DNA of 64,000 nt from Halobellus inordinatus. GTDB lineage: Archaea > Halobacteriota > Halobacteria > Halobacteriales > Haloferacaceae. Shown in pieces: positions 1 through 64,000 of this stretch (within the stretch, counting starts at the first letter, position 1; each line of letters begins with the position of its first letter). The DNA lies in assembly GCF_024464655.1 (NCBI RefSeq), contig NZ_JANHAV010000007.1:62001-126000 (forward strand), read 5' to 3'. The position numbers and the translations under genes were made by a program. The notes under the pieces are model-generated. The model did not search any database. It was not told the origin of the DNA and saw only the letters and a program-made list of their open reading frames with translations.

Positions 1-298
1 GGGTTACTGCGTGCGCTCATAGTGAGTCACTCCAAGAGGTAGTACGACGGCCATCAGCAAATAATCTCGGGTCAGGCGGTAAACACTCGACCGGCCATCG
101 CTTTGGATCAGTGACGCTGACCGATCGGCTATTATGCGACCCTTGTGTCTGTTATTACCGTATTAGCTGTACAAACACAACGTTAGCTGGCTCAGCGTCT
201 GATTACTTATTGTTTTGTCGTATGTGGTTGTCTCCAACGGGCGCGAGAGCCCCCGTGATCGATATGCAACAGATGGGAGATCCAGACAGGAATCGACG
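1..298. other. Region upstream of the first gene, no gene recognised
   Basis: I see no convincing coding sequence here. The part from about 100 to 230 is AT-richer and probably holds the promoter of the large surface-protein gene that starts at 299. An in-frame TTG at 215 would add 28 residues, but these are not signal-peptide-like. Confidence 0.4.
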
Positions 299-3200
299 AT
301 GAACAGGCAACGACAAGCGACAGCGCTCGTACTCGTCGCGCTGATGCTGTTCTCGGTCGCCGGAACAGGATTCGCTGCGGGGAGTCCGAGCTCAGTAGCG
401 GAAGTGGAATCGCAGCCGACAGCGAGTATCGGCTCGGGTGAGCAGGCCGCGGTGACCGCAGCCGCTGGCGATGTTCTGTACCGCGCGAACGCGGGCGGAA
501 GCTTCACTGCGGACGGTAACCAGTGGGACCCGCTCGTGGACTACCAGGTCGCCGGGGAAGACGAGACCTCTTCTCACGGCCAGCCCAGCACGATCCACAG
601 TTCGGTCCCCGCGGGGACACCCAGTCAGATCTGGGAGACCGAACGCTGGGACCCGAGCGACGGAGAAGAGATGCAGTACGAGTTCGATGTCGCGAGCGGC
701 CAGCAGGTCGAGGTCCGACTGTACTTCTACGACGGCTACTCGGGCACCAGCAGCGTCGGTGACCGGGTATTCGACGTCAGCATCGAGGGACAGACGGTCC
801 TCGACGACTTCGACATTATCGAGACGTACGGCGACGACACGGGTGCGATGGAGTCGTTCACCGTCACGAGCGACGGCACGATCGACGTCGACTTCGGTCA
901 CGTGACGGAGAACCCCCAGGTCAACGCGATCGAGATTGTCTCGGCCGAACCACAGTCCGATACGCTCGGTGGACCGGGCTCGGTCGACTTCGGTCAGGTG
1001 CTGGTCGACAACTCCGAGCAGGAGACGGTCACCGTGACGAATCTCGGCGGTGACGGCGACCCGAGCATCGACATCACAGACGTCTCGGTCACCGGGTCAG
1101 ACGCGGACGAGTTCACGGCTGGAGCGGCGTCCGATACGTCGCTCGCGCCCGGCGACTCTTCTAACATTCCGGTAAGCTTCTCGCCGTCCAGTGTCGACCC
1201 GATGAGCGCGACGCTCGAGATCAGCCACTCTGGGTCCAACTCCCCGCTGACGGTGGACCTCTCGGGCGAGGGCGCGAGCGCGGTCGACCCAAGCTTCCAG
1301 AAGAGCAAGCTGGAGGGCTTCAGTGCGGGTAGCCCGACGGCCATCGACTTCGGGCCCGACGGCCGGGCCTACGTCTCGACGCAGGGCGGAACGGTGTACG
1401 CGCTGAACGTCACTCGAACCGGCGAGAACAGCTACGAAGTCGAAAACGAGGTCGAGATTGATGCCATCAAGGACATCCCGAACCACGACGACTTCGGGAA
1501 CATCGACACCGGCGAGGACAACCGCCAGATCACCGGGCTGACCGTCGGCGGTACCGCCGACCAGCCCGTCGTCTACGTCTCCTCGAGCGACCCCGAGATC
1601 GACGTGGGGCAGGACGACGACGACACGGACACCAATTCCGGTGCCATCTCCCGACTGACGATCGCGCCCGGGAGCGACGGCGTGCTTCAAGCGAGCGAAG
1701 TCGACCACACTGTGATGGTCCTCGGGCTTCCGCGCTCCGAGGAGAACCACGCGACGAACGGCCTCGACCTGACTCCCGACGGCGACACGCTCTACGTCGC
1801 CCAGGGCGGCCACACCAACAAGGGCGCGCCGGGCGACAACTTCGGCCACACGCCGGAGTACGCGCTGTCGGCGGCGGTCCTCGAGATCGACCTGGCACAG
1901 ATCGAGAACAACCACCAGGCGACGAGCCTGCAGACGCACAACAGCGAGTACCTGGACCTCGACTACCTGTACGCCCTCCCGACCATCCAGGGCGGCGACC
2001 TGCCGTTCGGCGGTAACGACGGCATCAACCAGGCGAAGCTCGTCGAGGGCGGTCCGGTGCAGATATTCTCGCCCGGCTACCGGAACCCCTACGACCTGGT
2101 CCTCGCGGAGAGCGGCCAGCTCTACGTCAGCGACCACGGTCCGAACGGCGGTTGGGGCGGCCAGCCGGCCGACGCGAACGGCAACACCGTGGCCGAGGCG
2201 TCGAGCGTGACTAACCACCCGAACGAGGACGGTAGCTTCACGACGAGTGACCAGCTCATCGCGGCCGACGAGGGCGACTATGCCGGCCACGCCGCGCCCA
2301 TCCGTGCGAACCCGACCGGTGCGGACATCTACAACGCGGACGGAGAGGTGATTCTCGACATCGACGCGTCAAACTCCCCCGTTCCGGAGAGTCTGGTCGA
2401 CCCGCGGCAGGCCGACTACATCCCACCGACCAGCGGCTCGCCCGATCCAGGCGCGCCCGCGGGTAGCGCCAACACGATGGAGTTCGAGGACGGCAGCAAG
2501 GTCCTCTTCGGGCCGACCGGTGGGACCGGACAGTACACCGCCTCGAACTTCGGCGGCGCGATGGAGGGCGACCTCCTGCAGGTCGAACTCAGCGGTAACA
2601 TTTACCGCGTGGAACTGAGCGCCGACGGTGAGACGGTCACGAACGTCGAACAGATCGGCAACACCGGCGGCGCGCTCGGTATCTCCGCGCAGGACGACGG
2701 CGAGGTCTTCCCCGGGACGATCTGGACCGCCAACCACGGCGGTAACGACGTCACCATCTTCGAGCCGGTCGACTACGGCGACGGCGACACGGGCGAGCAG
2801 TGCGACCCCGACAACCTCGACCCGGAGAGCGACGCGGACGGTGACGGCTACACCAACGAAGACGAACTCGCCGTGGGAACCGATCCCTGTTCGTCGGCCT
2901 CCACGCCGGCCGACTTCGACGACGACGGCAATCCGAACGAGCTCGATCCCGACGACGACAACGACGGACTCGACGACACCGAGGACCCGTTCGCGGTTGA
3001 TCCGGACAACGGGCTTGACACGACCCTCCCCGTCCAGCACGACCTCTCCGAACTGAGCCTGTTCGGCGAGAACGGCCAGGGCTGGACCGGGCTGATGGTG
3101 AATGGCACCGACTATCAGAACCTCTACGACCCGACGCAGATGACGGTCGGCGGCGCGGCGGAGGTCCTGACGGTCGAGAACGTCCCTCAGGGTGACGCCC

Positions 3201-6200
3201 ACGCGGGCACGAACACGCAGCAGTACGCGTTCCAGTTCGGCGTCAACCCGCCGGACGAGCCGTTCACGGTCGAGTCGACGGTCGCCTCCTTCCCGGAGAA
3301 CCCCAAGGACTTCCAGTCCGCCGGCATCTACGTCGGCACCGGCGACCAGTCCAACTACTCGAAGCTCGTCGTCGCGGCCGACGGCGGCAACGGCGGCATC
3401 GAGTTCGCCCAGGAGGAGGGCGACTCGTTCACGCACCAGACCTCACCGAACATCGTCAGCGATAGTAACGTCACCGGCGCGGACACGACGCTCCGGCTGA
3501 CGGTCGATCCGACGACCGACCCGATGCCGGACAACGGCGAGGACGAAGTCGCCCTCACCGCCGAGTACGAGGTCGACGGTGAGACGAAGGAAGTCGGGAC
3601 GGCCGCGATTCCGGCGTCCTGGCTCGACACCTCCGACGGCACCGGCCTCGCGGTGGGCGTCATCTCGACGTCGAACGGTGCGAGTTCGACGTTCGACGCG
3701 ACGTGGACCGACATCAGTGTCGAATACGTCACTCCGCCCGCAAACCAGCCGCCGACCGCCGACGCGGGCTCCGACCAGACGGTCGACGAGGGCCAGCAGG
3801 TCACGCTTGACGGCTCCGAATCCAGCGATCCTGACGGTGACTCTATGAGCTACTCGTGGACCCAGACGGCCGGTCCGTCGGTGACCCTCTCGGACGCCGA
3901 CACGGCGACGCCGACGTTCACTGCGCCCGACATCGGCGCTGACGAGACGCTCACCTTCGAGGTCGAAGTCTCCGACGGCGAGGCGACCGACACCGACACG
4001 GTCGACGTCACGGTGCAGGACACGGACGTGGCGACCGGTGACGTCGTGTTCGCGGTGAACTCCGGCGGCTCGGAGTACACGGCCACTGGCGGCACAGTCT
4101 ACCAGGCCGACACGAACTTTGACGGCGGCTCGACGTACAACGTCTCGCAGCCGATCAACGACACGCAGAACGACCCGCTGTACCACACCGAACGGTACGG
4201 ACAGAACTTCAGCTACGACATCCCGCTGGAGAACGGCACGTACCAGGTCACCCTGAAGTTCGCCGAGATCTACCAGGGGGTCTCTCCCCAGGACTCGCCG
4301 GACTCGACGGGTCCTGACGACGGTACAAACGAGAACGACCGCGTGTTCGACGTGACCATCGAGGGACAGCAGGTCATCGAGAACAAGGACCTCTATGCGG
4401 AGGTCGGTCCGCTGAACGCGACCGACGAGACGTTCACTGTCGAGGTCACCGACGGTGAACTGAACGTCGCGTTCCCCTGGGACTCGGATAACTACGACAA
4501 CGCGAAGATATCGGCGATCAAGATCGTCGCAGTCGGAGAGGAACCCGACGGCGAGATGACCGTCGCGGAGGCAGTCGCGAGCTACGGTGACGGCGACGAC
4601 TCTACGATCAGTCTGCAGGAGATCCAGACGGGCATCAACTGGTGGTCGACTGGTACGGAAGTCCCGAACACTGGCGGGGAGACGATCTCCCTCCAGGAGA
4701 TCCAGCAGTTGATCAATATGTGGTCGACCGGCGCGACCGTCGGCGACGGCGGTGACAACACCGCTCCGACGATCGACCCCATCTCGGACCAGACGGTCAC
4801 CGAGGGCGACTCGGCGACCGTCCCGGTCAACGCGAACGACCTCGACGGCGACGCTGTGTCGCTGTCGGTCAGCGGTCCCGACTTCGTCAGCCTCTCGAAC
4901 AGCGAGCTTACCATCGCCCCGCAGTCGGGCGACGCCGGCACCTACACGGTCGAGGTCACGGCCGACGACGGCCAGGCCACCACGACCGAGAGCTTCCAGC
5001 TCACCGTCAACGAGCCCAGTGCAGCCACCGGCTCGGCGCAGGTCGCGATCACGCCCGACAGCGGAACCGAGGCGAGCACCTACGGCGGTGGCTCGTTTAC
5101 CGTCGAGAACACCGGCGACCAGCAGATATCGTCGGTCACCTTCGACCTCTCGGAGTCGGCGATGCCCGATATGGTGTTCGATCCGGCGGGCACCGCCGGC
5201 GACCAGGCTGCGAAGGGCCTGAACATCGACTCCCAATCGGGTGACGGCGTCGGCGTCGTGAGCACGGCGGACGACGACGTGTTCAGCCAGCCGCACAACG
5301 GCGTGAACGGCTCCGACGGCTACGACGTGCTGACGATCGAGTTCACCGACTTCGACCCCGGCGAGTCGGTCTCGTTCTCAGCGGACAACGACCCGACGAG
5401 CATCAAGGACGCGACCGTTTCCTCCCAGGAGGCCGGTCCGGTCTCCGGTCTCGAACTCGCCCGCTCCAGCGTGAGCGTCGAGTACGCGGACGGAAGTGCC
5501 CAGGAGACGCAGCTGTTCGGTGACGGCAGCGCGGGCGGCGCACAGGCGACGCTCGACGAGTCGGTCGCACCGGCACCGACCATCGACGTGCAGGACGTCG
5601 ACCTCAACGACGGCGTGCTCCGCGACCACCACAGCGCGGCCACCGTGAACGAAGCCGACCAGACCGTGACCGTCACTGGCCAGCCCGGCGAGACGGTCAC
5701 GCTGCTGCACTTCGAGAGCGAACTCGAACTCGACAACGTGCCCGAGTACGACGGTACGCCCGGTTACGACATCGAGGCCTATGAGGCGAACAAGATCGAG
5801 AACGTCGACTATCAGACGGTCCCCCTCGACTCGAACGGGGAGGCCGAAGTGCCTGTCACGCTGCTCAACACGACCGCAGTCGGCGGCTACAACTACTTCG
5901 TGGCGACCCAGGGCGAGCCCGGTTCCGACACCGGCCTCGACTCGAACGTGGTCGTCCTGAAGTACGAGGAGAGCGCCGGCGACGGTGGTGACGACGACGG
6001 CGTCACCAGCTTCGCCGTGAACGCCGGCGGTGACGCCTACACTGCCGCGGACGGCACAGAGTTCCAGGCTGACGCTAACTTCGACGGCGGCTCGACGTTC
6101 ACGACGGGGAACTCGGGGACGCCCTCGAATCCCGAGATCTCGAACACCGAGGACGATGAGCTGTACTACACCGAGCGGTACGGCGACTTCAGCTACGATG

Positions 6201-7297
6201 TGCCTCTCGAAGACGGCGAGTACGAGGTCACTCTGCACTTCGTGGAGATCTACCAGGGCGTGGCGAACGACGGTGGCGAAGGCGACCGCCTGTTCAATGT
6301 CTCGATCGAGGGGCAGAAGGTCCTCGACGAGTACGACATCTACGCGGAAGCCGGTGGTGCGCACGCCGCCGTCACCGAGACGTTTACCACCGAGGTCACC
6401 GACGGCGAACTGAACGTCGACTTCAGCACCGTCGAAGACAACGCGAAGGTGTCGGCAATTGAGATCGACCCCGTCAACGAAGACGGCGACGACAACGCCG
6501 CGCCGACGATCGACTCAATCGACAACCAGACCGTCACCGCGGGCGAGACTGCCCAGGTCACCGTCAACGCCTCCGACGACGACGGCGACTCGCTGACGCT
6601 GTCGGTCGACGGACCGGACTTCGTCGACCTGACGGACGACGGCGACGGGACCGGGACGCTTGACATCGCTCCCAAAGACGGCGACGCCGGAACTTACACT
6701 GTCGAAGTGACGGCCGACGACGGCACCACCACGACCACCGAGAGCTTCGAGGTGGCCGTTGAGGAGGCCGAGGCCCAGCTGCTTCACCGCGTGAACGCGG
6801 GCGAGAGCACGACGCTCTCTGCGACCGACGACGGCCCCGACTGGACCGGTGTGGCTGACACGAGTTCGCCGTATCTCACGTCGGCCGACGCCGCTGATAA
6901 CAACTACTGCGGCGGCGATGACATCACGCCAGACAGCACGGTTCCCTCGTCCACCCCTGACGGCGTGTGGGACTGCGAGCGCTACGGGAACTCCACGTGG
7001 GAGTTCTCCGTGGACTCCGGTCAGCAGGTCGAGGTCCGACTCTACCTCGGGAACTCCTTCGACGGCGCCAGCGAGCCCGGTGATCGTCAGTTCAACGTCT
7101 CTGTCGAGGGCCAGCAGGTCCTGACGCAGTACGACCCTGTGGCTGACGTCGGCCACGCGACGGGAACGATGAAGAACTTCACCGTCACCGACGACGGCGA
7201 CGGGACGATCACGGTCGCCTTCGAGAAGGGCGCGGTCGAGAATCCAGAGATCCGCGCCATCGAGATGCTTGAATCGTCGGACAGCAGCTCGCAGTAG
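299..7297 (+). CDS. Very large secreted multidomain surface protein (malectin, beta-propeller, PKD, dockerin-like)
   Basis: This 2332-residue protein starts with a Sec-type signal peptide (MNRQRQ, then a hydrophobic run ending near GFAAG), which is why I place the start at 299. Domains in order, residues approximate: malectin-like 57-217, a HYDIN/choice-of-anchor-like Ig fold 219-328, a glucose/sorbosone-type beta-propeller 331-834, a calcium-binding thrombospondin type 3-like Asp-rich segment 835-902, a concanavalin-like domain 908-1146, PKD 1146-1242, malectin 1248-1414, a dockerin-like pair of helices (two ISLQEIQ motifs) 1419-1479, a cadherin/Ig-like domain, a cohesin-like or unknown region, malectin near 1901-2057, another cadherin-like domain, and malectin 2159-2328. 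No C-terminal membrane anchor is visible. Malectin and PKD folds bind carbohydrate or act as spacers, so a glycan-binding or sugar-oxidising cell-surface role is likely. The propeller's enzyme activity is unproven. Confidence 0.85.
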   Translation: MNRQRQATALVLVALMLFSVAGTGFAAGSPSSVAEVESQPTASIGSGEQAAVTAAAGDVLYRANAGGSFTADGNQWDPLVDYQVAGEDETSSHGQPSTIHSSVPAGTPSQIWETERWDPSDGEEMQYEFDVASGQQVEVRLYFYDGYSGTSSVGDRVFDVSIEGQTVLDDFDIIETYGDDTGAMESFTVTSDGTIDVDFGHVTENPQVNAIEIVSAEPQSDTLGGPGSVDFGQVLVDNSEQETVTVTNLGGDGDPSIDITDVSVTGSDADEFTAGAASDTSLAPGDSSNIPVSFSPSSVDPMSATLEISHSGSNSPLTVDLSGEGASAVDPSFQKSKLEGFSAGSPTAIDFGPDGRAYVSTQGGTVYALNVTRTGENSYEVENEVEIDAIKDIPNHDDFGNIDTGEDNRQITGLTVGGTADQPVVYVSSSDPEIDVGQDDDDTDTNSGAISRLTIAPGSDGVLQASEVDHTVMVLGLPRSEENHATNGLDLTPDGDTLYVAQGGHTNKGAPGDNFGHTPEYALSAAVLEIDLAQIENNHQATSLQTHNSEYLDLDYLYALPTIQGGDLPFGGNDGINQAKLVEGGPVQIFSPGYRNPYDLVLAESGQLYVSDHGPNGGWGGQPADANGNTVAEASSVTNHPNEDGSFTTSDQLIAADEGDYAGHAAPIRANPTGADIYNADGEVILDIDASNSPVPESLVDPRQADYIPPTSGSPDPGAPAGSANTMEFEDGSKVLFGPTGGTGQYTASNFGGAMEGDLLQVELSGNIYRVELSADGETVTNVEQIGNTGGALGISAQDDGEVFPGTIWTANHGGNDVTIFEPVDYGDGDTGEQCDPDNLDPESDADGDGYTNEDELAVGTDPCSSASTPADFDDDGNPNELDPDDDNDGLDDTEDPFAVDPDNGLDTTLPVQHDLSELSLFGENGQGWTGLMVNGTDYQNLYDPTQMTVGGAAEVLTVENVPQGDAHAGTNTQQYAFQFGVNPPDEPFTVESTVASFPENPKDFQSAGIYVGTGDQSNYSKLVVAADGGNGGIEFAQEEGDSFTHQTSPNIVSDSNVTGADTTLRLTVDPTTDPMPDNGEDEVALTAEYEVDGETKEVGTAAIPASWLDTSDGTGLAVGVISTSNGASSTFDATWTDISVEYVTPPANQPPTADAGSDQTVDEGQQVTLDGSESSDPDGDSMSYSWTQTAGPSVTLSDADTATPTFTAPDIGADETLTFEVEVSDGEATDTDTVDVTVQDTDVATGDVVFAVNSGGSEYTATGGTVYQADTNFDGGSTYNVSQPINDTQNDPLYHTERYGQNFSYDIPLENGTYQVTLKFAEIYQGVSPQDSPDSTGPDDGTNENDRVFDVTIEGQQVIENKDLYAEVGPLNATDETFTVEVTDGELNVAFPWDSDNYDNAKISAIKIVAVGEEPDGEMTVAEAVASYGDGDDSTISLQEIQTGINWWSTGTEVPNTGGETISLQEIQQLINMWSTGATVGDGGDNTAPTIDPISDQTVTEGDSATVPVNANDLDGDAVSLSVSGPDFVSLSNSELTIAPQSGDAGTYTVEVTADDGQATTTESFQLTVNEPSAATGSAQVAITPDSGTEASTYGGGSFTVENTGDQQISSVTFDLSESAMPDMVFDPAGTAGDQAAKGLNIDSQSGDGVGVVSTADDDVFSQPHNGVNGSDGYDVLTIEFTDFDPGESVSFSADNDPTSIKDATVSSQEAGPVSGLELARSSVSVEYADGSAQETQLFGDGSAGGAQATLDESVAPAPTIDVQDVDLNDGVLRDHHSAATVNEADQTVTVTGQPGETVTLLHFESELELDNVPEYDGTPGYDIEAYEANKIENVDYQTVPLDSNGEAEVPVTLLNTTAVGGYNYFVATQGEPGSDTGLDSNVVVLKYEESAGDGGDDDGVTSFAVNAGGDAYTAADGTEFQADANFDGGSTFTTGNSGTPSNPEISNTEDDELYYTERYGDFSYDVPLEDGEYEVTLHFVEIYQGVANDGGEGDRLFNVSIEGQKVLDEYDIYAEAGGAHAAVTETFTTEVTDGELNVDFSTVEDNAKVSAIEIDPVNEDGDDNAAPTIDSIDNQTVTAGETAQVTVNASDDDGDSLTLSVDGPDFVDLTDDGDGTGTLDIAPKDGDAGTYTVEVTADDGTTTTTESFEVAVEEAEAQLLHRVNAGESTTLSATDDGPDWTGVADTSSPYLTSADAADNNYCGGDDITPDSTVPSSTPDGVWDCERYGNSTWEFSVDSGQQVEVRLYLGNSFDGASEPGDRQFNVSVEGQQVLTQYDPVADVGHATGTMKNFTVTDDGDGTITVAFEKGAVENPEIRAIEMLESSDSSSQ

Positions 7298-7311
7298 CGA
7301 CATCCAGCCCG

Positions 7312-7632
7312 ATGAATGAGAATCCCGCACCCGCCGTCGATGGACGCCCGGAGTCGGCCCCCGAGGCCGGCCCCGCCAGCGACGCGTGCCTGCGGTCCAA
7401 TGACGACCGGACGACGCGGCATCTCGTCGTCGATCACCGACCGGTGCCCTTCGGGGGTAACCACAGAGACCGAATCGCGCCGGTCGGAGGGTGTCCCGGC
7501 GGTCAGCGGACGCAACACGGCCCGAGGACCTCCCAGTTCCCGATCGCGGGGCGTCGGGGCGCAAGTGCGCTGACCGACCTCACGCGAGCCGAGCAGCACG
7601 AACACAGTCGACAAAACAGCAATCAGCTATGA
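7312..7632 (+). CDS. Possible small hypothetical protein, translationally coupled to the next gene
   Basis: This 106-residue frame begins 14 bases after the stop of the giant surface protein, and its stop overlaps the ATG of the next gene (ATGA). It fills the otherwise empty 331 bp gap. It is His- and Arg-rich, unlike the acidic neighbours, and the second half has weaker third-position GC, so it may be a chance frame in a spacer. No family was recognised. Confidence 0.25.
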   Translation: MNENPAPAVDGRPESAPEAGPASDACLRSNDDRTTRHLVVDHRPVPFGGNHRDRIAPVGGCPGGQRTQHGPRTSQFPIAGRRGASALTDLTRAEQHEHSRQNSNQL

Positions 7633-10280
7633 AAAACGCTCAGAAACGATTCACTCGGACGGTAGCCGCGCTCGCCGCGCTTATGCTCGTCCTGTCGGTG
7701 CTCTCACCGATCGGGATGGTCGCGGCGGTAGACGGCATCACCGTCACACAACAGGCGGACAGTACGACAGTCACCCCCGGCGATACGATGACGTTCACGA
7801 CGGACGTGAGCGTCGATAACGAGCAGATCGAAACGTCGAGTATCGGACTCCAGACGGACCGCCCCGACGGCTGGGAGATCACCAGGCAGAACGGTGAGTT
7901 CCTTGGGCACGGGCCCGATGGGTGGCTGTGGTTCAGCACTACCGGCGTCTCGGGCTCCGACACTGTGCAGTACACGGTCGAAGTCCCGAGTGACGCCGAG
8001 AGCGGGGATTACGACATCTCCGTGACGGCGTCGACGTCCGACGGCGAGGCGAGTACCACCGATACGACAACCATCTCGGTCGAGCCCGAGCAGACGAACA
8101 CCGCGCCCACCGCGGACGCGGGCGACGATCAGACGGTCGAGGAGGGCGACACCGTGACGCTCGACGCATCCGAATCCAGCGATCCGGACGGCGACTCGCT
8201 GAGCTACTCGTGGACGGTTGCCGACGACGCGGGGACCTCGGTGAGCCTCTCGGACGCCGACACGGCGACGCCGACGTTCACCGCGCCCAGCGTCGACAGC
8301 GAGACGACGCTCAGCTTCCAGATCGAGGTCGCAGACGGCAACGACGGCACCGACTCCGACTCGGTGAGTGTGACCGTTCAGCCGACCCAGCCCGCGAATC
8401 AGGCGCCGACGATCGACGCGATTTCCGACCAGACGGTGACTGAGGGCGACTCGGCGACTGTCCCGGTCAGCGCCGACGACCCCGACGGCGACACGGTGTC
8501 GCTGTCGCTGAGCCAGGCACCCGACTTCGTCAGCCTCGCGAACGGCGAGCTAACCATCGCCTCGCAGTCCGGCGACGCGGGCACGTACACGGTCGAGGTG
8601 ACCGCCGACGACGGCCAGGCCACTACGACCGAGAGCTTCCAGCTCACCGTCGAAGAGCTACCGAACCAGTCCCCAACGGCCGCGTTCTCCCACTCGCCCA
8701 CCGATCCGGAAGTCGGTGAGGACGTGACGTTCGACGCCTCGGCGTCCGAGGACTCCGGCGGCTCGATCGCGAGCTACGAGTGGGACTTCGGCGACGGTTC
8801 GACTGACTCCGGTGAGTCGGTCACGCACACCTTCAGTTCGCCCGGCGACTACGACGTCGAACTGACGGTGACCGACGACGACGGCGCGACCGACACCACG
8901 ACGCAGACGGTCTCAGTCGCCGAGACGGCCGCTCCCGCTAACTTCCAAATTTCGGCGATCGACGTCGAATCGCCGGTCACGCAGGGCGACACGGCGACCG
9001 TCTCGGCGACTGTCGAGAACACCGGCGACGAAGGGACGCAGACAGTAGTTGTCGCCGTCGACGGTGCGACGGTCGACAGTCAGGACGTGACGCTCGCGGG
9101 CGGTGCGAGCGACGACGTCACCTTCGAGGTTGCTACTGACAGTCTCTCCGTCGGCGACCACGACGTCGACCTTTCGACTGCGAACGACTCCGCGAGCGGA
9201 CAGCTGACGGTGACCGAACCGGAACCCCCAGCAGACGACCTTGAGACGTCGGTGAGCCTCTCGCCAGCGAACGGTGAGACCTTCGTCGGCGGGGCGACGA
9301 CGTACGAACTCGTGGTCGACGACGCGCAGGGCGGCGTCGGCGCGTACGAGGCGACTGTCTCTCTCGACGACCCGTCTGTCGGCTCGATTACCGACGTGTC
9401 GCTGCAGGGCAGCCCGGCCGGACAGACGACCAACGTCGATGTCGCGTCGGACGGCTCCTCGGTCGAGATCGACGCTGCACTGATGGACACGGCAGACTCC
9501 GGTAGTGTTCCCGTGGCGACGATCACCGTTCAGGGGGACGCCGCTGGCGCGACCGATCTGAGTGCCTCCGTCTCGGCACTCGGCAACGAAGCCGGAAACA
9601 GCTACACAGTCACCGGCACGCAAGGCGCTTCGCTCTCTGTGACTGAGAAGTCGACGTCGGTGAGCCTCTCGCCGACGAGCAACGAGGTCGCCACCGGCGA
9701 CACGACGACGTTCGACCTCGTCGTCGACAACGCGGAAGGCGGCGTCGGTGCGTACACGGCGACCGTCTCCGTCGACGATCCGTCTGTCGGATCCATCACC
9801 GACGTGGAACTGCAAGGAGATCCGGCTGAGGGGACTTCGGAGGCCAACATCGCGGCCGACGGCTCCTCAGTCGCGATCGACGCTGCACTGATGAATACGG
9901 CCGACTCCGGAAGCGTGGTCGTTGCGACGATAACCGTCCAGGGTGAGGCAGCCGGCTCGACTTCCCTCTCGACCGCTGTCGAAGCGATTGCCGACGAAGA
10001 CGCGACCACTTACGCCGTCACCGGTACGAACGGTGCGTCCCTCACCGTCACCGAAATCACCGTCGGCAACTACACCAGTCCGGTCACTGACGTCGACGAC
10101 GACGGTGTCTACGAGGACATCAACGGCGACGGCGAGTTCAACATCGTCGACATCCAGGGCCTGTTCGTCAACCTCGACGACGAGGCCGTCCAGGACAACC
10201 CGTCCTACTTCGACTTCAACGGTGATGGTACTGTCGACGTCGTCGACGTCCAGGCTCTCTTCAACGAATTGACTACCTAA
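7629..10280 (+). CDS. Secreted PKD / CARDB / cohesin-like protein with C-terminal dockerin
   Basis: This 883-residue protein has an N-terminal signal peptide (MKNAQKRF, hydrophobic to about residue 36), which fixes the ATG at 7629. Domains, approximate: a CARDB/NPCBM-like beta domain 37-150, PKD/K319-like 155-254, a cadherin/Ig-like domain 255-342, a classical PKD with WDFGDGS motif 347-434, CARDB 435-530, two cohesin-like repeats 535-670 and 673-810 that share the GGVGAY motif, and a dockerin type I at 812-882 with two Ca-binding loops (DVDDDGVYEDINGDGEF and DFNGDGTVDVVD). Cohesin and dockerin domains bind each other, so self-assembly or docking onto the cohesin-bearing membrane protein encoded 59 bp downstream is plausible. 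Confidence 0.85.
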   Translation: MKNAQKRFTRTVAALAALMLVLSVLSPIGMVAAVDGITVTQQADSTTVTPGDTMTFTTDVSVDNEQIETSSIGLQTDRPDGWEITRQNGEFLGHGPDGWLWFSTTGVSGSDTVQYTVEVPSDAESGDYDISVTASTSDGEASTTDTTTISVEPEQTNTAPTADAGDDQTVEEGDTVTLDASESSDPDGDSLSYSWTVADDAGTSVSLSDADTATPTFTAPSVDSETTLSFQIEVADGNDGTDSDSVSVTVQPTQPANQAPTIDAISDQTVTEGDSATVPVSADDPDGDTVSLSLSQAPDFVSLANGELTIASQSGDAGTYTVEVTADDGQATTTESFQLTVEELPNQSPTAAFSHSPTDPEVGEDVTFDASASEDSGGSIASYEWDFGDGSTDSGESVTHTFSSPGDYDVELTVTDDDGATDTTTQTVSVAETAAPANFQISAIDVESPVTQGDTATVSATVENTGDEGTQTVVVAVDGATVDSQDVTLAGGASDDVTFEVATDSLSVGDHDVDLSTANDSASGQLTVTEPEPPADDLETSVSLSPANGETFVGGATTYELVVDDAQGGVGAYEATVSLDDPSVGSITDVSLQGSPAGQTTNVDVASDGSSVEIDAALMDTADSGSVPVATITVQGDAAGATDLSASVSALGNEAGNSYTVTGTQGASLSVTEKSTSVSLSPTSNEVATGDTTTFDLVVDNAEGGVGAYTATVSVDDPSVGSITDVELQGDPAEGTSEANIAADGSSVAIDAALMNTADSGSVVVATITVQGEAAGSTSLSTAVEAIADEDATTYAVTGTNGASLTVTEITVGNYTSPVTDVDDDGVYEDINGDGEFNIVDIQGLFVNLDDEAVQDNPSYFDFNGDGTVDVVDVQALFNELTT

Positions 10281-10339
10281 CTACGCCTCTCTTTCCGTTT
10301 CGAGCCACCACCAATCAAAAACATACACAGAGGACAGTA

Positions 10340-11239
10340 ATGATCACGACACTGCTCGGCGACCTGACTTCGACCGCCCAACGTAGACGCGCGCTCCGCG
10401 CGGGTCTCGCGGTAGTGGCCGCGGTTCTGGTCGTGACCGGCACCGGAGTAGCGGCAACGGAAAAACTCGACTCCGGAAACGGCGGACCGCCGATCGAAGA
10501 CGCGGACGCGGACGCCGACGCCTACGACGTCGTCGTCGAGGACGCGACCGACGGCGTCGGCGCGTACAACGTCACCGTCTCGCTCGCGGACTCGTCGTCT
10601 GCGCGGATCACCGGCTTCGATCCGCACGAGACCGCCGATCTGGCGAACACCACGATATCGGCGGACGGATCGCGGGTCGTCGCGACGGTCGCGCTGATGA
10701 ACACCACCGATACGGGGCGCGTACGGATCGGCTCGCTCACACTCAGCGGTGCGGACGCCGAGTCAGCCGACACGACGCTCACGGTCAACGCACTCGGTGA
10801 CGAGCAGGGTGATCCCTACGACGCCGACACGCGCGTGCGAGTCGTCTCGTCGACGCAGGAGTCGGTCGAAGACGATCCCACGGATCCGAGCCAGGGCGAC
10901 GACGACAACGACGGTTCGGACGCCAGCGACTCTGCGGACTCGAGTGACGACGCCGACGAGCAATCGAGCCCAGCAGACACGACTGAGAGCGAACTCCAGA
11001 CGACAGCCGACGCTGGTGACGGCACCGCCGACGGTAACGACGCTGGCGCAGCGGCGGACGTCGCTGACGGTGACGCTGGTACCGTGACCGATCCAGCGAC
11101 GGTAGACGATCTCGGGACGGCCGGTTCCGACTCCGTCACGGACGCCGACTCCAGTCCGGTACCGGTGAGTGGGATGGGCGTCGTGGCTGTGCTCGCCGCC
11201 ATCGGCGTCCTCGTGCTGGTTCGTCGGTGGTCGGGCTGA
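10340..11239 (+). CDS. Membrane-anchored cohesin-like protein
   Basis: This is a 299-residue protein with an N-terminal signal or anchor segment (VVAAVLVVTGTGVAA). One cohesin-like domain at about residues 55-175 has the same DGVGAYNVTVSL motif as the repeats in the upstream gene. A long Asp/Ser/Glu/Thr-rich linker follows (about 175-270), then a C-terminal transmembrane helix followed by RRW. The tail (PVSGMG, hydrophobic helix, basic end) resembles a PGF-CTERM archaeosortase signal, but the PGF triplet is absent. It follows the dockerin gene by 59 bp, so the two are likely an operon and a binding pair. Family membership is inferred from fold-like motifs. Confidence 0.75.
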   Translation: MITTLLGDLTSTAQRRRALRAGLAVVAAVLVVTGTGVAATEKLDSGNGGPPIEDADADADAYDVVVEDATDGVGAYNVTVSLADSSSARITGFDPHETADLANTTISADGSRVVATVALMNTTDTGRVRIGSLTLSGADAESADTTLTVNALGDEQGDPYDADTRVRVVSSTQESVEDDPTDPSQGDDDNDGSDASDSADSSDDADEQSSPADTTESELQTTADAGDGTADGNDAGAAADVADGDAGTVTDPATVDDLGTAGSDSVTDADSSPVPVSGMGVVAVLAAIGVLVLVRRWSG

Positions 11240-11256
11240 TCACGTCGGCTGCACGT

Positions 11257-11302
11257 CTGTGACGCACCTCGCAACCTCGGGGTTGCGAACCGTTCGTCAC
11301 AG
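11257..11302. terminator. Long imperfect stem-loop after the surface-protein operon
   Basis: Outer arms CTGTGACG (11257-11264) and CGTCACAG (11295-11302), and inner arms CGCAACC (11270-11276) and GGTTGCG (11281-11287), can pair around a TCGG loop. It lies 18 bases after the stop codon of the cohesin gene. It could be a terminator or an RNA-stabilising hairpin; no T-run follows. Confidence 0.45.
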
Positions 11303-11570
11303 TCCCGACCGATCGGACGAGCATTGCCGCCGATTGAGGGTCGGCCGCAGCCGTCGGTGGTGACTCGCTCTTCGCTTTCTGCTCTGCCTTTGCTCCTCAT
11401 CTGTGGTATCCACGGCTGGAGCGAGGTGGAACTCAAAGGCCTCGACTGGGCCGATCAAAAAATAGTGGCAGGTATCACCGGGCCTCCGGATCCTGTGTGT
11501 CTGCGGACGCACTGTGAGGCGACCGTACTCTCGCGGTGCCCTCCGAATCTCGACGGCACTCGATTGACCA

Positions 11571-11588
11571 CGGCCTCGGCCGTTTTTT
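11571..11588 (+). terminator. Hairpin plus T-run terminator
   Basis: CGGCC-TC-GGCCG is followed directly by six T residues. It faces the + strand surface-protein operon and lies just before the convergent CBS gene. The rest of 11303-11618 holds no gene that I can support. Confidence 0.5.
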
Positions 11589-11618
11589 CGACGCCGGTCC
11601 CCCAATCGGGGCTGTCGT

Positions 11619-12041
11619 TCAGTACGGGGGCGATTCGGTTTCGATGACGCCAGCCAGGTTGTCCAGTTCGTCAGAGAGCAGGATCAACAGATCGTCCAGC
11701 GTCACGATCCCCGCCAGATTGCCGTCGGTCTCGGTGACGGGCATCCGGCGAACCGAGTGTTCGTGCATCTGTCTGATCGCCTCGAAGACGCCGGCGTCGG
11801 TATCGACCGTAACTGGCGTCTCGGTCATCACGTCGGCCGCCGTCACTGTCGTCGGGTCGGCACGGGGTTCGAGGACCTCGACGACGAGGTCGCGATCGGT
11901 GACGATTCCGACGGGACGATCGTCCTCTTCGATGATCACGCTCCCGACGTTCTCTTCTTTCATCACGGTCGCGAGGTTCCCTGCGGATTGGTCTCGCTGC
12001 GCTGTCATTACTCCTGTCCGAGCGACGTCTACTACAGGCAT
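11619..12041 (-). CDS. CBS-domain protein (two CBS motifs)
   Basis: This 140-residue protein consists of one Bateman module. The first CBS repeat contains GSVIIEEDDRPVGIVTDRDL, the second the HSVRRMPVTETDGNLAGIVT stretch. CBS pairs bind adenine nucleotides (AMP, ATP, SAM) and usually regulate a partner. No enzymatic domain is present and no partner is obvious next door. The start at 12041 (MPVVDVARTGVMTAQ) is the ATG; an internal ATG at 12008 would leave the fold intact and is an alternative. A CBS protein is the third subunit of bacterial phenylphosphate synthase, but this gene is about 10 kb away from the synthase-like pair. Confidence 0.85.
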   Translation of the reverse strand: MPVVDVARTGVMTAQRDQSAGNLATVMKEENVGSVIIEEDDRPVGIVTDRDLVVEVLEPRADPTTVTAADVMTETPVTVDTDAGVFEAIRQMHEHSVRRMPVTETDGNLAGIVTLDDLLILLSDELDNLAGVIETESPPY

Positions 12042-12427
12042 TGTCCTCCACCGGAGATATCGGATGCCTGTTGTATAATTGTATCTGTGGCTGCACGCTT
12101 TCGCCGCACGCCGCCGTTCTGCACGCCCCCTCGTGATCTAACTGTCTCTCGCCCCCGATTCCGGATGACTGCTCTCCCCAGTCCTCCGCTCTCTGTGGGC
12201 GCAACCCGACGTTGTCTCACGGAGTAAAAAGCTGCTACGACCGGTCAGGAAGCAATTAATATAACAACTGTACGTCTGTTAGTGCTATTTGTTATGAGAT
12301 CACTACGGGGTCCCAGAGAGTGAATAGCGAGTGGCGACGTATTCGGCGTGTGAAGGCGTTATGAAATCATCGTACTACTTCGTCGGATTCGCGAGAATGG
12401 TGGGTTCGCTCCGCCGGTGCGCCGCCG
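12042..12427. other. Intergenic region, promoter of the CBS gene
   Basis: No gene is seen in these 386 bp. The stretch 12250-12300 is AT-rich (aattaatataac). Short open frames on both strands lack haloarchaeal codon bias. Confidence 0.4.
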
Positions 12428-13195
12428 CTACTGATACATCGTCAAACCTGGGGGTTCATCGAGCTCCTGTTGTTGCTGGGCCTCGGTCATCTGCCGGTAG
12501 TGCTGTGCGATCTGTTCCATCTGCTGTCTGATCTGGTCGGCTTGCTCTTCGAGTTCAGTCGTGTCGATGTCGAAGTCGACCAGCGGTTCGAGGGCGTTTT
12601 CGATGACAGAGCGCGCGGCGGCTGGGTCAGGCAAGTACGGATTCGCCTTCACCACCAGCACTGCCGCGGGAACGTCGGCGTGGTGGCACTTCGAGACGAG
12701 CGCTCCGGTGATCCCGCCAATCAACCCGGGCCCATCAGCCGGTTGGATCCCGGCGTCGCGAAGTTGCGATTCGATCGTTGCTGTGGTCCCAACGCCGACG
12801 ACGTTACCGATCTGGTCTTCGCTCTCCGCCGGTGCTCCTGCGAGGAAGACCGCTCGCTCGAACTCTTGGGCGAGGTCGTCGAGGATGCACTGACTGAGCG
12901 CTTTGAACGCCTGTCCAGGCAGTGCGACGTCGCTTTGCAGCGTCATTACGGCTGGATCGTCGCGGGCGTACACCCGGACGAGATCTCGCACGCGACCGTC
13001 TTTGAACGACGTTACGGGCGGAAAATCTTCCGAGACGATGTTCCCGTGGTGTTCGAGTGACAACTGTCTCGTGATGACGTCGACTGTGATGGCGGCAACT
13101 AATCCGTGACCGGGTAATCCTTCGATGAGCGTCGTCGCGTCGCCGTTGATTTCGCTCACTCGATCGAACGTTACTGATGGGCTTTCTCGTGGCAT
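12428..13195 (-). CDS. PAC2-family protein (proteasome-assembly-chaperone-like)
   Basis: This 255-residue protein has the PAC2 (DUF75/COG2047-type) fold. It begins with the conserved LIEGLPGHGLVA segment near residue 23, has internal DLVRVYARDDPAVM and IGGITGALVSKCHH stretches, and ends with a coiled-coil-like, Gln-rich tail. Archaeal members are widespread and thought to act in proteasome assembly or as ATP-grasp-associated proteins; the exact role is not established. It stands alone, with a promoter region between 13196 and 13320. Confidence 0.85.
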   Translation of the reverse strand: MPRESPSVTFDRVSEINGDATTLIEGLPGHGLVAAITVDVITRQLSLEHHGNIVSEDFPPVTSFKDGRVRDLVRVYARDDPAVMTLQSDVALPGQAFKALSQCILDDLAQEFERAVFLAGAPAESEDQIGNVVGVGTTATIESQLRDAGIQPADGPGLIGGITGALVSKCHHADVPAAVLVVKANPYLPDPAAARSVIENALEPLVDFDIDTTELEEQADQIRQQMEQIAQHYRQMTEAQQQQELDEPPGLTMYQ

Positions 13196-13321
13196 CTTTG
13201 TTAACTCCGTGGGGGGGTCTGGTGTTTCGAATCGGCGGTGCGTGGTGTTTGGGCTCGATGGTCCATTCGATCACGTGTCTGGATGTGACCAAACATATTA
13301 CTCAGTAAACACGAGCCCATA

Positions 13322-13462
13322 TCAATCCATCCACTCCGTGATTCCGAGGATCTTCTCACAGATCGGGCAGACCCAGACAGTGGCAATCCCGGAGTGATCC
13401 TGCGGCTCGCCGCCGCTCACGGGCGTAATCTCTTCTTCACAGTAGGGACATTTCCCCGGCAT
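13322..13462 (-). CDS. 46-residue double zinc-ribbon (CPxC) microprotein
   Basis: The frame starts with ATG at 13462 and ends with TGA at 13322. Two zinc knuckles, KCPYCEEE near residues 4-11 and VCPICEKI near residues 31-38, are spaced like one four-Cys zinc ribbon, and the protein ends in GITEWMD. Small one-domain zinc proteins of this size are common in haloarchaea and some affect growth or stress fitness. It lies about 125 bp upstream of the PAC2 gene on the same strand. The function is unknown. Confidence 0.75.
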   Translation of the reverse strand: MPGKCPYCEEEITPVSGGEPQDHSGIATVWVCPICEKILGITEWMD

Positions 13463-14089
13463 ACGATTCCTACATCACGGGGCAGTACCAAGATAGTATC
13501 CCCTCTCGGCGTGTCCTTTTTTGCGTGCTCGTGGTTCAACTCACCGGCTGGCCGTCGTGTTTGTACGCGAGCGGCCGGTGTACGGAGCGATCCACTATGA
13601 CAGCCATCGCCCGCCTCGAGGCAAGCCGCCCACGTCGCTGCCGACGGCGATCGAGTGACCTCCTCACTTGAGATCGACGAACAGCGCGGCCGAGAGCAAC
13701 ACATCGACGACCGCGTCGCGGCGGTCGAAACCGCGCTCGGCCACCGTCCGCGACGGCGGAGCGAATCGTAGGCCGACGTCCACCGACTCGCTGCTCGAAA
13801 CCCCTCCTCGTCAAATAAATATAAGAATCCAATTATTCATATCTTATTTACTATTTCTCTACTCTCCAATCCGTATCCAACGTATAGCTATCTCGGAATC
13901 CCTTTCTCGTCTCTAGTGAACTATGCAAAAACAAGCATCAAAACTCTGCTAACCCCTTTTTGTGTTTTTCCACAGCGCGCTCCACGTCTTATTCCGGATC
14001 TCGAAGCGAGACCGCTGTCGCTCAGTAGAAGATAAAATATAATTCATAATGGTCTAAACACTCAAAAATAGGACCAATCCCCGACCGAA
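13463..14089. other. Intergenic region with a possible decayed coding fragment, then AT-rich DNA
   Basis: Between about 13610 and 13770 the + strand reads as a GC3-rich run (SSLEIDEQRGREQH, RVAAVETALG) with no usable start, ending in TAG. It may be the tail of a lost gene. From 13800 to 14080 the DNA is AT-rich and without genes. Confidence 0.3.
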
Positions 14090-14692
14090 TTACTCTATCT
14101 CTGTAGCGCCGTTCTCCGCGGCGTCGGTCTCGGCATCAGGCCCGAGATCGCCTCGCCGCTCCAAGTATTCTTGTCCTTCCTCGGTTTCGGCGATCAGGTC
14201 GTCGAAGATGGCTGCGTCCGTCTTGAATTTGTGGAGGTTGTGGACGGATGTCGTCTCGAACTCGTCGATCACCTCGCCGTGGTCTTCGAAAAACGCTGTC
14301 ACCCACTCGTCCATCTGCTCGGTGCTTCGGAACTGGGTGATGAGCTGCCAGCGGTACTTGTGATCCGCGTTGAAAAACATCAACACGTGCGGGTCCTCGA
14401 CGAGGGTGTCGTAACAGTCCTCCCAGTGGTCTCTGAAGTTCGGGTAGTGGAAGGCGATGCGGAACACGTAGTGCTTGAACAGCGTCCGTCGCGGGACGAC
14501 GGTTTTTCGGAACAGCCCCTCAGTCTCCATCTCCCGAAGCAGCGTGTTCACGTGGTTGTGGGACAGTGAGATGCCGTACTCCTCTTTGAGGATCTCGCTG
14601 AGTTCGCGACTCGACGCGGTCGGATTCGCGATGCGTGCCTGCAGAAGGATGAGATCTCGGGGGCCGATTTCGGCCAGCGTGTCATTGGTCAT
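14090..14692 (-). CDS. Winged-helix transcriptional regulator (Lrp/MarR-like HTH)
   Basis: This is a 200-residue protein. The N-terminal third (RDLILLQARIANPTASSREL, then SHNHVNTLLREMETEGLFRK) reads as a winged helix-turn-helix of the AsnC/MarR kind. The remaining part has no recognised ligand domain but is rich in aromatics and carries an AHYPNFRDHWEDCYDTL-like segment. I chose ATG 14692; an upstream TTG at 14725 would add 11 basic residues. It sits next to the alcohol dehydrogenase and dioxygenase genes and probably controls them, which is inferred from position only. The C-terminal acidic tail is typical of halophile proteins. Confidence 0.75.
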   Translation of the reverse strand: MTNDTLAEIGPRDLILLQARIANPTASSRELSEILKEEYGISLSHNHVNTLLREMETEGLFRKTVVPRRTLFKHYVFRIAFHYPNFRDHWEDCYDTLVEDPHVLMFFNADHKYRWQLITQFRSTEQMDEWVTAFFEDHGEVIDEFETTSVHNLHKFKTDAAIFDDLIAETEEGQEYLERRGDLGPDAETDAAENGATEIE

Positions 14693-14779
14693 CGTGTTTT
14701 CCGACTCTTTTCGGGCAGCCTTCAAAAGGGCTGCGAGAAGTTGCTCGTCGCCCGGACTGTGGGCGTCGCTGTGACGCCT

Positions 14780-14876
14780 TCAGACTATCGGACAGACGCC
14801 CGTGCTTCGGACAGATGCCACTGAAGCAGTGCGACACCCGTGGATGCCGAGAGATTTCCAATTTCCGACAGTATCA
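14780..14876. repeat. MITE-like palindromic element, degenerate copy
   Basis: The left end ACTATCGGACAG (14784) and the right end CCGACAGT (14865-14872, followed by ATCA) are inverted copies of each other. They match the ends of the elements at 38964 and 59242. The TCA at 14874-14876 is the reverse complement of the TGA stop of the alcohol dehydrogenase. Confidence 0.55.
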
Positions 14877-15968
14877 CGCCCCCTCTTCGAACTGAACGAC
14901 GCTTCGGATCACTTCGCCCGCGTCGAGCGCGGCGAACGCCTCGTCGAGTTCCCCCAGTTCGTAGCGGCGTGTGAGGATCGCGTCGAGATCGAGATCGCCG
15001 TTCTGATACATCCTGACGTACCGCGGGATGTCGACCCGCGGTTGCGTGAAGCCGACGATGTTGCCGACGACGGAGATCCCCTTCGTGAACCGTCCGAGGT
15101 CGATCTCGGCGGGCGGCGTGTCGCTCGTTCCGGTGATCGCCGCGGTGCCGCCCGGTCTCAGCGATGCGATGGCCTGCTGGACGGTCTGGGGCGCGCCGAT
15201 GCACTCGAAGGCGTAGTCGACGCCGCCGGTGAGCTCTTCGATCCGTTCGACGGGGTCTTCCTCGCCGGCGTTCACAGTATGTGTCGCGCCGATTTCCGCC
15301 ATCGTGTCGAGCGTGTCGGCATCGAGGTCGACGGCAACGATCGTGCCCGCGCTGACGGCGTTGGCCGCGAGGACGGCCCCGGCGCCGACGCCGCCACAGC
15401 CGAATACCGCGACCGTCTCGCCGCCGTCGACGTCGGTGATGTTCGAGACGGCTCCGAGGCCGGTCGTGACGCCGCAACCGAGCAGCGCCCCGATCTCGAA
15501 CGGGACGTCGTCGGCGACGGGAACCACCTGTCGCTCGGGGACGACAGCCATACTCGCGAACGACGACTGGGCGTAGAAGTGGTCGATCGGCTCGCCGTCC
15601 TGACTGAGGCGATGCGTCCCGTCCATCATCTGCCCCCGGGTCTCGCGTCGAGCCTGGCAGAGATACGGCTGGCCGCTCCGACAGTACTCACAGTCGCCAC
15701 AGGAGGGCAGCACCCAGAGCACGACGTGGTCGCCCGGCTCCACCGTCGAGACGCCGTCGCCGACGGCCTCGACGACGCCCGCGCCTTCGTGGCCCAGCAC
15801 GACCGGGAAATCGGTGTCGTCACTCGTGTAGGCGTGATAATCGGTGTGACACACGCCCGTCGCGCGCACGTCTACCAGAACCTCACCCGGTTCGGGATCG
15901 TCGAGTGTGACTGTCTCGACCGCGTGTTCTTCTGGCCCGCGGACGACTGCCGCTTCGATCTCACGCAT
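14874..15968 (-). CDS. Zinc-dependent alcohol dehydrogenase, NDMA-dependent (mycofactocin-associated) type
   Basis: This is a 364-residue medium-chain dehydrogenase that oxidises alcohols with bound NAD. Catalytic zinc ligands are visible as GVCHTDYH (Cys near 38), GHEGAG (His near 63) and GCGVTTG (Cys near 165). The structural zinc site is CGDCEYCRSGQPYLC, and the Rossmann motif is GCGGVGAGAV. The N-terminus (MREIEAAVVRGP) and overall layout match the Rxyl_3153/NDMA-dependent family, whose NAD is held tightly and which co-occurs with mycofactocin. The start is ATG 15968; a GTG nine bases upstream is the only alternative. It is divergent from the Rieske dioxygenase, with a shared 246 bp promoter region. 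A class III formaldehyde dehydrogenase-like role is the main alternative. Confidence 0.85.
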   Translation of the reverse strand: MREIEAAVVRGPEEHAVETVTLDDPEPGEVLVDVRATGVCHTDYHAYTSDDTDFPVVLGHEGAGVVEAVGDGVSTVEPGDHVVLWVLPSCGDCEYCRSGQPYLCQARRETRGQMMDGTHRLSQDGEPIDHFYAQSSFASMAVVPERQVVPVADDVPFEIGALLGCGVTTGLGAVSNITDVDGGETVAVFGCGGVGAGAVLAANAVSAGTIVAVDLDADTLDTMAEIGATHTVNAGEEDPVERIEELTGGVDYAFECIGAPQTVQQAIASLRPGGTAAITGTSDTPPAEIDLGRFTKGISVVGNIVGFTQPRVDIPRYVRMYQNGDLDLDAILTRRYELGELDEAFAALDAGEVIRSVVQFEEGA

Positions 15969-16176
15969 CGATATCACTGCGTACGCGATCGCGCGACGCC
16001 GTGTCCGTGAGCCGTGCGACGTTGTCTCGCGACCCTGACGTACCGGTGCCCCGATTCGATGTGGACTGACTCATTCGCTCGACCCTATAGAAGGCAGCGT
16101 AATATAATTTTGCCTTAGCAGAATACAATCAAGCAAACTGAGCCACTTTCAAATTACAAATACTCCTATATTCGGA

Positions 16177-16188
16177 ATATTTAAGTAT
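16177..16188 (+). promoter_or_regulatory. Likely TATA element of the dioxygenase operon
   Basis: ATATTTAAGTAT lies 27-38 bp before the ATG at 16215. That is the usual distance for haloarchaeal genes with short or no leaders. Confidence 0.45.
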
Positions 16189-16214
16189 CTATACTCTGAA
16201 GTCGACGTATAAGT

Positions 16215-17612
16215 ATGGCAGCAGGTGACAAACCCAGCGTGACGGAACAAGCGCTGCAGGACGCTCGCGACTCGCTCGATGAGGGGTTCTTCCCGCTCGA
16301 GTTCTTCCACGACGAGAACCTCCACGACCTCGAGATGGAGCGCATCTTCGGGCAGGCGTGGGTGTTCATCGGTCACGAATCGGAGATCCCGGAGCCGGGC
16401 GATTACGCCCGCCGGTACATCGGCGACGACGCGTTCATCTTCGTCCGCGACGAGAGCGGCGAGGTGAATCTGCTGTTCGACAGTTGCCGCCACCGCGGCG
16501 CGCAGGTCTGCCGTGCCGAACAGGGGAACACCTCGCACTTCCGGTGTCCGTATCACGGCTGGACGTACAAGAACGACGGCGACGCGGCCGGCATACCGCA
16601 GAAGTCGAAGGCGTTCAAGAACCTCGATCGAGAGGAGTACGGCCTGGCGCACGTCCCCCGACTCGAAACCTACGAGGGGCTCGTCTTCGCCTCGCTCGCC
16701 GAGGAGGGACCGTCGTTCGAGGAGTGGCTCGGCGACTTCAAATGGTACTTCGACGTCCACATGAAGCTTCCCGAGGGCGGAATGGAGGTCATCGGCGAAC
16801 CGCACCGCTGGGTCATCGACGCCAACTGGAAGACCATCGCGGACAACTTCAACGGCGACAGCTACCACACCGCGTGGGCACACGGCTCGGTCCTCGATCT
16901 GGAACTCGGCGGCGAGGAGACAGTCGGCCACGCTGGAACCGGCGACAGCCTCGACCGACACATCCACTGTGACGGCCACACGACGAGTATGCGCGGGTTC
17001 GAGGACGAAGACGTCTTCCTCACCTACCCCGAGGGGGTCGTCGAGGACCTGTTCACGAAGGAGGATCTCTCGGACGCCCAGTGGAAACTGGCCCGTCAGG
17101 CGCTCTCGTTCACCGGTGCGATCTTCCCGAACTTCGGGTTCCTCCACTTCGGCGACACCACAGACGACCCCGAGAAAGACGTCGCGCCGTTTTTCACCAT
17201 CCGGAAGTGGCGACCGCTCGGTCCCGACAAGATGGAACTGTGGAGTTGGGGACTGGCCCCGAAGAACGCGCCCGAGGAGTTCAAAGAACGGATGTACAAG
17301 ATGTACACCTCGAACTTCGGCCCGACCGGGAACTTCGAACAGGACGACGTGCCGATCTGGAAGGGCATCACTGAATCCGCCAACGGGCAGTTCGCCAGCA
17401 GTCAGAACCTCCAGTTGAACTACCAGATGGGCCTCGAGTGGATGAGCGAGATGGAACTCGACGACGAGTGGCTCGGCCCCGGCTTCGCCTACTCGGAGAA
17501 TCTCGAAGAGGGCGGGATGCGCCTGTTCCACGAGCAGTGGTACGAGATGCTCGCGGGCAACGATAGGACCGACGCCACGGGCACGCCGATGAACGTCCAG
17601 GAGGACCAGTGA
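16215..17612 (+). CDS. Rieske-type ring-hydroxylating dioxygenase, large (alpha) subunit
   Basis: This is a 465-residue oxygenase that inserts O2 into an aromatic or related ring. The Rieske [2Fe-2S] site is CRHR (Cys-x-His, about residue 94) and CPYHGW (about residue 113). The mononuclear iron site follows as NFNGDSYHTAWAH, with the His-x4-His pair, the preceding Asp/Asn bridge and the third acidic ligand expected near the ITESANGQFASSQN region. It is the first gene of an operon: its TGA overlaps the ATG of the beta subunit, and a 160-residue unknown and an aldehyde dehydrogenase follow. No ferredoxin or reductase is adjacent; the Rieske protein at 57567 could be the ferredoxin. The substrate is unknown. 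Confidence 0.9.
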   Translation: MAAGDKPSVTEQALQDARDSLDEGFFPLEFFHDENLHDLEMERIFGQAWVFIGHESEIPEPGDYARRYIGDDAFIFVRDESGEVNLLFDSCRHRGAQVCRAEQGNTSHFRCPYHGWTYKNDGDAAGIPQKSKAFKNLDREEYGLAHVPRLETYEGLVFASLAEEGPSFEEWLGDFKWYFDVHMKLPEGGMEVIGEPHRWVIDANWKTIADNFNGDSYHTAWAHGSVLDLELGGEETVGHAGTGDSLDRHIHCDGHTTSMRGFEDEDVFLTYPEGVVEDLFTKEDLSDAQWKLARQALSFTGAIFPNFGFLHFGDTTDDPEKDVAPFFTIRKWRPLGPDKMELWSWGLAPKNAPEEFKERMYKMYTSNFGPTGNFEQDDVPIWKGITESANGQFASSQNLQLNYQMGLEWMSEMELDDEWLGPGFAYSENLEEGGMRLFHEQWYEMLAGNDRTDATGTPMNVQEDQ

Positions 17613-18145
17613 TGTTGGCCGAACGCGAAGAGCAGCTGGAAGCCCTCCTCGTCGAACGGGAAGTCGAGCAGTTCCTCTACTACGAGGCCGAACTGCTCGA
17701 CAACCGCGAACTCCACGAGTGGTTCGACCACGTCGCCGACGACATCAACTACCGGATGCCACGGCGGCTGATGCGCGAGAACACCGCCAGCGTGTTCAGC
17801 GAACGAGGGTACTACTTCAACGAGGACTACGGCTCGCTGAAGGCCCGCGTCGAGCGCTTCGACTCCGAGTACGCCTGGGCGGAACGCCCGCCCACCCGGA
17901 CACGCCGCTACGTCACCAACGTGCGCGTCACCCGGGACGACGAGGCACTCGCCGAGGACGAACTGTTCGTCGAGGCCAACCTCCTCGTGTACCTGAGCCG
18001 CGGGGACAGTGAGAAACACACGTTCTTCTCGGCGCGGCGCGAGGACGTCCTCCGGCGACGCGGGGACACATTCGAGATCGCAGACCGGGAGATCCGACTG
18101 GATCAGACGGTCCTGAGCACCGACAACATCTCGATATTCCTATGA
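17612..18145 (+). CDS. Ring-hydroxylating dioxygenase, small (beta) subunit
   Basis: This 177-residue protein has the NTF2-like beta-subunit fold. Markers are VEQFLYYEAELLDNRELHEW near the N-terminus, INYRMPRRLMRENT in the middle, and a C-terminal RREDVLRRR...IADREIRLDQTVL segment. It structures the alpha3beta3 oxygenase. The start is taken as ATG 17612, which overlaps the alpha stop (TGATG); a GTG at 17609 is a weaker option. It overlaps the downstream gene by four bases (ATGA). Confidence 0.9.
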   Translation: MLAEREEQLEALLVEREVEQFLYYEAELLDNRELHEWFDHVADDINYRMPRRLMRENTASVFSERGYYFNEDYGSLKARVERFDSEYAWAERPPTRTRRYVTNVRVTRDDEALAEDELFVEANLLVYLSRGDSEKHTFFSARREDVLRRRGDTFEIADREIRLDQTVLSTDNISIFL

Positions 18146-18624
18146 CGGACGCAACTGAATCAGCGCCCCACCTCGAGATTGCCGAGGAGACCGAGATCCG
18201 CGGCGACGACGCGGCGGTGACCGTCCGGCAGATCAAGACGCCGAAGGGCGAACGGCTGGAGGTCCGCGCCGGCGACGAGGTGCTTCGGGCGGACGCGCTC
18301 GGCTTGGAGAGCCTCTCGTGGCAGGACCTGGACGTCTTCTCGGAGTTCCTCGGGTACGAGTACGACCTCGCGGCACGGTCAGAACCGGAGTCGGACGCCG
18401 ACGACGCGGTCGACTGCGAGTTCACACTGAGTAACGAGTACGCGGACATCGTCGTCCGCAGCGTCACGTCGCCGGATGGCGACCGGCTCGTCATCGAAGC
18501 GCCGAAGAAGCACTTCAGCATCCGCGTCGACGCCGAGGGGCTCGAAGGCCTCGCCGCACAGGACACGAGCATCTTCTCGGAGTTCCTCGAAACGCCGCAC
18601 GGCCCGGGTGGTCACGCGCACTGA
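18142..18624 (+). CDS. Unknown 160-residue protein with an internal duplication, in the dioxygenase operon
   Basis: No family was recognised. The protein is built from two related halves: residues 19-76 (VRQIKTPKGERLEVRAGDE to DVFSEFLGYEY) and 94-152 (VRSVTSPDGDRLVIEAPKK to SIFSEFLETPH). Each is a short beta-rich stretch followed by a Gly-Leu-x-x-Leu helix and the FSEFL motif. It has no cysteines suited to Fe-S binding apart from one Cys, and ends in a His-rich GPGGHAH tail. ATGA overlap with the beta subunit argues that it is a stable partner, accessory or regulator of the oxygenase. Confidence 0.8.
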   Translation: MTDATESAPHLEIAEETEIRGDDAAVTVRQIKTPKGERLEVRAGDEVLRADALGLESLSWQDLDVFSEFLGYEYDLAARSEPESDADDAVDCEFTLSNEYADIVVRSVTSPDGDRLVIEAPKKHFSIRVDAEGLEGLAAQDTSIFSEFLETPHGPGGHAH

Positions 18625-18764
18625 GGGCCGCGTGACCGACCGCACTGACGACCTCGGGATCACGCACACTGACGATCCTGGGGTCGCCGACACTCGTCGC
18701 GCGACCCTCGGGGCGTCGACGCAGTACGGACAGACACCGAAACGACAGCACATTCACCGAGACA

Positions 18765-20267
18765 ATGACACAGCAGTCACCACAGACAGCACAGGTAGAG
18801 GCGAGCGACTTCTCGATCGACGCGGACTGGAACGGCCTGTTCATCGACGGCGAGTGGCGACCCGCAGCGGGGGACGAGGCGATCCCCGTCGAGAACCCCG
18901 CCACTCGCAACGTCGTGAGCGAGGTCCCCGCCGGCACCGTCGCTGACGTCGACGAGGCGTTCGAGGCAGCCGCGCGGGCCCAAGAGGAGTGGAAAGAGGT
19001 GCTCCCCCAGGAACGCGGTGAGATCATCCGCGACGTCCAACACCTCATCGAGACCTACCACGAGGAACTGACAGAACTACTGGCGATCGAGTCCGGGAGC
19101 GCACGCCCGAAAGCCTCCCGAGAGTTCACCTCGACGGGGGAGATGATGCACGACGTCGCGACCTACCCCTTCCGGATGACGGGCAGTCACAGCCAATCGA
19201 AGGTCGCGGGGAAAGAAAATATCGTCAAGCGCGAACCCGTCGGCGTCGTCAGCGTCATCTCGCCGTGGAATTTCCCGTTCCAGCTCTCGCTGCGCGCGGT
19301 CGCGCCGGCGATCGCACTCGGGAACAGCGTCGTGCTCAAGCCCGCCACCGAGACGCCGATCACCGGTGGCCTCCTCATCGCACGGCTGTTCGAGGCCGCT
19401 GGGCTCCCCGAGGGCGTCCTGAACGTCGTCACCGGTCACGGCTCGGAGATCGGCAACCGGGTCGCCTCCCACCCCGAGATGTCCGCGGTAGCGTTCACGG
19501 GGTCTACCTCGGTCGGCCGGCGCGTCGCGCGCAACGCGGCCGGAGCGTTCGCGCTCCCAGCGATGGAACTCGGCGGCAACAACCCCCACGTCGTGCTTGA
19601 CGACGCAGACGTCGAACGCGCCGTCGACGCGGGCATTTTCGGGTCGTTTATGCATCAGGGACAGATCTGCATCTCGATCAACCGCCACCTCGTCCACGAG
19701 GACATCTACGACGAGTACGTCGAGCGGTTGGTCGAACGCGCGGCCGAACTGAAGGTTGGCGACCCACTGGAGGCGGATACGATCGTCGGCCCGATCATCA
19801 ACGAGGCCGAGCGCGACGACATCCTCGCGTACGTCGAGCAGTCCGTCGAGCAGGGCGCGACGCTCGAACTCGGCGGCAGCGCAGAGGGACTGCTGGTCGA
19901 ACCCACCGTCCTCTCGGATATGGAGAACGATATGGCCGCGGCGTGTAACGAACACTTCGGCCCCGTCGCGCCGGTTGTCCCGTTCAGCAACGACGACGAG
20001 GCGGTCGAACTCGCGAACGACACCGAGTACGGCCTCTCGGCGTCGGTCCACTCCGAGCGGATCTCACGCGCCCGCGACGTCGCCGATCGAATCGACGCCG
20101 GGATGGTCCACATCAACGATCAGCCGATCAACAACGAGCCGCACGTCCCCTTCGGCGGGACGAAGGCCTCCGGGATGGGCCGCTACAACGGCGAGTGGAT
20201 CATCGAGGAACTCACAGAGACGAAGTGGACGTCGATCCAGCACCAGCCCCGGGACTATCCGTTCTGA
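18765..20267 (+). CDS. NAD(P)-dependent aldehyde dehydrogenase (benzaldehyde/vanillin dehydrogenase-like)
   Basis: This 500-residue ALDH oxidises an aldehyde to the acid. Visible motifs are the cofactor-binding SPWNFPFQLSL, GFTGSTSVGR-like AFTGSTSVGR, the general-base Glu in MELGGNNPHVV (about residue 268), and the catalytic Cys in HQGQICISI (about residue 302). It ends with the typical NDQPINNEPHVPFGGTKASG block. It lies 140 bp after the 160-residue unknown on the same strand and likely acts on products of the alcohol dehydrogenase or the oxygenase. Substrate specificity cannot be read from sequence. Confidence 0.9.
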   Translation: MTQQSPQTAQVEASDFSIDADWNGLFIDGEWRPAAGDEAIPVENPATRNVVSEVPAGTVADVDEAFEAAARAQEEWKEVLPQERGEIIRDVQHLIETYHEELTELLAIESGSARPKASREFTSTGEMMHDVATYPFRMTGSHSQSKVAGKENIVKREPVGVVSVISPWNFPFQLSLRAVAPAIALGNSVVLKPATETPITGGLLIARLFEAAGLPEGVLNVVTGHGSEIGNRVASHPEMSAVAFTGSTSVGRRVARNAAGAFALPAMELGGNNPHVVLDDADVERAVDAGIFGSFMHQGQICISINRHLVHEDIYDEYVERLVERAAELKVGDPLEADTIVGPIINEAERDDILAYVEQSVEQGATLELGGSAEGLLVEPTVLSDMENDMAAACNEHFGPVAPVVPFSNDDEAVELANDTEYGLSASVHSERISRARDVADRIDAGMVHINDQPINNEPHVPFGGTKASGMGRYNGEWIIEELTETKWTSIQHQPRDYPF

Positions 20268-20312
20268 GGGTTCTGGTGCGTCGAGGATCGCTCGAAGAAA
20301 GAGCGCGGAGAG

Positions 20313-21017
20313 TTATTCGACGGAGTCGTTGACCGACCGCTTCGCCCGGCCGAACACCAACTCGCCGTTTTCGAGGCCATCGATCAGGACCTCGGGGAGG
20401 CCATATTCGTCGATTTTCTCTTGCGTCTCCGCTTTAGGATACTCGACGCGGTGGAGATCGACGGTTCCCGCCTCCACGTCGAGGACGGCGTAGCCGGCGC
20501 GCCAGTCGCCGTCGCGTGGGAGCCCAACGCTTCCCGGATTGACGACGACGCCTTCGTCGAATTCGGACTCCGCCTGAATGTGGGTGTGGCCGATGACGAG
20601 CACGGACTCCTCGCCGAGGAGGTCGGGACTGAAATCCTCGGGATAGGTGTAGGTGTTCGGCTTGTCGGGGGCGCCGTGTGCCACTTTGACCTGTCCGTCG
20701 TACAGCTCGCGCTCGATCGGGAGCGACCCGATGTATCCGAGTTCGTCGTCGGTCAACTGTTCGGTCGTCCAGAGCGCGGCCGACTTCGGAATCTCGTGGA
20801 AGTTGTCGTGGAAGTCCCCCAGCACCCCGCGGTCGTGGTTCCCCTGGATCGAGACGATGCCGTTCTCCCTGAACATCTCGATGACCTCACTGGGGAACGG
20901 CCCGTATCCGACCACGTCGCCCGCGTGTACGATCGCGTCGACGTCGGGCATATCTTCGAGAACGGCTTCGAGGGCCGGTCGATTGGCGTGTACGTCACTG
21001 ATGAGTCCGACTTGCAT
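20313..21017 (-). CDS. YfcE/MJ0936-type metallophosphoesterase
   Basis: This 234-residue calcineurin-like phosphoesterase has all dimetal-site motifs: SDVHAN at residue 7, GDVVGYG near 34, GNHDR near 60, VAHGAPDK near 113 and GHTHIQ near 143. Family members hydrolyse phosphodiesters or phosphomonoesters using Mn or Ni. It is transcribed convergently with the aldehyde dehydrogenase and is likely a housekeeping gene not tied to the neighbouring redox cluster. Confidence 0.88.
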   Translation of the reverse strand: MQVGLISDVHANRPALEAVLEDMPDVDAIVHAGDVVGYGPFPSEVIEMFRENGIVSIQGNHDRGVLGDFHDNFHEIPKSAALWTTEQLTDDELGYIGSLPIERELYDGQVKVAHGAPDKPNTYTYPEDFSPDLLGEESVLVIGHTHIQAESEFDEGVVVNPGSVGLPRDGDWRAGYAVLDVEAGTVDLHRVEYPKAETQEKIDEYGLPEVLIDGLENGELVFGRAKRSVNDSVE

Positions 21018-21184
21018 AGAAATACATCGTAATTATGGTGTAATCAATCTACTCCTTTCTACAACTGTATTCTTCTTCGGATCCTATATTTGGGATACAA
21101 TAGATCCCGCACTACGAGAAATAGATTACAATACCAAATGAACCTTCGTTAATTATAAATAGCTGTGTCACGCTGTCTATTCCC

Positions 21185-23095
21185 ATGGGATCAGATCAGG
21201 GCGCACCCGCAACTGCGGGAGAAGACCCCAGTGGCACAGTAGAGTCCCGCGAACGGTTTCCACACGCCGGTGAACTAGAACTTCCCGAAGAACTGGACGG
21301 ATGGGAGGATATGTACCCCGAGTACTTCCAGTTCGAACTCACCGACGACCGGACCGACTACGAGCGGGACCGGTTCTGGTTCTGGGACAAGAAGGACACC
21401 ACCGAACCGGTGATGCCGTGGGATATGACGATCAGCGCGCAGGCGTGGCAGATCGCGATGGCACAAAACACGAGCCGGGTGTTCGCGATCCCGCCGTCGA
21501 TGTCGGTCGACATCCGCGTCGTCGCTGGCTACGCGTACTTCACCGGGATCAACGTCGAAGACGAAGAGCTCCTGCAGGAACGCGCCCAGATCTTCGCAGA
21601 GCGCAGCGAGTACTACTACGAGAATTACGACGCCCTGTACAACGGTATCTGGCTCCCCGCTGTCAAGGAAATCGGCAACGAGATCGATTCCCTCGACGTC
21701 CCTGCGGAACTCCCCGAATACGTCCCTGATGACGTTATCACCGAAGCCAAAGGCCAGAGTCAATCGACCCTCGACGTCATCCGGAACTACAACCGACTCA
21801 CCGAACTCGCGCTCGAAGGCTGGCAGCGGCACTTCGAGTTCCTTTATCTCGCGTACCTCGCGTATATGCAGTTCACCGAGACGAGCCGCGAACTGTTCCC
21901 CGACATCTCCGACGACGCCATCGGGAAGATGGTCTCGGCCGTCGAAGCCGACGTGTTCCGCCCGGACCAGGAACTGAACGAACTGGCCGAACTCGCTGTG
22001 GAACTTGGCGATGACGTCATCGACGTTCTGACGTCCGACGCCTCGCCCGACGAGAAGATGGAGCGCCTCCGGGAGACCGAGGCTGGAAGCGAATTTATGG
22101 ACCGATTCGACGAGGTCAAAGATCCGTGGTTCTATATGACCTACGGCGACGGCTTCCACAGCTACAAGGGCTCGTGGATCGAGGACTTCAAAGCGCCCTT
22201 CGACCACCTCGAATCCAAGATCGATCGACTGCAGGACGGAGAGGAACTGGGCCGCGACTTCGAGGCCCTACAGGACGAACGCGACGAAATCGTCGACGAG
22301 TACCGCCGGTATCTGGACCCCGAGGAACGCGAGGAGTTCGACCACGCCTACGAAACGTGTATGACCGTTTACGAGTACGCCGAGAACCACCAGTTCTGGA
22401 TCGAGAACTGGCTGCACACCATCATCTTCCGCAAGATGCGGGAGTTCGGTCAGTTGCTCGTCAACCACGGACTGCTGGAAGACGAAGCGGACATCTTCCT
22501 CTTCAACCGCTTCGAGGTCGCAGAACTCCTCGAAGAGGCCTGCGAGACGTGGGCGCTCGGGAGGGGCGCGTTCGTCTCCGAGCGCTGGCAGGACCGCGCC
22601 GAGGAGCGCCGACAGATGTTCGAGGCCGCAAAGGAGTGGGACCCCTCTCCCGCACTCGGCGAACCGCCGGAGGAGGTCACCGACCCGCTGATGCAGATGC
22701 TGTGGGGCATCACCACCGAGAAGGTCGAAAACTGGCTCGACATCGAGTCGGAGGCGGGTGACGAAACGAACCTCGAAGGGTTCGGGTCGTCGTCCGGCCA
22801 AGTCGAGGGACCGGCCCGCGTGATCAACGATTCCAGCGACATCGACAAACTCGAGGAGGGCGAGGTGCTCGTCGCACCGCTCACCAACCCGGCGTGGGCC
22901 CCTATCTTCCCCCGCGCGGCGGGTGCCGTGACCGACGACGGCGGCATCACGAGCCACGCCGCCATCGTGTGCCGCGAGTACGGTCTCCCCGCGGTCACCG
23001 GCACCGGTCACGCCACCTCGGTCATCGAGACTGGCGATCTGATCCGCCTCGATGGTGAGACGGGCGAGGTCGAGATTCTCGAGAAGGCAGAGTAA
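21185..23095 (+). CDS. PEP-synthase-like phosphohistidine subunit (phenylphosphate-synthase alpha-like)
   Basis: This 636-residue protein carries at its C-terminus the swivelling phosphohistidine domain of PEP synthase/PPDK: LVAPLTNPAWAP, then GGITSHAAIVCREYGLPAV, with the phosphorylated His near residue 591. The first 500 residues are an unusual, mostly helical, acidic region that differs from the PEP-binding barrel. It is followed after 32 bp by a separate gene for the ATP-grasp half. Size and split match the 70 kDa and 40 kDa subunits of phenylphosphate synthase, which phosphorylates phenol with ATP. Rifampicin phosphotransferase-type or another small-molecule dikinase is the alternative. 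AT-rich promoter upstream (taattataaat near 21155). Confidence 0.7.
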   Translation: MGSDQGAPATAGEDPSGTVESRERFPHAGELELPEELDGWEDMYPEYFQFELTDDRTDYERDRFWFWDKKDTTEPVMPWDMTISAQAWQIAMAQNTSRVFAIPPSMSVDIRVVAGYAYFTGINVEDEELLQERAQIFAERSEYYYENYDALYNGIWLPAVKEIGNEIDSLDVPAELPEYVPDDVITEAKGQSQSTLDVIRNYNRLTELALEGWQRHFEFLYLAYLAYMQFTETSRELFPDISDDAIGKMVSAVEADVFRPDQELNELAELAVELGDDVIDVLTSDASPDEKMERLRETEAGSEFMDRFDEVKDPWFYMTYGDGFHSYKGSWIEDFKAPFDHLESKIDRLQDGEELGRDFEALQDERDEIVDEYRRYLDPEEREEFDHAYETCMTVYEYAENHQFWIENWLHTIIFRKMREFGQLLVNHGLLEDEADIFLFNRFEVAELLEEACETWALGRGAFVSERWQDRAEERRQMFEAAKEWDPSPALGEPPEEVTDPLMQMLWGITTEKVENWLDIESEAGDETNLEGFGSSSGQVEGPARVINDSSDIDKLEEGEVLVAPLTNPAWAPIFPRAAGAVTDDGGITSHAAIVCREYGLPAVTGTGHATSVIETGDLIRLDGETGEVEILEKAE

Positions 23096-23127
23096 CCCCT
23101 AAATAGACCATCACTAATTACAAAAAT

Positions 23128-24198
23128 ATGGCTGACCCAACGTACACACTGCACTTCGAGTCTCCGGACTGCACCAAAGCGAACATCGGTCTCGTCGGCG
23201 GGAAGAACGCCTCGCTGGGCGAACTGATGGAGGCGGGCGAGGGGGTTCAGGTCCCGCCGGGCTTCGCCGTCACGACGGATTTCTACGAGGCCTTCATCGA
23301 AGAGCAATCGCTCGGCGAGTACATAAGCGAGCGACTGTCCACCGTGGATATCGACGACGACAACGCTGTCGCCGCGGCGAGCGAGGATATTCGCGACCAC
23401 ATCGAGAGCGCAGACTTCCCGGACTTTCTCGCCGACGAACTCGAATCGTCGTGGCAGAAGCTCCAGTCCGAGGCCGGCACTGACGACCTGCAGGTCGCCG
23501 TTCGGTCCTCCGCGACCGCCGAGGACCTGCCCGACGCCAGTTTCGCGGGCCAACAGGACACCTACCTCAACGTCACCGACTTCGAGTCGGTCAAACAGCG
23601 CACCAAGGAGTGTATGGCCAGTCTGTTCACCGCGCGTGCGATCACGTACCGCGAGAAGCACGGATTCGACCGCGACGAGGTCCTCATCAGCGTCGGCATC
23701 CAGAAGATGGTCGAAGCGCGGACCTCCGGCGTGATGTTCACCCTAAACCCGGCGAACGGCGACCAATCGAAAGTTCGGATCGAAGCGAACTGGGGGCTGG
23801 GAGAGGCCGTCGTGAGCGGGACGGTCACCCCCGATAGCTTCCTGGTCGACAAACCCGTCTACAAGATCGTCGACCGCAACGTCAAGCAAAAGGACGTGAT
23901 GACGGTCCCGACCGACGCGGGGACCGAGGAGGTCGAGATCGACGACGACAAGCGGGACGTCCCCTCTGTAACCGCCGACGAGATCGTCAAACTAACCGAC
24001 CTCGCGAAGTCCATCGAACGACACTACGACGAGCCACAGGACATCGAGTGGGCGATCGAGGAAGACGGCGACGACAAGCGGTTCTACATCCTGCAGAGCC
24101 GCCCCGAAACGACGTGGAACGAGGACGACGAGGCGAGCGCGAACGCGACCAGTACGTCGTCGTCGAGCACGGCCGAGCGGATCCTCGACCGACTGTAG
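23128..24198 (+). CDS. PEP-synthase-like ATP-grasp subunit (phenylphosphate-synthase beta-like)
   Basis: This 356-residue protein equals the N-terminal nucleotide-binding half of PEP synthase. It starts with LVGGKNASLGEL (residues 20-31), followed by VAVRSSATAEDLPDASFAGQ and NPANGDQSKVRIEANWGLGEAV, and ends with IEWAIEEDG...FYILQSRPET. Together with the preceding phosphohistidine subunit it can form a complete ATP to His to substrate relay. A Ser/Thr-rich tail follows residue 335. The two genes form an operon. True PpsA in haloarchaea is a single long chain, so this pair serves another acceptor. Confidence 0.75.
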   Translation: MADPTYTLHFESPDCTKANIGLVGGKNASLGELMEAGEGVQVPPGFAVTTDFYEAFIEEQSLGEYISERLSTVDIDDDNAVAAASEDIRDHIESADFPDFLADELESSWQKLQSEAGTDDLQVAVRSSATAEDLPDASFAGQQDTYLNVTDFESVKQRTKECMASLFTARAITYREKHGFDRDEVLISVGIQKMVEARTSGVMFTLNPANGDQSKVRIEANWGLGEAVVSGTVTPDSFLVDKPVYKIVDRNVKQKDVMTVPTDAGTEEVEIDDDKRDVPSVTADEIVKLTDLAKSIERHYDEPQDIEWAIEEDGDDKRFYILQSRPETTWNEDDEASANATSTSSSSTAERILDRL

Positions 24199-24296
24199 GC
24201 GACTGCGCCGGTCACGGCCCGTCGCTCTTCTGGCCGTTTTCTCGCTTTCGCCGAGCGTTCTTTTCTCGTTTCCCCGACAGCGTCGCTGCTGCCGGC

Positions 24297-24992
24297 TCAG
24301 TCGATTGTAAGGTCGACCGGCTCGTCCGCGTTTCTCTGCACGCCCTCGACGTCCAGTACGCCTCGCGCTTCGAGGTGCGGAACGATCTCGAAGAAGTTCT
24401 GTTGGTCCGTGGCGACGTCGGGGACGTCGCGAACGGCCGGTCTCGGCGCCATCGCGATCGAGAACCCGGCGCGCTCGAACAGAGGGATGTCGTGCGGGCC
24501 GTCGCCGACGGCGATGACCTGGTCGTGATCGATTCCTAACTGCTCGAGGAGGTCGTCGAGCACGGGCCCTTTGCCGCGGTCGATGATGTCGCCGCGGATT
24601 TCGCCCGTGAGGACGCCGCCCTCGACGACGGGATCGTTCGCGCGCTTCCAGTCGAACCCCAGTTCGTCGGCGATGTGGTCCGCGAGGGGAGTCAGCGCCG
24701 TGAAAATCGCGGTCTGACAGGTGACGTTGCTGGCGACTGCCTTCGCGCCCGGCGCGAACGGGAGCGACTGCACCAGACGTTCGAGCTCCGCCGCCGAGAC
24801 GCCCTCGAAGAGCGGGAAGATCTGTTCGGAGAGCGCCTCCATCGCGTCGAGGTCGTGTTCCCAGACGTCTGTCTTCACGCGCTCTACTTCGTCAGTCACG
24901 CCCACGTGTTCGGCGAGCGCATCGACGATGTCGCCGTCGATGAGCGTCTCGTCGCCGTCGAAGACGACGAGTTCGTACGTCGTATCGTCCAT
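24297..24992 (-). CDS. SerB-like HAD phosphatase
   Basis: This is a 231-residue HAD-superfamily phosphatase. Motif I is VFDGDETL (nucleophile Asp near 12, second Asp near 14), the motif III Lys is DRGKGP, and motif IV is VGDGPHD. A phosphoserine phosphatase role fits the length and motifs, although the cap region shows little of the SerB specificity pattern and the substrate is uncertain. It stands alone on the minus strand, convergent with the ATP-grasp subunit; the 98 bp between them are T-rich on the + strand and can act as a terminator. Confidence 0.8.
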   Translation of the reverse strand: MDDTTYELVVFDGDETLIDGDIVDALAEHVGVTDEVERVKTDVWEHDLDAMEALSEQIFPLFEGVSAAELERLVQSLPFAPGAKAVASNVTCQTAIFTALTPLADHIADELGFDWKRANDPVVEGGVLTGEIRGDIIDRGKGPVLDDLLEQLGIDHDQVIAVGDGPHDIPLFERAGFSIAMAPRPAVRDVPDVATDQQNFFEIVPHLEARGVLDVEGVQRNADEPVDLTID

Positions 24993-25068
24993 CTACCGGA
25001 AGTACGTCAGACCCCACTATAATACGCTGGGATGTCATCCCGTTCGGTCCCGCTCCCGTCGACCGATT

Positions 25069-25764
25069 TCATCCGCTCTCGTCGCCTGCTTCGAGCGCCT
25101 CCGCCACAGCGGTGAGCCATGCTTCTCGATCGCTCGCGCCGACGAACGCAGAGGCCGCGCCGGCCGCGTCGGCACCGTGTTCGAGACTCGCTTTCACGTC
25201 TGCCCCGGTACTGATCCCGCCGCCGAGCAGGACGCGGGTCCGAGGATTCTCCGCTTCGACCATCGAGACGAACGTCTCGACGCGCGCAGGATCCGTTCGC
25301 GCGAGTGCCCGACCGCTCGCGATGTCTGCCGGATTCTCGAACAGGAGACAGTCCGGGTCGAACGAAAGCGCCGCCCGGCCCATCTCTACGCTGTCGACGC
25401 AGACAATCGATTCGAGGTCGCGCTCTGCACAGCGAGCCACCGTCTCCGCGACGTCGCCGAACGAATACGGGCTCTCGGGGTGGTTGACGAGCACGCCGTC
25501 GGCCCCCGCCGAATCGACTGCGTCGATCGAGACCTGCCCGTTCCCCCGTCCGGCGTCCAGCGCGTCGACGGACTGTGCGACGACCGACAGGGACGTCTCC
25601 GTAGCGATCCGATAGATGTCAGGCGTCTGTGGCGCGATGACGAACGTCGCGCCCGTCCGTCGCTGTACGGTCTCGATCGTCCTCGCTAACGCTAGTCCGT
25701 CGGCTCCTGTCGTCCCCTCGTAGAGCTTGAAGTTGATGAGAAAATGCGGATAGGTGAGCGCCAT
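25069..25764 (-). CDS. Triosephosphate isomerase-family protein (archaeal type)
   Basis: This 231-residue TIM barrel is of the short archaeal class. Catalytic Lys in INFKLYEG (near residue 12), His in LVNHPES (near 97), the Glu in LLFENPAD (near 143) and the phosphate loop LLGGGIS (near 181) are all present. The enzyme interconverts DHAP and glyceraldehyde 3-phosphate. It lies 65 bp downstream of hyuB on the same strand. The divergent surrounding residues and the hydantoinase context leave room for a specialised paralogue rather than the main glycolytic enzyme. Confidence 0.75.
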   Translation of the reverse strand: MALTYPHFLINFKLYEGTTGADGLALARTIETVQRRTGATFVIAPQTPDIYRIATETSLSVVAQSVDALDAGRGNGQVSIDAVDSAGADGVLVNHPESPYSFGDVAETVARCAERDLESIVCVDSVEMGRAALSFDPDCLLFENPADIASGRALARTDPARVETFVSMVEAENPRTRVLLGGGISTGADVKASLEHGADAAGAASAFVGASDREAWLTAVAEALEAGDESG

Positions 25765-25829
25765 CGGTGTCTTAACCGAGACGGCAGAGCGATTTCAGCG
25801 TTGTCCCTTCTGCGTCCCAGCGCTCCGGT

Positions 25830-27503
25830 TCACTCGTCGCGTTTCCCGTCGCGCCGATCGGCCGCCCGTGCGTCCGGGTCGCGGTCGTCGGGCGACCCGT
25901 GGCCGCCACCGCCGGGCGTCCGTATCGTGACTGTCGTCCCAGCGTCCACGTCGACGGTCGTCTTCGCGGCCACCGCCTCGCCGTCGACGAGGTTCTCGCC
26001 CGTCGCGCCGTCAGCGCCGCCGGCGACGCCTCGCGGTCGTGTGCGCCTGCGTTCGGTGAGCAGCGACACGGTGGCGTCGCACTCGATGGTCAGCGCCCGT
26101 TCGAGACCGAGCCCCCCGCGGTGCTCCCCGTCACCGCCGGTGCCCGGCCGGAGCGCGTAGCGCTCGACGGTGAGCGGATACTCCGCTTCGAGCACTTCCA
26201 CCGGCGTGTTCAGCGTGTTCGTCATCCCCACCTGTGCGCCGTCGATGCCGTCGCTTTCGGCGGTCGCTCCCGCGCCGCCGCCGATCGTCTCGTAGTAGGT
26301 GAACGCCCCCTCGCGGGAGCCGACGATGAGGTTGTTCATCGTTCCCTGGCCCTGTGCGGGCGCGCGCTCGGGGACTGCTTCGGCCAGGGCCGCGAACACG
26401 ACGTCCGTGACGCGCTGGCTGGTCTCGACGTTGCCGCCGACGACGGCGGCGGGCGATTCGGGATTCAGGAGCGACCCCACGGGGGCCGAGACGGAGACTG
26501 GGTCGTAACAGCCTTGATTCGGCGGGATCTCGGGATCGGTCAGGCTCCGCACGACGAAGTAGACGGCGCTCTTTGCGACCGCCAGCGGTGCGTTGAGGTT
26601 CCCCGGGACCTGCTCCGCAGTGCCCGCGAAGTCGACGTCGATTTTGGTCCCATCGACGGTGACGGTCACTTCGATCGGCACGTCGTCGTCGCTGACACCG
26701 TCTCCTTCGAGAACGTCTTCGGACGTATAGACCCCGTCAGGGATCGCATCGAGTTCGGTTTCGATCCGGTCTCGCGAGTAGTCGATGATCGCTCCGAACG
26801 CGTCGAGCACGGTCTCTCCGGAGCGTTCGAGGAGGTCGGCGAGGCGTTCATCGGCGCGGTCGTGCGCGGCGAGTTGAGCGCGGATGTCGGCCCGTCGCTC
26901 GCTTGGTGTTCTGACGTTTGCCAGGAGCATCGCGAAGACGTCGTCGACGAGTTCGCCGTCGCGGACGAGACGGACGCCGGGGAGACGAAGCCCTTCCTCG
27001 TAGATTTCGCGCGCCCCGGCGGGCATACTTCCGGGCGTCGACCCGCCGACGTCGGCGTGATGCGCGCGCGATACCGCGTAGCCGAGGATCTCCTCGCCGT
27101 CGCCGGGGCCTCCCTCGACGTCGGGCGCGAGCGGCGAGACGAGCGTGATGTCCGGCAAGTGCGTGCCGCCCTCGAACGGATCGTTCAACGCCCAGACGTC
27201 GCCGGGTTCTGGATCGTACTGCCGGATCGCGTCGACGGCTTCCGGCATCGCGCCGAGGTGGACCGGGATGTGCTCTGCCTGCGCGACCATCCGGCCCTCC
27301 GCGTCGAAGAGCGCCGTCGAGCAGTCCTGTCGCTCCTTGATGTTCGGCGAGTACGCGCTGCGGATCAGCACCTCGCCCATCTCCTCGGCGACGCCCTCCA
27401 ATTGATTCCGGAGGATTTCGAGCGTGACAGGGTCGACACTGCTCCCGTTCGCTTTCACGCCGGTGCGACCTGCATCGTCGCTGGGTGTGTCGTCTCGGGT
27501 CAT
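25830..27503 (-). CDS. Hydantoinase/oxoprolinase HyuB-type subunit
   Basis: This 557-residue protein belongs to the HyuB family of ATP-dependent hydantoinases, 5-oxoprolinases and acetone carboxylases. Markers are VDPVTLEILRNQLEGVAEEMGEVL at the start, GDVWALNDPFEGGTHLPD near residue 108, PGNLNAPLAVAKSAVY near 300, and the RPGTGGDGEHRGGLG and TPGGGGHG glycine-rich C-terminal motifs. The ATG at 27503 overlaps the stop of hyuA (ATGA), so the two are co-translated. The subfamily (hydantoin, caprolactam, acetone or other carboxylase) cannot be told from sequence. Confidence 0.88.
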   Translation of the reverse strand: MTRDDTPSDDAGRTGVKANGSSVDPVTLEILRNQLEGVAEEMGEVLIRSAYSPNIKERQDCSTALFDAEGRMVAQAEHIPVHLGAMPEAVDAIRQYDPEPGDVWALNDPFEGGTHLPDITLVSPLAPDVEGGPGDGEEILGYAVSRAHHADVGGSTPGSMPAGAREIYEEGLRLPGVRLVRDGELVDDVFAMLLANVRTPSERRADIRAQLAAHDRADERLADLLERSGETVLDAFGAIIDYSRDRIETELDAIPDGVYTSEDVLEGDGVSDDDVPIEVTVTVDGTKIDVDFAGTAEQVPGNLNAPLAVAKSAVYFVVRSLTDPEIPPNQGCYDPVSVSAPVGSLLNPESPAAVVGGNVETSQRVTDVVFAALAEAVPERAPAQGQGTMNNLIVGSREGAFTYYETIGGGAGATAESDGIDGAQVGMTNTLNTPVEVLEAEYPLTVERYALRPGTGGDGEHRGGLGLERALTIECDATVSLLTERRRTRPRGVAGGADGATGENLVDGEAVAAKTTVDVDAGTTVTIRTPGGGGHGSPDDRDPDARAADRRDGKRDE

Positions 27504-29515
27504 CGATCTTCCTCCACAAGCACGACCGATCCGTCCTCGCGCACTTCGGCGTCCCAGATCGGCGGGACGACGACGGTGCTTTCGGCCTGTTCGATCACGG
27601 CCGGCCCGCCGATCGACCGTCCGACTTCGAGTCCTGCGCGATCGTACACTGGCGTCTCGTACGTCCGTTCTCCGCCGAACGTCGCTTCGCGTTCGCCCGT
27701 ATGAGCGCCGCCTTCGGCTTCGTATGCGGTGGCCGGGTCGCGCCGGGGCGTCGTCGCCGACACCCGAAGGTTGACGAGGTCGACCGGCTCGTCCATCCGG
27801 TAGCCGTAGGTCGAGGCGTGCGCCTCGTGGAACCGCTCTTCGACGCGATCCGCATCGAAGGGTTCCCCCACGTCGACGGTGAGCTCGAAACTCTGTCCGG
27901 CGTAGCGGAGGTCGGCGCGCCGGCGAACCGTCGCCGCGTCGGGGTCGCGAGCGTCTGCGAGCACGTCTCCCTCCAGTTCGTCGTATCGCTCGTCGACGAC
28001 CGCGGGGTCTACGTCGGCGAGACCGACGCGGTGAGTCCGCACGGCGTCGTGTTTCTCGTCGGCCGCGAGCAGTCCGTACGCGGAGAGAACGCCGCAGGCA
28101 GGCGGGACAACGACCGTTCCGATGTCGAGGTCGTCGGCGAGTGCGCAGGCGTGCATCGGCCCTGCGCCGCCGAACGCGACGAGGCCGAACTCGCGCGGGT
28201 CGTGGCCCCGTTCGACCGTCGCCGACCGGATCGCCCGCGCCATATTCGCGTTCGCGACGCGATAGACGCCGCGCGCGGCGTCGAGTGGCCCACCGAGACC
28301 CGCTTCCTCGGCGAGGTCCGCCAGCACGTCGAATGCGGCGTCGGCATCGAGCGCGAGCTCGCCCCCCAGGGCCGTGCTCTCGCCGATGTACCCGAGGACG
28401 AGGTTCGCGTCGGTGACCGTCGGGTCGGTGCCGCCGTTCCCGTAACAGGCTGGTCCGGGGTCCGACCCGGCGGACTCCGGTCCGACCCGGAGCGCACCGC
28501 CGCTGTCGACCCACGCGATCGACCCGCCGCCCGCGCCGACGGTGGTCACGTCGACCATCGGCGTGCGGACCGGTTGGCCGTTGATCTCGGCGTCGGTCGT
28601 CCGCTCGGCCTCCCCGTCGCGAATGAGACTCACGTCGCTCGACGTGCCACCCATATCGAAGGTGACGAGTCCGTGGAGGCCACGTTCTTCGGCTACTCCA
28701 CCGGCCGCAGCGTTCGCGCCGACGACGCCCGCTGCGGGGCCCGACATCGTCGTCGTGACGGCGTGTTCCCGGACCGTGTCGACGGCGGCGATGCCACCGT
28801 TGGCCTGCATCACGAGCGGTTCCGGGAGCCCTATCTCAGCCGCGCGCTGAGAGAGCCGACCGAGGTACCGATCGATCGCCGGCGTCACGTAGGCGTCGAC
28901 GACCGTCGTCGACGTTCGTTCGTACTCGCGAAACTCCGCGAGTACTTCGTGTGAGGCCGAGATCGGAACGTCGAGCTCCGTCTTCAGGATCTCGACCACT
29001 CGCTGCTCGTTCCGGGGGTCCGCATAGGCGTGCAACAGCGAGACGGCGACGCTCTCTGCGTCGCACGCCCGGATCTCCGCTGCGACGTCGCGGACGGCGT
29101 CCTCGTCGACGCCGGCTTCGATTCCTTCGGGCGTCGAACGCTCGGGGATCTCGAAGCGGCGCCGCCGGGGGACGAGCGGCTCCGGCCGTTCAGCGGAGGG
29201 GTCGTAAAGGTCCGGGCGGTCCTGCCGGCCGATTTCGAGGACGTCTCGGAAGCCGTCGGTCGTGACGAGCGCCGTCTTCGCCCCGTCGCGTTCCAAGAGC
29301 GCGTTGACAGAGACAGTCATCGCGTGCGTGAACTCGTCGACCGCCGTCGGATCGATCCCGGCGTCCTCGCACGCCTTCTCGATGCCGTGTAACACCCCCA
29401 CGCTCTGGTCCGCCGTGCTCGGCACCTTCGCCGTCACGAGATCCTCGCCCGTGGCGAGCACGACGTCGGTAAAGGTCCCCCCGACGTCGGCACCGAGCCT
29501 GATTCGGCCTGTCAT
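27500..29515 (-). CDS. Hydantoinase/oxoprolinase HyuA-type subunit
   Basis: This 671-residue ASKHA-type ATPase subunit begins with the phosphate-1 motif GADVGGTFTDVV, has the FDMGGTSSDVSLI phosphate-2 motif near residue 293, and GAGGGSIAWVDSGGALRVGPESAGSDPGPACYG near 330. It phosphorylates the substrate or carboxylate for ring opening or carboxylation together with HyuB. It is the first gene of a minus-strand operon hyuA-hyuB, possibly with the TIM-like gene. It is an ordinary family member by length. Confidence 0.9.
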   Translation of the reverse strand: MTGRIRLGADVGGTFTDVVLATGEDLVTAKVPSTADQSVGVLHGIEKACEDAGIDPTAVDEFTHAMTVSVNALLERDGAKTALVTTDGFRDVLEIGRQDRPDLYDPSAERPEPLVPRRRRFEIPERSTPEGIEAGVDEDAVRDVAAEIRACDAESVAVSLLHAYADPRNEQRVVEILKTELDVPISASHEVLAEFREYERTSTTVVDAYVTPAIDRYLGRLSQRAAEIGLPEPLVMQANGGIAAVDTVREHAVTTTMSGPAAGVVGANAAAGGVAEERGLHGLVTFDMGGTSSDVSLIRDGEAERTTDAEINGQPVRTPMVDVTTVGAGGGSIAWVDSGGALRVGPESAGSDPGPACYGNGGTDPTVTDANLVLGYIGESTALGGELALDADAAFDVLADLAEEAGLGGPLDAARGVYRVANANMARAIRSATVERGHDPREFGLVAFGGAGPMHACALADDLDIGTVVVPPACGVLSAYGLLAADEKHDAVRTHRVGLADVDPAVVDERYDELEGDVLADARDPDAATVRRRADLRYAGQSFELTVDVGEPFDADRVEERFHEAHASTYGYRMDEPVDLVNLRVSATTPRRDPATAYEAEGGAHTGEREATFGGERTYETPVYDRAGLEVGRSIGGPAVIEQAESTVVVPPIWDAEVREDGSVVLVEEDR

Positions 29516-30166
29516 ACTGGACGGTACTTTCTGCGCGCATTATAAGGGTTACAAAGCGGAGGGCACGAGCGGCGACCGGAGCGACACCGCGTAGGGGGTA
29601 GACTCCTATTCGAGCACGATTTTGCACGTCGTGCTGACGCCCCCGCCTCTTGGCCGCAATATATAAGATATATTAGTAGTATATTATTATGATTATTAAA
29701 TTTAACTGGAAATATGACTGGCGCGGGCTGTCTGCTGGCTAATCAAAAAATTTCCTGACTTTCAGTGGTTTCGACGGTACTTGGTACTCATTTCGGCGAA
29801 GCTGACCCGACCGCGGAAGTCAATTCTGAACTGCGCTAAATATATTACATTAGACTAAGTAACAACTGATAGGGATTATCGTAACTGTTCAGAGATTCTC
29901 GCCGTACCGTCCGGCGAGACATCTATGCAGACTTACGATAATCCCTATGAGATATTGATCGTCCCACGTTGCATCGACGGGTAGTCTCACCAGTCTGTAG
30001 GAACCCGCCGCGTCGACCGTTCTGTTACAAAATTACTGCTGTAATCCGAACGAACGCTTGGTTGTCGAACGATTGGACCAAACGATCTCGTCTCCGCCTC
30101 CGGACTGTGATTCGGAGTGAGGCTCCATCCCGTTCTCGCCTCTATCTGTTGTAAATCAAATAATAA
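29516..30166. other. 651 bp intergenic region with one MITE-like palindrome
   Basis: It is AT-rich from 29650 to 29860 with no gene. The only structure is the palindromic element at 29869-29948. The hyuA promoter should lie in 29520-29600. Confidence 0.45.
29869..29948. repeat. Second type of MITE-like palindrome
   Basis: Perfect 16 bp terminal inverted repeats ATAGGGATTATCGTAA (29869-29884) and TTACGATAATCCCTAT (29933-29948) enclose a further hairpin (TCTCGCCG/CGGCGAGA). No transposase or clear target duplication is present. It probably is a non-autonomous IS derivative. Confidence 0.6.
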
Positions 30167-30793
30167 TTAATCTTTATTTTCTATCTGACACTCACAGCCG
30201 CCGTTGTCGAGCAGGTCCGTAATCGGATAGCTCGTCCCGCAGTCGGTACAGAGCACCTGTACGTCCACGAGAACGTTGAAATCGCCCAGCGCGAGCCGAC
30301 CACTATTGCGCAACTGCGTCAGATTGCTCTCGATGACGGCGATGAGGCGGCTCTGAAGTCGCTGGATCGTCGTGCGAGCCTTTTCGATGCGATCGGTGTC
30401 GGTCGTCGCCTGTTCTTTGGAGACGCCCCTGAATTCCGTCAGGTAGGTGTGTACCGCCTGGTGGGAGACGAACTCGTCCTGGAGCGTCTCCGGGTCGATG
30501 TCGTTGCGTTCGAGTGCGGCTTCGGCATCAACTCGCATCCCCGCAGTGACGTCGTCCTGAGAGAGCAGGCGATAGAGGTTCGCGACTTCACCGTCGAGAG
30601 GGGTCCCGCCGCCGCGTTCGATTTTCGCGCGAAGGAGCCGCTCGTTGAACCAGTCGGCGAGCGACCGGAGGCTCTGGCTCTCGTAGCCCCGACCCAGCCA
30701 GCGGTCTTCGAGCTCTTGGCCGACGCCGTCCATCTCGTACTCCTGAATGAGCCGTCCGACCTTCGAACGGGTCTGATCAGGCTGTTCTGACAT
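30167..30793 (-). CDS. RdfA-family protein (rod-determining factor A)
   Basis: This 208-residue protein matches the haloarchaeal RdfA family: SKVGRLIQEYEMDGVGQELE at the N-terminus, SLRSLADWFNERLLRA, then YRLLSQDDVTAGMR, YLTEFRGV and a C-terminal zinc-knuckle-like CTDCGTSYPI...GGCEC with four Cys. RdfA in Haloferax is needed for rod shape. It stands alone with an AT-rich 3' end. Members occur as several paralogues per genome, so the exact role of this copy is inferred. Confidence 0.75.
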   Translation of the reverse strand: MSEQPDQTRSKVGRLIQEYEMDGVGQELEDRWLGRGYESQSLRSLADWFNERLLRAKIERGGGTPLDGEVANLYRLLSQDDVTAGMRVDAEAALERNDIDPETLQDEFVSHQAVHTYLTEFRGVSKEQATTDTDRIEKARTTIQRLQSRLIAVIESNLTQLRNSGRLALGDFNVLVDVQVLCTDCGTSYPITDLLDNGGCECQIENKD

Positions 30794-31024
30794 ACCCCCA
30801 CGTAACCGGGCCGTCGTTTAAAACCCTCAGCATTGGCCGGGCTGAGGAGTCGGTCGACACACCGCGATGTCCGGAGTAGTCTGTGTATACTACGCGGTAG
30901 ACAGCTTCTACAAATATCGCGACTCTTTCCGTTTAGCGACTGCCTCGTCGAAAGATCGAACCGACGGACGCTACCGAAGCGACTGTGCGCTATCTTCAAG
31001 TAATTTTGATTGATATTTGTTGGT

Positions 31025-32965
31025 ATGGAAATCTTCGACCCAGGAGAGATCCGAGACCTCACGATACCCAACCGCGGGGTGTTCCGCCCCGTCCGAACGC
31101 GGTTCGTCGACGACGGACGACCGACGACCGAACTCGCCGCCCACCTGGCCGCGCGGGCCGCCGGCGGCGCGGGTCTCGTTGTCGGGCCGGCCCAGATGCT
31201 CGTCCACCCGTCTGCGAGCGGCGCCGCGTTCCTCGACGCCTACGACGAGAGCGCCGTCTCGGGGCTCACAGACGTCGTCGACGCCGTCCACGACCACGAC
31301 GCCCGTATCTTCGGGCAACTGACGCACACGGGGGCCGAATCGCGGGGCGACTGGGAGATGCAACCCCAACTCGCTCCCTCCGCGTCCCCGTCCGATGCGG
31401 CCTACGAGATGCCCAAGACGATGACGCGCGCGGACATCGACGACGTTCTCGACGGTTTCGCGACCGCCGCGAAAAATCTCGATGCGGCCGGCTTCGACGG
31501 CGTCGAACTCGCCGCCGGCCCGTTTTCGGTCCTCCGACAGTTCCTCTCGCCGCGCTACAACGCCCGCGATGACGCGTACGGCGGCGACTGGGACGACCGC
31601 GCACGGTTCGTAAACGAGGCGCTCGCGACCGTTTCAGAGCAGTCGTCCGGGCCAGTGGGACTACACCTCTCCCTGGCGGAACTGGAGTACGGCGGCTACG
31701 AGTTCGGAGACGTTCCGGACATCTTAGACGCCGTCGAGGGGTTCGATTATCTCTCCTGTACCGTCGGCACGCGGGCGACCTACAATCAAACGCACGCGGG
31801 GGTTTCTGCCTCGGCTCCGGACCTCCTGGACCCGATTACGACGGCCGCCGAACACGTCGACACTCCCGTTATCGGACGGCTGCCGTTCACGACAATCGAC
31901 GACGCCGACACGCTGTTCGATGCAGGTGTCGACTTCGTCAGTTTCACTCGCCAACTCCTGGCCGACGCCGAGACGCTCTCGAAAGCCGCTGCCGACAGAC
32001 GATACGACCGCTGTATCCAGTGCAACCAGAAGTGCCTGGAAGCCGTCTACGGCCACGCGCACGGGAGCCACGTCGAGTGCGTCGTTGACCCCAGAACGGG
32101 GCGTGAGACCGAACTGTACGCGCTCACGGAGGCTGAACCGGCGGCCCTTCCCCAGCGCATTCTGGTCGTCGGTGGCGGACCGGCGGGGCTCCGATTCGCC
32201 GCTGTCGCGGCCGACCGCGGCCACGACGTCACTCTTCGAGAGGCGAGCGACAGCCTCGGCGGGCAGTTGAATCTGGCCGCACAGAGGCCGCTCGAACCGT
32301 TCGGTCGCGCCGTAGAAGACCTTGAGGCCGCCGTCCACGAGGCAGGCGTGACGGTGGAACTCGAAGCGCCCGTCTCTGCCGACGACGTCGGCCCCGAGTG
32401 GGACTCGGTCGTCGTCGCGACCGGTGCGAGTCGGCCTGACACGTCGGCGCTCGGGTTCGAGGGCGACGTCGTCGACGCGTTCGACGTGCTCGAAAGCGCA
32501 CGCGGCGCAGGTGGGCCGTCGGACCTCGATCTCGGCGCGGACGTCCTCCTCGTGGACGACAACCGCTGGGTCATCACCGTCCAGACGGGCCTCGCGCTGC
32601 TCGACCACGCGGAGTCCGTCGAGATGGTGTCGAGAGACCACTACCCGGCGTTCCGGACGGAGCAACCGAACCTTCCGGGCTTCGTCGCGGCGCTGCAGGC
32701 GCGGGGCGCGACGTTCACTGGGAACCACGCTCTCGACGCCGTCGACGCTGCTGGAACCGTCACGCTCCGAAATACGCTCACGGGCGAGACGACGACCCGG
32801 CGGCCGGACTCGGTCGTCGTGGTCGGCCGCCGACAGGCAGACGAAGGTCTCTATCTCGAGCTCGACGAGCGACGCGACGACGTCTACCGCGTCGGCGACG
32901 CCGTCTCGCCGCGCAAACTCGACCGCGCCTACTACGACGGCGAAGTGCTTGCACGGCGGCTGTGA
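31025..32965 (+). CDS. FadH/OYE-family flavin oxidoreductase (mycofactocin-associated type)
   Basis: This 646-residue enzyme resembles 2,4-dienoyl-CoA reductase and trimethylamine dehydrogenase. An FMN-binding TIM barrel (1-330) ends in a [4Fe-4S] motif, CIQCNQKC plus a later Cys in VECVVDP, followed by an FAD/NAD(P) region starting at LVVGGGPAG near residue 383. The start is ATG 31025; the open frame begins five codons earlier at TTG. Two such OYE genes accompany mycofactocin in bacteria, and a second copy lies at 42396. The reaction is reduction of an activated double bond, or its reverse. A stretch AATTTTGATTGA lies 12 bp upstream of the ATG. Confidence 0.8.
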   Translation: MEIFDPGEIRDLTIPNRGVFRPVRTRFVDDGRPTTELAAHLAARAAGGAGLVVGPAQMLVHPSASGAAFLDAYDESAVSGLTDVVDAVHDHDARIFGQLTHTGAESRGDWEMQPQLAPSASPSDAAYEMPKTMTRADIDDVLDGFATAAKNLDAAGFDGVELAAGPFSVLRQFLSPRYNARDDAYGGDWDDRARFVNEALATVSEQSSGPVGLHLSLAELEYGGYEFGDVPDILDAVEGFDYLSCTVGTRATYNQTHAGVSASAPDLLDPITTAAEHVDTPVIGRLPFTTIDDADTLFDAGVDFVSFTRQLLADAETLSKAAADRRYDRCIQCNQKCLEAVYGHAHGSHVECVVDPRTGRETELYALTEAEPAALPQRILVVGGGPAGLRFAAVAADRGHDVTLREASDSLGGQLNLAAQRPLEPFGRAVEDLEAAVHEAGVTVELEAPVSADDVGPEWDSVVVATGASRPDTSALGFEGDVVDAFDVLESARGAGGPSDLDLGADVLLVDDNRWVITVQTGLALLDHAESVEMVSRDHYPAFRTEQPNLPGFVAALQARGATFTGNHALDAVDAAGTVTLRNTLTGETTTRRPDSVVVVGRRQADEGLYLELDERRDDVYRVGDAVSPRKLDRAYYDGEVLARRL

Positions 32966-33013
32966 GCCGACGAGAGCGCCGCATTCGACGGCACGGTTGG
33001 CGCGAGCGCGCAT

Positions 33014-33859
33014 TCACTTTGCGAGCATCCCGGCGTCGACCGGGAGCGTCACGCCGGTGACGTAACGGGCGGCGTCGCTTGCGAGCCACAGGTACGCCTC
33101 GGTCACGTCGCGCGGGTCGATAAGCTGTTCGTCCAAGACATTCATCGACCCGCTGGCGTCGGAGACGGCGTTCAGTGCCGCCTCGCCGACGGTTTCGAGG
33201 ATGCCGTCGATCATCGGCGTGGCGACCCCGGTCGGGGCAACCGCGTTGACGGTGACGTCGTACTCGGCGAGTTCGAGCGCGAGCGCCTTCGTCAATCCGA
33301 CGACGCCGTGTTTCGCCGCCGCGTAGTGCCCTGATCCCTTCGACCCGACGAGGCCGGCGGTCGACGCCGTCGAGACGATCCTCCCTCCCTCGCCGCGGTC
33401 GATGAAGTGCTGGCCGACGTGCTTCGCACAGAGCCACGCACCCTTGAGGTTCGAGTCGACCAGCTCGTCCCACCGGCGTTCGTCCATCTCGACGAGGTCG
33501 GTGACGTTCCAGATCCCGGCGTTGTTGGCGAGGATGTCGATCTTTCCCATTTCGTCGACGGCCCTCCCGACGGCGGCTTCGACCGCCGCCTCGTCGCGGA
33601 CGTCGACTCGAAGCCGTAGTGCTCGCTGTCCGGTGGCTTCGACGCGACGGACCGTCTCGTCTAAGTCGTCCGCGGTCGCTAGCGGGTACTGTGAGGTCTC
33701 GATCCCGCGACTCAGTCCGGTGACGACGACGTCGGCGCCGTGTTCGGCGTAGGCGACGGCGTGCGAGCGCCCCTGCCCGCGTCCGGCGCCGGTCACGAAG
33801 GCGACCTGACCGCTGAAGTCGTAGGTCGGCACGTTCCGGTGTTGGATTCCCGGCCGCAT
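33014..33859 (-). CDS. Mycofactocin-coupled-type short-chain dehydrogenase, copy 1
   Basis: This 281-residue SDR has the glycine motif VTGAGRGQGRSHAVAYAEHG, the long insertion before ETVRRVEATG that is typical of mycofactocin-coupled SDRs, the NNAG motif, and the catalytic Ser/Tyr/Lys in STASTAG and GHYAAAKHG. In that family NAD is buried and recycled by mycofactocin instead of exchanging. ATG 33859 is supported by a TATA-like AAATATATTT about 25 bp upstream; a GTG at 33832 would make it match the other copies. It is divergent from the small monooxygenase gene and more distant in sequence from the tandem array. Confidence 0.85.
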   Translation of the reverse strand: MRPGIQHRNVPTYDFSGQVAFVTGAGRGQGRSHAVAYAEHGADVVVTGLSRGIETSQYPLATADDLDETVRRVEATGQRALRLRVDVRDEAAVEAAVGRAVDEMGKIDILANNAGIWNVTDLVEMDERRWDELVDSNLKGAWLCAKHVGQHFIDRGEGGRIVSTASTAGLVGSKGSGHYAAAKHGVVGLTKALALELAEYDVTVNAVAPTGVATPMIDGILETVGEAALNAVSDASGSMNVLDEQLIDPRDVTEAYLWLASDAARYVTGVTLPVDAGMLAK

Positions 33860-33916
33860 CTAGCTTGTGATCATCTCCCAAATATATTTCAACATTCCAA
33901 TGGATATAGCACCGTG

Positions 33917-34222
33917 ATGCTCGTCGTCCACGCGTATTTCCCGATTGACCCGGATCGCCGTGCAGAAGCGCTCGATCTCTTCGAGACGATGGTCGAGGAG
34001 TCGAACCAGGAACCGGGAATCCTCGAATACCGGGCCGCGGCCGACCTCCAAGAAGAGAACACGATCCGATTCATCGAACGGTACGAGGACGCCGAAGCCT
34101 TCGAGGCACACGCGCAGACGGACCACTACCACGAACTGGAAGCGAAACTCCCCGAACTGCTCGCCGGTGAACCCACAATCACGCAGTACGAGATCAGCGA
34201 TGTGACCGAAATAGAGGTCTGA
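33917..34222 (+). CDS. Antibiotic-biosynthesis-monooxygenase (ABM) fold protein
   Basis: This 101-residue dimeric ferredoxin-fold protein starts at ATG 33917 (MLVVHAYFPID). Its two-part signature is visible in ETMVEESNQEPGILEYRAAAD and DAEAFEAHAQTDHYHELEAKL. ABM proteins oxidise quinols, degrade haem or act as small accessory enzymes without a metal. It is divergent from SDR copy 1 and is followed after 18 bp by a small membrane protein. The role here is unknown. Confidence 0.8.
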   Translation: MLVVHAYFPIDPDRRAEALDLFETMVEESNQEPGILEYRAAADLQEENTIRFIERYEDAEAFEAHAQTDHYHELEAKLPELLAGEPTITQYEISDVTEIEV

Positions 34223-34240
34223 GGGACTACTCGTAGTCCT

Positions 34241-34555
34241 ATGGCGACTCTCGATTCGCTCGTCGTCTTCGTCGTCGTCGGCTTATTCGGCACGAATGCG
34301 ATCCCGCACTTCGTGCAAGGGATCACCGGGCAGCGACATATGACGCCGTTCGGGTCCGACTCCAGCGCCGTGCTGAACGTGCTCTGGGGGAGTGTGAACG
34401 CCGCCATCGCAGGTGCGCTCGCGTGGCTCTTTCGCGACGCGATCAGTGGAGCGACGCTCGCGGCCGCGTTTCTGGCCGGCGTCGCGCTGGCTGTCGGGCT
34501 GGCGTCGTTCTGGAGCGCGGAGAACCCACGGCTCCCGTGGGAATCTGCCGACTGA
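34241..34555 (+). CDS. Small membrane protein with three transmembrane helices
   Basis: This 104-residue protein has predicted helices near 8-27, 44-64 and 70-90, with a hydrophilic, conserved-looking HFVQGITGQRH loop between the first two. It has no enzyme motif. It shares the + strand operon with the ABM protein, 18 bp away. The name is unknown to me. Confidence 0.7.
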   Translation: MATLDSLVVFVVVGLFGTNAIPHFVQGITGQRHMTPFGSDSSAVLNVLWGSVNAAIAGALAWLFRDAISGATLAAAFLAGVALAVGLASFWSAENPRLPWESAD

Positions 34556-34562
34556 AAAGCAT

Positions 34563-34584
34563 AAAAAAGCCTGCGACCCGTCGC
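34563..34584 (-). terminator. Terminator of the SDR operon (minus strand)
   Basis: GCGAC-CC-GTCGC (34573-34584) forms a hairpin followed on the minus strand by AGGCTTTTTTATG. It lies right after the last SDR stop and may stop convergent transcripts from both sides. Confidence 0.55.
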
Positions 34585-34592
34585 GCTCGCTC

Positions 34593-35417
34593 CTACTTCG
34601 AGGAGAAGCCGGCGTCGACGGGGAGGCCGATACCGGTGACGTAGCGGGCGGCGTCGCTGGAGAGCCACATATACGCCTCGCTGATGTCGCTCGCCTCGAT
34701 TCCGGGGTCTTCGGTGTCGAAGACGTTGAACGGCCCCGTCAGTTCGCCCATCGACGCGAGGACTTCCTCGCCGTAGGCCTCGGTCATCCCCGAGATCATC
34801 GGCGTGTTCACGACCGTCGGACAGACGGCGTTGACGTTGACGTCGTACTCGGCGAGTTCGAGCGCCAGCGTCTTCGTCAGCCCGAGAACGCCGTGTTTCG
34901 CGGCCGTGTAGTGCCCGGCGCCGACTGAGGCGACGAGCCCTGCGGTCGAGGAGGTCGAGACGATCTTGCCGCCGTCGCCGCGCTCGACGAAGTGCTTGCC
35001 GACGTGCTTCGAGGGGAGCCAGACGCCCTTCAGGTTCGTGTCGATCATCTCGTCCCACGTCGCCTCGTCCATCTCGACCAGATCCGAGATGGTCACGATG
35101 CCGGCGTTGTTGGCGAGGATGTCGATGTGTCCGAACTCGTCGATGGCCTCCTCGACGGCGGCCTCGACCTGGCTCTCATCGCGGACGTCGACTTCGATGG
35201 CGAGCGCGTTTTGCCCTTCGTCCTCTACCAGGCTCGCGGTCTCGTCGAGTTCGTCGCTCGTGCCGAGGTCGTACGGCACTGTCTCGGTGTTGTGGCCGAT
35301 GTCGGTGACGACGACGTCGGCGCCGTGTTTGGCGTAGTGCTGTGCGTGCGATCTGCCTTGGCCGTGTGCGGCGCCGGTGACGAACGCCACCTGGCCGCTG
35401 AAGTCGTATTCTACCAT
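34593..35417 (-). CDS. Mycofactocin-coupled-type short-chain dehydrogenase, array copy 5
   Basis: This 274-residue SDR is the last gene of a five-gene tandem array. It carries VTGAAHGQGRSHAQHYAKHG, the insertion YDLGTSDELDETASLVEDEG, NNAGI, and the Ser/Tyr/Lys triad in STSSTAG and GHYTAAKHG. The C-terminus DAARYVTGIGLPVDAGF is shared by all copies. The start is ATG 35417 (MVEYDF); a GTG nine bases upstream is unlikely. The gap from copy 4 is 9 bp. Substrates are probably alcohols or ketones with bulky groups, but this cannot be read from sequence. Confidence 0.85.
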   Translation of the reverse strand: MVEYDFSGQVAFVTGAAHGQGRSHAQHYAKHGADVVVTDIGHNTETVPYDLGTSDELDETASLVEDEGQNALAIEVDVRDESQVEAAVEEAIDEFGHIDILANNAGIVTISDLVEMDEATWDEMIDTNLKGVWLPSKHVGKHFVERGDGGKIVSTSSTAGLVASVGAGHYTAAKHGVLGLTKTLALELAEYDVNVNAVCPTVVNTPMISGMTEAYGEEVLASMGELTGPFNVFDTEDPGIEASDISEAYMWLSSDAARYVTGIGLPVDAGFSSK

Positions 35418-35426
35418 CCCTCTCAC

Positions 35427-36248
35427 CTATTTCGCGAGCATTCCGGCGTCGACGGGCAGGCCGATGCCGGTCACGTAGCGGGCGGCGTCGCTGGAGAGCC
35501 ACATATACGCCTCGCTGATGTCGCTCGCCTCGATCATCCCGCCGTCTTCGAAGATGTTCCACGGGCCGGTCATCTCCGTCGCTTCTTCGAGGGCCTCCTC
35601 ACCGTAGGCTTCCATCACGCCGTCGATCATCGGCGTGTTCACGCCGGTCGGGCAGACGGCGTTGACGTTGACGTCGTACTCGGCGAGTTCGAGCGCCAGC
35701 GTCTTCGTCAGTCCGAGTACGCCGTGTTTGGCAGCGATGTAGTGGCCAGATCCGGGACCGGCGACCTTGCCGTAGATCGACGACGTGGAGACGATCTTGC
35801 CGCCGTCGCCGCGCTCTATGAAGTGTTTGCCGACGTGCTTCGAGCAGAGCCAGACGCCTTTGAGGTTCGTGTCCAGCATCTCGTCCCACATCGCCTCGTC
35901 CATCTCGACGAGGTCGCCGAAGTGCGCGATGCCGGCGTTGTTGGCGAGGATGTCGATGTGTCCGAACTCGTCGAGCGCCTCGTCGACTGCGGCTTCCACC
36001 TCGGCTTCGTCGCGGACGTCCATCTGAACCGTGAGGGCCTCTTGCCCCTCGTCCTCGACGATGCTAGCCGTCTCTTCGAGTTCCTCGGGCGTGCCGAGGT
36101 CGTACTTCACGGTGTCCATATTTTCGTTGATGTCCGTGAGTACGACGTCGGCGCCGTGTTTGGCGTAGTGTTGTGCGTGCGAGCGTCCTTGGCCGTGTGC
36201 GGCACCGGTGACGAACGCCACCTGGCCGCTGAAGTCGTATTCTACCAT
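35427..36248 (-). CDS. Mycofactocin-coupled-type short-chain dehydrogenase, array copy 4
   Basis: This 273-residue SDR has the same signature and triad (STSSIYG...HYIAAKHG) as copy 5. The coenzyme loop reads DINENMDTVKYDLGT. A substitution near the active site, SIYGKVAGPG in place of the usual STAG, suggests a different substrate pocket. The gap from copy 3 is 12 bp. Confidence 0.85.
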   Translation of the reverse strand: MVEYDFSGQVAFVTGAAHGQGRSHAQHYAKHGADVVLTDINENMDTVKYDLGTPEELEETASIVEDEGQEALTVQMDVRDEAEVEAAVDEALDEFGHIDILANNAGIAHFGDLVEMDEAMWDEMLDTNLKGVWLCSKHVGKHFIERGDGGKIVSTSSIYGKVAGPGSGHYIAAKHGVLGLTKTLALELAEYDVNVNAVCPTGVNTPMIDGVMEAYGEEALEEATEMTGPWNIFEDGGMIEASDISEAYMWLSSDAARYVTGIGLPVDAGMLAK

Positions 36249-36260
36249 TGTCTTTCTCTC

Positions 36261-37088
36261 TTATTTCGCGAGGAACCCGGCATCGACTGGGAGAGTGATG
36301 CCGGTGACGTAGCGTGCGGCGTCGCTGGAGAGCCACAGGTACGCCTCAGTAATGTCTCTCGATTCGAGCATCGCGCCTTCATCGAAGATGTTGAACGGGC
36401 CGGAGAGGGCCGAGCCCCCTTCGTCGAGCACCTCCTCGCCGTAGGCTTCGAGCATCCCGCTCACCATCGGCGTGTCGATAGCCGTCGGTGCGACGGCGTT
36501 GACGTTGACGTCGTACTCGGCGAGTTCGAGCGCCAGCGTCTTCGTCAGTCCGCGGACGCCGTGCTTCGCGGAGATGTAGTGGGCGTTCCCGAGCGGGATC
36601 CCGGTGAATCCGGACACCGAGGCCGTGTTGACGATCTTGCCGCCATCCCCTCGATCGATGAAGTGCTTGCCGACGTGCTTCGCACAGAGCCAGACGCCTT
36701 TCAGGTTCGTATCGATCAATTCGTCCCAGATGGCCTCGTCCATCTCCGTGGCTTCGGCCATCGACTCGATGCCGGCGTTGTTGGCGAGGATGTCGATCCG
36801 GCCGAACTCGTCGATCGCAGCCTCGACGGCGGCTTCCACCTCTGCTTCGTCGGAGACGTCTGCTTCGACGGTGAGTGCCTCCTGTCCCTCGTCTTCGACG
36901 AGACTGGCTGTTTCGTCGAGTTCGTCGCTCGTGCCGAGATCGTAGGGGACTGTGTCCTTGTTGTGGTTGATGTCGAGCGCAACGACGTCGGCGCCGTGTT
37001 TGGCGTAGTGCTGTGCGTGCGAGCGCCCTTGGCCGTGTGCGGCACCGGTGACGAACGCCACCTTGCCGCTGAAGTCGTATTCTGGCAT
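36261..37088 (-). CDS. Mycofactocin-coupled-type short-chain dehydrogenase, array copy 3
   Basis: This 275-residue SDR begins MPEYDFSGKVAFVTGAAHGQ, with a bound-NAD type insertion DINHNKDTVPYDLGT. Catalytic residues lie in NTASVSGFTG and AHYISAKHG. The AIESMAEATEMDEA region differs from the other copies, so the substrate pocket has diverged. It is separated by 7 bp from copy 2 and is part of the same operon. Confidence 0.85.
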   Translation of the reverse strand: MPEYDFSGKVAFVTGAAHGQGRSHAQHYAKHGADVVALDINHNKDTVPYDLGTSDELDETASLVEDEGQEALTVEADVSDEAEVEAAVEAAIDEFGRIDILANNAGIESMAEATEMDEAIWDELIDTNLKGVWLCAKHVGKHFIDRGDGGKIVNTASVSGFTGIPLGNAHYISAKHGVRGLTKTLALELAEYDVNVNAVAPTAIDTPMVSGMLEAYGEEVLDEGGSALSGPFNIFDEGAMLESRDITEAYLWLSSDAARYVTGITLPVDAGFLAK

Positions 37089-37095
37089 CTGTTCT

Positions 37096-37917
37096 CTATT
37101 TCGCGAGGAATCCAGCGTCGACCGGGAGGTAAATCCCGGTCACGTAGCGTGCGGCGTCGCTGGAGAGCCACATATACGCCTCACTGATGTCCGATGCGTC
37201 GAGCATCCCGCCGTCGCCGAAGACGTTCCACGGACCGGTCATCGCGCCGATCTCTTCGAGGACCTCGTCGCCGTAGGCTTCGGTCATCCCCGCAATCATC
37301 GGCGTCTCGATGCCCGTCGGGCCGATGCAGTTGACGTTGACGTCGTACTCGGCGAGTTCGAGTGCCAGCGTCTTCGTGAGGCCGACGACGCCGTGCTTGG
37401 CCGACACGTAGTGCGCGTTGCCCGGAATGCCGACTTGGCCGGCGGTCGAGGAGGTCGAGACGATTTTCCCGCCGTCGCCACGCTCGATGAAGTGCTGCCC
37501 GACGTGCTTCGAGCAGAGCCACACGCCCTTGAGATTCGTGTCGATCATCTCGTCCCACGTCATCTCGTCCATCTCGACACCGTCGGCGATCGACTCGATG
37601 CCGGCGTTGTTCGCGAGGATGTCGATTTTCCCCATCTCGTCGACGGCTTCCTCGACGGCGGCCTCGACTTGGCTCTCGTCGCGGACGTCCATCTCGATCG
37701 CGAGGGCTTCTTGCCCCTCGTCCTCGACGAGACTGGCCGTTTCGTCGAGTTCGTCGCTCGTCCCGAGGTCGTAGGGAACCGAGTCCACGTTGTGGCCGAT
37801 GTCGGTGACGACGACGTCGGCGCCGTGCTTCGCGTAGTGCTGTGCGTGCGATCTGCCTTGGCCGTGTGCGGCGCCGGTGACGAACGCCACCTTGCCGCTG
37901 AAGTCGTATTCTACCAT
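37096..37917 (-). CDS. Mycofactocin-coupled-type short-chain dehydrogenase, array copy 2
   Basis: This 273-residue SDR shows most of the conserved signature, with DIGHNVDSVPYDLGT in the insertion and catalytic residues in STSSTAGQVG and AHYVSAKHG. The VNCIGPTGIETPM segment carries a Cys that the other copies lack. It lies 9 bp from copy 1. Confidence 0.85.
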   Translation of the reverse strand: MVEYDFSGKVAFVTGAAHGQGRSHAQHYAKHGADVVVTDIGHNVDSVPYDLGTSDELDETASLVEDEGQEALAIEMDVRDESQVEAAVEEAVDEMGKIDILANNAGIESIADGVEMDEMTWDEMIDTNLKGVWLCSKHVGQHFIERGDGGKIVSTSSTAGQVGIPGNAHYVSAKHGVVGLTKTLALELAEYDVNVNCIGPTGIETPMIAGMTEAYGDEVLEEIGAMTGPWNVFGDGGMLDASDISEAYMWLSSDAARYVTGIYLPVDAGFLAK

Positions 37918-37926
37918 TGTTCTGCT

Positions 37927-38748
37927 CTATTTTGCGGTCATACCCGCGTCTACCGGGAGTGCGATACCAGTGACGTAGCGGGCGGCGTCGCTGGAGAGCC
38001 ACATATACGCCTCGCTGATGTCCGTCTCCTCGATCATATCGACGCCTTCGAAGACGCTCCAGGGGCCGCTGAACGCTCCCATCTCGTCCATCATCTCTTG
38101 GCCGTAGGCTTCCGCGAACCCCGAGATCATCTCGGTGTCGACGCCGGTCGGGCAGACGGCGTTGACGTTGACGTCGTACTCGGCGAGTTCGAGCGCCAGC
38201 GTCTTCGTCAGGCCGATGACGCCGTGCTTGGTCGCCACGTAGTGTCCGGCAGAGGGACTCCCGACCAGTCCAGCAGCCGAGGAGGTCGAGACGATTTTCC
38301 CGCCGTCTCCTCGCTCGATGAAGTGCTGGCCGACGTGCTTGCTGCAGAGCCACACGCCTTTCAGGTTCGTATCGATCATCTCGTCCCACTGTTGTTCGGG
38401 CATCTCCGTCATATCGGCCGCGTTGAAGATCCCCGCGTTGTTGGCGAGGAAGTCGATCTTTCCCATCCCGTCGATCGCCTCCTCGACGGCAGCCTCTACT
38501 TCCGCCTCCTCGCGTACGTCCATCTCGATCTTCAGGGCTTCTTGGCCCTCGTCTTCGACGAGACTGGCTGTCTCTGCGAGGTCGTCTGACGAACTGAGGT
38601 CGTAGGGGTTCGTCTCGATGTTCTCACAGATGTCGGTGACGACGACGTCGGCACCGTGTCTGGCGTAGTGCTGTGCGTGTGACCGTCCCTGGGCGCGCCC
38701 GGCGCCGGTGACGAACGCGACTTTCCCGCTGAAGTCGTACTCTGGCAT
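37927..38748 (-). CDS. Mycofactocin-coupled-type short-chain dehydrogenase, array copy 1
   Basis: This is the first gene of the tandem array; it has 273 residues. It carries VTGAGRAQGRSHAQHYARHG, DICENIETNPYDLSSSDDLAE in the insertion, and the triad in STSSAAGLVG and GHYVATKHG. The operon promoter must lie in the AT-rich region 38760-38860. The five array copies are very similar by eye (clearly over half identical), which points to recent tandem duplication. Confidence 0.85.
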   Translation of the reverse strand: MPEYDFSGKVAFVTGAGRAQGRSHAQHYARHGADVVVTDICENIETNPYDLSSSDDLAETASLVEDEGQEALKIEMDVREEAEVEAAVEEAIDGMGKIDFLANNAGIFNAADMTEMPEQQWDEMIDTNLKGVWLCSKHVGQHFIERGDGGKIVSTSSAAGLVGSPSAGHYVATKHGVIGLTKTLALELAEYDVNVNAVCPTGVDTEMISGFAEAYGQEMMDEMGAFSGPWSVFEGVDMIEETDISEAYMWLSSDAARYVTGIALPVDAGMTAK

Positions 38749-38963
38749 TGTTGGCTCCGGGAATGGAACTAGTCACGACTTGTGCTATCCATCCCCATCC
38801 AAATTTCAATTTCACGGATAATAAGAATGTGGGACAACTAACTATAAACCGTTATGTTGTTATGAACACAGAATAGAGAGCGGCTCTCGACGCTCCTCGC
38901 GTGGGCCTCAGTCGATAATCGATGCTTTCCGATGTCGCTCGGGGGTCCCTCGTCGAACCGTGG

Positions 38964-39048
38964 TCACACTGCCGGACAGAACTACGTGAAGCGTATCGCC
39001 ACCCCGTGGGGGTCAAAACGGTTCACGGACTTCTGTCCGACAGTATCA
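38964..39048. repeat. MITE-like palindromic element, copy 1
   Basis: The left arm CACTGCCGGACAGAACTACG and the right arm CTTCTGTCCGACAGTATCA are inverted, and the element is nearly palindromic around ACCCCGTGGGG. The final TCA (39046-39048) is the reverse complement of the TGA stop of the chelatase-like gene. The same ends occur at 59242 and 14780. Confidence 0.65.
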
Positions 39049-40137
39049 GTCTTCGAGGCCGAGTTCCCGCCGGACCTCGTGGAAAACGCTCATTACGTCT
39101 TGCTCTTCTTCCTCGAACGGGAGTCGCTGTAGCCGGTGCTCCAGCGACATCCGCGCGACTCGCCGCACGGTGCGCGCCGACACCTCGCTGTCGCCCTCGA
39201 AGGCCGCTAGCGTCCGCGCGGCGCGCCGGAGCGTGATGTCGCCGCGGTGGCCGTCGACGTCGAGTTCGATGTTCATTCCCGCGATCAGCCGCGCGATGGC
39301 GTCGTCGAGCGTCACGTCCGGGAGCCGTTCCTCCGCAGTGACGATATCTGCTCGCAACTCCCGCTGCGCCCCGGCGTATTCCGCCCTGAACTCGTCGGGA
39401 TCGGCGTCGAACGCGGCGCGCCGCTGGCTGATCTCCACGCGGTCGTCGACTTCGTTGACGCCCGCGACGTCGACGACCAGTCCGAACCGATCGAGCAGTT
39501 GTGGCCGCAGGTCCCCCTCCTCGGGGTTCATCGTGCCGACGAGGATGAACTCCGCCGGATGGCGGAACGAGACGCCCTCGCGTTCGACGATGTTCTCGCC
39601 CATCGCGGCGGCGTCTAAGAGCACGTCGACGATGTGATCGTCGAGGAGGTTCACCTCGTCGACGTAGAGGATATTTCGATTCGACTCTGCGAGAATCCCC
39701 GGCTCGAACTGTCGTTCACCTTCTTGGACCGCGCGTTCGAGGTCGATACTGCCGACGACGCGGTCCTCGGAGGCGTTGAGCGGCAAGTCGACGACCCGCA
39801 TCGGTTGGGTCCGCGTCGGTAGCTCCTCGCCGGTGTCGACGCGCTCGCGACATTCCGAGCACATCCGTTCGTAGTCGTCCGGCGGACAGCCGTACGGACA
39901 GTCCGAGACGACCTCGTGATCGGGCAGCACGTCCGCGAGCGCCCGGACGGCCGTCGACTTCGCCGTGCCACGCTCCCCGCGGATGAGCACGCCGCCGATG
40001 TCGGGGTTGATCGCGTTGAGCACGAGCGCACGCTTCATCTCCTCTTGGTCGACGATCGCGGTGAAGGGGAACGTCTGGTTCGTGGTCTCCTGTCCCTCGG
40101 TCGCCGCCGCCTCGTGTGTGGTTTCGTGATTCGTCAT
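39046..40137 (-). CDS. Magnesium/cobalt-chelatase ChlI-like AAA+ ATPase
   Basis: This 363-residue protein is an AAA+ ATPase of the ChlI/BchI kind. Walker A is GERGTAKST near residues 54-62, Walker B is [10 protein letters not shown] near 156-165, and the sensor region is [10 protein letters not shown] four-cysteine cluster, CPYGC...MCSEC (residues about 80-96), is inserted after Walker A. In the chelatase complex ChlI powers metal insertion into a tetrapyrrole together with ChlD and a large ChlH/CobN subunit, which is not in this window. It is transcribed with the following gene, about 124 bp away. Confidence 0.8.
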
Positions 40138-40261
40138 TGGTCTTCGTCAGCGTGCTTCGTCTACGTCGTCGGTTTCCGGTCGATTCGTCGGTCGCCGTCT
40201 CGGTCGGGGCCGGTGCGTCGGTCGGCCCGCGGCCGCGTCGCCGCACTTGCCTCTCGGCTGC

Positions 40262-42262
40262 TCACGCGAACTGTCCCTCCTCTTCTTCGACTTCCGTCGG
40301 CAGCGTCGCGTCCCGTGGGAGTTCGACCAGCGGCAGGTAGTCCGCGCCCATCGTCTCCGCGAAGGTGAGGTTCCGCTCGAACCGCTTGCGCTTCATCCGC
40401 TCTGCCTTCCGGTCGGTCCAGATCTGGTCGGGCGTCGTGTCGAGTTCGTAGCCGGTGTCGACGAACACCGAGGGGATGTCGTCTTCGTCGAACAGCGCGG
40501 CCGCGCGGAAGGCGTCCTCCTTCGCGTCCCCGTCCTCGCGGTACTCGACGTTCGTCTGGCCGTCAGATAGCAGCACGACGAGCGGGTAGAGGTCCTGATC
40601 GCGACGTCGCTCGCGCTGTACGAGACGGTACGCTTCGACGAGACCGTGTGCCAGCGGCGTGTTCCCGCCGACCGTCAGCTTCGAGACGGCGTCGCGGGCC
40701 ATTCGGTGGTTCCGGGTCGGCTCGACGAGCGTGAACGCGTCTTCGCCGCGGAAGACGACGACGGCGACGCGGTCCCGCGCCCGATACGCGTCCTCGACGA
40801 GCGAGAGCAGCCCCCGCTTCGTCTCCATCATCTGCCGCCCGCTCATCACGCTCCCGCTCGCGTCGACGACGAACACGACGAGTGCGCGGGCGGTCCGCTC
40901 GCGGATCTTCTGGCGGAGGTCCCGCGGTTCGATCACGAGGCCGCCGCGTCGGCCCTCGGTACGCCGGTGCTGATGCGGCGCGGCCGCCCGAACGGTCGCG
41001 TCGATCGCGACGTCGTCGACGTCCTCCTGCAGTCGCGACCGGACGTACCGTCCGCTTCTCACGTCCACGCGCGAGGGCGTCCGCCGGGCGAGTGCGTCGC
41101 GCATCGTCCGGTCCTTCGTCGGGTCGATCGCCGTTCGATCGATCGTGTAGGAGTCCTCGCCCTCGGCGATCGGAATCCCGCCGGCCTCGGTGTCGAGGCT
41201 CTCGTCGCCTTCGGTGTCGCTCTCGTCGTCTTCTTCGCCCGCCTCCGGCTCCTCGTCGCCGCCGGTCGAGAGCACCCCTTCGCCGAAGCTCATCTCGGCG
41301 ACGCCCTCGACGCGGTGCGGGAACACGAAGTACTGCGCTTCTTTCACGTGGGCGGACGTCGCCTCCGACGCCCCTTCGAGAGCCGCGATCGACCGCGCCA
41401 CGCGCTCGACTGCGATGTCCGCTCGCATCCCGTGGGCGCGCTGGCGAAGTGCCTCGTAGGACGCGTCCCTGAGCAGTTCTTCGTCGATCTGAACGTCGCC
41501 GAGGCGATCCCGTGCCGCCCGCAGTCGGTCGGCGAGCGCGCGTTGCTCCTCGCGGTAGTCCGCTCGGAACGCTTCGGGGTCGGCGTCGAACCGCTCGCGG
41601 CGCGCGGCGATCTCGACGCGCTCGTCGATGTCGTCGCTCGCGGTGACGTCGACGACGACGTCGAACCGATCAAGGAGTTGGGGACGGAGGCCGCCTTCTT
41701 CGGGGTTCATCGTGCCGACGAGGACGAACTCCGCCGGATGGCGGACGGAGACGCCCTCGCGTTCGACGATGTTCTCGCCCATCGCGGCGGCGTCCAAGAG
41801 CACGTCGACGATGTGGTCGTCGAGGAGGTTCACCTCGTCGACGTAGAGGATGTTCCGGTTCGCTTCAGCGAGAATCCCCGGCTCGAATCGCGGGCGACCC
41901 TCCCGGACGGCGGTCTGGAGGTCGATGCTGCCGACGACGCGGTCTCCGGAGGCGTTGAGCGGGAGGTCGACCACCCGAATCCGTTGGGTCCCGGTCGGGA
42001 GCTTCTCGCCGGCGTCGACACGCTCGCGACATTCCGAACACATCCGTTCGTAGTCGTCCGGCGGGCACCCGTACGGACAGTCCGAGACGACCGCTTGTTC
42101 CGGGAGGACCTCGGTGAGCGCACGGACTGCGGTCGACTTTCCCGTCCCGCGTTCGCCGCGGATGAGCACGCCGCTGACGTCCGGGTTGATCGCGTTGACG
42201 AGCAGCGCGCGCATCATCGCGGCCTGATCGACGACAGCGGTGAACGGGTACGATACGTCCAT
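40262..42262 (-). CDS. Chelatase-like fused ChlI AAA+ plus ChlD von Willebrand A protein
   Basis: This 666-residue protein has an N-terminal AAA+ ATPase that closely matches the preceding ChlI-like protein (GERGTGKST, same CPYGC...MCSEC cluster, [10 protein letters not shown]). An acidic linker follows near residues 345-385. The C-terminal VWA domain (about 455-650) has a MIDAS motif, VVDASGSVMSG, at about residue 465. The start is ATG 42262 (MDVSYPFTAVV); a start 12 codons upstream is possible. ChlI-ChlD fusions occur in archaeal chelatases. Because no ChlH/CobN lies nearby, a chelatase-like remodelling role on a local redox enzyme is possible. Confidence 0.78.
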   Translation of the reverse strand: MDVSYPFTAVVDQAAMMRALLVNAINPDVSGVLIRGERGTGKSTAVRALTEVLPEQAVVSDCPYGCPPDDYERMCSECRERVDAGEKLPTGTQRIRVVDLPLNASGDRVVGSIDLQTAVREGRPRFEPGILAEANRNILYVDEVNLLDDHIVDVLLDAAAMGENIVEREGVSVRHPAEFVLVGTMNPEEGGLRPQLLDRFDVVVDVTASDDIDERVEIAARRERFDADPEAFRADYREEQRALADRLRAARDRLGDVQIDEELLRDASYEALRQRAHGMRADIAVERVARSIAALEGASEATSAHVKEAQYFVFPHRVEGVAEMSFGEGVLSTGGDEEPEAGEEDDESDTEGDESLDTEAGGIPIAEGEDSYTIDRTAIDPTKDRTMRDALARRTPSRVDVRSGRYVRSRLQEDVDDVAIDATVRAAAPHQHRRTEGRRGGLVIEPRDLRQKIRERTARALVVFVVDASGSVMSGRQMMETKRGLLSLVEDAYRARDRVAVVVFRGEDAFTLVEPTRNHRMARDAVSKLTVGGNTPLAHGLVEAYRLVQRERRRDQDLYPLVVLLSDGQTNVEYREDGDAKEDAFRAAALFDEDDIPSVFVDTGYELDTTPDQIWTDRKAERMKRKRFERNLTFAETMGADYLPLVELPRDATLPTEVEEEEGQFA

Positions 42263-42395
42263 AACAATAATACACACAAGATACGGTATCTTAAACAATT
42301 AGCGGTCAAGATGGTCACGACCCCGTGTCACGAGCGGTACATCTTTATCGTCTCTCTCACTATTGTATGTTAGGTAACGTCACTCAATCAAAATT

Positions 42396-44336
42396 ATGAC
42401 AGATATGCTCTTCACGCCGCGACGGATCGGGTCCGTCACCATCCCGAACCGGACGGTGTTTCTCGCCCACGAGACGGGGTTCGCCGAAGACGGACTCCCG
42501 ACGGAGCGAGACGCCGCGTACTACGAGGCGAGGGCCCGCGGGGGCGTCGGACTTATCATCGGCCCGTCAAGTATGCTCGTCCACCCGAGCGCCTCGAACC
42601 CGATGTACGCTGCGGGCTACGATCCGGACGTCGTACCGCGATTAAAGGAAATCGGCGCCGCCTGCCACGAGCACGGGACGAAAGTGTTCGCCCAACTCCA
42701 GCACACCGGCGGCGAAGACTCCGGCGAACACGCGATGCGCGAGACCTGGGCCCCCTCGGCAGTGCCCTCCGAGTTCGGCTACGAGATGCCGAAACGGATG
42801 GAACTCGAAGACATCGAGGAGGTCAAACTCGGGTTCGCGAAGACTGCCGACCACGTCAAGGAAGGCGGCCTCGACGGTATCGAACTCAAAGCCGGCCACG
42901 ACGGCATCCTCCGACAGTTCCTCTCGCCGAAGTACAACACCCGATCCGACAAGTACGGTGGCTCGATCGACAACCGCGTCCGACTGGTGAACGAGGTCGT
43001 CGAGGCGATCCGCGACCGCGTCGGCGACGATTTCCCGGTCGGGATCCGCCTGACGCTGGACGAGATGGAGGAAGGCGGCTACGACTACGACTACGCGGTC
43101 GAGGTCCTCCGCCGACTCCACCCGAGCCTCGACTTCCTCGATTCGGACATCGCCACCATCTCGAAACTCCACATCACCGACGCGCCGATGCACGCCCCCT
43201 TGGGGTATACTTCGGAGTACTACGGCGCGGCCCGCGAACTGCTCGACATTCCCGTCATCGCCGCCGGGCGGATCAACGACCTCACGAAGGCCAACGACGT
43301 CCTCGAAGAGGGACGCGCGGACTTCATCGGGATGTGCCGACAGCTCATCTGTGACGCCGACACCGTCCGGAAGGTCCGCCGCGGCGAGGACGAGGAAGTG
43401 ACACACTGTATCGCGTGCAATCAGAACTGCCTCGGCGGCATCCACACCAACGGACACGTCGGGTGCATCCAGACCCCGCGGTCCGGGCGGGAGACGAAGA
43501 TTCCGCACGTCGAGGACGTCGACGACGCCCCGGCCCCGAGACGGGTGCTGGTCGTCGGCGGTGGGCCGGCAGGGCTTTCCTTCGCGGTGACGGCGGCCGA
43601 TCTCGGCCACCACGTGACAATCCGCGAGCGGGAGTCGGAACTCGGCGGCCAATCGAACATCGCCACGCAGGTCGACTCCCGCCGGGAGTTCGGCGACGCC
43701 GTCCGCAACCTCCTCAATCAGTTGGGGAACCGGGACGTCACCGTCGAGACCGACACAGAGGTCACGGCGGCGGACGTCGCCGGCGAGTCGTGGGACGAGA
43801 TCGTGATCGCCACCGGCGCGACCGAAAAGCAACCCGAACTCGCCGGCCCGGACGTCCACCGCTCGTGGGACGTGCTCCAGGGCGAGTCGGTCGGAGACAG
43901 CGTCGTCGTCTTCGACAACAACAAGCACGCCGCGGGCGTCGGCGTCGCGGAGTACCTCGTCGACGCCGACCGCGACGTGACGTTCGTGACGACCTCCTAC
44001 CATCCGGGCGACCAACTTGAGGGGACGAACGTCCCGCCCTTCCTGGAGACGCTCTACGAGAACGACGTCGACATCGTGACTCACACGACCGTCATCGGCT
44101 TCGAGGACAACGCCGCGCAGTTGCTCAACGTCTACTCAGAAGAGATGACGACGGTCGAGGCCGACTCGCTCGTGGTCGCAGCGCGCCGCGAGGCCCGGAC
44201 CGGCCTCGCCGAATCGATTCGCGAGCAGGGCGTCGACGGGGACGCGGTCCACCGCATCGGCGACTGCGTCGCCCCCCGACTGATCGACAAGGCGATCTAC
44301 GACGGCGAGATGCTCGCACGGGAGCTTTCGGTATGA
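42396..44336 (+). CDS. FadH/OYE-family flavin oxidoreductase, second copy (mycofactocin-associated type)
   Basis: This 646-residue protein has an FMN TIM barrel with HTGGEDSGEH and RQFLSPKYN, then the [4Fe-4S] motif CIACNQNC with a fourth Cys in GCIQTP (about residues 338-360), and a dinucleotide-binding half beginning VLVVGGGPAG. It is the first gene of the ETF operon; its stop overlaps the ATG of etfA (ATGA). The 12-mer TCAATCAAAATT lies directly before the ATG. It likely exchanges electrons with the ETF. Confidence 0.82.
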   Translation: MTDMLFTPRRIGSVTIPNRTVFLAHETGFAEDGLPTERDAAYYEARARGGVGLIIGPSSMLVHPSASNPMYAAGYDPDVVPRLKEIGAACHEHGTKVFAQLQHTGGEDSGEHAMRETWAPSAVPSEFGYEMPKRMELEDIEEVKLGFAKTADHVKEGGLDGIELKAGHDGILRQFLSPKYNTRSDKYGGSIDNRVRLVNEVVEAIRDRVGDDFPVGIRLTLDEMEEGGYDYDYAVEVLRRLHPSLDFLDSDIATISKLHITDAPMHAPLGYTSEYYGAARELLDIPVIAAGRINDLTKANDVLEEGRADFIGMCRQLICDADTVRKVRRGEDEEVTHCIACNQNCLGGIHTNGHVGCIQTPRSGRETKIPHVEDVDDAPAPRRVLVVGGGPAGLSFAVTAADLGHHVTIRERESELGGQSNIATQVDSRREFGDAVRNLLNQLGNRDVTVETDTEVTAADVAGESWDEIVIATGATEKQPELAGPDVHRSWDVLQGESVGDSVVVFDNNKHAAGVGVAEYLVDADRDVTFVTTSYHPGDQLEGTNVPPFLETLYENDVDIVTHTTVIGFEDNAAQLLNVYSEEMTTVEADSLVVAARREARTGLAESIREQGVDGDAVHRIGDCVAPRLIDKAIYDGEMLARELSV

Positions 44337-45406
44337 CAGGTGCAATACTCATCGTCCCCGAATCCGACGACGTGGCGCTGCTCGAGGAAGCACACCGGCT
44401 GGCTGAGGAACTTGCGGAGACCGACGGCGACTCACCGGCCGTCGTCACCGTCGCCTTCGAGGGCCTCGTCGATCCGGACGAACTGGCGAGTGCGAACCCG
44501 GACGAAGTCGTCCACGTCGTACGCGACGGCGACGAGCAGTTCGCTGCTGGGGCCGCCGGTGTTCGGGCCCGTGCCGAGGCGCTCGTGGCGGTCGCAGACG
44601 ACCCCCGTGTCGTTCTACTGCCTGATACCGCCGACGGCGCCGACCTCGCGGCGGCGACGGCGCGGCGGCTCCGGGGTGGCTGCGTCACCGACTGCCTGCT
44701 CCGGGTCCGCGACGGCGAACTGACTGCGGGGCGGCAGGCCTACGGCGGGCGCGCCTACGCCGAACTCTCCTTCGAGGGCGGCCCGCCCGTCGTGACGCTG
44801 AACACCGAGGCACTCGGGTCGCCGGCGGCCCCGCCGACCGGCTCCCCATCGGTTCGCGAAGTCGAGGTGAGCGTCGCGGACGACGACCGACTCCGGCACG
44901 TCGAGACGTTCGACGTGCCAGAAGCGGACTTAGCGAAGGCACGCCGCATCGTCGCCGGCGGGTTCGGCCTCGGCGGCCCCGACGGCTTCGAGGTTATCGA
45001 GGACCTCGCCGACGCCGTCGGGGCGGCGGTGGGCGCGTCTCGGCCGCCCTCCGACGAGGGCTGGGTAGCCTACGATCGACAGATCGGCGTCACGGGAAAG
45101 GAGATCGACGTCGAACTGTACGTTCCGTGTGCTATCTCCGGTGACTCCTACCATATGCGCTCGGTGAACGCGGAGTACCTGATCCCGATCAACTCCGATC
45201 CCGACGCTCGCATCTTCAACTTCGCTGATATCGGCATCGTTGGCGACGCGTACGAGTACGCGCCGGCGCTCGCGAACGCGATCCGAGACGCGAAAGCCGA
45301 AGCCGAGAGCGAACCGGGGACGGGCGAGACAGAGGCGGTCGGCGACGGTGGCGAGCGCGTCGTCGATCCTGGTGCTGAGGGCTCCCCCGAGGAGGTGCGG
45401 GAATGA
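44333..45406 (+). CDS. Electron transfer flavoprotein alpha-type subunit
   Basis: This is a 357-residue EtfA. The FAD-binding C-terminal half starts at DLAKARRIVAGGFGLGG and has YDRQIGVTGKEI, VPCAISGD and INSDPDARIFNFADIGIVGD. The N-terminal half is an adenine nucleotide alpha hydrolase-like domain. An acidic, low-complexity tail (GDGGERVVDPGAEGSPEEVRE) follows residue 330. It belongs to the mycofactocin-associated ETF group by context and is coupled by ATGA overlaps on both sides. It would accept electrons from dehydrogenases. Confidence 0.82.
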   Translation: MTGAILIVPESDDVALLEEAHRLAEELAETDGDSPAVVTVAFEGLVDPDELASANPDEVVHVVRDGDEQFAAGAAGVRARAEALVAVADDPRVVLLPDTADGADLAAATARRLRGGCVTDCLLRVRDGELTAGRQAYGGRAYAELSFEGGPPVVTLNTEALGSPAAPPTGSPSVREVEVSVADDDRLRHVETFDVPEADLAKARRIVAGGFGLGGPDGFEVIEDLADAVGAAVGASRPPSDEGWVAYDRQIGVTGKEIDVELYVPCAISGDSYHMRSVNAEYLIPINSDPDARIFNFADIGIVGDAYEYAPALANAIRDAKAEAESEPGTGETEAVGDGGERVVDPGAEGSPEEVRE

Positions 45407-46716
45407 CCGACGTCGACTTCGACGTCGTGGTCGTCGGATCGGGACGGGCCGGGACCGCGGCGGCGTACAAACTCGCGACCGAGGGCCTCGACGTCGCCCT
45501 CGTCGAACGCGCTAAACAGCCGGGGATGAAGAACATCACCGGCGGCGTCCTCTACGGACAGATCCTCGACGAACTCGTCCCGGAGTTCCCCGAGGAAGCG
45601 CCCTTGGAGCGGCACGTCGTCGAACACAACATCAAACTCCTCCACGGCGACGCCGAGGTCTCGATCGGCTACCGAGACCTGTCGCTGCGCGAGGAACCGA
45701 ACTACACCCTGATGCTCGGGAAGTTCGATCAGTGGTTCGTCGAGCGCGCCGTCGACGAGGGAACGATCTTTCTCCCGGAGACGACGGTGAAGGACGTCAG
45801 CCAGCATTCCGACCGCGCTGTGGTCCACACGGACCGCCCGAACGGCGACCTCTCGTGTCACGCGGTCATCGGTGCGGACGGCGTGAACACCACGGTCGGC
45901 CGCGCGACCGGGATCCAGCGGACGATGCGAAACGAGGATATGGCGCTCTCGGTGAAGAAGGTCCTCGACGTGGGCCGCGACACTATCGACGAGCGGTTCA
46001 ACCTCGACAGCGACGAGGGCGCGGCGTACATCTACACCGGCTACCCCGAGGACGCGCCGACGATCGGCTACTTCATCTACACCTTCGAGGAGTACCTCTC
46101 TGTCGGCGCGGTCGGCGGCCTCGAAACCCTTCGGTGGCTCGGTGAGCAGGGCTACGGCGGGACGGGAACGCCGCTGTACGGTCTCTTAGAGGAATTTATG
46201 GAACTCGACACGGTCCGCCCGTACGTCAAGGGCGACGCGCTCGAAGAGTACCAGGGGATCTTAGTCCCCGAGCACTCCTACGACACGCTCCCGGACCGCT
46301 ACGACCGCCGCGTGGCGCTCGTCGGCGACGCCGCGGGTCTCGTCTTGAACAAGGGCTACACCTTCCGCGGGCTCGATTACGGCATCAAGAGCGGGCTGGA
46401 GGCCGCCGAGGCCGCCATCGAGCGCACGCGCGACGGCAACTGGGACGCGTTCGGCCGACGTTACGACGAGCGCCTGGAGAACTCCTACGTCCTCGAAGAT
46501 ATGAAGCAACACCGTCACCTCCCCGAATTCCTGAAGAACGAGCGGATGTACGGGGCGTATCCCGGGATCGCGATCGAGACGCTCCGCGGTATGTACTCCG
46601 CCGGCAGCGACGCGGAGGGTCTCACCTGGAAACAAGCCTTCCGCGCCTTCCAGCAGAGCGATGCGGGCGTCACGGACCTACTCAAAGACGGTTTCCGGGG
46701 GTTCCGCTCGCTATGA
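45403..46716 (+). CDS. fixC: FixC-like FAD-dependent ETF:quinone oxidoreductase
   Basis: This 437-residue flavoprotein has a Rossmann FAD motif VVVGSGRAGTAAAYKLA at residue 9, GGVLYGQILDEL, ADGVNTTVGR-like GADGVNTTVG, and the late GDAAGLVLNKGYTFRGLDYGI motif. It is of the geranylgeranyl reductase/FixC family and, with FixX, forms an ETF dehydrogenase that passes electrons to quinone. It is coupled to etfA and to a 37-residue frame by ATGA overlaps. Confidence 0.85.
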   Translation: MTDVDFDVVVVGSGRAGTAAAYKLATEGLDVALVERAKQPGMKNITGGVLYGQILDELVPEFPEEAPLERHVVEHNIKLLHGDAEVSIGYRDLSLREEPNYTLMLGKFDQWFVERAVDEGTIFLPETTVKDVSQHSDRAVVHTDRPNGDLSCHAVIGADGVNTTVGRATGIQRTMRNEDMALSVKKVLDVGRDTIDERFNLDSDEGAAYIYTGYPEDAPTIGYFIYTFEEYLSVGAVGGLETLRWLGEQGYGGTGTPLYGLLEEFMELDTVRPYVKGDALEEYQGILVPEHSYDTLPDRYDRRVALVGDAAGLVLNKGYTFRGLDYGIKSGLEAAEAAIERTRDGNWDAFGRRYDERLENSYVLEDMKQHRHLPEFLKNERMYGAYPGIAIETLRGMYSAGSDAEGLTWKQAFRAFQQSDAGVTDLLKDGFRGFRSL

Positions 46717-46826
46717 CCGAAGCGACCCAAAAAGCAATGCCTTTCGACACCAATGAGACACCGGTAACAGGTATGAGTTCACACACCACACGAACGACGG
46801 CGATCCACGGAGGGAGAGAGCGATGA
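46713..46826 (+). CDS. 37-residue microprotein between fixC and fixX
   Basis: This frame begins at the ATG that overlaps the fixC stop (ATGA) and ends with the TGA that overlaps the fixX start (ATGA). It is coupled at both ends and fills the 106 bp gap exactly. The protein (MTEATQKAMPFDTNETPVTG then a Ser/His/Thr-rich end) has no known motif. It could be a real microprotein or a leader for coupling. Confidence 0.4.
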   Translation: MTEATQKAMPFDTNETPVTGMSSHTTRTTAIHGGRER

Positions 46827-47113
46827 GCGTACAGGACAGCCTGGAGACGGTGAACTGGGACGTGAGCGAGGAGGCCCACATCACCGTCGACAACGAGCTG
46901 TGCGTCACCTGTGAGGACAAGCCCTGTCTCCACCTCTGCCCGGCGCAGTGTTTCGACTACCAAGAGGATCAGGAAGGCGGGATCTACTTCGCGTACGAGC
47001 CCTGCATCGAGTGCGGTGCGTGTATGGTGTTCTGTGCGAACGACCCCGAGAAGGGGGCCGTCTCCTGGTCAAAATCAGAGGGCGGCAAGGGCGTCGAGTT
47101 CGACTTCGGGTGA
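46823..47113 (+). CDS. fixX: FixX-like ferredoxin
   Basis: This 96-residue protein carries CVTCEDKPCLHLC and CIECGACMVFC with the flanking Cys-Pro pattern of a [4Fe-4S] ferredoxin. It shows the DYQEDQEGG and VSWSKSEGGKGVEFDFG ends of FixX. It partners FixC in ETF:quinone oxidoreduction and ends two bases before the SDR start. Confidence 0.87.
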   Translation: MSVQDSLETVNWDVSEEAHITVDNELCVTCEDKPCLHLCPAQCFDYQEDQEGGIYFAYEPCIECGACMVFCANDPEKGAVSWSKSEGGKGVEFDFG

Positions 47114-47115
47114 CG

Positions 47116-47907
47116 ATGCGCCTCGACAATCGAACCGCCGTCGTGACAGGCGGCGCGAGCGGGATCGGCGCGGCGACCTGCCGCGTGCTCGCCGAGCGCG
47201 GGGCCGACGTCGTCGTCGCCGACCTCGACGAAGAGCAGGGCGCAGAACTCGTGGACGAGATCGACCGCGAGCGCGACGGCGGCGCGTCGTTCGTCGAGAC
47301 GGACGTGAGCGACGAAGACGCCGTCGCCGGGATGGTCGACCACGCCGAGGCGGAGTTCGGACGCCTGGACGTCCTCGTCAACAACGCTGCCGTCGCTTCT
47401 CGCGAGGCTGACGGTCCGGTCACCGACCTCGCGGACGACGCCTACGACTTCCTCACCGGCGTCAATCTCCGGGGGTCGATGTACGCGTGCAAACACGCGA
47501 TTCCGGCGATGCAGGACACCGGCGACGGCCACGGCGTCGTCGTGAACAACGCCTCTATCGCGGCGCTCGTCGCCGAACCGGGAATGGACATCTACACCGC
47601 GACGAAAGGTGCGCTGGTGTCGCTCACGCGTTCGATCGCCATCGAGTACGCGCCCGAGATCCGGGCGAACACGGTCTGTCCGGGCGTCGTCGAGACGCCG
47701 ATGCTCGAAGCGGCGATGGACAGCGGAGCGGGCACAGAGGACGACGGCGACGTTCCGGACACGCTCGACCGGATGATCGAGGAGACGCCGCTCGGGATGG
47801 CCGATCCCGCGGACGTCGCGCACACGGTCGCCTTCCTGGCCTCGTCCGACGCGAAAGCCATCACAGGTGCGACGATCCCAGTCGACGGGGGGTACACCGC
47901 ACGATGA
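47116..47907 (+). CDS. Classical short-chain dehydrogenase
   Basis: This 263-residue SDR starts at ATG 47116. It has the standard VTGGASGIGAATC glycine motif, NNAAV, catalytic Ser in NNASIAAL, Tyr/Lys in MDIYTATKG, and the VDGGYTAR end. It lacks the GQGRSHA and long-insertion signature of the mycofactocin-coupled copies, so it uses free NAD(P). It sits inside the fixX-etfB operon and overlaps etfB by ATGA. Confidence 0.87.
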   Translation: MRLDNRTAVVTGGASGIGAATCRVLAERGADVVVADLDEEQGAELVDEIDRERDGGASFVETDVSDEDAVAGMVDHAEAEFGRLDVLVNNAAVASREADGPVTDLADDAYDFLTGVNLRGSMYACKHAIPAMQDTGDGHGVVVNNASIAALVAEPGMDIYTATKGALVSLTRSIAIEYAPEIRANTVCPGVVETPMLEAAMDSGAGTEDDGDVPDTLDRMIEETPLGMADPADVAHTVAFLASSDAKAITGATIPVDGGYTAR

Positions 47908-48767
47908 AGGCACTCGTCACTGCACGACCCGAACCGCACCGCGTCGTCGACGACGACGGCAACGCCGAACCGTACCGCTGGCAACTCAGCATCGACGACC
48001 GCGTGGCGCTGGAAGCCGCCCTCGACGTCGCAGACGACGTCGTCGCCGTGGGCATCGGCGGCGACCCGGCGCGCGCGAGCGTCCGATCCGCGCTCGAACG
48101 CGGTGCCAATCGTGGGATCCACGTCGCGTTCGACCCGATCGAAGAGATCGCCGGCGAGAAGTATGCGACGGCGCTCGCCCGCATTGCGGCTCGCGAGTCG
48201 CCGGACGCCGTCTTCGTCGGCGAAACGTCCTCGTTCGCCGGATCGGAGGTTGCATCGCTCGCGGCTGCCCGCATCGACTGGCCCTGCGCGACGCGGGCCA
48301 CGGCCCTCGGGGCCGAGAACATCGACGTCGACGGGGATATCGAGGCGGACGACGACGAACTCGTGGTCCAGCGAAAGCTCGCGATCGGCCGGCAGGAGGT
48401 CGTCGTCACCGCGCTTCCGACAGTGCTCGGCGTCGACGCGGGATTCACCGACCCCGATCGGGCGTCGCTGGACACCGTCATCGCCGGACGCCGCGCGGAG
48501 ATCGAAACGCGCGACCTCGAAGCCGTCGTGCCCGGCGAAACTCGGTTCTCGATGAGCATCGGCAACGCGACCGTCGAGAACGTCCGGCCGAACGAGCGCT
48601 GGGGTCGCGGGCGACCGCCTCGTCAGGGGACCGTCGAAGAACGCATCTATCGGATGCTCGGCCGCGGCAGCGGCGACACCAAGAGCGCCGGCGAGCGTAT
48701 CGACGCGCCCCCCGAGGAGGCTGCCGACCGCGTCGTCGCGTTCCTCAGGGAGAACGAGCTGCTCTGA
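47904..48767 (+). CDS. Electron transfer flavoprotein beta-type subunit
   Basis: This 287-residue EtfB-like protein starts at ATG 47904, which overlaps the SDR stop. Visible markers are DRVALEAALDVADDVVAVGIGGDPARASVRSALERGAN, DAVFVGETSSFAGSEVASLAA and RQEVVVTALPTVLGV. A C-terminal segment after 230 is extended and carries GRGRPPRQGTVEERIYRMLG. The partner EtfA lies upstream in the operon. Its end overlaps the end of mftF on the opposite strand by 23 bp. Confidence 0.8.
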   Translation: MKALVTARPEPHRVVDDDGNAEPYRWQLSIDDRVALEAALDVADDVVAVGIGGDPARASVRSALERGANRGIHVAFDPIEEIAGEKYATALARIAARESPDAVFVGETSSFAGSEVASLAAARIDWPCATRATALGAENIDVDGDIEADDDELVVQRKLAIGRQEVVVTALPTVLGVDAGFTDPDRASLDTVIAGRRAEIETRDLEAVVPGETRFSMSIGNATVENVRPNERWGRGRPPRQGTVEERIYRMLGRGSGDTKSAGERIDAPPEEAADRVVAFLRENELL

Positions 48768-50478
48768 GGCGTCTGAGCGCCTTCACACCGATTCCCGAGA
48801 GCCTGAACCGGGCTGTCGGGCGGAGGTGCGAAAGCGTTCGGTGTTCGACCGCCCCCCTGTACACGCCGCGCTGGTAGCCGAGGTGATCCGCGAGATAGTA
48901 CGTGCTGTAGGCGAGAACCGACGTCTCAGGATTCGAGACGCGGTACTCGACTCCCAGCGGGAGCGTCATCGCGACGGCGACAGCACACAGGAGGATCGCC
49001 CCACCCACTTCGGCGCCATTGATCACGCCGGTCGCTCCGGCGAACACACCGACTCCGCCGAGTGTCACCAGCGGTCCGGTGTAGTACCGCGTGAGTTCGC
49101 GGGCGAGCGCGTACGCCGACGAGAGACGTCCCCGTGCCCAACTCTCGACGACGTCACCTGGCGTGATTGCCGGCGAGAGCCGTCGGAACTGTCGCCACCG
49201 GGCAGCACCGCCAGCGATTGCGCCCACGCCAGCGAGCGCGATACCGACTCCGACCACGGCTGCCGTGAGCCAGTCCGGAAGCGGAGCCGCGACCGTCGCT
49301 GCCATTCCGGCACTCGCGAGCACGACGACGGTGAGGCCGATTGCCGAGATCTCGACGCTGTCCATCCCCTCGCGTCCCCGCTCACGCGCGAGGAGCGCTT
49401 CCGACGCACCGTACGCCGTCCGCCGTCGGGCGAACGACCGGACTCCGGTTCGATACACGTGCTCGACGACGCCGTCGGGCGTGTAGACGACGTCGAACCC
49501 CGCTTCCAGCGCGCCCCAACACACGGCGACGTCCTCGGCGACGTTTCGTTCGGGGAAAGGCACCGCCTCGAAGACCGCCCGCCGCCCGACGAGGTTCGCC
49601 GTCGCGAGGTACGGCGTCTCGCCCCCGGGATCGACGCGGGAGGCCCGCGGCCCCATATCGAGCGAGGAGTTGTGCCCCTCGTAGACGCTCGCGGGGCCGT
49701 CCCCTGCGGGACGAATCCGCCCGCCGACGAGGTCGTGCGCGGCAAGATGCGGCACGAGATCGGCGAGCCACGACGGCCGCGGTCGGCAGTCGGCGTCGGT
49801 GAACGCGACGACCCCGTAGGCGGTGACCTCGACGCCGCGATTTCGGGAAGCACCGATACCCAGCGGCTCGTCCGCCGTTCCGACGGAGACCACTCGGATA
49901 CGCCGCTCGTCGGCGAGTCGATGGTTCACAGCAGCGTCCGGAGTGCCGTCGGTCGATCCGTCGTCGACGACGACGACCTCGTAGGTCGGATACGCCAGCT
50001 CTGCGAGCGCGTTCAGACACGCCCGCAGGTGTTCGCGATCGTTTCGGACCGTGACGACGACCGATACCGGCGGCGTGTGAGTGGGGTCCCGCGCGGGTCG
50101 CCACTCCAGGAATCCGCGCTGGTGAAGCCGCTCACACAGGGTTCGAATCGACGACGGACGCGTCCCGGTTTCCTGGGCGATTGCCTCAGGTGCGCGGAAC
50201 GCGCTCTCGCGACCTAGCGCGTCGACGACGTGGACCGCGGCGTCGTTGAGTCGCGTCGCCGTGAGCGGACGCTTCGAGACGAGGATGTCGTCGACGAGGC
50301 CGACACCGTCCCGCAGTCGATACTCCCCGCTCGGGTCGGGTGCGCTTTGATCGGTACGCTCTGGCGCCGGTGTCGTGTCGTCGCCGATGGGATCGGGTTC
50401 GTTCGCCCCGTTCCGTCTCCGCGGCGAATTGCGGGTGACTTCGGCGCCTGCGTCGGACGAGGAGTGGGACGGTTCCAT
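48745..50478 (-). CDS. mftF: MftF-like family 2 glycosyltransferase
   Basis: This 577-residue protein begins with an acidic leader, then a PqqD-like winged helix (about 55-125: YRLRDGVGLV to LHQRGFLEW). A GT-A glycosyltransferase domain follows (VSVVVTVRNDREHL near 137, VVVDDGSTDG, FTDADCRP DxD-type motif), then four transmembrane helices in the last third. In mycofactocin biosynthesis MftF builds oligoglucose chains on the cofactor. It is last in the minus-strand order mftA-mftB-mftC-mftF, 8 bp after mftC. Confidence 0.82.
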   Translation of the reverse strand: MEPSHSSSDAGAEVTRNSPRRRNGANEPDPIGDDTTPAPERTDQSAPDPSGEYRLRDGVGLVDDILVSKRPLTATRLNDAAVHVVDALGRESAFRAPEAIAQETGTRPSSIRTLCERLHQRGFLEWRPARDPTHTPPVSVVVTVRNDREHLRACLNALAELAYPTYEVVVVDDGSTDGTPDAAVNHRLADERRIRVVSVGTADEPLGIGASRNRGVEVTAYGVVAFTDADCRPRPSWLADLVPHLAAHDLVGGRIRPAGDGPASVYEGHNSSLDMGPRASRVDPGGETPYLATANLVGRRAVFEAVPFPERNVAEDVAVCWGALEAGFDVVYTPDGVVEHVYRTGVRSFARRRTAYGASEALLARERGREGMDSVEISAIGLTVVVLASAGMAATVAAPLPDWLTAAVVGVGIALAGVGAIAGGAARWRQFRRLSPAITPGDVVESWARGRLSSAYALARELTRYYTGPLVTLGGVGVFAGATGVINGAEVGGAILLCAVAVAMTLPLGVEYRVSNPETSVLAYSTYYLADHLGYQRGVYRGAVEHRTLSHLRPTARFRLSGIGVKALRRLRAARSP

Positions 50479-50486
50479 CGCTCGGG

Positions 50487-51446
50487 TCAGTCACCGGAGA
50501 GGATCGCCCGCAGTTGTGGATCCTCGCCGTTCGGGTCCGAACTGCCCATCGCGACCGCGGGACATCCCTCGTGGTCGTCGATCCGGCTCCGGAGGTTCGC
50601 GATCTCGCTCCACGCCGTCTCGAAACCGTCCTCGATCACGTTCCCGGATGCGAGGTGGTCCCATTGGGTGAACGCACACGGGTAGACGTCGCCCGCGGGG
50701 TCGACCAGACACGTCATCGAGCCCGCACCGCACTGTTTGAGCGTGTCGTTTCTGACCTCGCCGAGCGCGTTCAGATAGAAGAACGAATCGCCGGTCCGGA
50801 CGTCCTGGTGGTCTTCGAGCCACTCGTGGAGGAACCGGATCTGCTCGGCTTCGAGGCGGAACTCGTCCCAGGCGTCCTCGCCGCGGCCGCTCGGACGGAA
50901 GCGGTTCAGACGCAGGCCCGCGCCGTGTGCGTCGGCGAACTCGTATATCTCGGGGAGGTCGGCGACGTTCTGCCGGGTGACCACCGTGTTGACGGTGGTA
51001 CCGATGTCGCGGTCCTCCAACCGTTCGAGCGCGTCGACGACCTGATCGTAGACGCCCTCTCCGCGGATGGCGTCGTTTTCGGCGCGCAGGCCGTCCATAC
51101 TCACTTGGAGGAACAGCGGATCCATCGCCTCCAGGCGGTCGAGCGTCGTCTCGTCCAACTGGGTCCCGTTCGTGCTCACGCACGTCGAGATGTCCCGCGC
51201 CGTGAGTGCTTCGAGGAGTTCCAGCATATCGGGACGGACGAACGGCTCGCCGCCGCCGATGTTCACCTGGAAGACGTCCATCTCGTCGAGTTCGGCGATG
51301 AACGATTTGGCCTCCGCGGTGGTGAGTTCGTTCGGCATCTGATGACCGGGGCCGCTCCCCGACAGACAGTGATCGCAGTGGAGGTTACAGCCCAGCGTGA
51401 CCTCCCACGTGATCGTGACCGGAGCCGATAGGGGCTCACTCGCCAT
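50487..51446 (-). CDS. mftC: MftC-like radical SAM maturase
   Basis: This 319-residue radical SAM enzyme has the CNLHCDHC cluster motif (Cys 20, 24, 27), GGGEPFVRPD near residue 63 and STNGTQL near 94. The C-terminal SPASM-like region has only Cys 239, 246, 257 and 295 (ending EGCPAVAMGS...GEDPQL). MftC normally decarboxylates and cyclises the C-terminal Val-Tyr of MftA and carries three Fe-S clusters; here some auxiliary-cluster cysteines seem missing. It overlaps mftB by 11 bp. Confidence 0.85.
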   Translation of the reverse strand: MASEPLSAPVTITWEVTLGCNLHCDHCLSGSGPGHQMPNELTTAEAKSFIAELDEMDVFQVNIGGGEPFVRPDMLELLEALTARDISTCVSTNGTQLDETTLDRLEAMDPLFLQVSMDGLRAENDAIRGEGVYDQVVDALERLEDRDIGTTVNTVVTRQNVADLPEIYEFADAHGAGLRLNRFRPSGRGEDAWDEFRLEAEQIRFLHEWLEDHQDVRTGDSFFYLNALGEVRNDTLKQCGAGSMTCLVDPAGDVYPCAFTQWDHLASGNVIEDGFETAWSEIANLRSRIDDHEGCPAVAMGSSDPNGEDPQLRAILSGD

Positions 51447-51678
51447 CGCTGAGCACCCCCCGCTGTAGGAGTGTCTCGACGACGTCCGGCGAGAACTCCG
51501 CTTCGACGGCTTCGCGCGACCGCTCGCCGTCGACGAATTCGAGCATGTCGATGACGGTGTCGCTGACGGCGTACATCGAGGCGTCCTCGTACCCGTAGTT
51601 CTCGTGGTCGTACACGAGCCCGCCGTCGGCCTCCCGCCGGAATTTGATGTGTGCGGGCTTTGAGACGGTCGTCGGCAT
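51436..51678 (-). CDS. mftB: MftB-like peptide-recognition (RRE/PqqD) protein
   Basis: This 80-residue protein starts at ATG 51678, one base after the end of mftA. HIKFRREADGGLVYDHENYG is the first beta hairpin, and DTVIDMLEFVDGERSREAVE followed by DVVETLLQRGVLSDGE are the helices of a PqqD-type RiPP recognition element. It would bind the MftA leader and hand it to MftC, with whose gene it overlaps. Confidence 0.85.
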   Translation of the reverse strand: MPTTVSKPAHIKFRREADGGLVYDHENYGYEDASMYAVSDTVIDMLEFVDGERSREAVEAEFSPDVVETLLQRGVLSDGE

Positions 51679-51679
51679 C

Positions 51680-51838
51680 TCAGTACACGCCACAGATGCC
51701 GTCGATCTTGAGCTCCTCCTCGAAGAGGTCTTCCTCGATCGTTGGCTCGTCTGTCTCCGAGTCCGCGTCGGCGTCGACATCCGTCGCGACCTCGGTGGCC
51801 GTCTCCTCAGTTTCCGCATCCGCGGCTGTCTGTGACAT
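51680..51838 (-). CDS. mftA: MftA, mycofactocin precursor peptide
   Basis: This 52-residue peptide starts at ATG 51838. The leader is strongly acidic (VATDVDADADSETDEP), followed by IEEDLFEEELK and the C-terminal core IDGICGVY. The Val-Tyr terminal pair that MftC decarboxylates and cross-links is present. The bacterial core reads IDGMCGVY, so Met is replaced by Ile here. The order mftA-mftB-mftC matches bacterial clusters. Longer in-frame starts upstream exist but add an unlikely cysteine-rich leader. Confidence 0.9.
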   Translation of the reverse strand: MSQTAADAETEETATEVATDVDADADSETDEPTIEEDLFEEELKIDGICGVY

Positions 51839-51987
51839 ACGATAGCAACAAACCCGTCTGTCTACAAATACGTTTGGGAGGATTGACAAAACGTCCGTGA
51901 ACCAGGAGACGGCACGGTGGGCGATGTCGCTCTTTGTCACTTGTAAATCGGTGTATACTTTTCTAACGTACGTGCGAACTCGGCGGT

Positions 51988-52476
51988 ATGGACCCAGTTC
52001 GCAGTAGCCTCGGTGGCGGAATCGCAGCCACCATCGTCCTCTTGGCGCTTCTGCTTGTGTTCGATATGCTCCTCGCTGGCACGGACCTGTTCGTGTTCGC
52101 CACCTTCACCAGCCTGTGTGCCGTCGGTGGTCCGCCGTACTGTCGACCGCAAACGCTGACAGCGACCATCCTGACGCTCACGTGGTTCGTGCTGCTCTTC
52201 GCCGTGGCGTGGCCGCTCCTGTTCGGCGGCTTCACGTGGGGGCTCCCCGGCGAATCGGGCCTCACGCACGGCGTGATCTACGGCTTGATCCTCTGGTCGG
52301 GCTACCTCGTCATCGTGCTCTTCGCGGTCGGCTTCGGTGGGGAGTCGCTGCGGGCGAACCTCCCGTTTCTCGGCATCACGCTCCTCTCGTACGTCGTGTA
52401 TGGGCTCGTCTTGGGTGGTGGCTACGATTATCTCGCTCACCACCGGACCTTCTTGAGCGAGGAATCGACCGCTTAA
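51988..52476 (+). CDS. Multi-pass membrane protein of unknown function
   Basis: This 162-residue protein has four hydrophobic helices (about 10-30, 55-77, 95-118, 125-147) and no recognisable enzyme motif. It is divergent from mftA with a shared 149 bp promoter region that includes a TATA-like GTATACTTTTC before its start. Its position next to the precursor gene is the only hint of a mycofactocin link. Confidence 0.65.
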   Translation: MDPVRSSLGGGIAATIVLLALLLVFDMLLAGTDLFVFATFTSLCAVGGPPYCRPQTLTATILTLTWFVLLFAVAWPLLFGGFTWGLPGESGLTHGVIYGLILWSGYLVIVLFAVGFGGESLRANLPFLGITLLSYVVYGLVLGGGYDYLAHHRTFLSEESTA

Positions 52477-52507
52477 CCGACGTATGTGACTGCTACTGGA
52501 ACTACGA

Positions 52508-53266
52508 ATGGACACGCTCAGCGCTATCGTCGTCGCGACCGTCAGTATCAGTTTCACCGCCTGGATCGGCGTTCTCACGCTGTTCCTCCGCGACGAACTG
52601 GTGGATCAGGTGTTGCTCGGCCTGGTCGCGCTCGCCGCGGGCAGTCTCATCGGTGGCGCGTTCCTCCACTTGCTTCCGCGTGCGATCGCCGAGTCGGGAT
52701 CGGCGGATACGCTCCCTCTGTTTCTATTTCTTATCGGCGGCTTCTGTCTGTTCTACGTACTCGAACAGTTTCTTCACTGGCATCACCACCACGCGGCGAC
52801 GCACGAGCACGAACCCGTCTCGTATCTGGTCTTGGTCTCCGATACGCTTCACAACTTCATCGACGGCCTCGTGATCGCCGGGGCGTTCCTCCTCGGCACG
52901 CCGCTCGGAATCGTCACGACACTGGCGATCGCGCTCCACGAGATCCCACAGGAGATCGGAGATTTCGGCGTGCTCGTGTACGGTGGCTTCGGGCGGCGGC
53001 GCGCGCTCGTTCTCAACTATCTCACGCAGGCGACCGTGATCCTCGGCGGCGTCGTCGGCTTCTTTCTCGGGGACGTCGTCACCGGATTACCGTCGGTACT
53101 GCTATCGTTCGCGGCGGGGAACTTCATCTACATCGCGAGTTCTGACCTGATCCCCGAAATCAAACAGGAAACTGGAGTTCGCCGCTCGATACTTTACTTC
53201 CTCGTCTTTCTCGGCGGCATCGTCCTGATGCTCGGTGTCCGCTTGCTCGACGGCGTCCTCCGGTAA
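52508..53266 (+). CDS. ZIP-family metal transporter
   Basis: This 252-residue protein has about eight transmembrane helices. The ZIP signatures HNFIDG (helix 4) and HEIPQE (helix 5) form the metal site, and a His-rich cytoplasmic loop HWHHHHAATHEHE precedes helix 4. ZIP proteins import Zn, Fe or Mn. It starts 31 bp after the preceding membrane protein, likely in one operon. Confidence 0.88.
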   Translation: MDTLSAIVVATVSISFTAWIGVLTLFLRDELVDQVLLGLVALAAGSLIGGAFLHLLPRAIAESGSADTLPLFLFLIGGFCLFYVLEQFLHWHHHHAATHEHEPVSYLVLVSDTLHNFIDGLVIAGAFLLGTPLGIVTTLAIALHEIPQEIGDFGVLVYGGFGRRRALVLNYLTQATVILGGVVGFFLGDVVTGLPSVLLSFAAGNFIYIASSDLIPEIKQETGVRRSILYFLVFLGGIVLMLGVRLLDGVLR

Positions 53267-53388
53267 TATACAGTCGACGGGATGACGGCGCACAACCGTG
53301 ACGATCCCGATCTCCTCACAGAGTGCCCGCTGTCGCGATGCGGTGAGAAGCCTGCCACTCAAGTACCCTGAGTACGAAGCAGTCTCCA

Positions 53389-53628
53389 ATGCCAATCGTT
53401 GAAGTGACGCTCCCCGACGAACTGCTGAGCGAGTTCGAGCAACTGGTCGACGAAGAGTTCGTAACCGAAGAACAGGCCGTCGAGGAACTGCTCAGTATGG
53501 GCATCGACGCCTACAACGTCGACGTCGTCGACGAGGGCGAGCCCGGTGACGACTTTATGGAAGGCGCAGAGAACAACCTCTTCGACACCGCGTCGGACCC
53601 CGGCGGGCTCGACGACGACACGCTGTAG
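53389..53628 (+). CDS. Small ribbon-helix-helix-like acidic protein
   Basis: This 79-residue protein begins MPIVEVTLPDELLSEFEQLVDEEFVTEEQAVEELL, which has the beta-strand plus two-helix pattern of CopG/RHH DNA-binding proteins, followed by an acidic tail. Haloarchaea have many such small proteins of unknown targets. It lies convergent to the MATE gene. Confidence 0.65.
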   Translation: MPIVEVTLPDELLSEFEQLVDEEFVTEEQAVEELLSMGIDAYNVDVVDEGEPGDDFMEGAENNLFDTASDPGGLDDDTL

Positions 53629-53686
53629 GTCGCGACTTCGTTTCTGCTGCACGTCTGCTTATTTTCGCCCTGTCAGTGTCCGCTCT

Positions 53687-55153
53687 TCAATCGTCGGCCG
53701 GCGTCGGCCGACGAACCGACCCCGTTCGCCACGTGTCGCGGCGGTACCACGCGTAGGCGATGAGGGCTCCGGCGACGTTGGAGATGGGAAACGCCAGCCA
53801 GATTCCCGTCGATCCGAGGTTGAGCGAGGCGACGTAGGCGACCGGGATTCGAATGAAGCCTAGCATAATCACCGAGATCGCGGCCGCGATCAGCGTCTTC
53901 CCCGCACCGCGGAAACTCCCCGTGTAAGCCCGCATTACGCCGATGAATCCGAAGGAGGGAGCCACGAATCGGAGGAAGTCAACGCCGACGCGAACGACCT
54001 CCGGATCGTTCGTGAAGACGGCGATGATCGGCCGCGGCACGAGCAGGGCGACGACGCCCGCGCCCGACAGGATCACGAGCATCCACTTCGCGGCGAAGTC
54101 GGCCGCTGCGCCGGCGCGCTCGGGCTTTTCCGCACCGATATTCTGGCCAGTCATCGTCTCGACCCCGCGGGCGACAGCGATTGCGGGGAGGAAGATGACC
54201 GAGAATATGCGCACGCCGATACCGTAGGCGGCGACCACAGTCGTCGGGAACATCCCCACTACGAGGAGCAGCAAGTTCACCGAGAGCGCCCGGCCAGTTC
54301 CCTCGATGGACGCCGGCACGCCGATGTCGAGTAGCCGTCGCAGGTACTCGACGTCCGGCCGCATCTGACTCGGTCGGATTCGGACCCCGCGGACCCCTTC
54401 GATCATCACCGCGATGCCGACGACGAACGCCAGCGCGCGTGAGAACACCGTCGCGATCGCTGCGCCAGTGATCCCAGAGCCCGTGTATCCGGTCGTCGCG
54501 AACAGCGAGGCTTCCAGCCCGCGGAGGCCCAGCATTCCGAACAGCGGATTTCCGTCGAATCCGAAGATGAGGATCGGATCGAGCGCGATGTTCAGCACGA
54601 CGGACCCGAACATCACGAGCATCGGCGTGACGGTGTCGCCGTAGCCGCGCATCAGCGCGATAAAGACGAAGAAGCCGAACATAAACGGCAGCCCGGCTGC
54701 GATCACCTGCATATAGCCTGTCGCGAGCGGGTGGACCGCCGGCGAGGCACCGAGGAAGCGGATGAACGGGCCGACTGCGACGTAGCCCAGCGCCCCCAGC
54801 AGTATCGACCCGAGTATCGAGAAGATGACCGTCTGGGATGCGGCGTACCCCGCTTCGGACTCCTCGTCGGCGCCGATGTGTTGTGCGACGAGGACGCTCC
54901 CGGCCACGGACAGGCCCATCCCGAGTGAGATGAGCAAGAACACCATCGGAAACGCGAAACTGATCGCCGCCAGCGCTTCCGTGCTGTACTGGCCGACCCA
55001 GAAGGTGTCTGCGAGGTTGTAGGCCGTCTGCAGGAGGTTCGTGATGACGATCGGAAGCGATAGGAAGAACAGCGGGCGACCGATGCCGCCGCTCGTCAGG
55101 TTTAGCTCGTCGGGACCCTTGAAGAGCGAACCCAGTCGCTCACCGAGGCTCAT
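53687..55153 (-). CDS. MATE-family efflux transporter
   Basis: This 488-residue protein has twelve hydrophobic helices in two related halves, with the MATE-type N-terminal PLFFLSLPIVITNLLQTAYNLADTFWVGQ and the conserved AISFAFPM. MATE proteins export cationic drugs or small products with Na+ or H+. It is in an operon with the TetR gene (start overlaps the TetR stop) and so is likely induced by the TetR ligand. Confidence 0.88.
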   Translation of the reverse strand: MSLGERLGSLFKGPDELNLTSGGIGRPLFFLSLPIVITNLLQTAYNLADTFWVGQYSTEALAAISFAFPMVFLLISLGMGLSVAGSVLVAQHIGADEESEAGYAASQTVIFSILGSILLGALGYVAVGPFIRFLGASPAVHPLATGYMQVIAAGLPFMFGFFVFIALMRGYGDTVTPMLVMFGSVVLNIALDPILIFGFDGNPLFGMLGLRGLEASLFATTGYTGSGITGAAIATVFSRALAFVVGIAVMIEGVRGVRIRPSQMRPDVEYLRRLLDIGVPASIEGTGRALSVNLLLLVVGMFPTTVVAAYGIGVRIFSVIFLPAIAVARGVETMTGQNIGAEKPERAGAAADFAAKWMLVILSGAGVVALLVPRPIIAVFTNDPEVVRVGVDFLRFVAPSFGFIGVMRAYTGSFRGAGKTLIAAAISVIMLGFIRIPVAYVASLNLGSTGIWLAFPISNVAGALIAYAWYRRDTWRTGSVRRPTPADD

Positions 55154-55782
55154 TCAGTGCCTCCTACGTTCGCGGTCTCGGACGATGGACCGCCCCCCGT
55201 GCTGGCAGCTTGGTCTGCCCGTAGTGCCTCGTCGATGTAGGCGTCGACGGCCGCGGCCGAATCGTCGAGCGGGTGCCCGACTGCGGCGTGGCGCGTCTGC
55301 GCGCCGTTGACGTACGTCGTGAGGAACGACGCGACTGCGTCCGGATCGACCTCCTCGTGGAACGTCCCGTCTGCGACACCCTCGGCGACGACCTCGCGGA
55401 CCGCAGCGGTAAACGCGTGGTCGAAGCGTTGCAGTCGGCTTCGAAACGCGTCGTCGTACGGCGACTGTGCCTTGATCTCTAACAGGGCAGTCTGAAACGC
55501 CGGCGCGTCGGATCGGTCTGTAACGAGTGCGACGACGAGACCCCGGAGTCGCTCTGCGGGTGTTTCACCGGCCGGCTCCGCGATACGGTCTTCGAACTGC
55601 TCGTAGAGGTGGTCGAGATACGCTACGAGAAGATCGTGCTTCCCGTCGTAGTGATAGTGAATAGACGCCTTACACAGATCGGTCTCGTCGGCGATGTCCT
55701 GCATCGTGAGCTCTGCGTAGCCGTGCTTGCAGAGTGCGCTGTGTGTCGCGTGCAGTATTTGAGTCGCCGTCTCCGTCGTCAT
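55150..55782 (-). CDS. TetR-family repressor of the MATE exporter
   Basis: This 210-residue protein has a TetR N-terminal helix-turn-helix (GYAELTMQDIADETDLCKASIHYHY, about residues 21-45) and a variable helical ligand domain. A palindromic operator lies 29 bp upstream of its ATG. It overlaps the MATE gene by ATGA and should repress both. It ends in an acidic GGGPSSETANVGGTE tail. Confidence 0.87.
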   Translation of the reverse strand: MTTETATQILHATHSALCKHGYAELTMQDIADETDLCKASIHYHYDGKHDLLVAYLDHLYEQFEDRIAEPAGETPAERLRGLVVALVTDRSDAPAFQTALLEIKAQSPYDDAFRSRLQRFDHAFTAAVREVVAEGVADGTFHEEVDPDAVASFLTTYVNGAQTRHAAVGHPLDDSAAAVDAYIDEALRADQAASTGGGPSSETANVGGTE

Positions 55783-55810
55783 TCGGGGCGCTCCATTTCG
55801 TTGTTCGAAC

Positions 55811-55828
55811 TGACTGTCCGGTCAGTCA
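55811..55828. promoter_or_regulatory. TetR operator palindrome
   Basis: TGACTGTCCGGTCAGTCA is an 18 bp inverted repeat with a single mismatched pair. It lies 29 bp upstream of the tetR ATG, where it would block the promoter; autoregulation is inferred. Confidence 0.65.
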
Positions 55829-55941
55829 AAAAAAGTTCGAATCGGCAGGTCGTCGCGTGTCTGTCTCTCCCGTATGCGACGTCAAAGCACGCTTTGCCCC
55901 GCGATTCGAACCGCAGTGTTCGGAACGAACTGATCCAAAAA

Positions 55942-55959
55942 TCCCGCATCACGGGACAA
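55942..55959 (+). repeat. Direct repeat, copy 1 (TCCCGCATCACGGGACAA)
   Basis: It is identical to the copy at 56282 except for one base, in the same orientation and 340 bp apart. TCCCG and CGGGA can pair, so it may be an operator or hairpin. Confidence 0.5.
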
Positions 55960-56281
55960 TCTGATGTCAGATAGTCGGCTGTGAGTGCATTCACTGCGAT
56001 TTCTGTCGACAATCTATACTTTCACAAATGTATTAAAATAAATATCTAAAATATAATATACATATAAAAATTATAACGATAATACACAAAGCGGAGTTTT
56101 TTGAACTCTATTGGGCAACGACTCAGGAATATAGTATAAGAAAATATTATATTCTCTTGTAGTTTAATTTTTCTTATACTACTTCCCGGATCAAATATAC
56201 GATCCGGCGTCCGAATAACCCTAACAAAGGTACGACTGTTAGAAACAGGACGTCTCACGGTAAATCCATCGTCAGATACCG

Positions 56282-56299
56282 TCCCGGATCACGGGACAA
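56282..56299 (+). repeat. Direct repeat, copy 2 (TCCCGGATCACGGGACAA)
   Basis: This copy lies 153-170 bp before the amidohydrolase start. It could be an operator for the IclR-type regulator nearby, which is inferred from position only. Confidence 0.5.
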
Positions 56300-56451
56300 C
56301 TGTTGCAGATCGGATAGCTCTGTCTTTGGTCGGGTTTTGGTCCTCGATAACTGCACGACTGCGTTCCAAAGTTGACGATTCGGGGTGTCAATCTGAAACG
56401 AGAACAGCGCGCTACCAGTAGTTTTATTACATATTGATCGAAGGTAAGGGT

Positions 56452-57570
56452 ATGTCCCAGGCAGATACCGAGTCGAGACGGCAAGAAGACCTCGACGCGT
56501 ATCACGTAATCGACTGCGACTGCCACTATATGGAGTCGTTCAACGACGTCGCAGAGTATATGGAAGAACCCTGGAAGACGAAGTTCGAGGGTAGCAACTT
56601 CGACGAGAAAGGGGCCAAGCAGAACCTCAGCTCGTTCTTCCCCTTCTCGACGGGTGACCGTCAGGCGCACGGCAAGATCACGCGCGAACACTCCTCGTAC
56701 CCCGACGACCCCGAGACACCGGAGCGGATCCGCGAGGGGATGGAGTCGATCGGCGTCGACGAGACGCTCCTGATCTCGCACCTCATCCTCGCCGGCGCCG
56801 GGACGATCGCGGACGACACCCGTCAGTCCGCGTTCGCGAAGGCGTACGTCGAGTATATGAGCGAGGAGGTTCTCGACCCCGACGACGGAATCCACGGTCT
56901 GGCCCCGATCCCGTACTACGACGTCGACGCCTCGATGGAGATCCTCGACCGGATCGAGGACCGCGACGAGTACGTGGGCGCGTGTTTCGTCACTGCTGGC
57001 GCGACGCCCCCGCTCGGCAACCGCAAGTACGACCCGATCTACGAGCGCTGTGAGGATATGGATCTCGCGGCCGTGTTCCACACCGGCGGCGCGGGCCTCG
57101 ACGAGTACGTCCGCGGCGGCTACCAGGAGATGCTCGAAACGCACACGCTGGGCTTCCTCGAATCCAATATGTCCCAGATCGTGAGCCTCGTCGTGCAGGG
57201 CGTCCCCGAGAAGTTCCCCGATCTCGACATCTCCTTCATGGAGTCCGGCGTGACGTACCTCCCGGGTCTGATGACGCGCCTCGACGAGGAGTACCTCAAG
57301 CGCCCCGAGGAAGCGCCGCTCCTCGAGAAGAAGCCCGGTGAGTACATCACCGACTTCTACTACGGCACCCAGCCGCTCGAGATCTCGGCCGACCCCGCGT
57401 ACCTCGAGAAGTGTATCGATATGGTCGGCGCGGACCAGCTGATGTTCGCCTCCGACTACCCGCACTGGGACTACGACCGCCCGACGACCGTGATGGACCT
57501 GCCGTTCCTCTCCGAGGAGGAAGTCGAGATGGTCCTCTCGAAGAACGCCCAGGAGGTGTTCGGCCTATGA
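56452..57570 (+). CDS. Amidohydrolase_2-family (ACMSD-like) metal-dependent hydrolase or decarboxylase
   Basis: This 372-residue TIM-barrel protein starts at ATG 56452. Metal-ligand patterns include VIDCDCHYME (Asp-x-Asp-x-His near residue 22), VFHTGG near 205, and FASDYPHWDYD near 338, ending in NAQEVFGL. The family contains aromatic decarboxylases and hydrolases acting on aromatic or cyclic acids. Its stop overlaps the Rieske gene (ATGA), so the two are co-translated. The reaction is unknown. Confidence 0.82.
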   Translation: MSQADTESRRQEDLDAYHVIDCDCHYMESFNDVAEYMEEPWKTKFEGSNFDEKGAKQNLSSFFPFSTGDRQAHGKITREHSSYPDDPETPERIREGMESIGVDETLLISHLILAGAGTIADDTRQSAFAKAYVEYMSEEVLDPDDGIHGLAPIPYYDVDASMEILDRIEDRDEYVGACFVTAGATPPLGNRKYDPIYERCEDMDLAAVFHTGGAGLDEYVRGGYQEMLETHTLGFLESNMSQIVSLVVQGVPEKFPDLDISFMESGVTYLPGLMTRLDEEYLKRPEEAPLLEKKPGEYITDFYYGTQPLEISADPAYLEKCIDMVGADQLMFASDYPHWDYDRPTTVMDLPFLSEEEVEMVLSKNAQEVFGL

Positions 57571-57944
57571 GCGATCTCGTCGAAGTCAAACCCGCCGACG
57601 AGTTCGAGAACGGCGACCGCGAGTTCGTCGACGTCGGCGGCGTCGAGGTCGGCGTGCTGCAGGTCGAAGACGAGTTCTACGCGCTGCAGAACTACTGTAT
57701 GCACGACGGCGGCCCCGTCTGCAGCGGGAAGACCCACCGGAAGCTCCTCGGCGAGTTCAAAGAGCCGGGTCAGCGCGTCGAGAAGTCGTACTCCGAAGAC
57801 GAGTGCGTGATCTCCTGCCCGTGGCACGGGTGGTCCTACGACATCGAGTCCGGTGACCACCTCGCCAACGACGACATCTCCCTGCCGACCTACGAGGTCG
57901 TCGTGGAAGACGGCGTCGTCTACGTCGGCGGCCAGAAGAACTAG
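57567..57944 (+). CDS. Rieske-type [2Fe-2S] ferredoxin
   Basis: This 125-residue protein starts at ATG 57567. The Rieske cluster ligands are CMH (NYCMHDGG) and CPWHGW, with an unusually long insertion between them (GKTHRKLLGEFKEPGQRVEKSYSED-containing). It is co-translated with the amidohydrolase. It may serve the ring-hydroxylating dioxygenase at 16215, which lacks a local ferredoxin. Confidence 0.85.
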   Translation: MSDLVEVKPADEFENGDREFVDVGGVEVGVLQVEDEFYALQNYCMHDGGPVCSGKTHRKLLGEFKEPGQRVEKSYSEDECVISCPWHGWSYDIESGDHLANDDISLPTYEVVVEDGVVYVGGQKN

Positions 57945-58019
57945 CTCTCGACGAGGGGAACGCCCCCGACGTTCGATCTTATACCGCATCTTTATTTTGC
58001 CGCAACGTCAACGTGATCT

Positions 58020-58805
58020 ATGACCGGAAATCTCGTCGGGGCCGACGAAACGCTCTTTCGGATCGTCGAAGCGATGGCTGAGGCGGGGCCGGTCGGCGTG
58101 ACGGAGGTCGCTAAACGGCTCGATCTCACCAAGAGCACGGCGCACCGGCACCTCCAGACGCTCGAAGCCCGCGGCTACGCCGTCAACGACAGCGGCACGT
58201 ACCGGCTGTCGCACCAGTGGTTCCACATCGGGACCGCGGTCAAGACCCGACAGCCATTCTACGCGGCCTCGAAAGAGGCTGTCGAGAATCTCGCAGATCG
58301 AACCCAGAAAACCGCCTGGTGTGCGATCGAGGAGAACGGAAAACTGATGTTCGTCAACGGTGCTGGATCGAACCCGACGCACAACCCGGATTTGCTCGTC
58401 GGCGACTGGTCGTCGATCACACATACGGCCGCCGGCAAAGCCATCCTCGCGCACCTCCCGGAAGACCGACTCTCCGAAATCATCGACGCCGACCCGGCCG
58501 CCGACGACTCTCTCAGTCCTACTGACCTCCGTAAAGAACTCGAATACGTCCGTTCCCGCGGCTACGCCGTCAATCAGGGCGAAGACATCTCTGGGATCTA
58601 CGCCATCGGAATGCCGGTCGTGGCTGACGAACGCGTCTTCGGGTCGTTGTCGGTCGCCAGCCCCTCGGACGCACTCGTCACCGACGACCGCGACGAGACG
58701 CTCGAGTATCTCGCTTCGGCTGTCGACCGCGTCGAAGACGTGCTCGCGTCCGGAGAGGGCAGCAGCCGGACGCCGCAGCCACGCAGCACGACTGGCCCGA
58801 CGTAA
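58020..58805 (+). CDS. IclR-family transcriptional regulator
   Basis: This 261-residue protein has an N-terminal winged helix (VTEVAKRLDLTKSTAHRHLQTLEARGYAV, about 25-55) and a C-terminal IclR effector domain (HTAAGKAILAHLPEDRL, RSRGYAVNQGEDISGIYAIGMPV). IclR proteins in haloarchaea often control aromatic or sugar catabolism. It follows the Rieske gene by 75 bp and likely controls the amidohydrolase operon. Confidence 0.87.
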   Translation: MTGNLVGADETLFRIVEAMAEAGPVGVTEVAKRLDLTKSTAHRHLQTLEARGYAVNDSGTYRLSHQWFHIGTAVKTRQPFYAASKEAVENLADRTQKTAWCAIEENGKLMFVNGAGSNPTHNPDLLVGDWSSITHTAAGKAILAHLPEDRLSEIIDADPAADDSLSPTDLRKELEYVRSRGYAVNQGEDISGIYAIGMPVVADERVFGSLSVASPSDALVTDDRDETLEYLASAVDRVEDVLASGEGSSRTPQPRSTTGPT

Positions 58806-59241
58806 CTCGACTGACTTCGACCTGTTTCTCGCCGGGGTACCTCACTATTCCCGCAGGGGTCGGCCGGAAGCTCCCATATGGTGACACCGCAGTGCGAGGA
58901 CATCGACTCGGAAACGTTTGGAAGTTACAACTGCCGAACTAGTATTGGATGTAGTAGCATATAGAATATATTATAAATTATGATATTGTGGTTGAAGGTT
59001 ACTACTTTCTATTCCCTATTGCGAAATAATGTGATAATAAATGGCGCTAAATACGTAAGAAGTGGTTTTAACCAACAGAAAATAAGAAATATAAATACTA
59101 TTATTGATGTCATTCCAGAGTATATGACTGATCAATTACGATTCTGTCTCTGAACGTATTCGCCACGTGCCCCGTAAGAATTAGAACAGCGTTTGCACGC
59201 TTTCGCGTATCTGATCGGACAGCGTGCGATCGAATGTGTAC
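58806..59241. other. AT-rich intergenic region
   Basis: No gene is seen. The DNA from 58950 to 59150 is strongly AT-rich; short frames here lack codon bias. Confidence 0.45.
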
Positions 59242-59325
59242 TCATACTGTCGGACAGCAGTTCGTGAATGATGTGGCACCCACGGGGTGCCGATACGCTT
59301 CACAGAGTTCTGTCCGACAGTATCA
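59242..59325. repeat. MITE-like palindromic element, copy 2
   Basis: The left end TCATACTGTCGGACAG and the right end CTGTCCGACAGTATCA are inverted. The middle holds GGCACCCACGGGGTGCC. It matches copy 1 at 38964 in inverted and near-palindromic form. No transposase is nearby. Confidence 0.65.
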
Positions 59326-59333
59326 GTTGTAAG

Positions 59334-59351
59334 CGGTACTGTAGTACCGCT
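59334..59351. terminator. Perfect short hairpin
   Basis: GCGGTACT-GT-AGTACCGC forms an 8 bp stem. It lies between the MITE and the small coiled-coil gene, whose minus-strand stop is 30 bp away, so it may terminate that transcript. Confidence 0.4.
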
Positions 59352-59380
59352 GCCGACTCTCACTGTAGTGGTTTCTGTCG

Positions 59381-59539
59381 TCAGCTTCGAAGTTCTTCGA
59401 TCCGTTTTTCGAGTTCCTCGATCGCTTCGTCGACTTCGCCACGCGCTTCGTCGGTCATCTGCTCTGCTTCTTCGGCGGCCGTGTCGAATGCGTCGCGAAC
59501 GCGCTGGACCGCCTCGTCGATCCCGTCTGAGTCACTCAT
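59381..59539 (-). CDS. 52-residue acidic coiled-coil microprotein
   Basis: The frame begins at ATG 59539 (MSDSDGIDEAVQRVRDAF) and ends TGA 59381. It is almost entirely a charged helix (EEAEQMTDEARGEVDEAIEE then LEKRIEELRS) with heptad-like Leu/Ile spacing. It has good third-position GC and a typical haloarchaeal start. The function is unknown. Confidence 0.6.
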   Translation of the reverse strand: MSDSDGIDEAVQRVRDAFDTAAEEAEQMTDEARGEVDEAIEELEKRIEELRS

Positions 59540-59732
59540 AGCGTTCTCGTATATGACGTTCGATCAATATATATTCAACGACGCCTCGTGTTCTGGACTC
59601 GGGTTTCGCTCGCTGGAGGGGGTCGAGAACGACGCAGCAGGGACTATGCCGGCCTCTAAGGCGACACAGATTATTGCCACTTACTTATCCCATTCTGAAC
59701 ACTTATGATTATTAATATTTATATACTAATGT

Positions 59733-60482
59733 ATGAGGATTGGAAAAGAACCTCTCCTTGCGGTCTTCATCGTGTTCGTCGTCACTTCCGCAGGTGCTGC
59801 ACCGATTCTGGCTACGACTGTCGCCGCACAGGGTAACGGTGATGGGATGCACGGCTCTGGACCCGGCCCCAGCCCGAACGTCACAGCCGGTCAACATCAG
59901 AACGGAAGCCACTCGATGCGAGTGGAGAACGTCGGCGCGAATCAGACGATTCGCGTGCAGTTCCGTTACCGGGCCGAGTCCCTCGACGTCGGCGTTCGAA
60001 TGCGCGAGATGGCGGTTAGAACCAACCGGAGCGGCGACTACCAGTTCGCCCTTCGAACGGCCGCCAACGCGAGTGCCGGCGTCGGTGCGTTCTCTGGCCC
60101 CGCGCCGTTCGGGTACTTCAATATCACACACCAATTCCCGAACGAGAACGTCACGAACGCGTCGATGACGTTTGCTGTGAACCGCACGCGGTTGCGCGAG
60201 CGGAACGTCTCAGCCGAGCGCGTCGCTCTGTATCGGTACAACGCACAGAACCGGTCTTGGAACCGACTGCAAACCAGAGTGACCGAGCAGAACGCCACGC
60301 AGGTGGCCTTCCGTGCGGAGTCGCCGGGTCTCTCCGAGTTCGCTGTCGCTCCGGTCGCCGATGCCTCGACAGCCACCGTGACTGTCACGGAGGAGACGTC
60401 CTCGACCAACACACCCGGATTTGGTCCGGGTATAGCCGTACTCGCTATAGTGGTATTCGCCAGCCGTCTGTGGCTGCACTGA
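59733..60482 (+). CDS. Secreted PGF-CTERM surface protein
   Basis: This 249-residue protein has an N-terminal signal segment (LLAVFIVFVVTSAGAAPILA) and a Thr-rich linker followed by the PGFGPG motif, a hydrophobic helix and a short basic end, which is the archaeosortase A (PGF-CTERM) sorting signal. The middle (QTIRVQFRYRAESL, NVTNASMTFAVNRTRLRERN) resembles the PGF-pre-PGF domain, with several N-glycosylation sequons. The role is surface attachment with unknown function. Confidence 0.8.
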   Translation: MRIGKEPLLAVFIVFVVTSAGAAPILATTVAAQGNGDGMHGSGPGPSPNVTAGQHQNGSHSMRVENVGANQTIRVQFRYRAESLDVGVRMREMAVRTNRSGDYQFALRTAANASAGVGAFSGPAPFGYFNITHQFPNENVTNASMTFAVNRTRLRERNVSAERVALYRYNAQNRSWNRLQTRVTEQNATQVAFRAESPGLSEFAVAPVADASTATVTVTEETSSTNTPGFGPGIAVLAIVVFASRLWLH

Positions 60483-60602
60483 CCCTATCGTACCGGCACT
60501 CCGTCGAGCGTCCATCGTTCTTCCGTTTAAGTGAACTCACCGCCCACAGGACGCCCGTACAAGGCCATATTTTTGTGTTACTGTGGCGAAAGGTCAGTTT
60601 GT

Positions 60603-61685
60603 ATGGATGGGAACCGCTTCGCCGTGGCGTTGTTTGGGATCATCGTCTCGGTCGTCATCGGTGCACTCGCGTACCAATTTATCGCTCCGTTGACCATCTC
60701 TGTCTTCCTGTACTACTCGACGCGCCGCTACCACCGGATGCTCCGACGGTTCCACCTTCCAGCGAACGCCAGAGCGGTGGTCGTGATGTTCTCGCTCGCC
60801 GTCCCACTCATCTTACTGATCAGTTACGCTACAGTGCTCTTGGCGATCGAGGCCCGCCGCTTCATCGACCAGTACGCGCTCGTCGACGTCGCAAACGAGA
60901 ACTTCGAGTGGTTCGGGGGCATCAACGAGATCCCCAAGTTCACCATCGAGGGGCTCTACGGAGCGTACCAATCCGGCGATCTGGCCCCGTTCATCGACTT
61001 TGCGACCCAGCACGCCACGTTCTTCACGACGCTCGTCTCGGAGTTTATGTTGAATCTGTTCGTCGTCGTCATCGTCACGTACTACCTCTTAGTCGACGGC
61101 AACCGCATCAGTCAGTGGCTGCTCAACTTCGACGACGAGGCCATCATTCGAGAGTACCTCGAAGCCGTCGACAGGGAACTCGAAGCGGTGCTGTTTGGAA
61201 ATCTCCTGAACGTCCTCGCGGTCTCGCTGATCGCTATCGGGTCGTTCAGCACGTATAATGCGTTCGTACCGCCCGCCGCGGAGGTTCCCTATCCCGCGCT
61301 CGCCGGTGCGCTCACTGGCATCGCGAGTCTGATTCCGGTCGTCGGAATGAAAATCGTCTACGTCCCGCTGACACTCCTCACCGCACTCCCGATCGTCCTC
61401 GGTGGGACGCTATCGAGTCTGGTGTACGTGGGGGGGTTCTTCGCTGTCGCCGTCGTCGTCGTCGACACGATCCCCGACGTGGTGCTTCGGCCGCTTCTCA
61501 GCGGCGAGGAAACCCACGTCGGTCTCCTGATGCTCGCGTACACGCTGGGTCCGGTCGTACTGGGCTTCTACGGCCTGTTTTTCGCGCCGATCCTGCTCGT
61601 CGTCGGGCTGACGTTCGCGAATACGGCGCTGCCGCGTCTCCTGGGCGCGTCGGAAACGGAGGAGCCGCCAGCACTGGACCAGTGA
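60603..61685 (+). CDS. AI-2E-family transporter
   Basis: This 360-residue membrane protein has six to eight hydrophobic segments, including GIIVSVVIGALAYQFI near the N-terminus and DTIPDVVLRPLLSG...HVGLLMLAY near 295, which is the conserved C-terminal signature of the AI-2E family. The start is ATG 60603 (MDGNRF). Family members export small signals or exchange ions; the substrate is unknown. Confidence 0.82.
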   Translation: MDGNRFAVALFGIIVSVVIGALAYQFIAPLTISVFLYYSTRRYHRMLRRFHLPANARAVVVMFSLAVPLILLISYATVLLAIEARRFIDQYALVDVANENFEWFGGINEIPKFTIEGLYGAYQSGDLAPFIDFATQHATFFTTLVSEFMLNLFVVVIVTYYLLVDGNRISQWLLNFDDEAIIREYLEAVDRELEAVLFGNLLNVLAVSLIAIGSFSTYNAFVPPAAEVPYPALAGALTGIASLIPVVGMKIVYVPLTLLTALPIVLGGTLSSLVYVGGFFAVAVVVVDTIPDVVLRPLLSGEETHVGLLMLAYTLGPVVLGFYGLFFAPILLVVGLTFANTALPRLLGASETEEPPALDQ

Positions 61686-62018
61686 GGTCTCTCGCGACCT
61701 GCTCGCGTCGGAAGTCTCGCCTGCGATGCCCGCTCCGGCTCTTCGAGTCGCTCGGCGCGTTCACTCTCGATTGCGTTGTTTCCGGTTGCAGTAAGTCTCC
61801 CTTGACGACTGCCACGCTCGCTATTCGCCGCCCTTACTGGCGCCTCTGGCACGCTCTTGGCATCGGAGACGTATTGCAGTAATGTGACACACAATCTGGG
61901 TATTCCTATCCAACGGACGGGTACGACGGGCGTTCGATACGGTCTCGACGGGAGAACGAGTTATCACTCAGATAGAACGTGAATAACAATTCGAGATCGT
62001 GTCATACGTTTGCACGGT
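61686..62018. other. Intergenic region, no gene seen
   Basis: It is 333 bp long. A minus-strand frame of about 100 residues exists but is Arg/Ser-rich and unlike haloarchaeal proteins, so I treat the region as non-coding. AT-rich promoter DNA precedes 62019. Confidence 0.4.
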
Positions 62019-63053
62019 ATGTCCCGAAACGGCACACTCAGTTTGCACCGACGGCCCCTGATGAAGGCGTTCGGTGCCGGTGCGGCCATCTCGGTGCTCG
62101 GCGGCTCGACCGTCGCCCAAGAAGATGACGAGATGGACGACGAGGAGAGTAGCGACGACGAAGCGATGAACGGCACAGGTACGGTCCATACCGTCGAGAC
62201 GCTGATTCGCGCCCCGCCGACGAATCAAAACCGACCAGTGGACTTCTTCTTTCAGCCCACGGGACTCCACATCGAACCGGGGGACGTGGTGAAGTTCGTG
62301 TTCCGAACACCCGATCACAACGTCGTCGCCTACCACCCGGCATTCGGGATGCGGCGGCGCGTCCCGATCGGCGTCACCGCGTTCTCCTCTCCACTCCTCG
62401 GTTGGCGGCCGGAGTCTGTCCCCGGCGATCAGATCGAACCGCCAGCCGAGATGAGTGGCGATGAGGAGGATGACGACGCTGACGGCGGCGATGAGGAGGA
62501 TGACGACGCTGACGGCGGCGATGAGGAGGATGACGACGCTGACGGCGGCGATGAGGAGGATGACGACGCTGACGGCGGCGATGAGGAGGATGACGACGCT
62601 GACGGCGGCGATGAGGAGGATGACGACGCTGACGGCGGCGATGAGGAGGATGACGGCGCTGATGACGGCACCGACGACGAGAGTGACGACGGAAGCAACG
62701 GTACCGACGACGATGGGGACGACGGAGACGACAGCGACGGCGAGGGGCCCGTTCCGGATACGTGGCTCCACGCCTTCGAGACACCGGGCGTCTACGACCT
62801 CCTCTGCTCGCCGCACGAGGGATACGGAATGGCGATGCGAGTCGTCGTGGGCGACGTCACGGAGACGGAATTCGAGACCTCGAATCCCGCGAACCTCCTC
62901 GAACCACGGGCGGGACCGGTCGGACTGGCCAGGGTCACACTGACTGATCCAGCGCTCGAACCATCGAACATCGCCAGCGAGGGTACCGTCCTCTGGGAGG
63001 CGCTCGAATCGAACCAACAGAGCGGGCCGGACGACGGGGGAGAGGAGAGCTAA
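62019..63053 (+). CDS. Cupredoxin (halocyanin-like) with an acidic repeat insertion
   Basis: This 344-residue protein has a Tat-like signal (HRRPLMKAFGAGAAISVLGG). Two parts of a copper-binding cupredoxin fold flank an acidic repeat: the first His lies in RTPDHNVVAYHP, and CSPHEGYGM gives Cys, His and Met ligands. Between them are six copies of the decapeptide DEEDDDADGG and a seventh variant (residues 148-217). Halocyanins carry electrons at the outer membrane face. The start at ATG 62019 is used. Confidence 0.8.
   Translation: MSRNGTLSLHRRPLMKAFGAGAAISVLGGSTVAQEDDEMDDEESSDDEAMNGTGTVHTVETLIRAPPTNQNRPVDFFFQPTGLHIEPGDVVKFVFRTPDHNVVAYHPAFGMRRRVPIGVTAFSSPLLGWRPESVPGDQIEPPAEMSGDEEDDDADGGDEEDDDADGGDEEDDDADGGDEEDDDADGGDEEDDDADGGDEEDDDADGGDEEDDGADDGTDDESDDGSNGTDDDGDDGDDSDGEGPVPDTWLHAFETPGVYDLLCSPHEGYGMAMRVVVGDVTETEFETSNPANLLEPRAGPVGLARVTLTDPALEPSNIASEGTVLWEALESNQQSGPDDGGEES
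62460..62669 (+). repeat. 30 bp tandem repeat in the cupredoxin gene
   Basis: Six perfect 30 bp units, each encoding the decapeptide DEEDDDADGG, and a seventh changed unit are in frame. Identity at the nucleotide level suggests recent slippage. Confidence 0.9.
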
Positions 63054-63087
63054 CGCGCTGTCGGCGTAATATTTGTGTCGTGGGCGT

Positions 63088-63678
63088 GTGTCTACGTGCA
63101 CCGCGGATCACGCCTTCGCGCGGGTTCGCGCCTCGGCCCCGCTCTGGATCGGTGCCCTCGCGTCCGTAGCGCTGTTTCTGTTCGCGGTTCAGTTGCTCGA
63201 CATTGCCACTGAAGCGGCGACCGTGCCGCTCCGGCAGTTCTTTGCTCATCACGTCTCCGGCGATGCCCAAGCGCTGGGCGTGAGCTGGCTCGCCACGTAC
63301 GTGCTGACTAACGGTTCGATCGTCGCTGCGCTGTCGGTGTCGCTATTCGGAAACGGGATCGTCACCGACGCACAACTGTTTTTGATGGTCGCCGGTTCTC
63401 GCCTCGGTGCCGAAGAAATTCGTGAGCGCGCGCACGCCCGCTCGACGGAATTACTCGCCGCGGCCGAGGCTATCGCCGCCGATCACGGCCGAACGGTGTC
63501 GACAGCGACGAGGCTCGGCAAGCCGGGCCGCGAAATCGTCGCGTACGCAGAAGAACACGACGCCGATACGATCGTACTCGGCAGCCACGGGCGCGCACTG
63601 CTCACCCGCGTCCTCCTCGGCTCGGTCGCCGAGACGGTCCTCCAGCGCGCCCCGATGCCGGTGCTGATCGTCAGATGA
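63088..63678 (+). CDS. Chimera: N-terminus of a Na/Pi-cotransporter-like protein fused to a UspA domain
   Basis: Residues to about 110 read as the first helices of a haloarchaeal Na/phosphate cotransporter-like protein (FLFAVQLLDIATEAATVPLRQ, ALGVSWLATYVLTNGSIVAA, GSRLGA). The sequence then jumps, near 63410, to the last two-thirds of a universal stress protein: GSHGRALLTRVLLGSVAE with the GxxG-x9-GS ATP loop and VLIVR end. The remaining transporter helices and the Usp N-terminus are missing. I place a GTG start at 63088; a TTG at 63073 is also possible. It may be a non-functional deletion product. Confidence 0.55.
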   Translation: MSTCTADHAFARVRASAPLWIGALASVALFLFAVQLLDIATEAATVPLRQFFAHHVSGDAQALGVSWLATYVLTNGSIVAALSVSLFGNGIVTDAQLFLMVAGSRLGAEEIRERAHARSTELLAAAEAIAADHGRTVSTATRLGKPGREIVAYAEEHDADTIVLGSHGRALLTRVLLGSVAETVLQRAPMPVLIVR

Positions 63679-63795
63679 GCTCCTCGTAGGTGCTCGCACG
63701 TTCGTCGGTCTTCCGCGCGTGGCCCTGTCGGCCGGGTGCGTCCGGCTGACACTCCGTAGCTGTGACTTCTCGACCACGTGACCGGTCCACAACCG

Positions 63796-63804
63796 TTAAA
63801 AAAC
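63796..63804 (+). promoter_or_regulatory. TATA-like element
   Basis: TTAAAAAAC lies 22-30 bp before the ATG at 63826, at the spacing used by leaderless haloarchaeal transcripts. Confidence 0.4.
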
Positions 63805-63825
63805 GGACCGGCAAATCTGCATACG

Positions 63826-64000
63826 ATGCGTGAGGAAACCGTCGGCGCACTTCTCGTGATGGGGTCGGCGGTCGGATTCGGGACGCTGGCAATCTTCGGG
63901 AAGTTCGCGGAAGCGGCGGGACTCGGGCGGCCGCCGTTGCTCTTCTTTCGCTTCCTCGGCGGCGGCGTGCTCGTCTGGGCGTTTCTCGCCCTCCGCGGCG
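63826..64000 (+). CDS. EamA/DMT-family transporter, partial (runs off the window)
   Basis: Only the first 58 residues are in the window. MREETVGALLVMGSAVGFGTLAIFGKFAEAAG is the first transmembrane helix with a typical EamA Gly-x-x-Gly pattern, and FFRFLGGGVLVWAFLALRG begins the second. The rest lies beyond 64000. Confidence 0.65.
   Translation, partial: MREETVGALLVMGSAVGFGTLAIFGKFAEAAGLGRPPLLFFRFLGGGVLVWAFLALRG

Follow-up and report, generated by a model that had tools for sequence, protein, structure and literature searches.

A mycofactocin island in the haloarchaeon Halobellus inordinatus with an MftC lacking the ligands of auxiliary cluster II and a linked OYE-ETF-FixCX block

Mycofactocin (MFT) is a peptide-derived electron carrier that is best known from mycobacteria. 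In archaea, all components of the system were reported by Haft 2011 (PMC3023750) on plasmid pHTUR01 of Haloterrigena turkmenica, with the cluster drawn in Figure 2 and the archaeal CGVY terminus noted. RefSeq annotates mftA, mftB2 and mftC in H. turkmenica and Halolamina sp. CBA1230, and mftE and mftF as well in H. turkmenica. The sequence-only reading had presented haloarchaeal mycofactocin as not well described, a novelty that these two sources remove, and a claim that the system is new to archaea is likewise ruled out by them.

The window analyzed in this study, a 64,000-nucleotide stretch of the H. inordinatus genome (contig NZ_JANHAV010000007.1, positions 62,001 to 126,000), carries mftA-mftB2-mftC-mftF on the minus strand at 48745-51838. 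As on pHTUR01, a convergent ETF-FixX-FixC-ETF-OYE block comes next, and beyond it lie AAA/VWA genes and mycofactocin-coupled SDRs. The pHTUR01 MftC is 85% identical to that of the window and shows the same loss of auxiliary cluster II (AuxII), although a divergent mftE adjoins mftA on the plasmid and none is present in the window genome. The MftA core, the radical-SAM domain of MftC, MftF, and the SDR partners are shared with the mycobacterial mftABCDEF(G) cluster, whereas here MftB2 takes the place of MftB, MftC has no AuxII ligands, and MftD, MftE-clade and MftG proteins over the cut-off are missing.

The four genes are separated by 1, -11, and 8 bp, in agreement with the sequence-only reading, and its assignments of the first three held when family profiles were applied. 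The precursor gene mftA (51680-51838, minus strand) encodes 52 residues ending in IDGICGVY and scored 30.9 bits against TIGR03969 (cut-off 25), the 80-residue recognition protein (51436-51678, minus strand) scored 134.9 bits against the peptide chaperone family MftB2 (NF043018, cut-off 62), and the 319-residue radical SAM maturase (50487-51446, minus strand) scored 309 bits against MftC (TIGR03962, cut-off 265), so that both MftB, as MftB2, and MftC exceeded their cut-offs at this locus. The IDGICGVY terminus was identical in 15 of 15 haloarchaeal copies, the order mftA-mftB2-mftC-mftF was kept in the other haloarchaeal loci compared, and the motif DG[IM]CGVY followed by a stop was found a single time when the window was read in six frames and was missing from all 200 mononucleotide shuffles; a chance origin is excluded by the invariant core, the conserved gene order and the shuffle test together. 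The proposal of mycofactocin biosynthesis in a haloarchaeon is thus supported by family matches, synteny, and co-occurrence, and membership in the mycofactocin system appears well supported at the sequence level.

The window's mftB product had no listed match to TIGR03967 (MftB) at E <= 0.001, and the block GLVYDHENYGYEDA of MftB2 was invariant across nine aligned haloarchaeal copies. MftB2 (51436-51678) contains an insert, DHENYGYED, that does not vary among haloarchaea and that bacterial MftB does not have; this insert could make up for the shortening of MftC. Concerning the fourth gene, mftF (48745-50478, minus strand) encodes a 577-residue glycosyltransferase with an N-terminal domain, in which Pfam identifies GT2, and its TIGR03965 score of 266 bits lies slightly below the cut-off of 280; its assignment is supported by synteny, and the orthologue in H. 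turkmenica carries the annotation mftF. The PqqD half of the proposed PqqD-glycosyltransferase fusion could not be confirmed, since Pfam detected no PqqD domain and a profile comparison of the N-terminal domain with MftB2 was not significant (probability 7%). As the TIGR03965 match starts at residue 64, ahead of the GT2 domain at residue 139, the N-terminal domain belongs to the normal MftF architecture and indicates no special fusion.

Among the loci compared, MftF was 48-69% identical and MftC, the best conserved Mft protein, was 75-94% identical across haloarchaeal families. In the window, MftC has the radical-SAM cluster ligands Cys20, Cys24, and Cys27 and the AuxI-type ligands Cys239, Cys246, Cys257, and Cys295, and the AuxII ligands are absent. 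When cysteine columns were scored in 15 haloarchaeal MftCs and in seven bacterial ones, all plasmid-borne, the AuxI-type positions (Cys250, Cys257, Cys268, and Cys322 of Mycobacterium chubuense MftC) were occupied in 15/15 and 7/7, respectively, and the AuxII positions (Cys309, Cys312, Cys318, and Cys340) in 0/15 and 7/7. The CX2CX5C motif and the last cysteine, assigned to AuxII following published work on AhbD (PMC10452713) and characteristic of SPASM domains with two auxiliary clusters, are thus missing from every haloarchaeal copy. Because M. tuberculosis MftC shares CX2CX5CX3C exactly (Haft 2011, PMC3023750), the haloarchaeal copies genuinely deviate from the family in this loss.

The high identity of the shortened MftC and its conserved tail, HEGCPAVA.GS, argue for selection and against decay, and a sequencing or frameshift artefact was ruled out by the equal length and tail in 15 loci. 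The best PDB match of MftC, both by sequence and by fold, was SkfB, a RiPP maturase with one auxiliary cluster of the Twitch type (PMC6231123); like SkfB, the haloarchaeal enzyme would modify a peptide with a single auxiliary cluster, but SkfB forms thioether links in another peptide, has a fused RRE, and is only ~21% identical. The AlphaFold model of MftC was set aside as a judge of the cluster sites, since a large part of the auxiliary-cluster domain had a pLDDT below 50. The AuxII-less form of haloarchaeal MftC looks unreported, no report having been found in the literature searched, which omits most subscription journals. In the same phylum and another class, an MftC-like protein of genome G551 was considered as MFT and left out because it is longer, falls under the cut-off, and has all four AuxII cysteines. 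A 478-residue radical SAM/SPASM protein that is extended at its N-terminus, also from another class of the phylum (locus L061, 1093-2529, minus strand), lies just under the MftC cut-off.

The sequence-only reading had spoken of a full architecture, which proved wrong here: besides the AuxII half of MftC, the genome is without MftD and MftG over the cut-off and without an mftE-clade creatininase. Neither MftD nor MftE is universal among mycofactocin systems. By HMM cut-off, MftD was found in 0 of 13 MFT-positive haloarchaeal genomes; weak LldD-like homologues (138-154 bits) occurred in five of them, the window's included, and eight had no LldD-like match even at 1e-10. No MftG (TIGR03970 or TIGR04542) exceeded the cut-off in the 13 genomes. 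In the creatininase tree, an mftE clade (99/98 support) contained the mft-linked creatininases of 11 MFT-positive genomes, encoded beside or near mftA, with no member from the window genome or from G216, so that an mftE elsewhere in the window genome is ruled out by the tree; two other creatininase paralogues grouped with counterparts from MFT genomes in which mftE is retained as well. The 252-residue ORF at 52508, at the site of mftE in relatives, was rejected as a creatininase and is a ZIP transporter. A DUF6789 protein and this kind of metal transporter (51988-53266) occupy the mftE place upstream of mftA, as they do in Halobellus sp. Atlit-31R.

In M. smegmatis, the delta-mftE mutant still makes some MFT, and the delta-mftD mutant makes none and accumulates AHDP (PMC7491314); it is therefore for MftD that a replacement is needed. 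The former result, together with the weak LldD-like matches and the paralogous creatininases, would suit an ordinary mycofactocin cluster, in which the AuxII loss and the missing mftD and mftE are functionally meaningless and unlinked LldD-like enzymes and other creatininases fill the steps. We regard this as unlikely, since eight of the 13 MFT-positive genomes lack any LldD-like match at 1e-10 and the loss of the AuxII ligands is exact and clade-wide rather than scattered.

It is also improbable that the AuxII-less MftC makes a different product, such as a decarboxylated, uncyclized peptide or AHDP, giving an altered cofactor and not canonical mycofactocin. A passage of PMC10452713 cites AuxII as needed for formation of the final product by bacterial MftC, so that its loss could mean altered chemistry; the lack of MftD over the cut-off, with the AHDP accumulation seen in M. 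smegmatis without mftD, and the assignment of MftB2 to a separate family, marked by an insert that does not vary, point the same way. However, MftA keeps its core unaltered, and proteins of the mycofactocin-coupled SDR family, the expected readers of the cofactor, score above the family cut-off.

Six of these SDRs lie on the minus strand of the window between 33014 and 38748 (33014-33859, 34593-35426, 35427-36248, 36261-37088, 37096-37917, and 37927-38748), all above the TIGR03971 cut-off at 313-330 bits. The system itself is patchy: of 391 genomes sampled from the class, 13 carry it, some on a plasmid or small contig and others on a large chromosomal contig. TIGR03971 SDRs over the cut-off were found in 19 of the 391 genomes, namely in all 13 MFT-positive genomes, with two to six scored in each, and in 6 of 378 MFT-negative ones (Fisher p ~4e-20). 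The six haloarchaeal genomes without MftC (G286, G053, G161, G207, G242, and G383) have one such SDR each and are thus exceptions to the restriction of these SDRs to MFT-positive genomes.

The block facing mftF lies on the plus strand; neither it nor the neighboring mycofactocin-coupled SDRs figured in the sequence-only reading. It comprises an OYE/FadH-type flavoenzyme with [4Fe-4S] cysteines (42396-44336; TIGR03997 634 bits, cut-off 793), an etfA-like gene (44333-45406) nearest to the mycofactocin-associated ETF alpha family NF038209 but below its cut-off, a fixC-like ETF:quinone oxidoreductase (45403-46716) matching the FixC of PDB 7koe, a fixX-like ferredoxin (46823-47113) that is 68-98% identical in relatives, an SDR below the TIGR03971 level (47110-47907, start inferred) that has the same position in the Halolamina ETF operon, and an etfB-like subunit (47904-48767) whose start was placed from relatives, the Pfam ETF domain having been found on the longer ORF 47487-48767; the matching ETF gene is annotated in Halolamina and H. 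turkmenica. EtfB, FixX, FixC, EtfA, and OYE genes were near mftF in 13 of 13 MFT-positive haloarchaeal genomes, all of which have a FixC copy of at least 58% identity, whereas identity was 40% or less in all others listed. That the peptide product is another RiPP and no cofactor, its SDR and ETF neighbors merely sharing a catabolic plasmid, is very improbable, because, although other catabolic genes accompany several of the loci on a plasmid or small contig, the SDRs and FixC tightly co-occur with MftC across genera, chromosomal loci included.

The OYE protein keeps its [4Fe-4S] cysteines, and its third domain, which has DNNKHAAG in place of GxGxxG, aligns with histamine dehydrogenase; the best PDB match overall was 2,4-dienoyl-CoA reductase. 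Enzymes of the histamine dehydrogenase type pass electrons to ETF or similar acceptors and do not use NAD(P)H. In alignments, E occupies the position of the TMADH covalent-FMN Cys and K that of the active-site Tyr, and because neither residue is kept, an amine-dehydrogenase role of this protein is put forward as a hypothesis.

A comparable arrangement is found in bacteria. The plasmids of Streptomyces NBC_00334 and SAT1 carry ETF alpha and beta (named mycofactocin-associated by NCBI), FixC, FixX, OYE, and SDR genes beside mftABC/F/E, with no mftD on the plasmid; however, their MftCs keep all AuxII cysteines, their MftB is of the standard family, and their OYE, FixC, and EtfA share only 31-38% identity with the window's proteins. 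Of the seven bacterial MFT records, the four that lack the block have mftD, and the three that carry it, all from Streptomyces, have none on the plasmids, to which the search extended; for NBC_00557, the stretch read held only the first gene of the block.

Taken together, gene content, the AuxII ligand loss, the absence of MftD, MftG and the mftE clade, and the co-occurrences can be read from the sequences, and we infer from them the product, the activity of MftC without AuxII, and all electron-transfer roles. We favor, at a probability of roughly 70%, a functional island for MFT biosynthesis and utilization with a one-auxiliary-cluster MftC and redox chemistry linked to ETF and FixCX. In such an island, MftA would be presented by MftB2 to MftC, which would decarboxylate and cyclize the C-terminal Val-Tyr with the radical-SAM cluster and one auxiliary cluster only, since the haloarchaeal lineage has lost AuxII. 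In most haloarchaea MftE would cleave off the leader, a task left to some other peptidase in the window genome. The step from the amine AHDP to the redox-active keto form, performed elsewhere by MftD, would most likely fall to an enzyme of the OYE-EtfA-FixC-FixX-EtfB block; the best candidate is the OYE/FadH-type flavoenzyme, which would work in the manner of histamine or trimethylamine dehydrogenase and deliver electrons to ETF. MftF would add glucose, the adjacent SDRs, as nicotinoproteins, would oxidize alcohols and reduce MFT, and the SDR-derived electrons would reach the quinone pool again through the ETF-FixCX chain instead of MftG. The more specific proposal, that a single-auxiliary-cluster MftC (a SPASM-to-Twitch change) performs both reactions on MftA and that the OYE-ETF-FixCX chain replaces both MftD and MftG, is tentative.

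Between the OYE block and the SDRs, a ChlI/MoxR-like AAA ATPase (39046-40137) and an AAA/VWA cobaltochelatase-like protein (40262-42298), both on the minus strand, form a pair (39046-42298) that sits in this place in most MFT islands and may help to insert a cofactor into a partner enzyme or to activate it. The region 14874-32965 encodes the alpha and beta subunits of a Rieske ring-hydroxylating dioxygenase, an aldehyde dehydrogenase, a second OYE, an ADH near TIGR03989 (307 of 440 bits), and a caprolactamase/hydantoinase-A-like protein, and these catabolic genes may be a source of alcohols for the MFT-coupled SDRs. Farther away, a very large ORF of 2360 residues (215-7297) is followed by a PKD-domain protein (7491-10280).

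What auxiliary cluster II does in SPASM enzymes has been described as unclear (PMC9012708), and a lineage that is without exactly the AuxII ligands, and whose MftC is strongly selected, would offer a direct test of that role. Approximately a quarter of MFT genomes are without MftG, and what replaces it was stated to be open (PMC11778925); for this replacement, the linked ETF-FixCX chain offers a concrete candidate, as does the co-occurring OYE for the MftD step that is missing.
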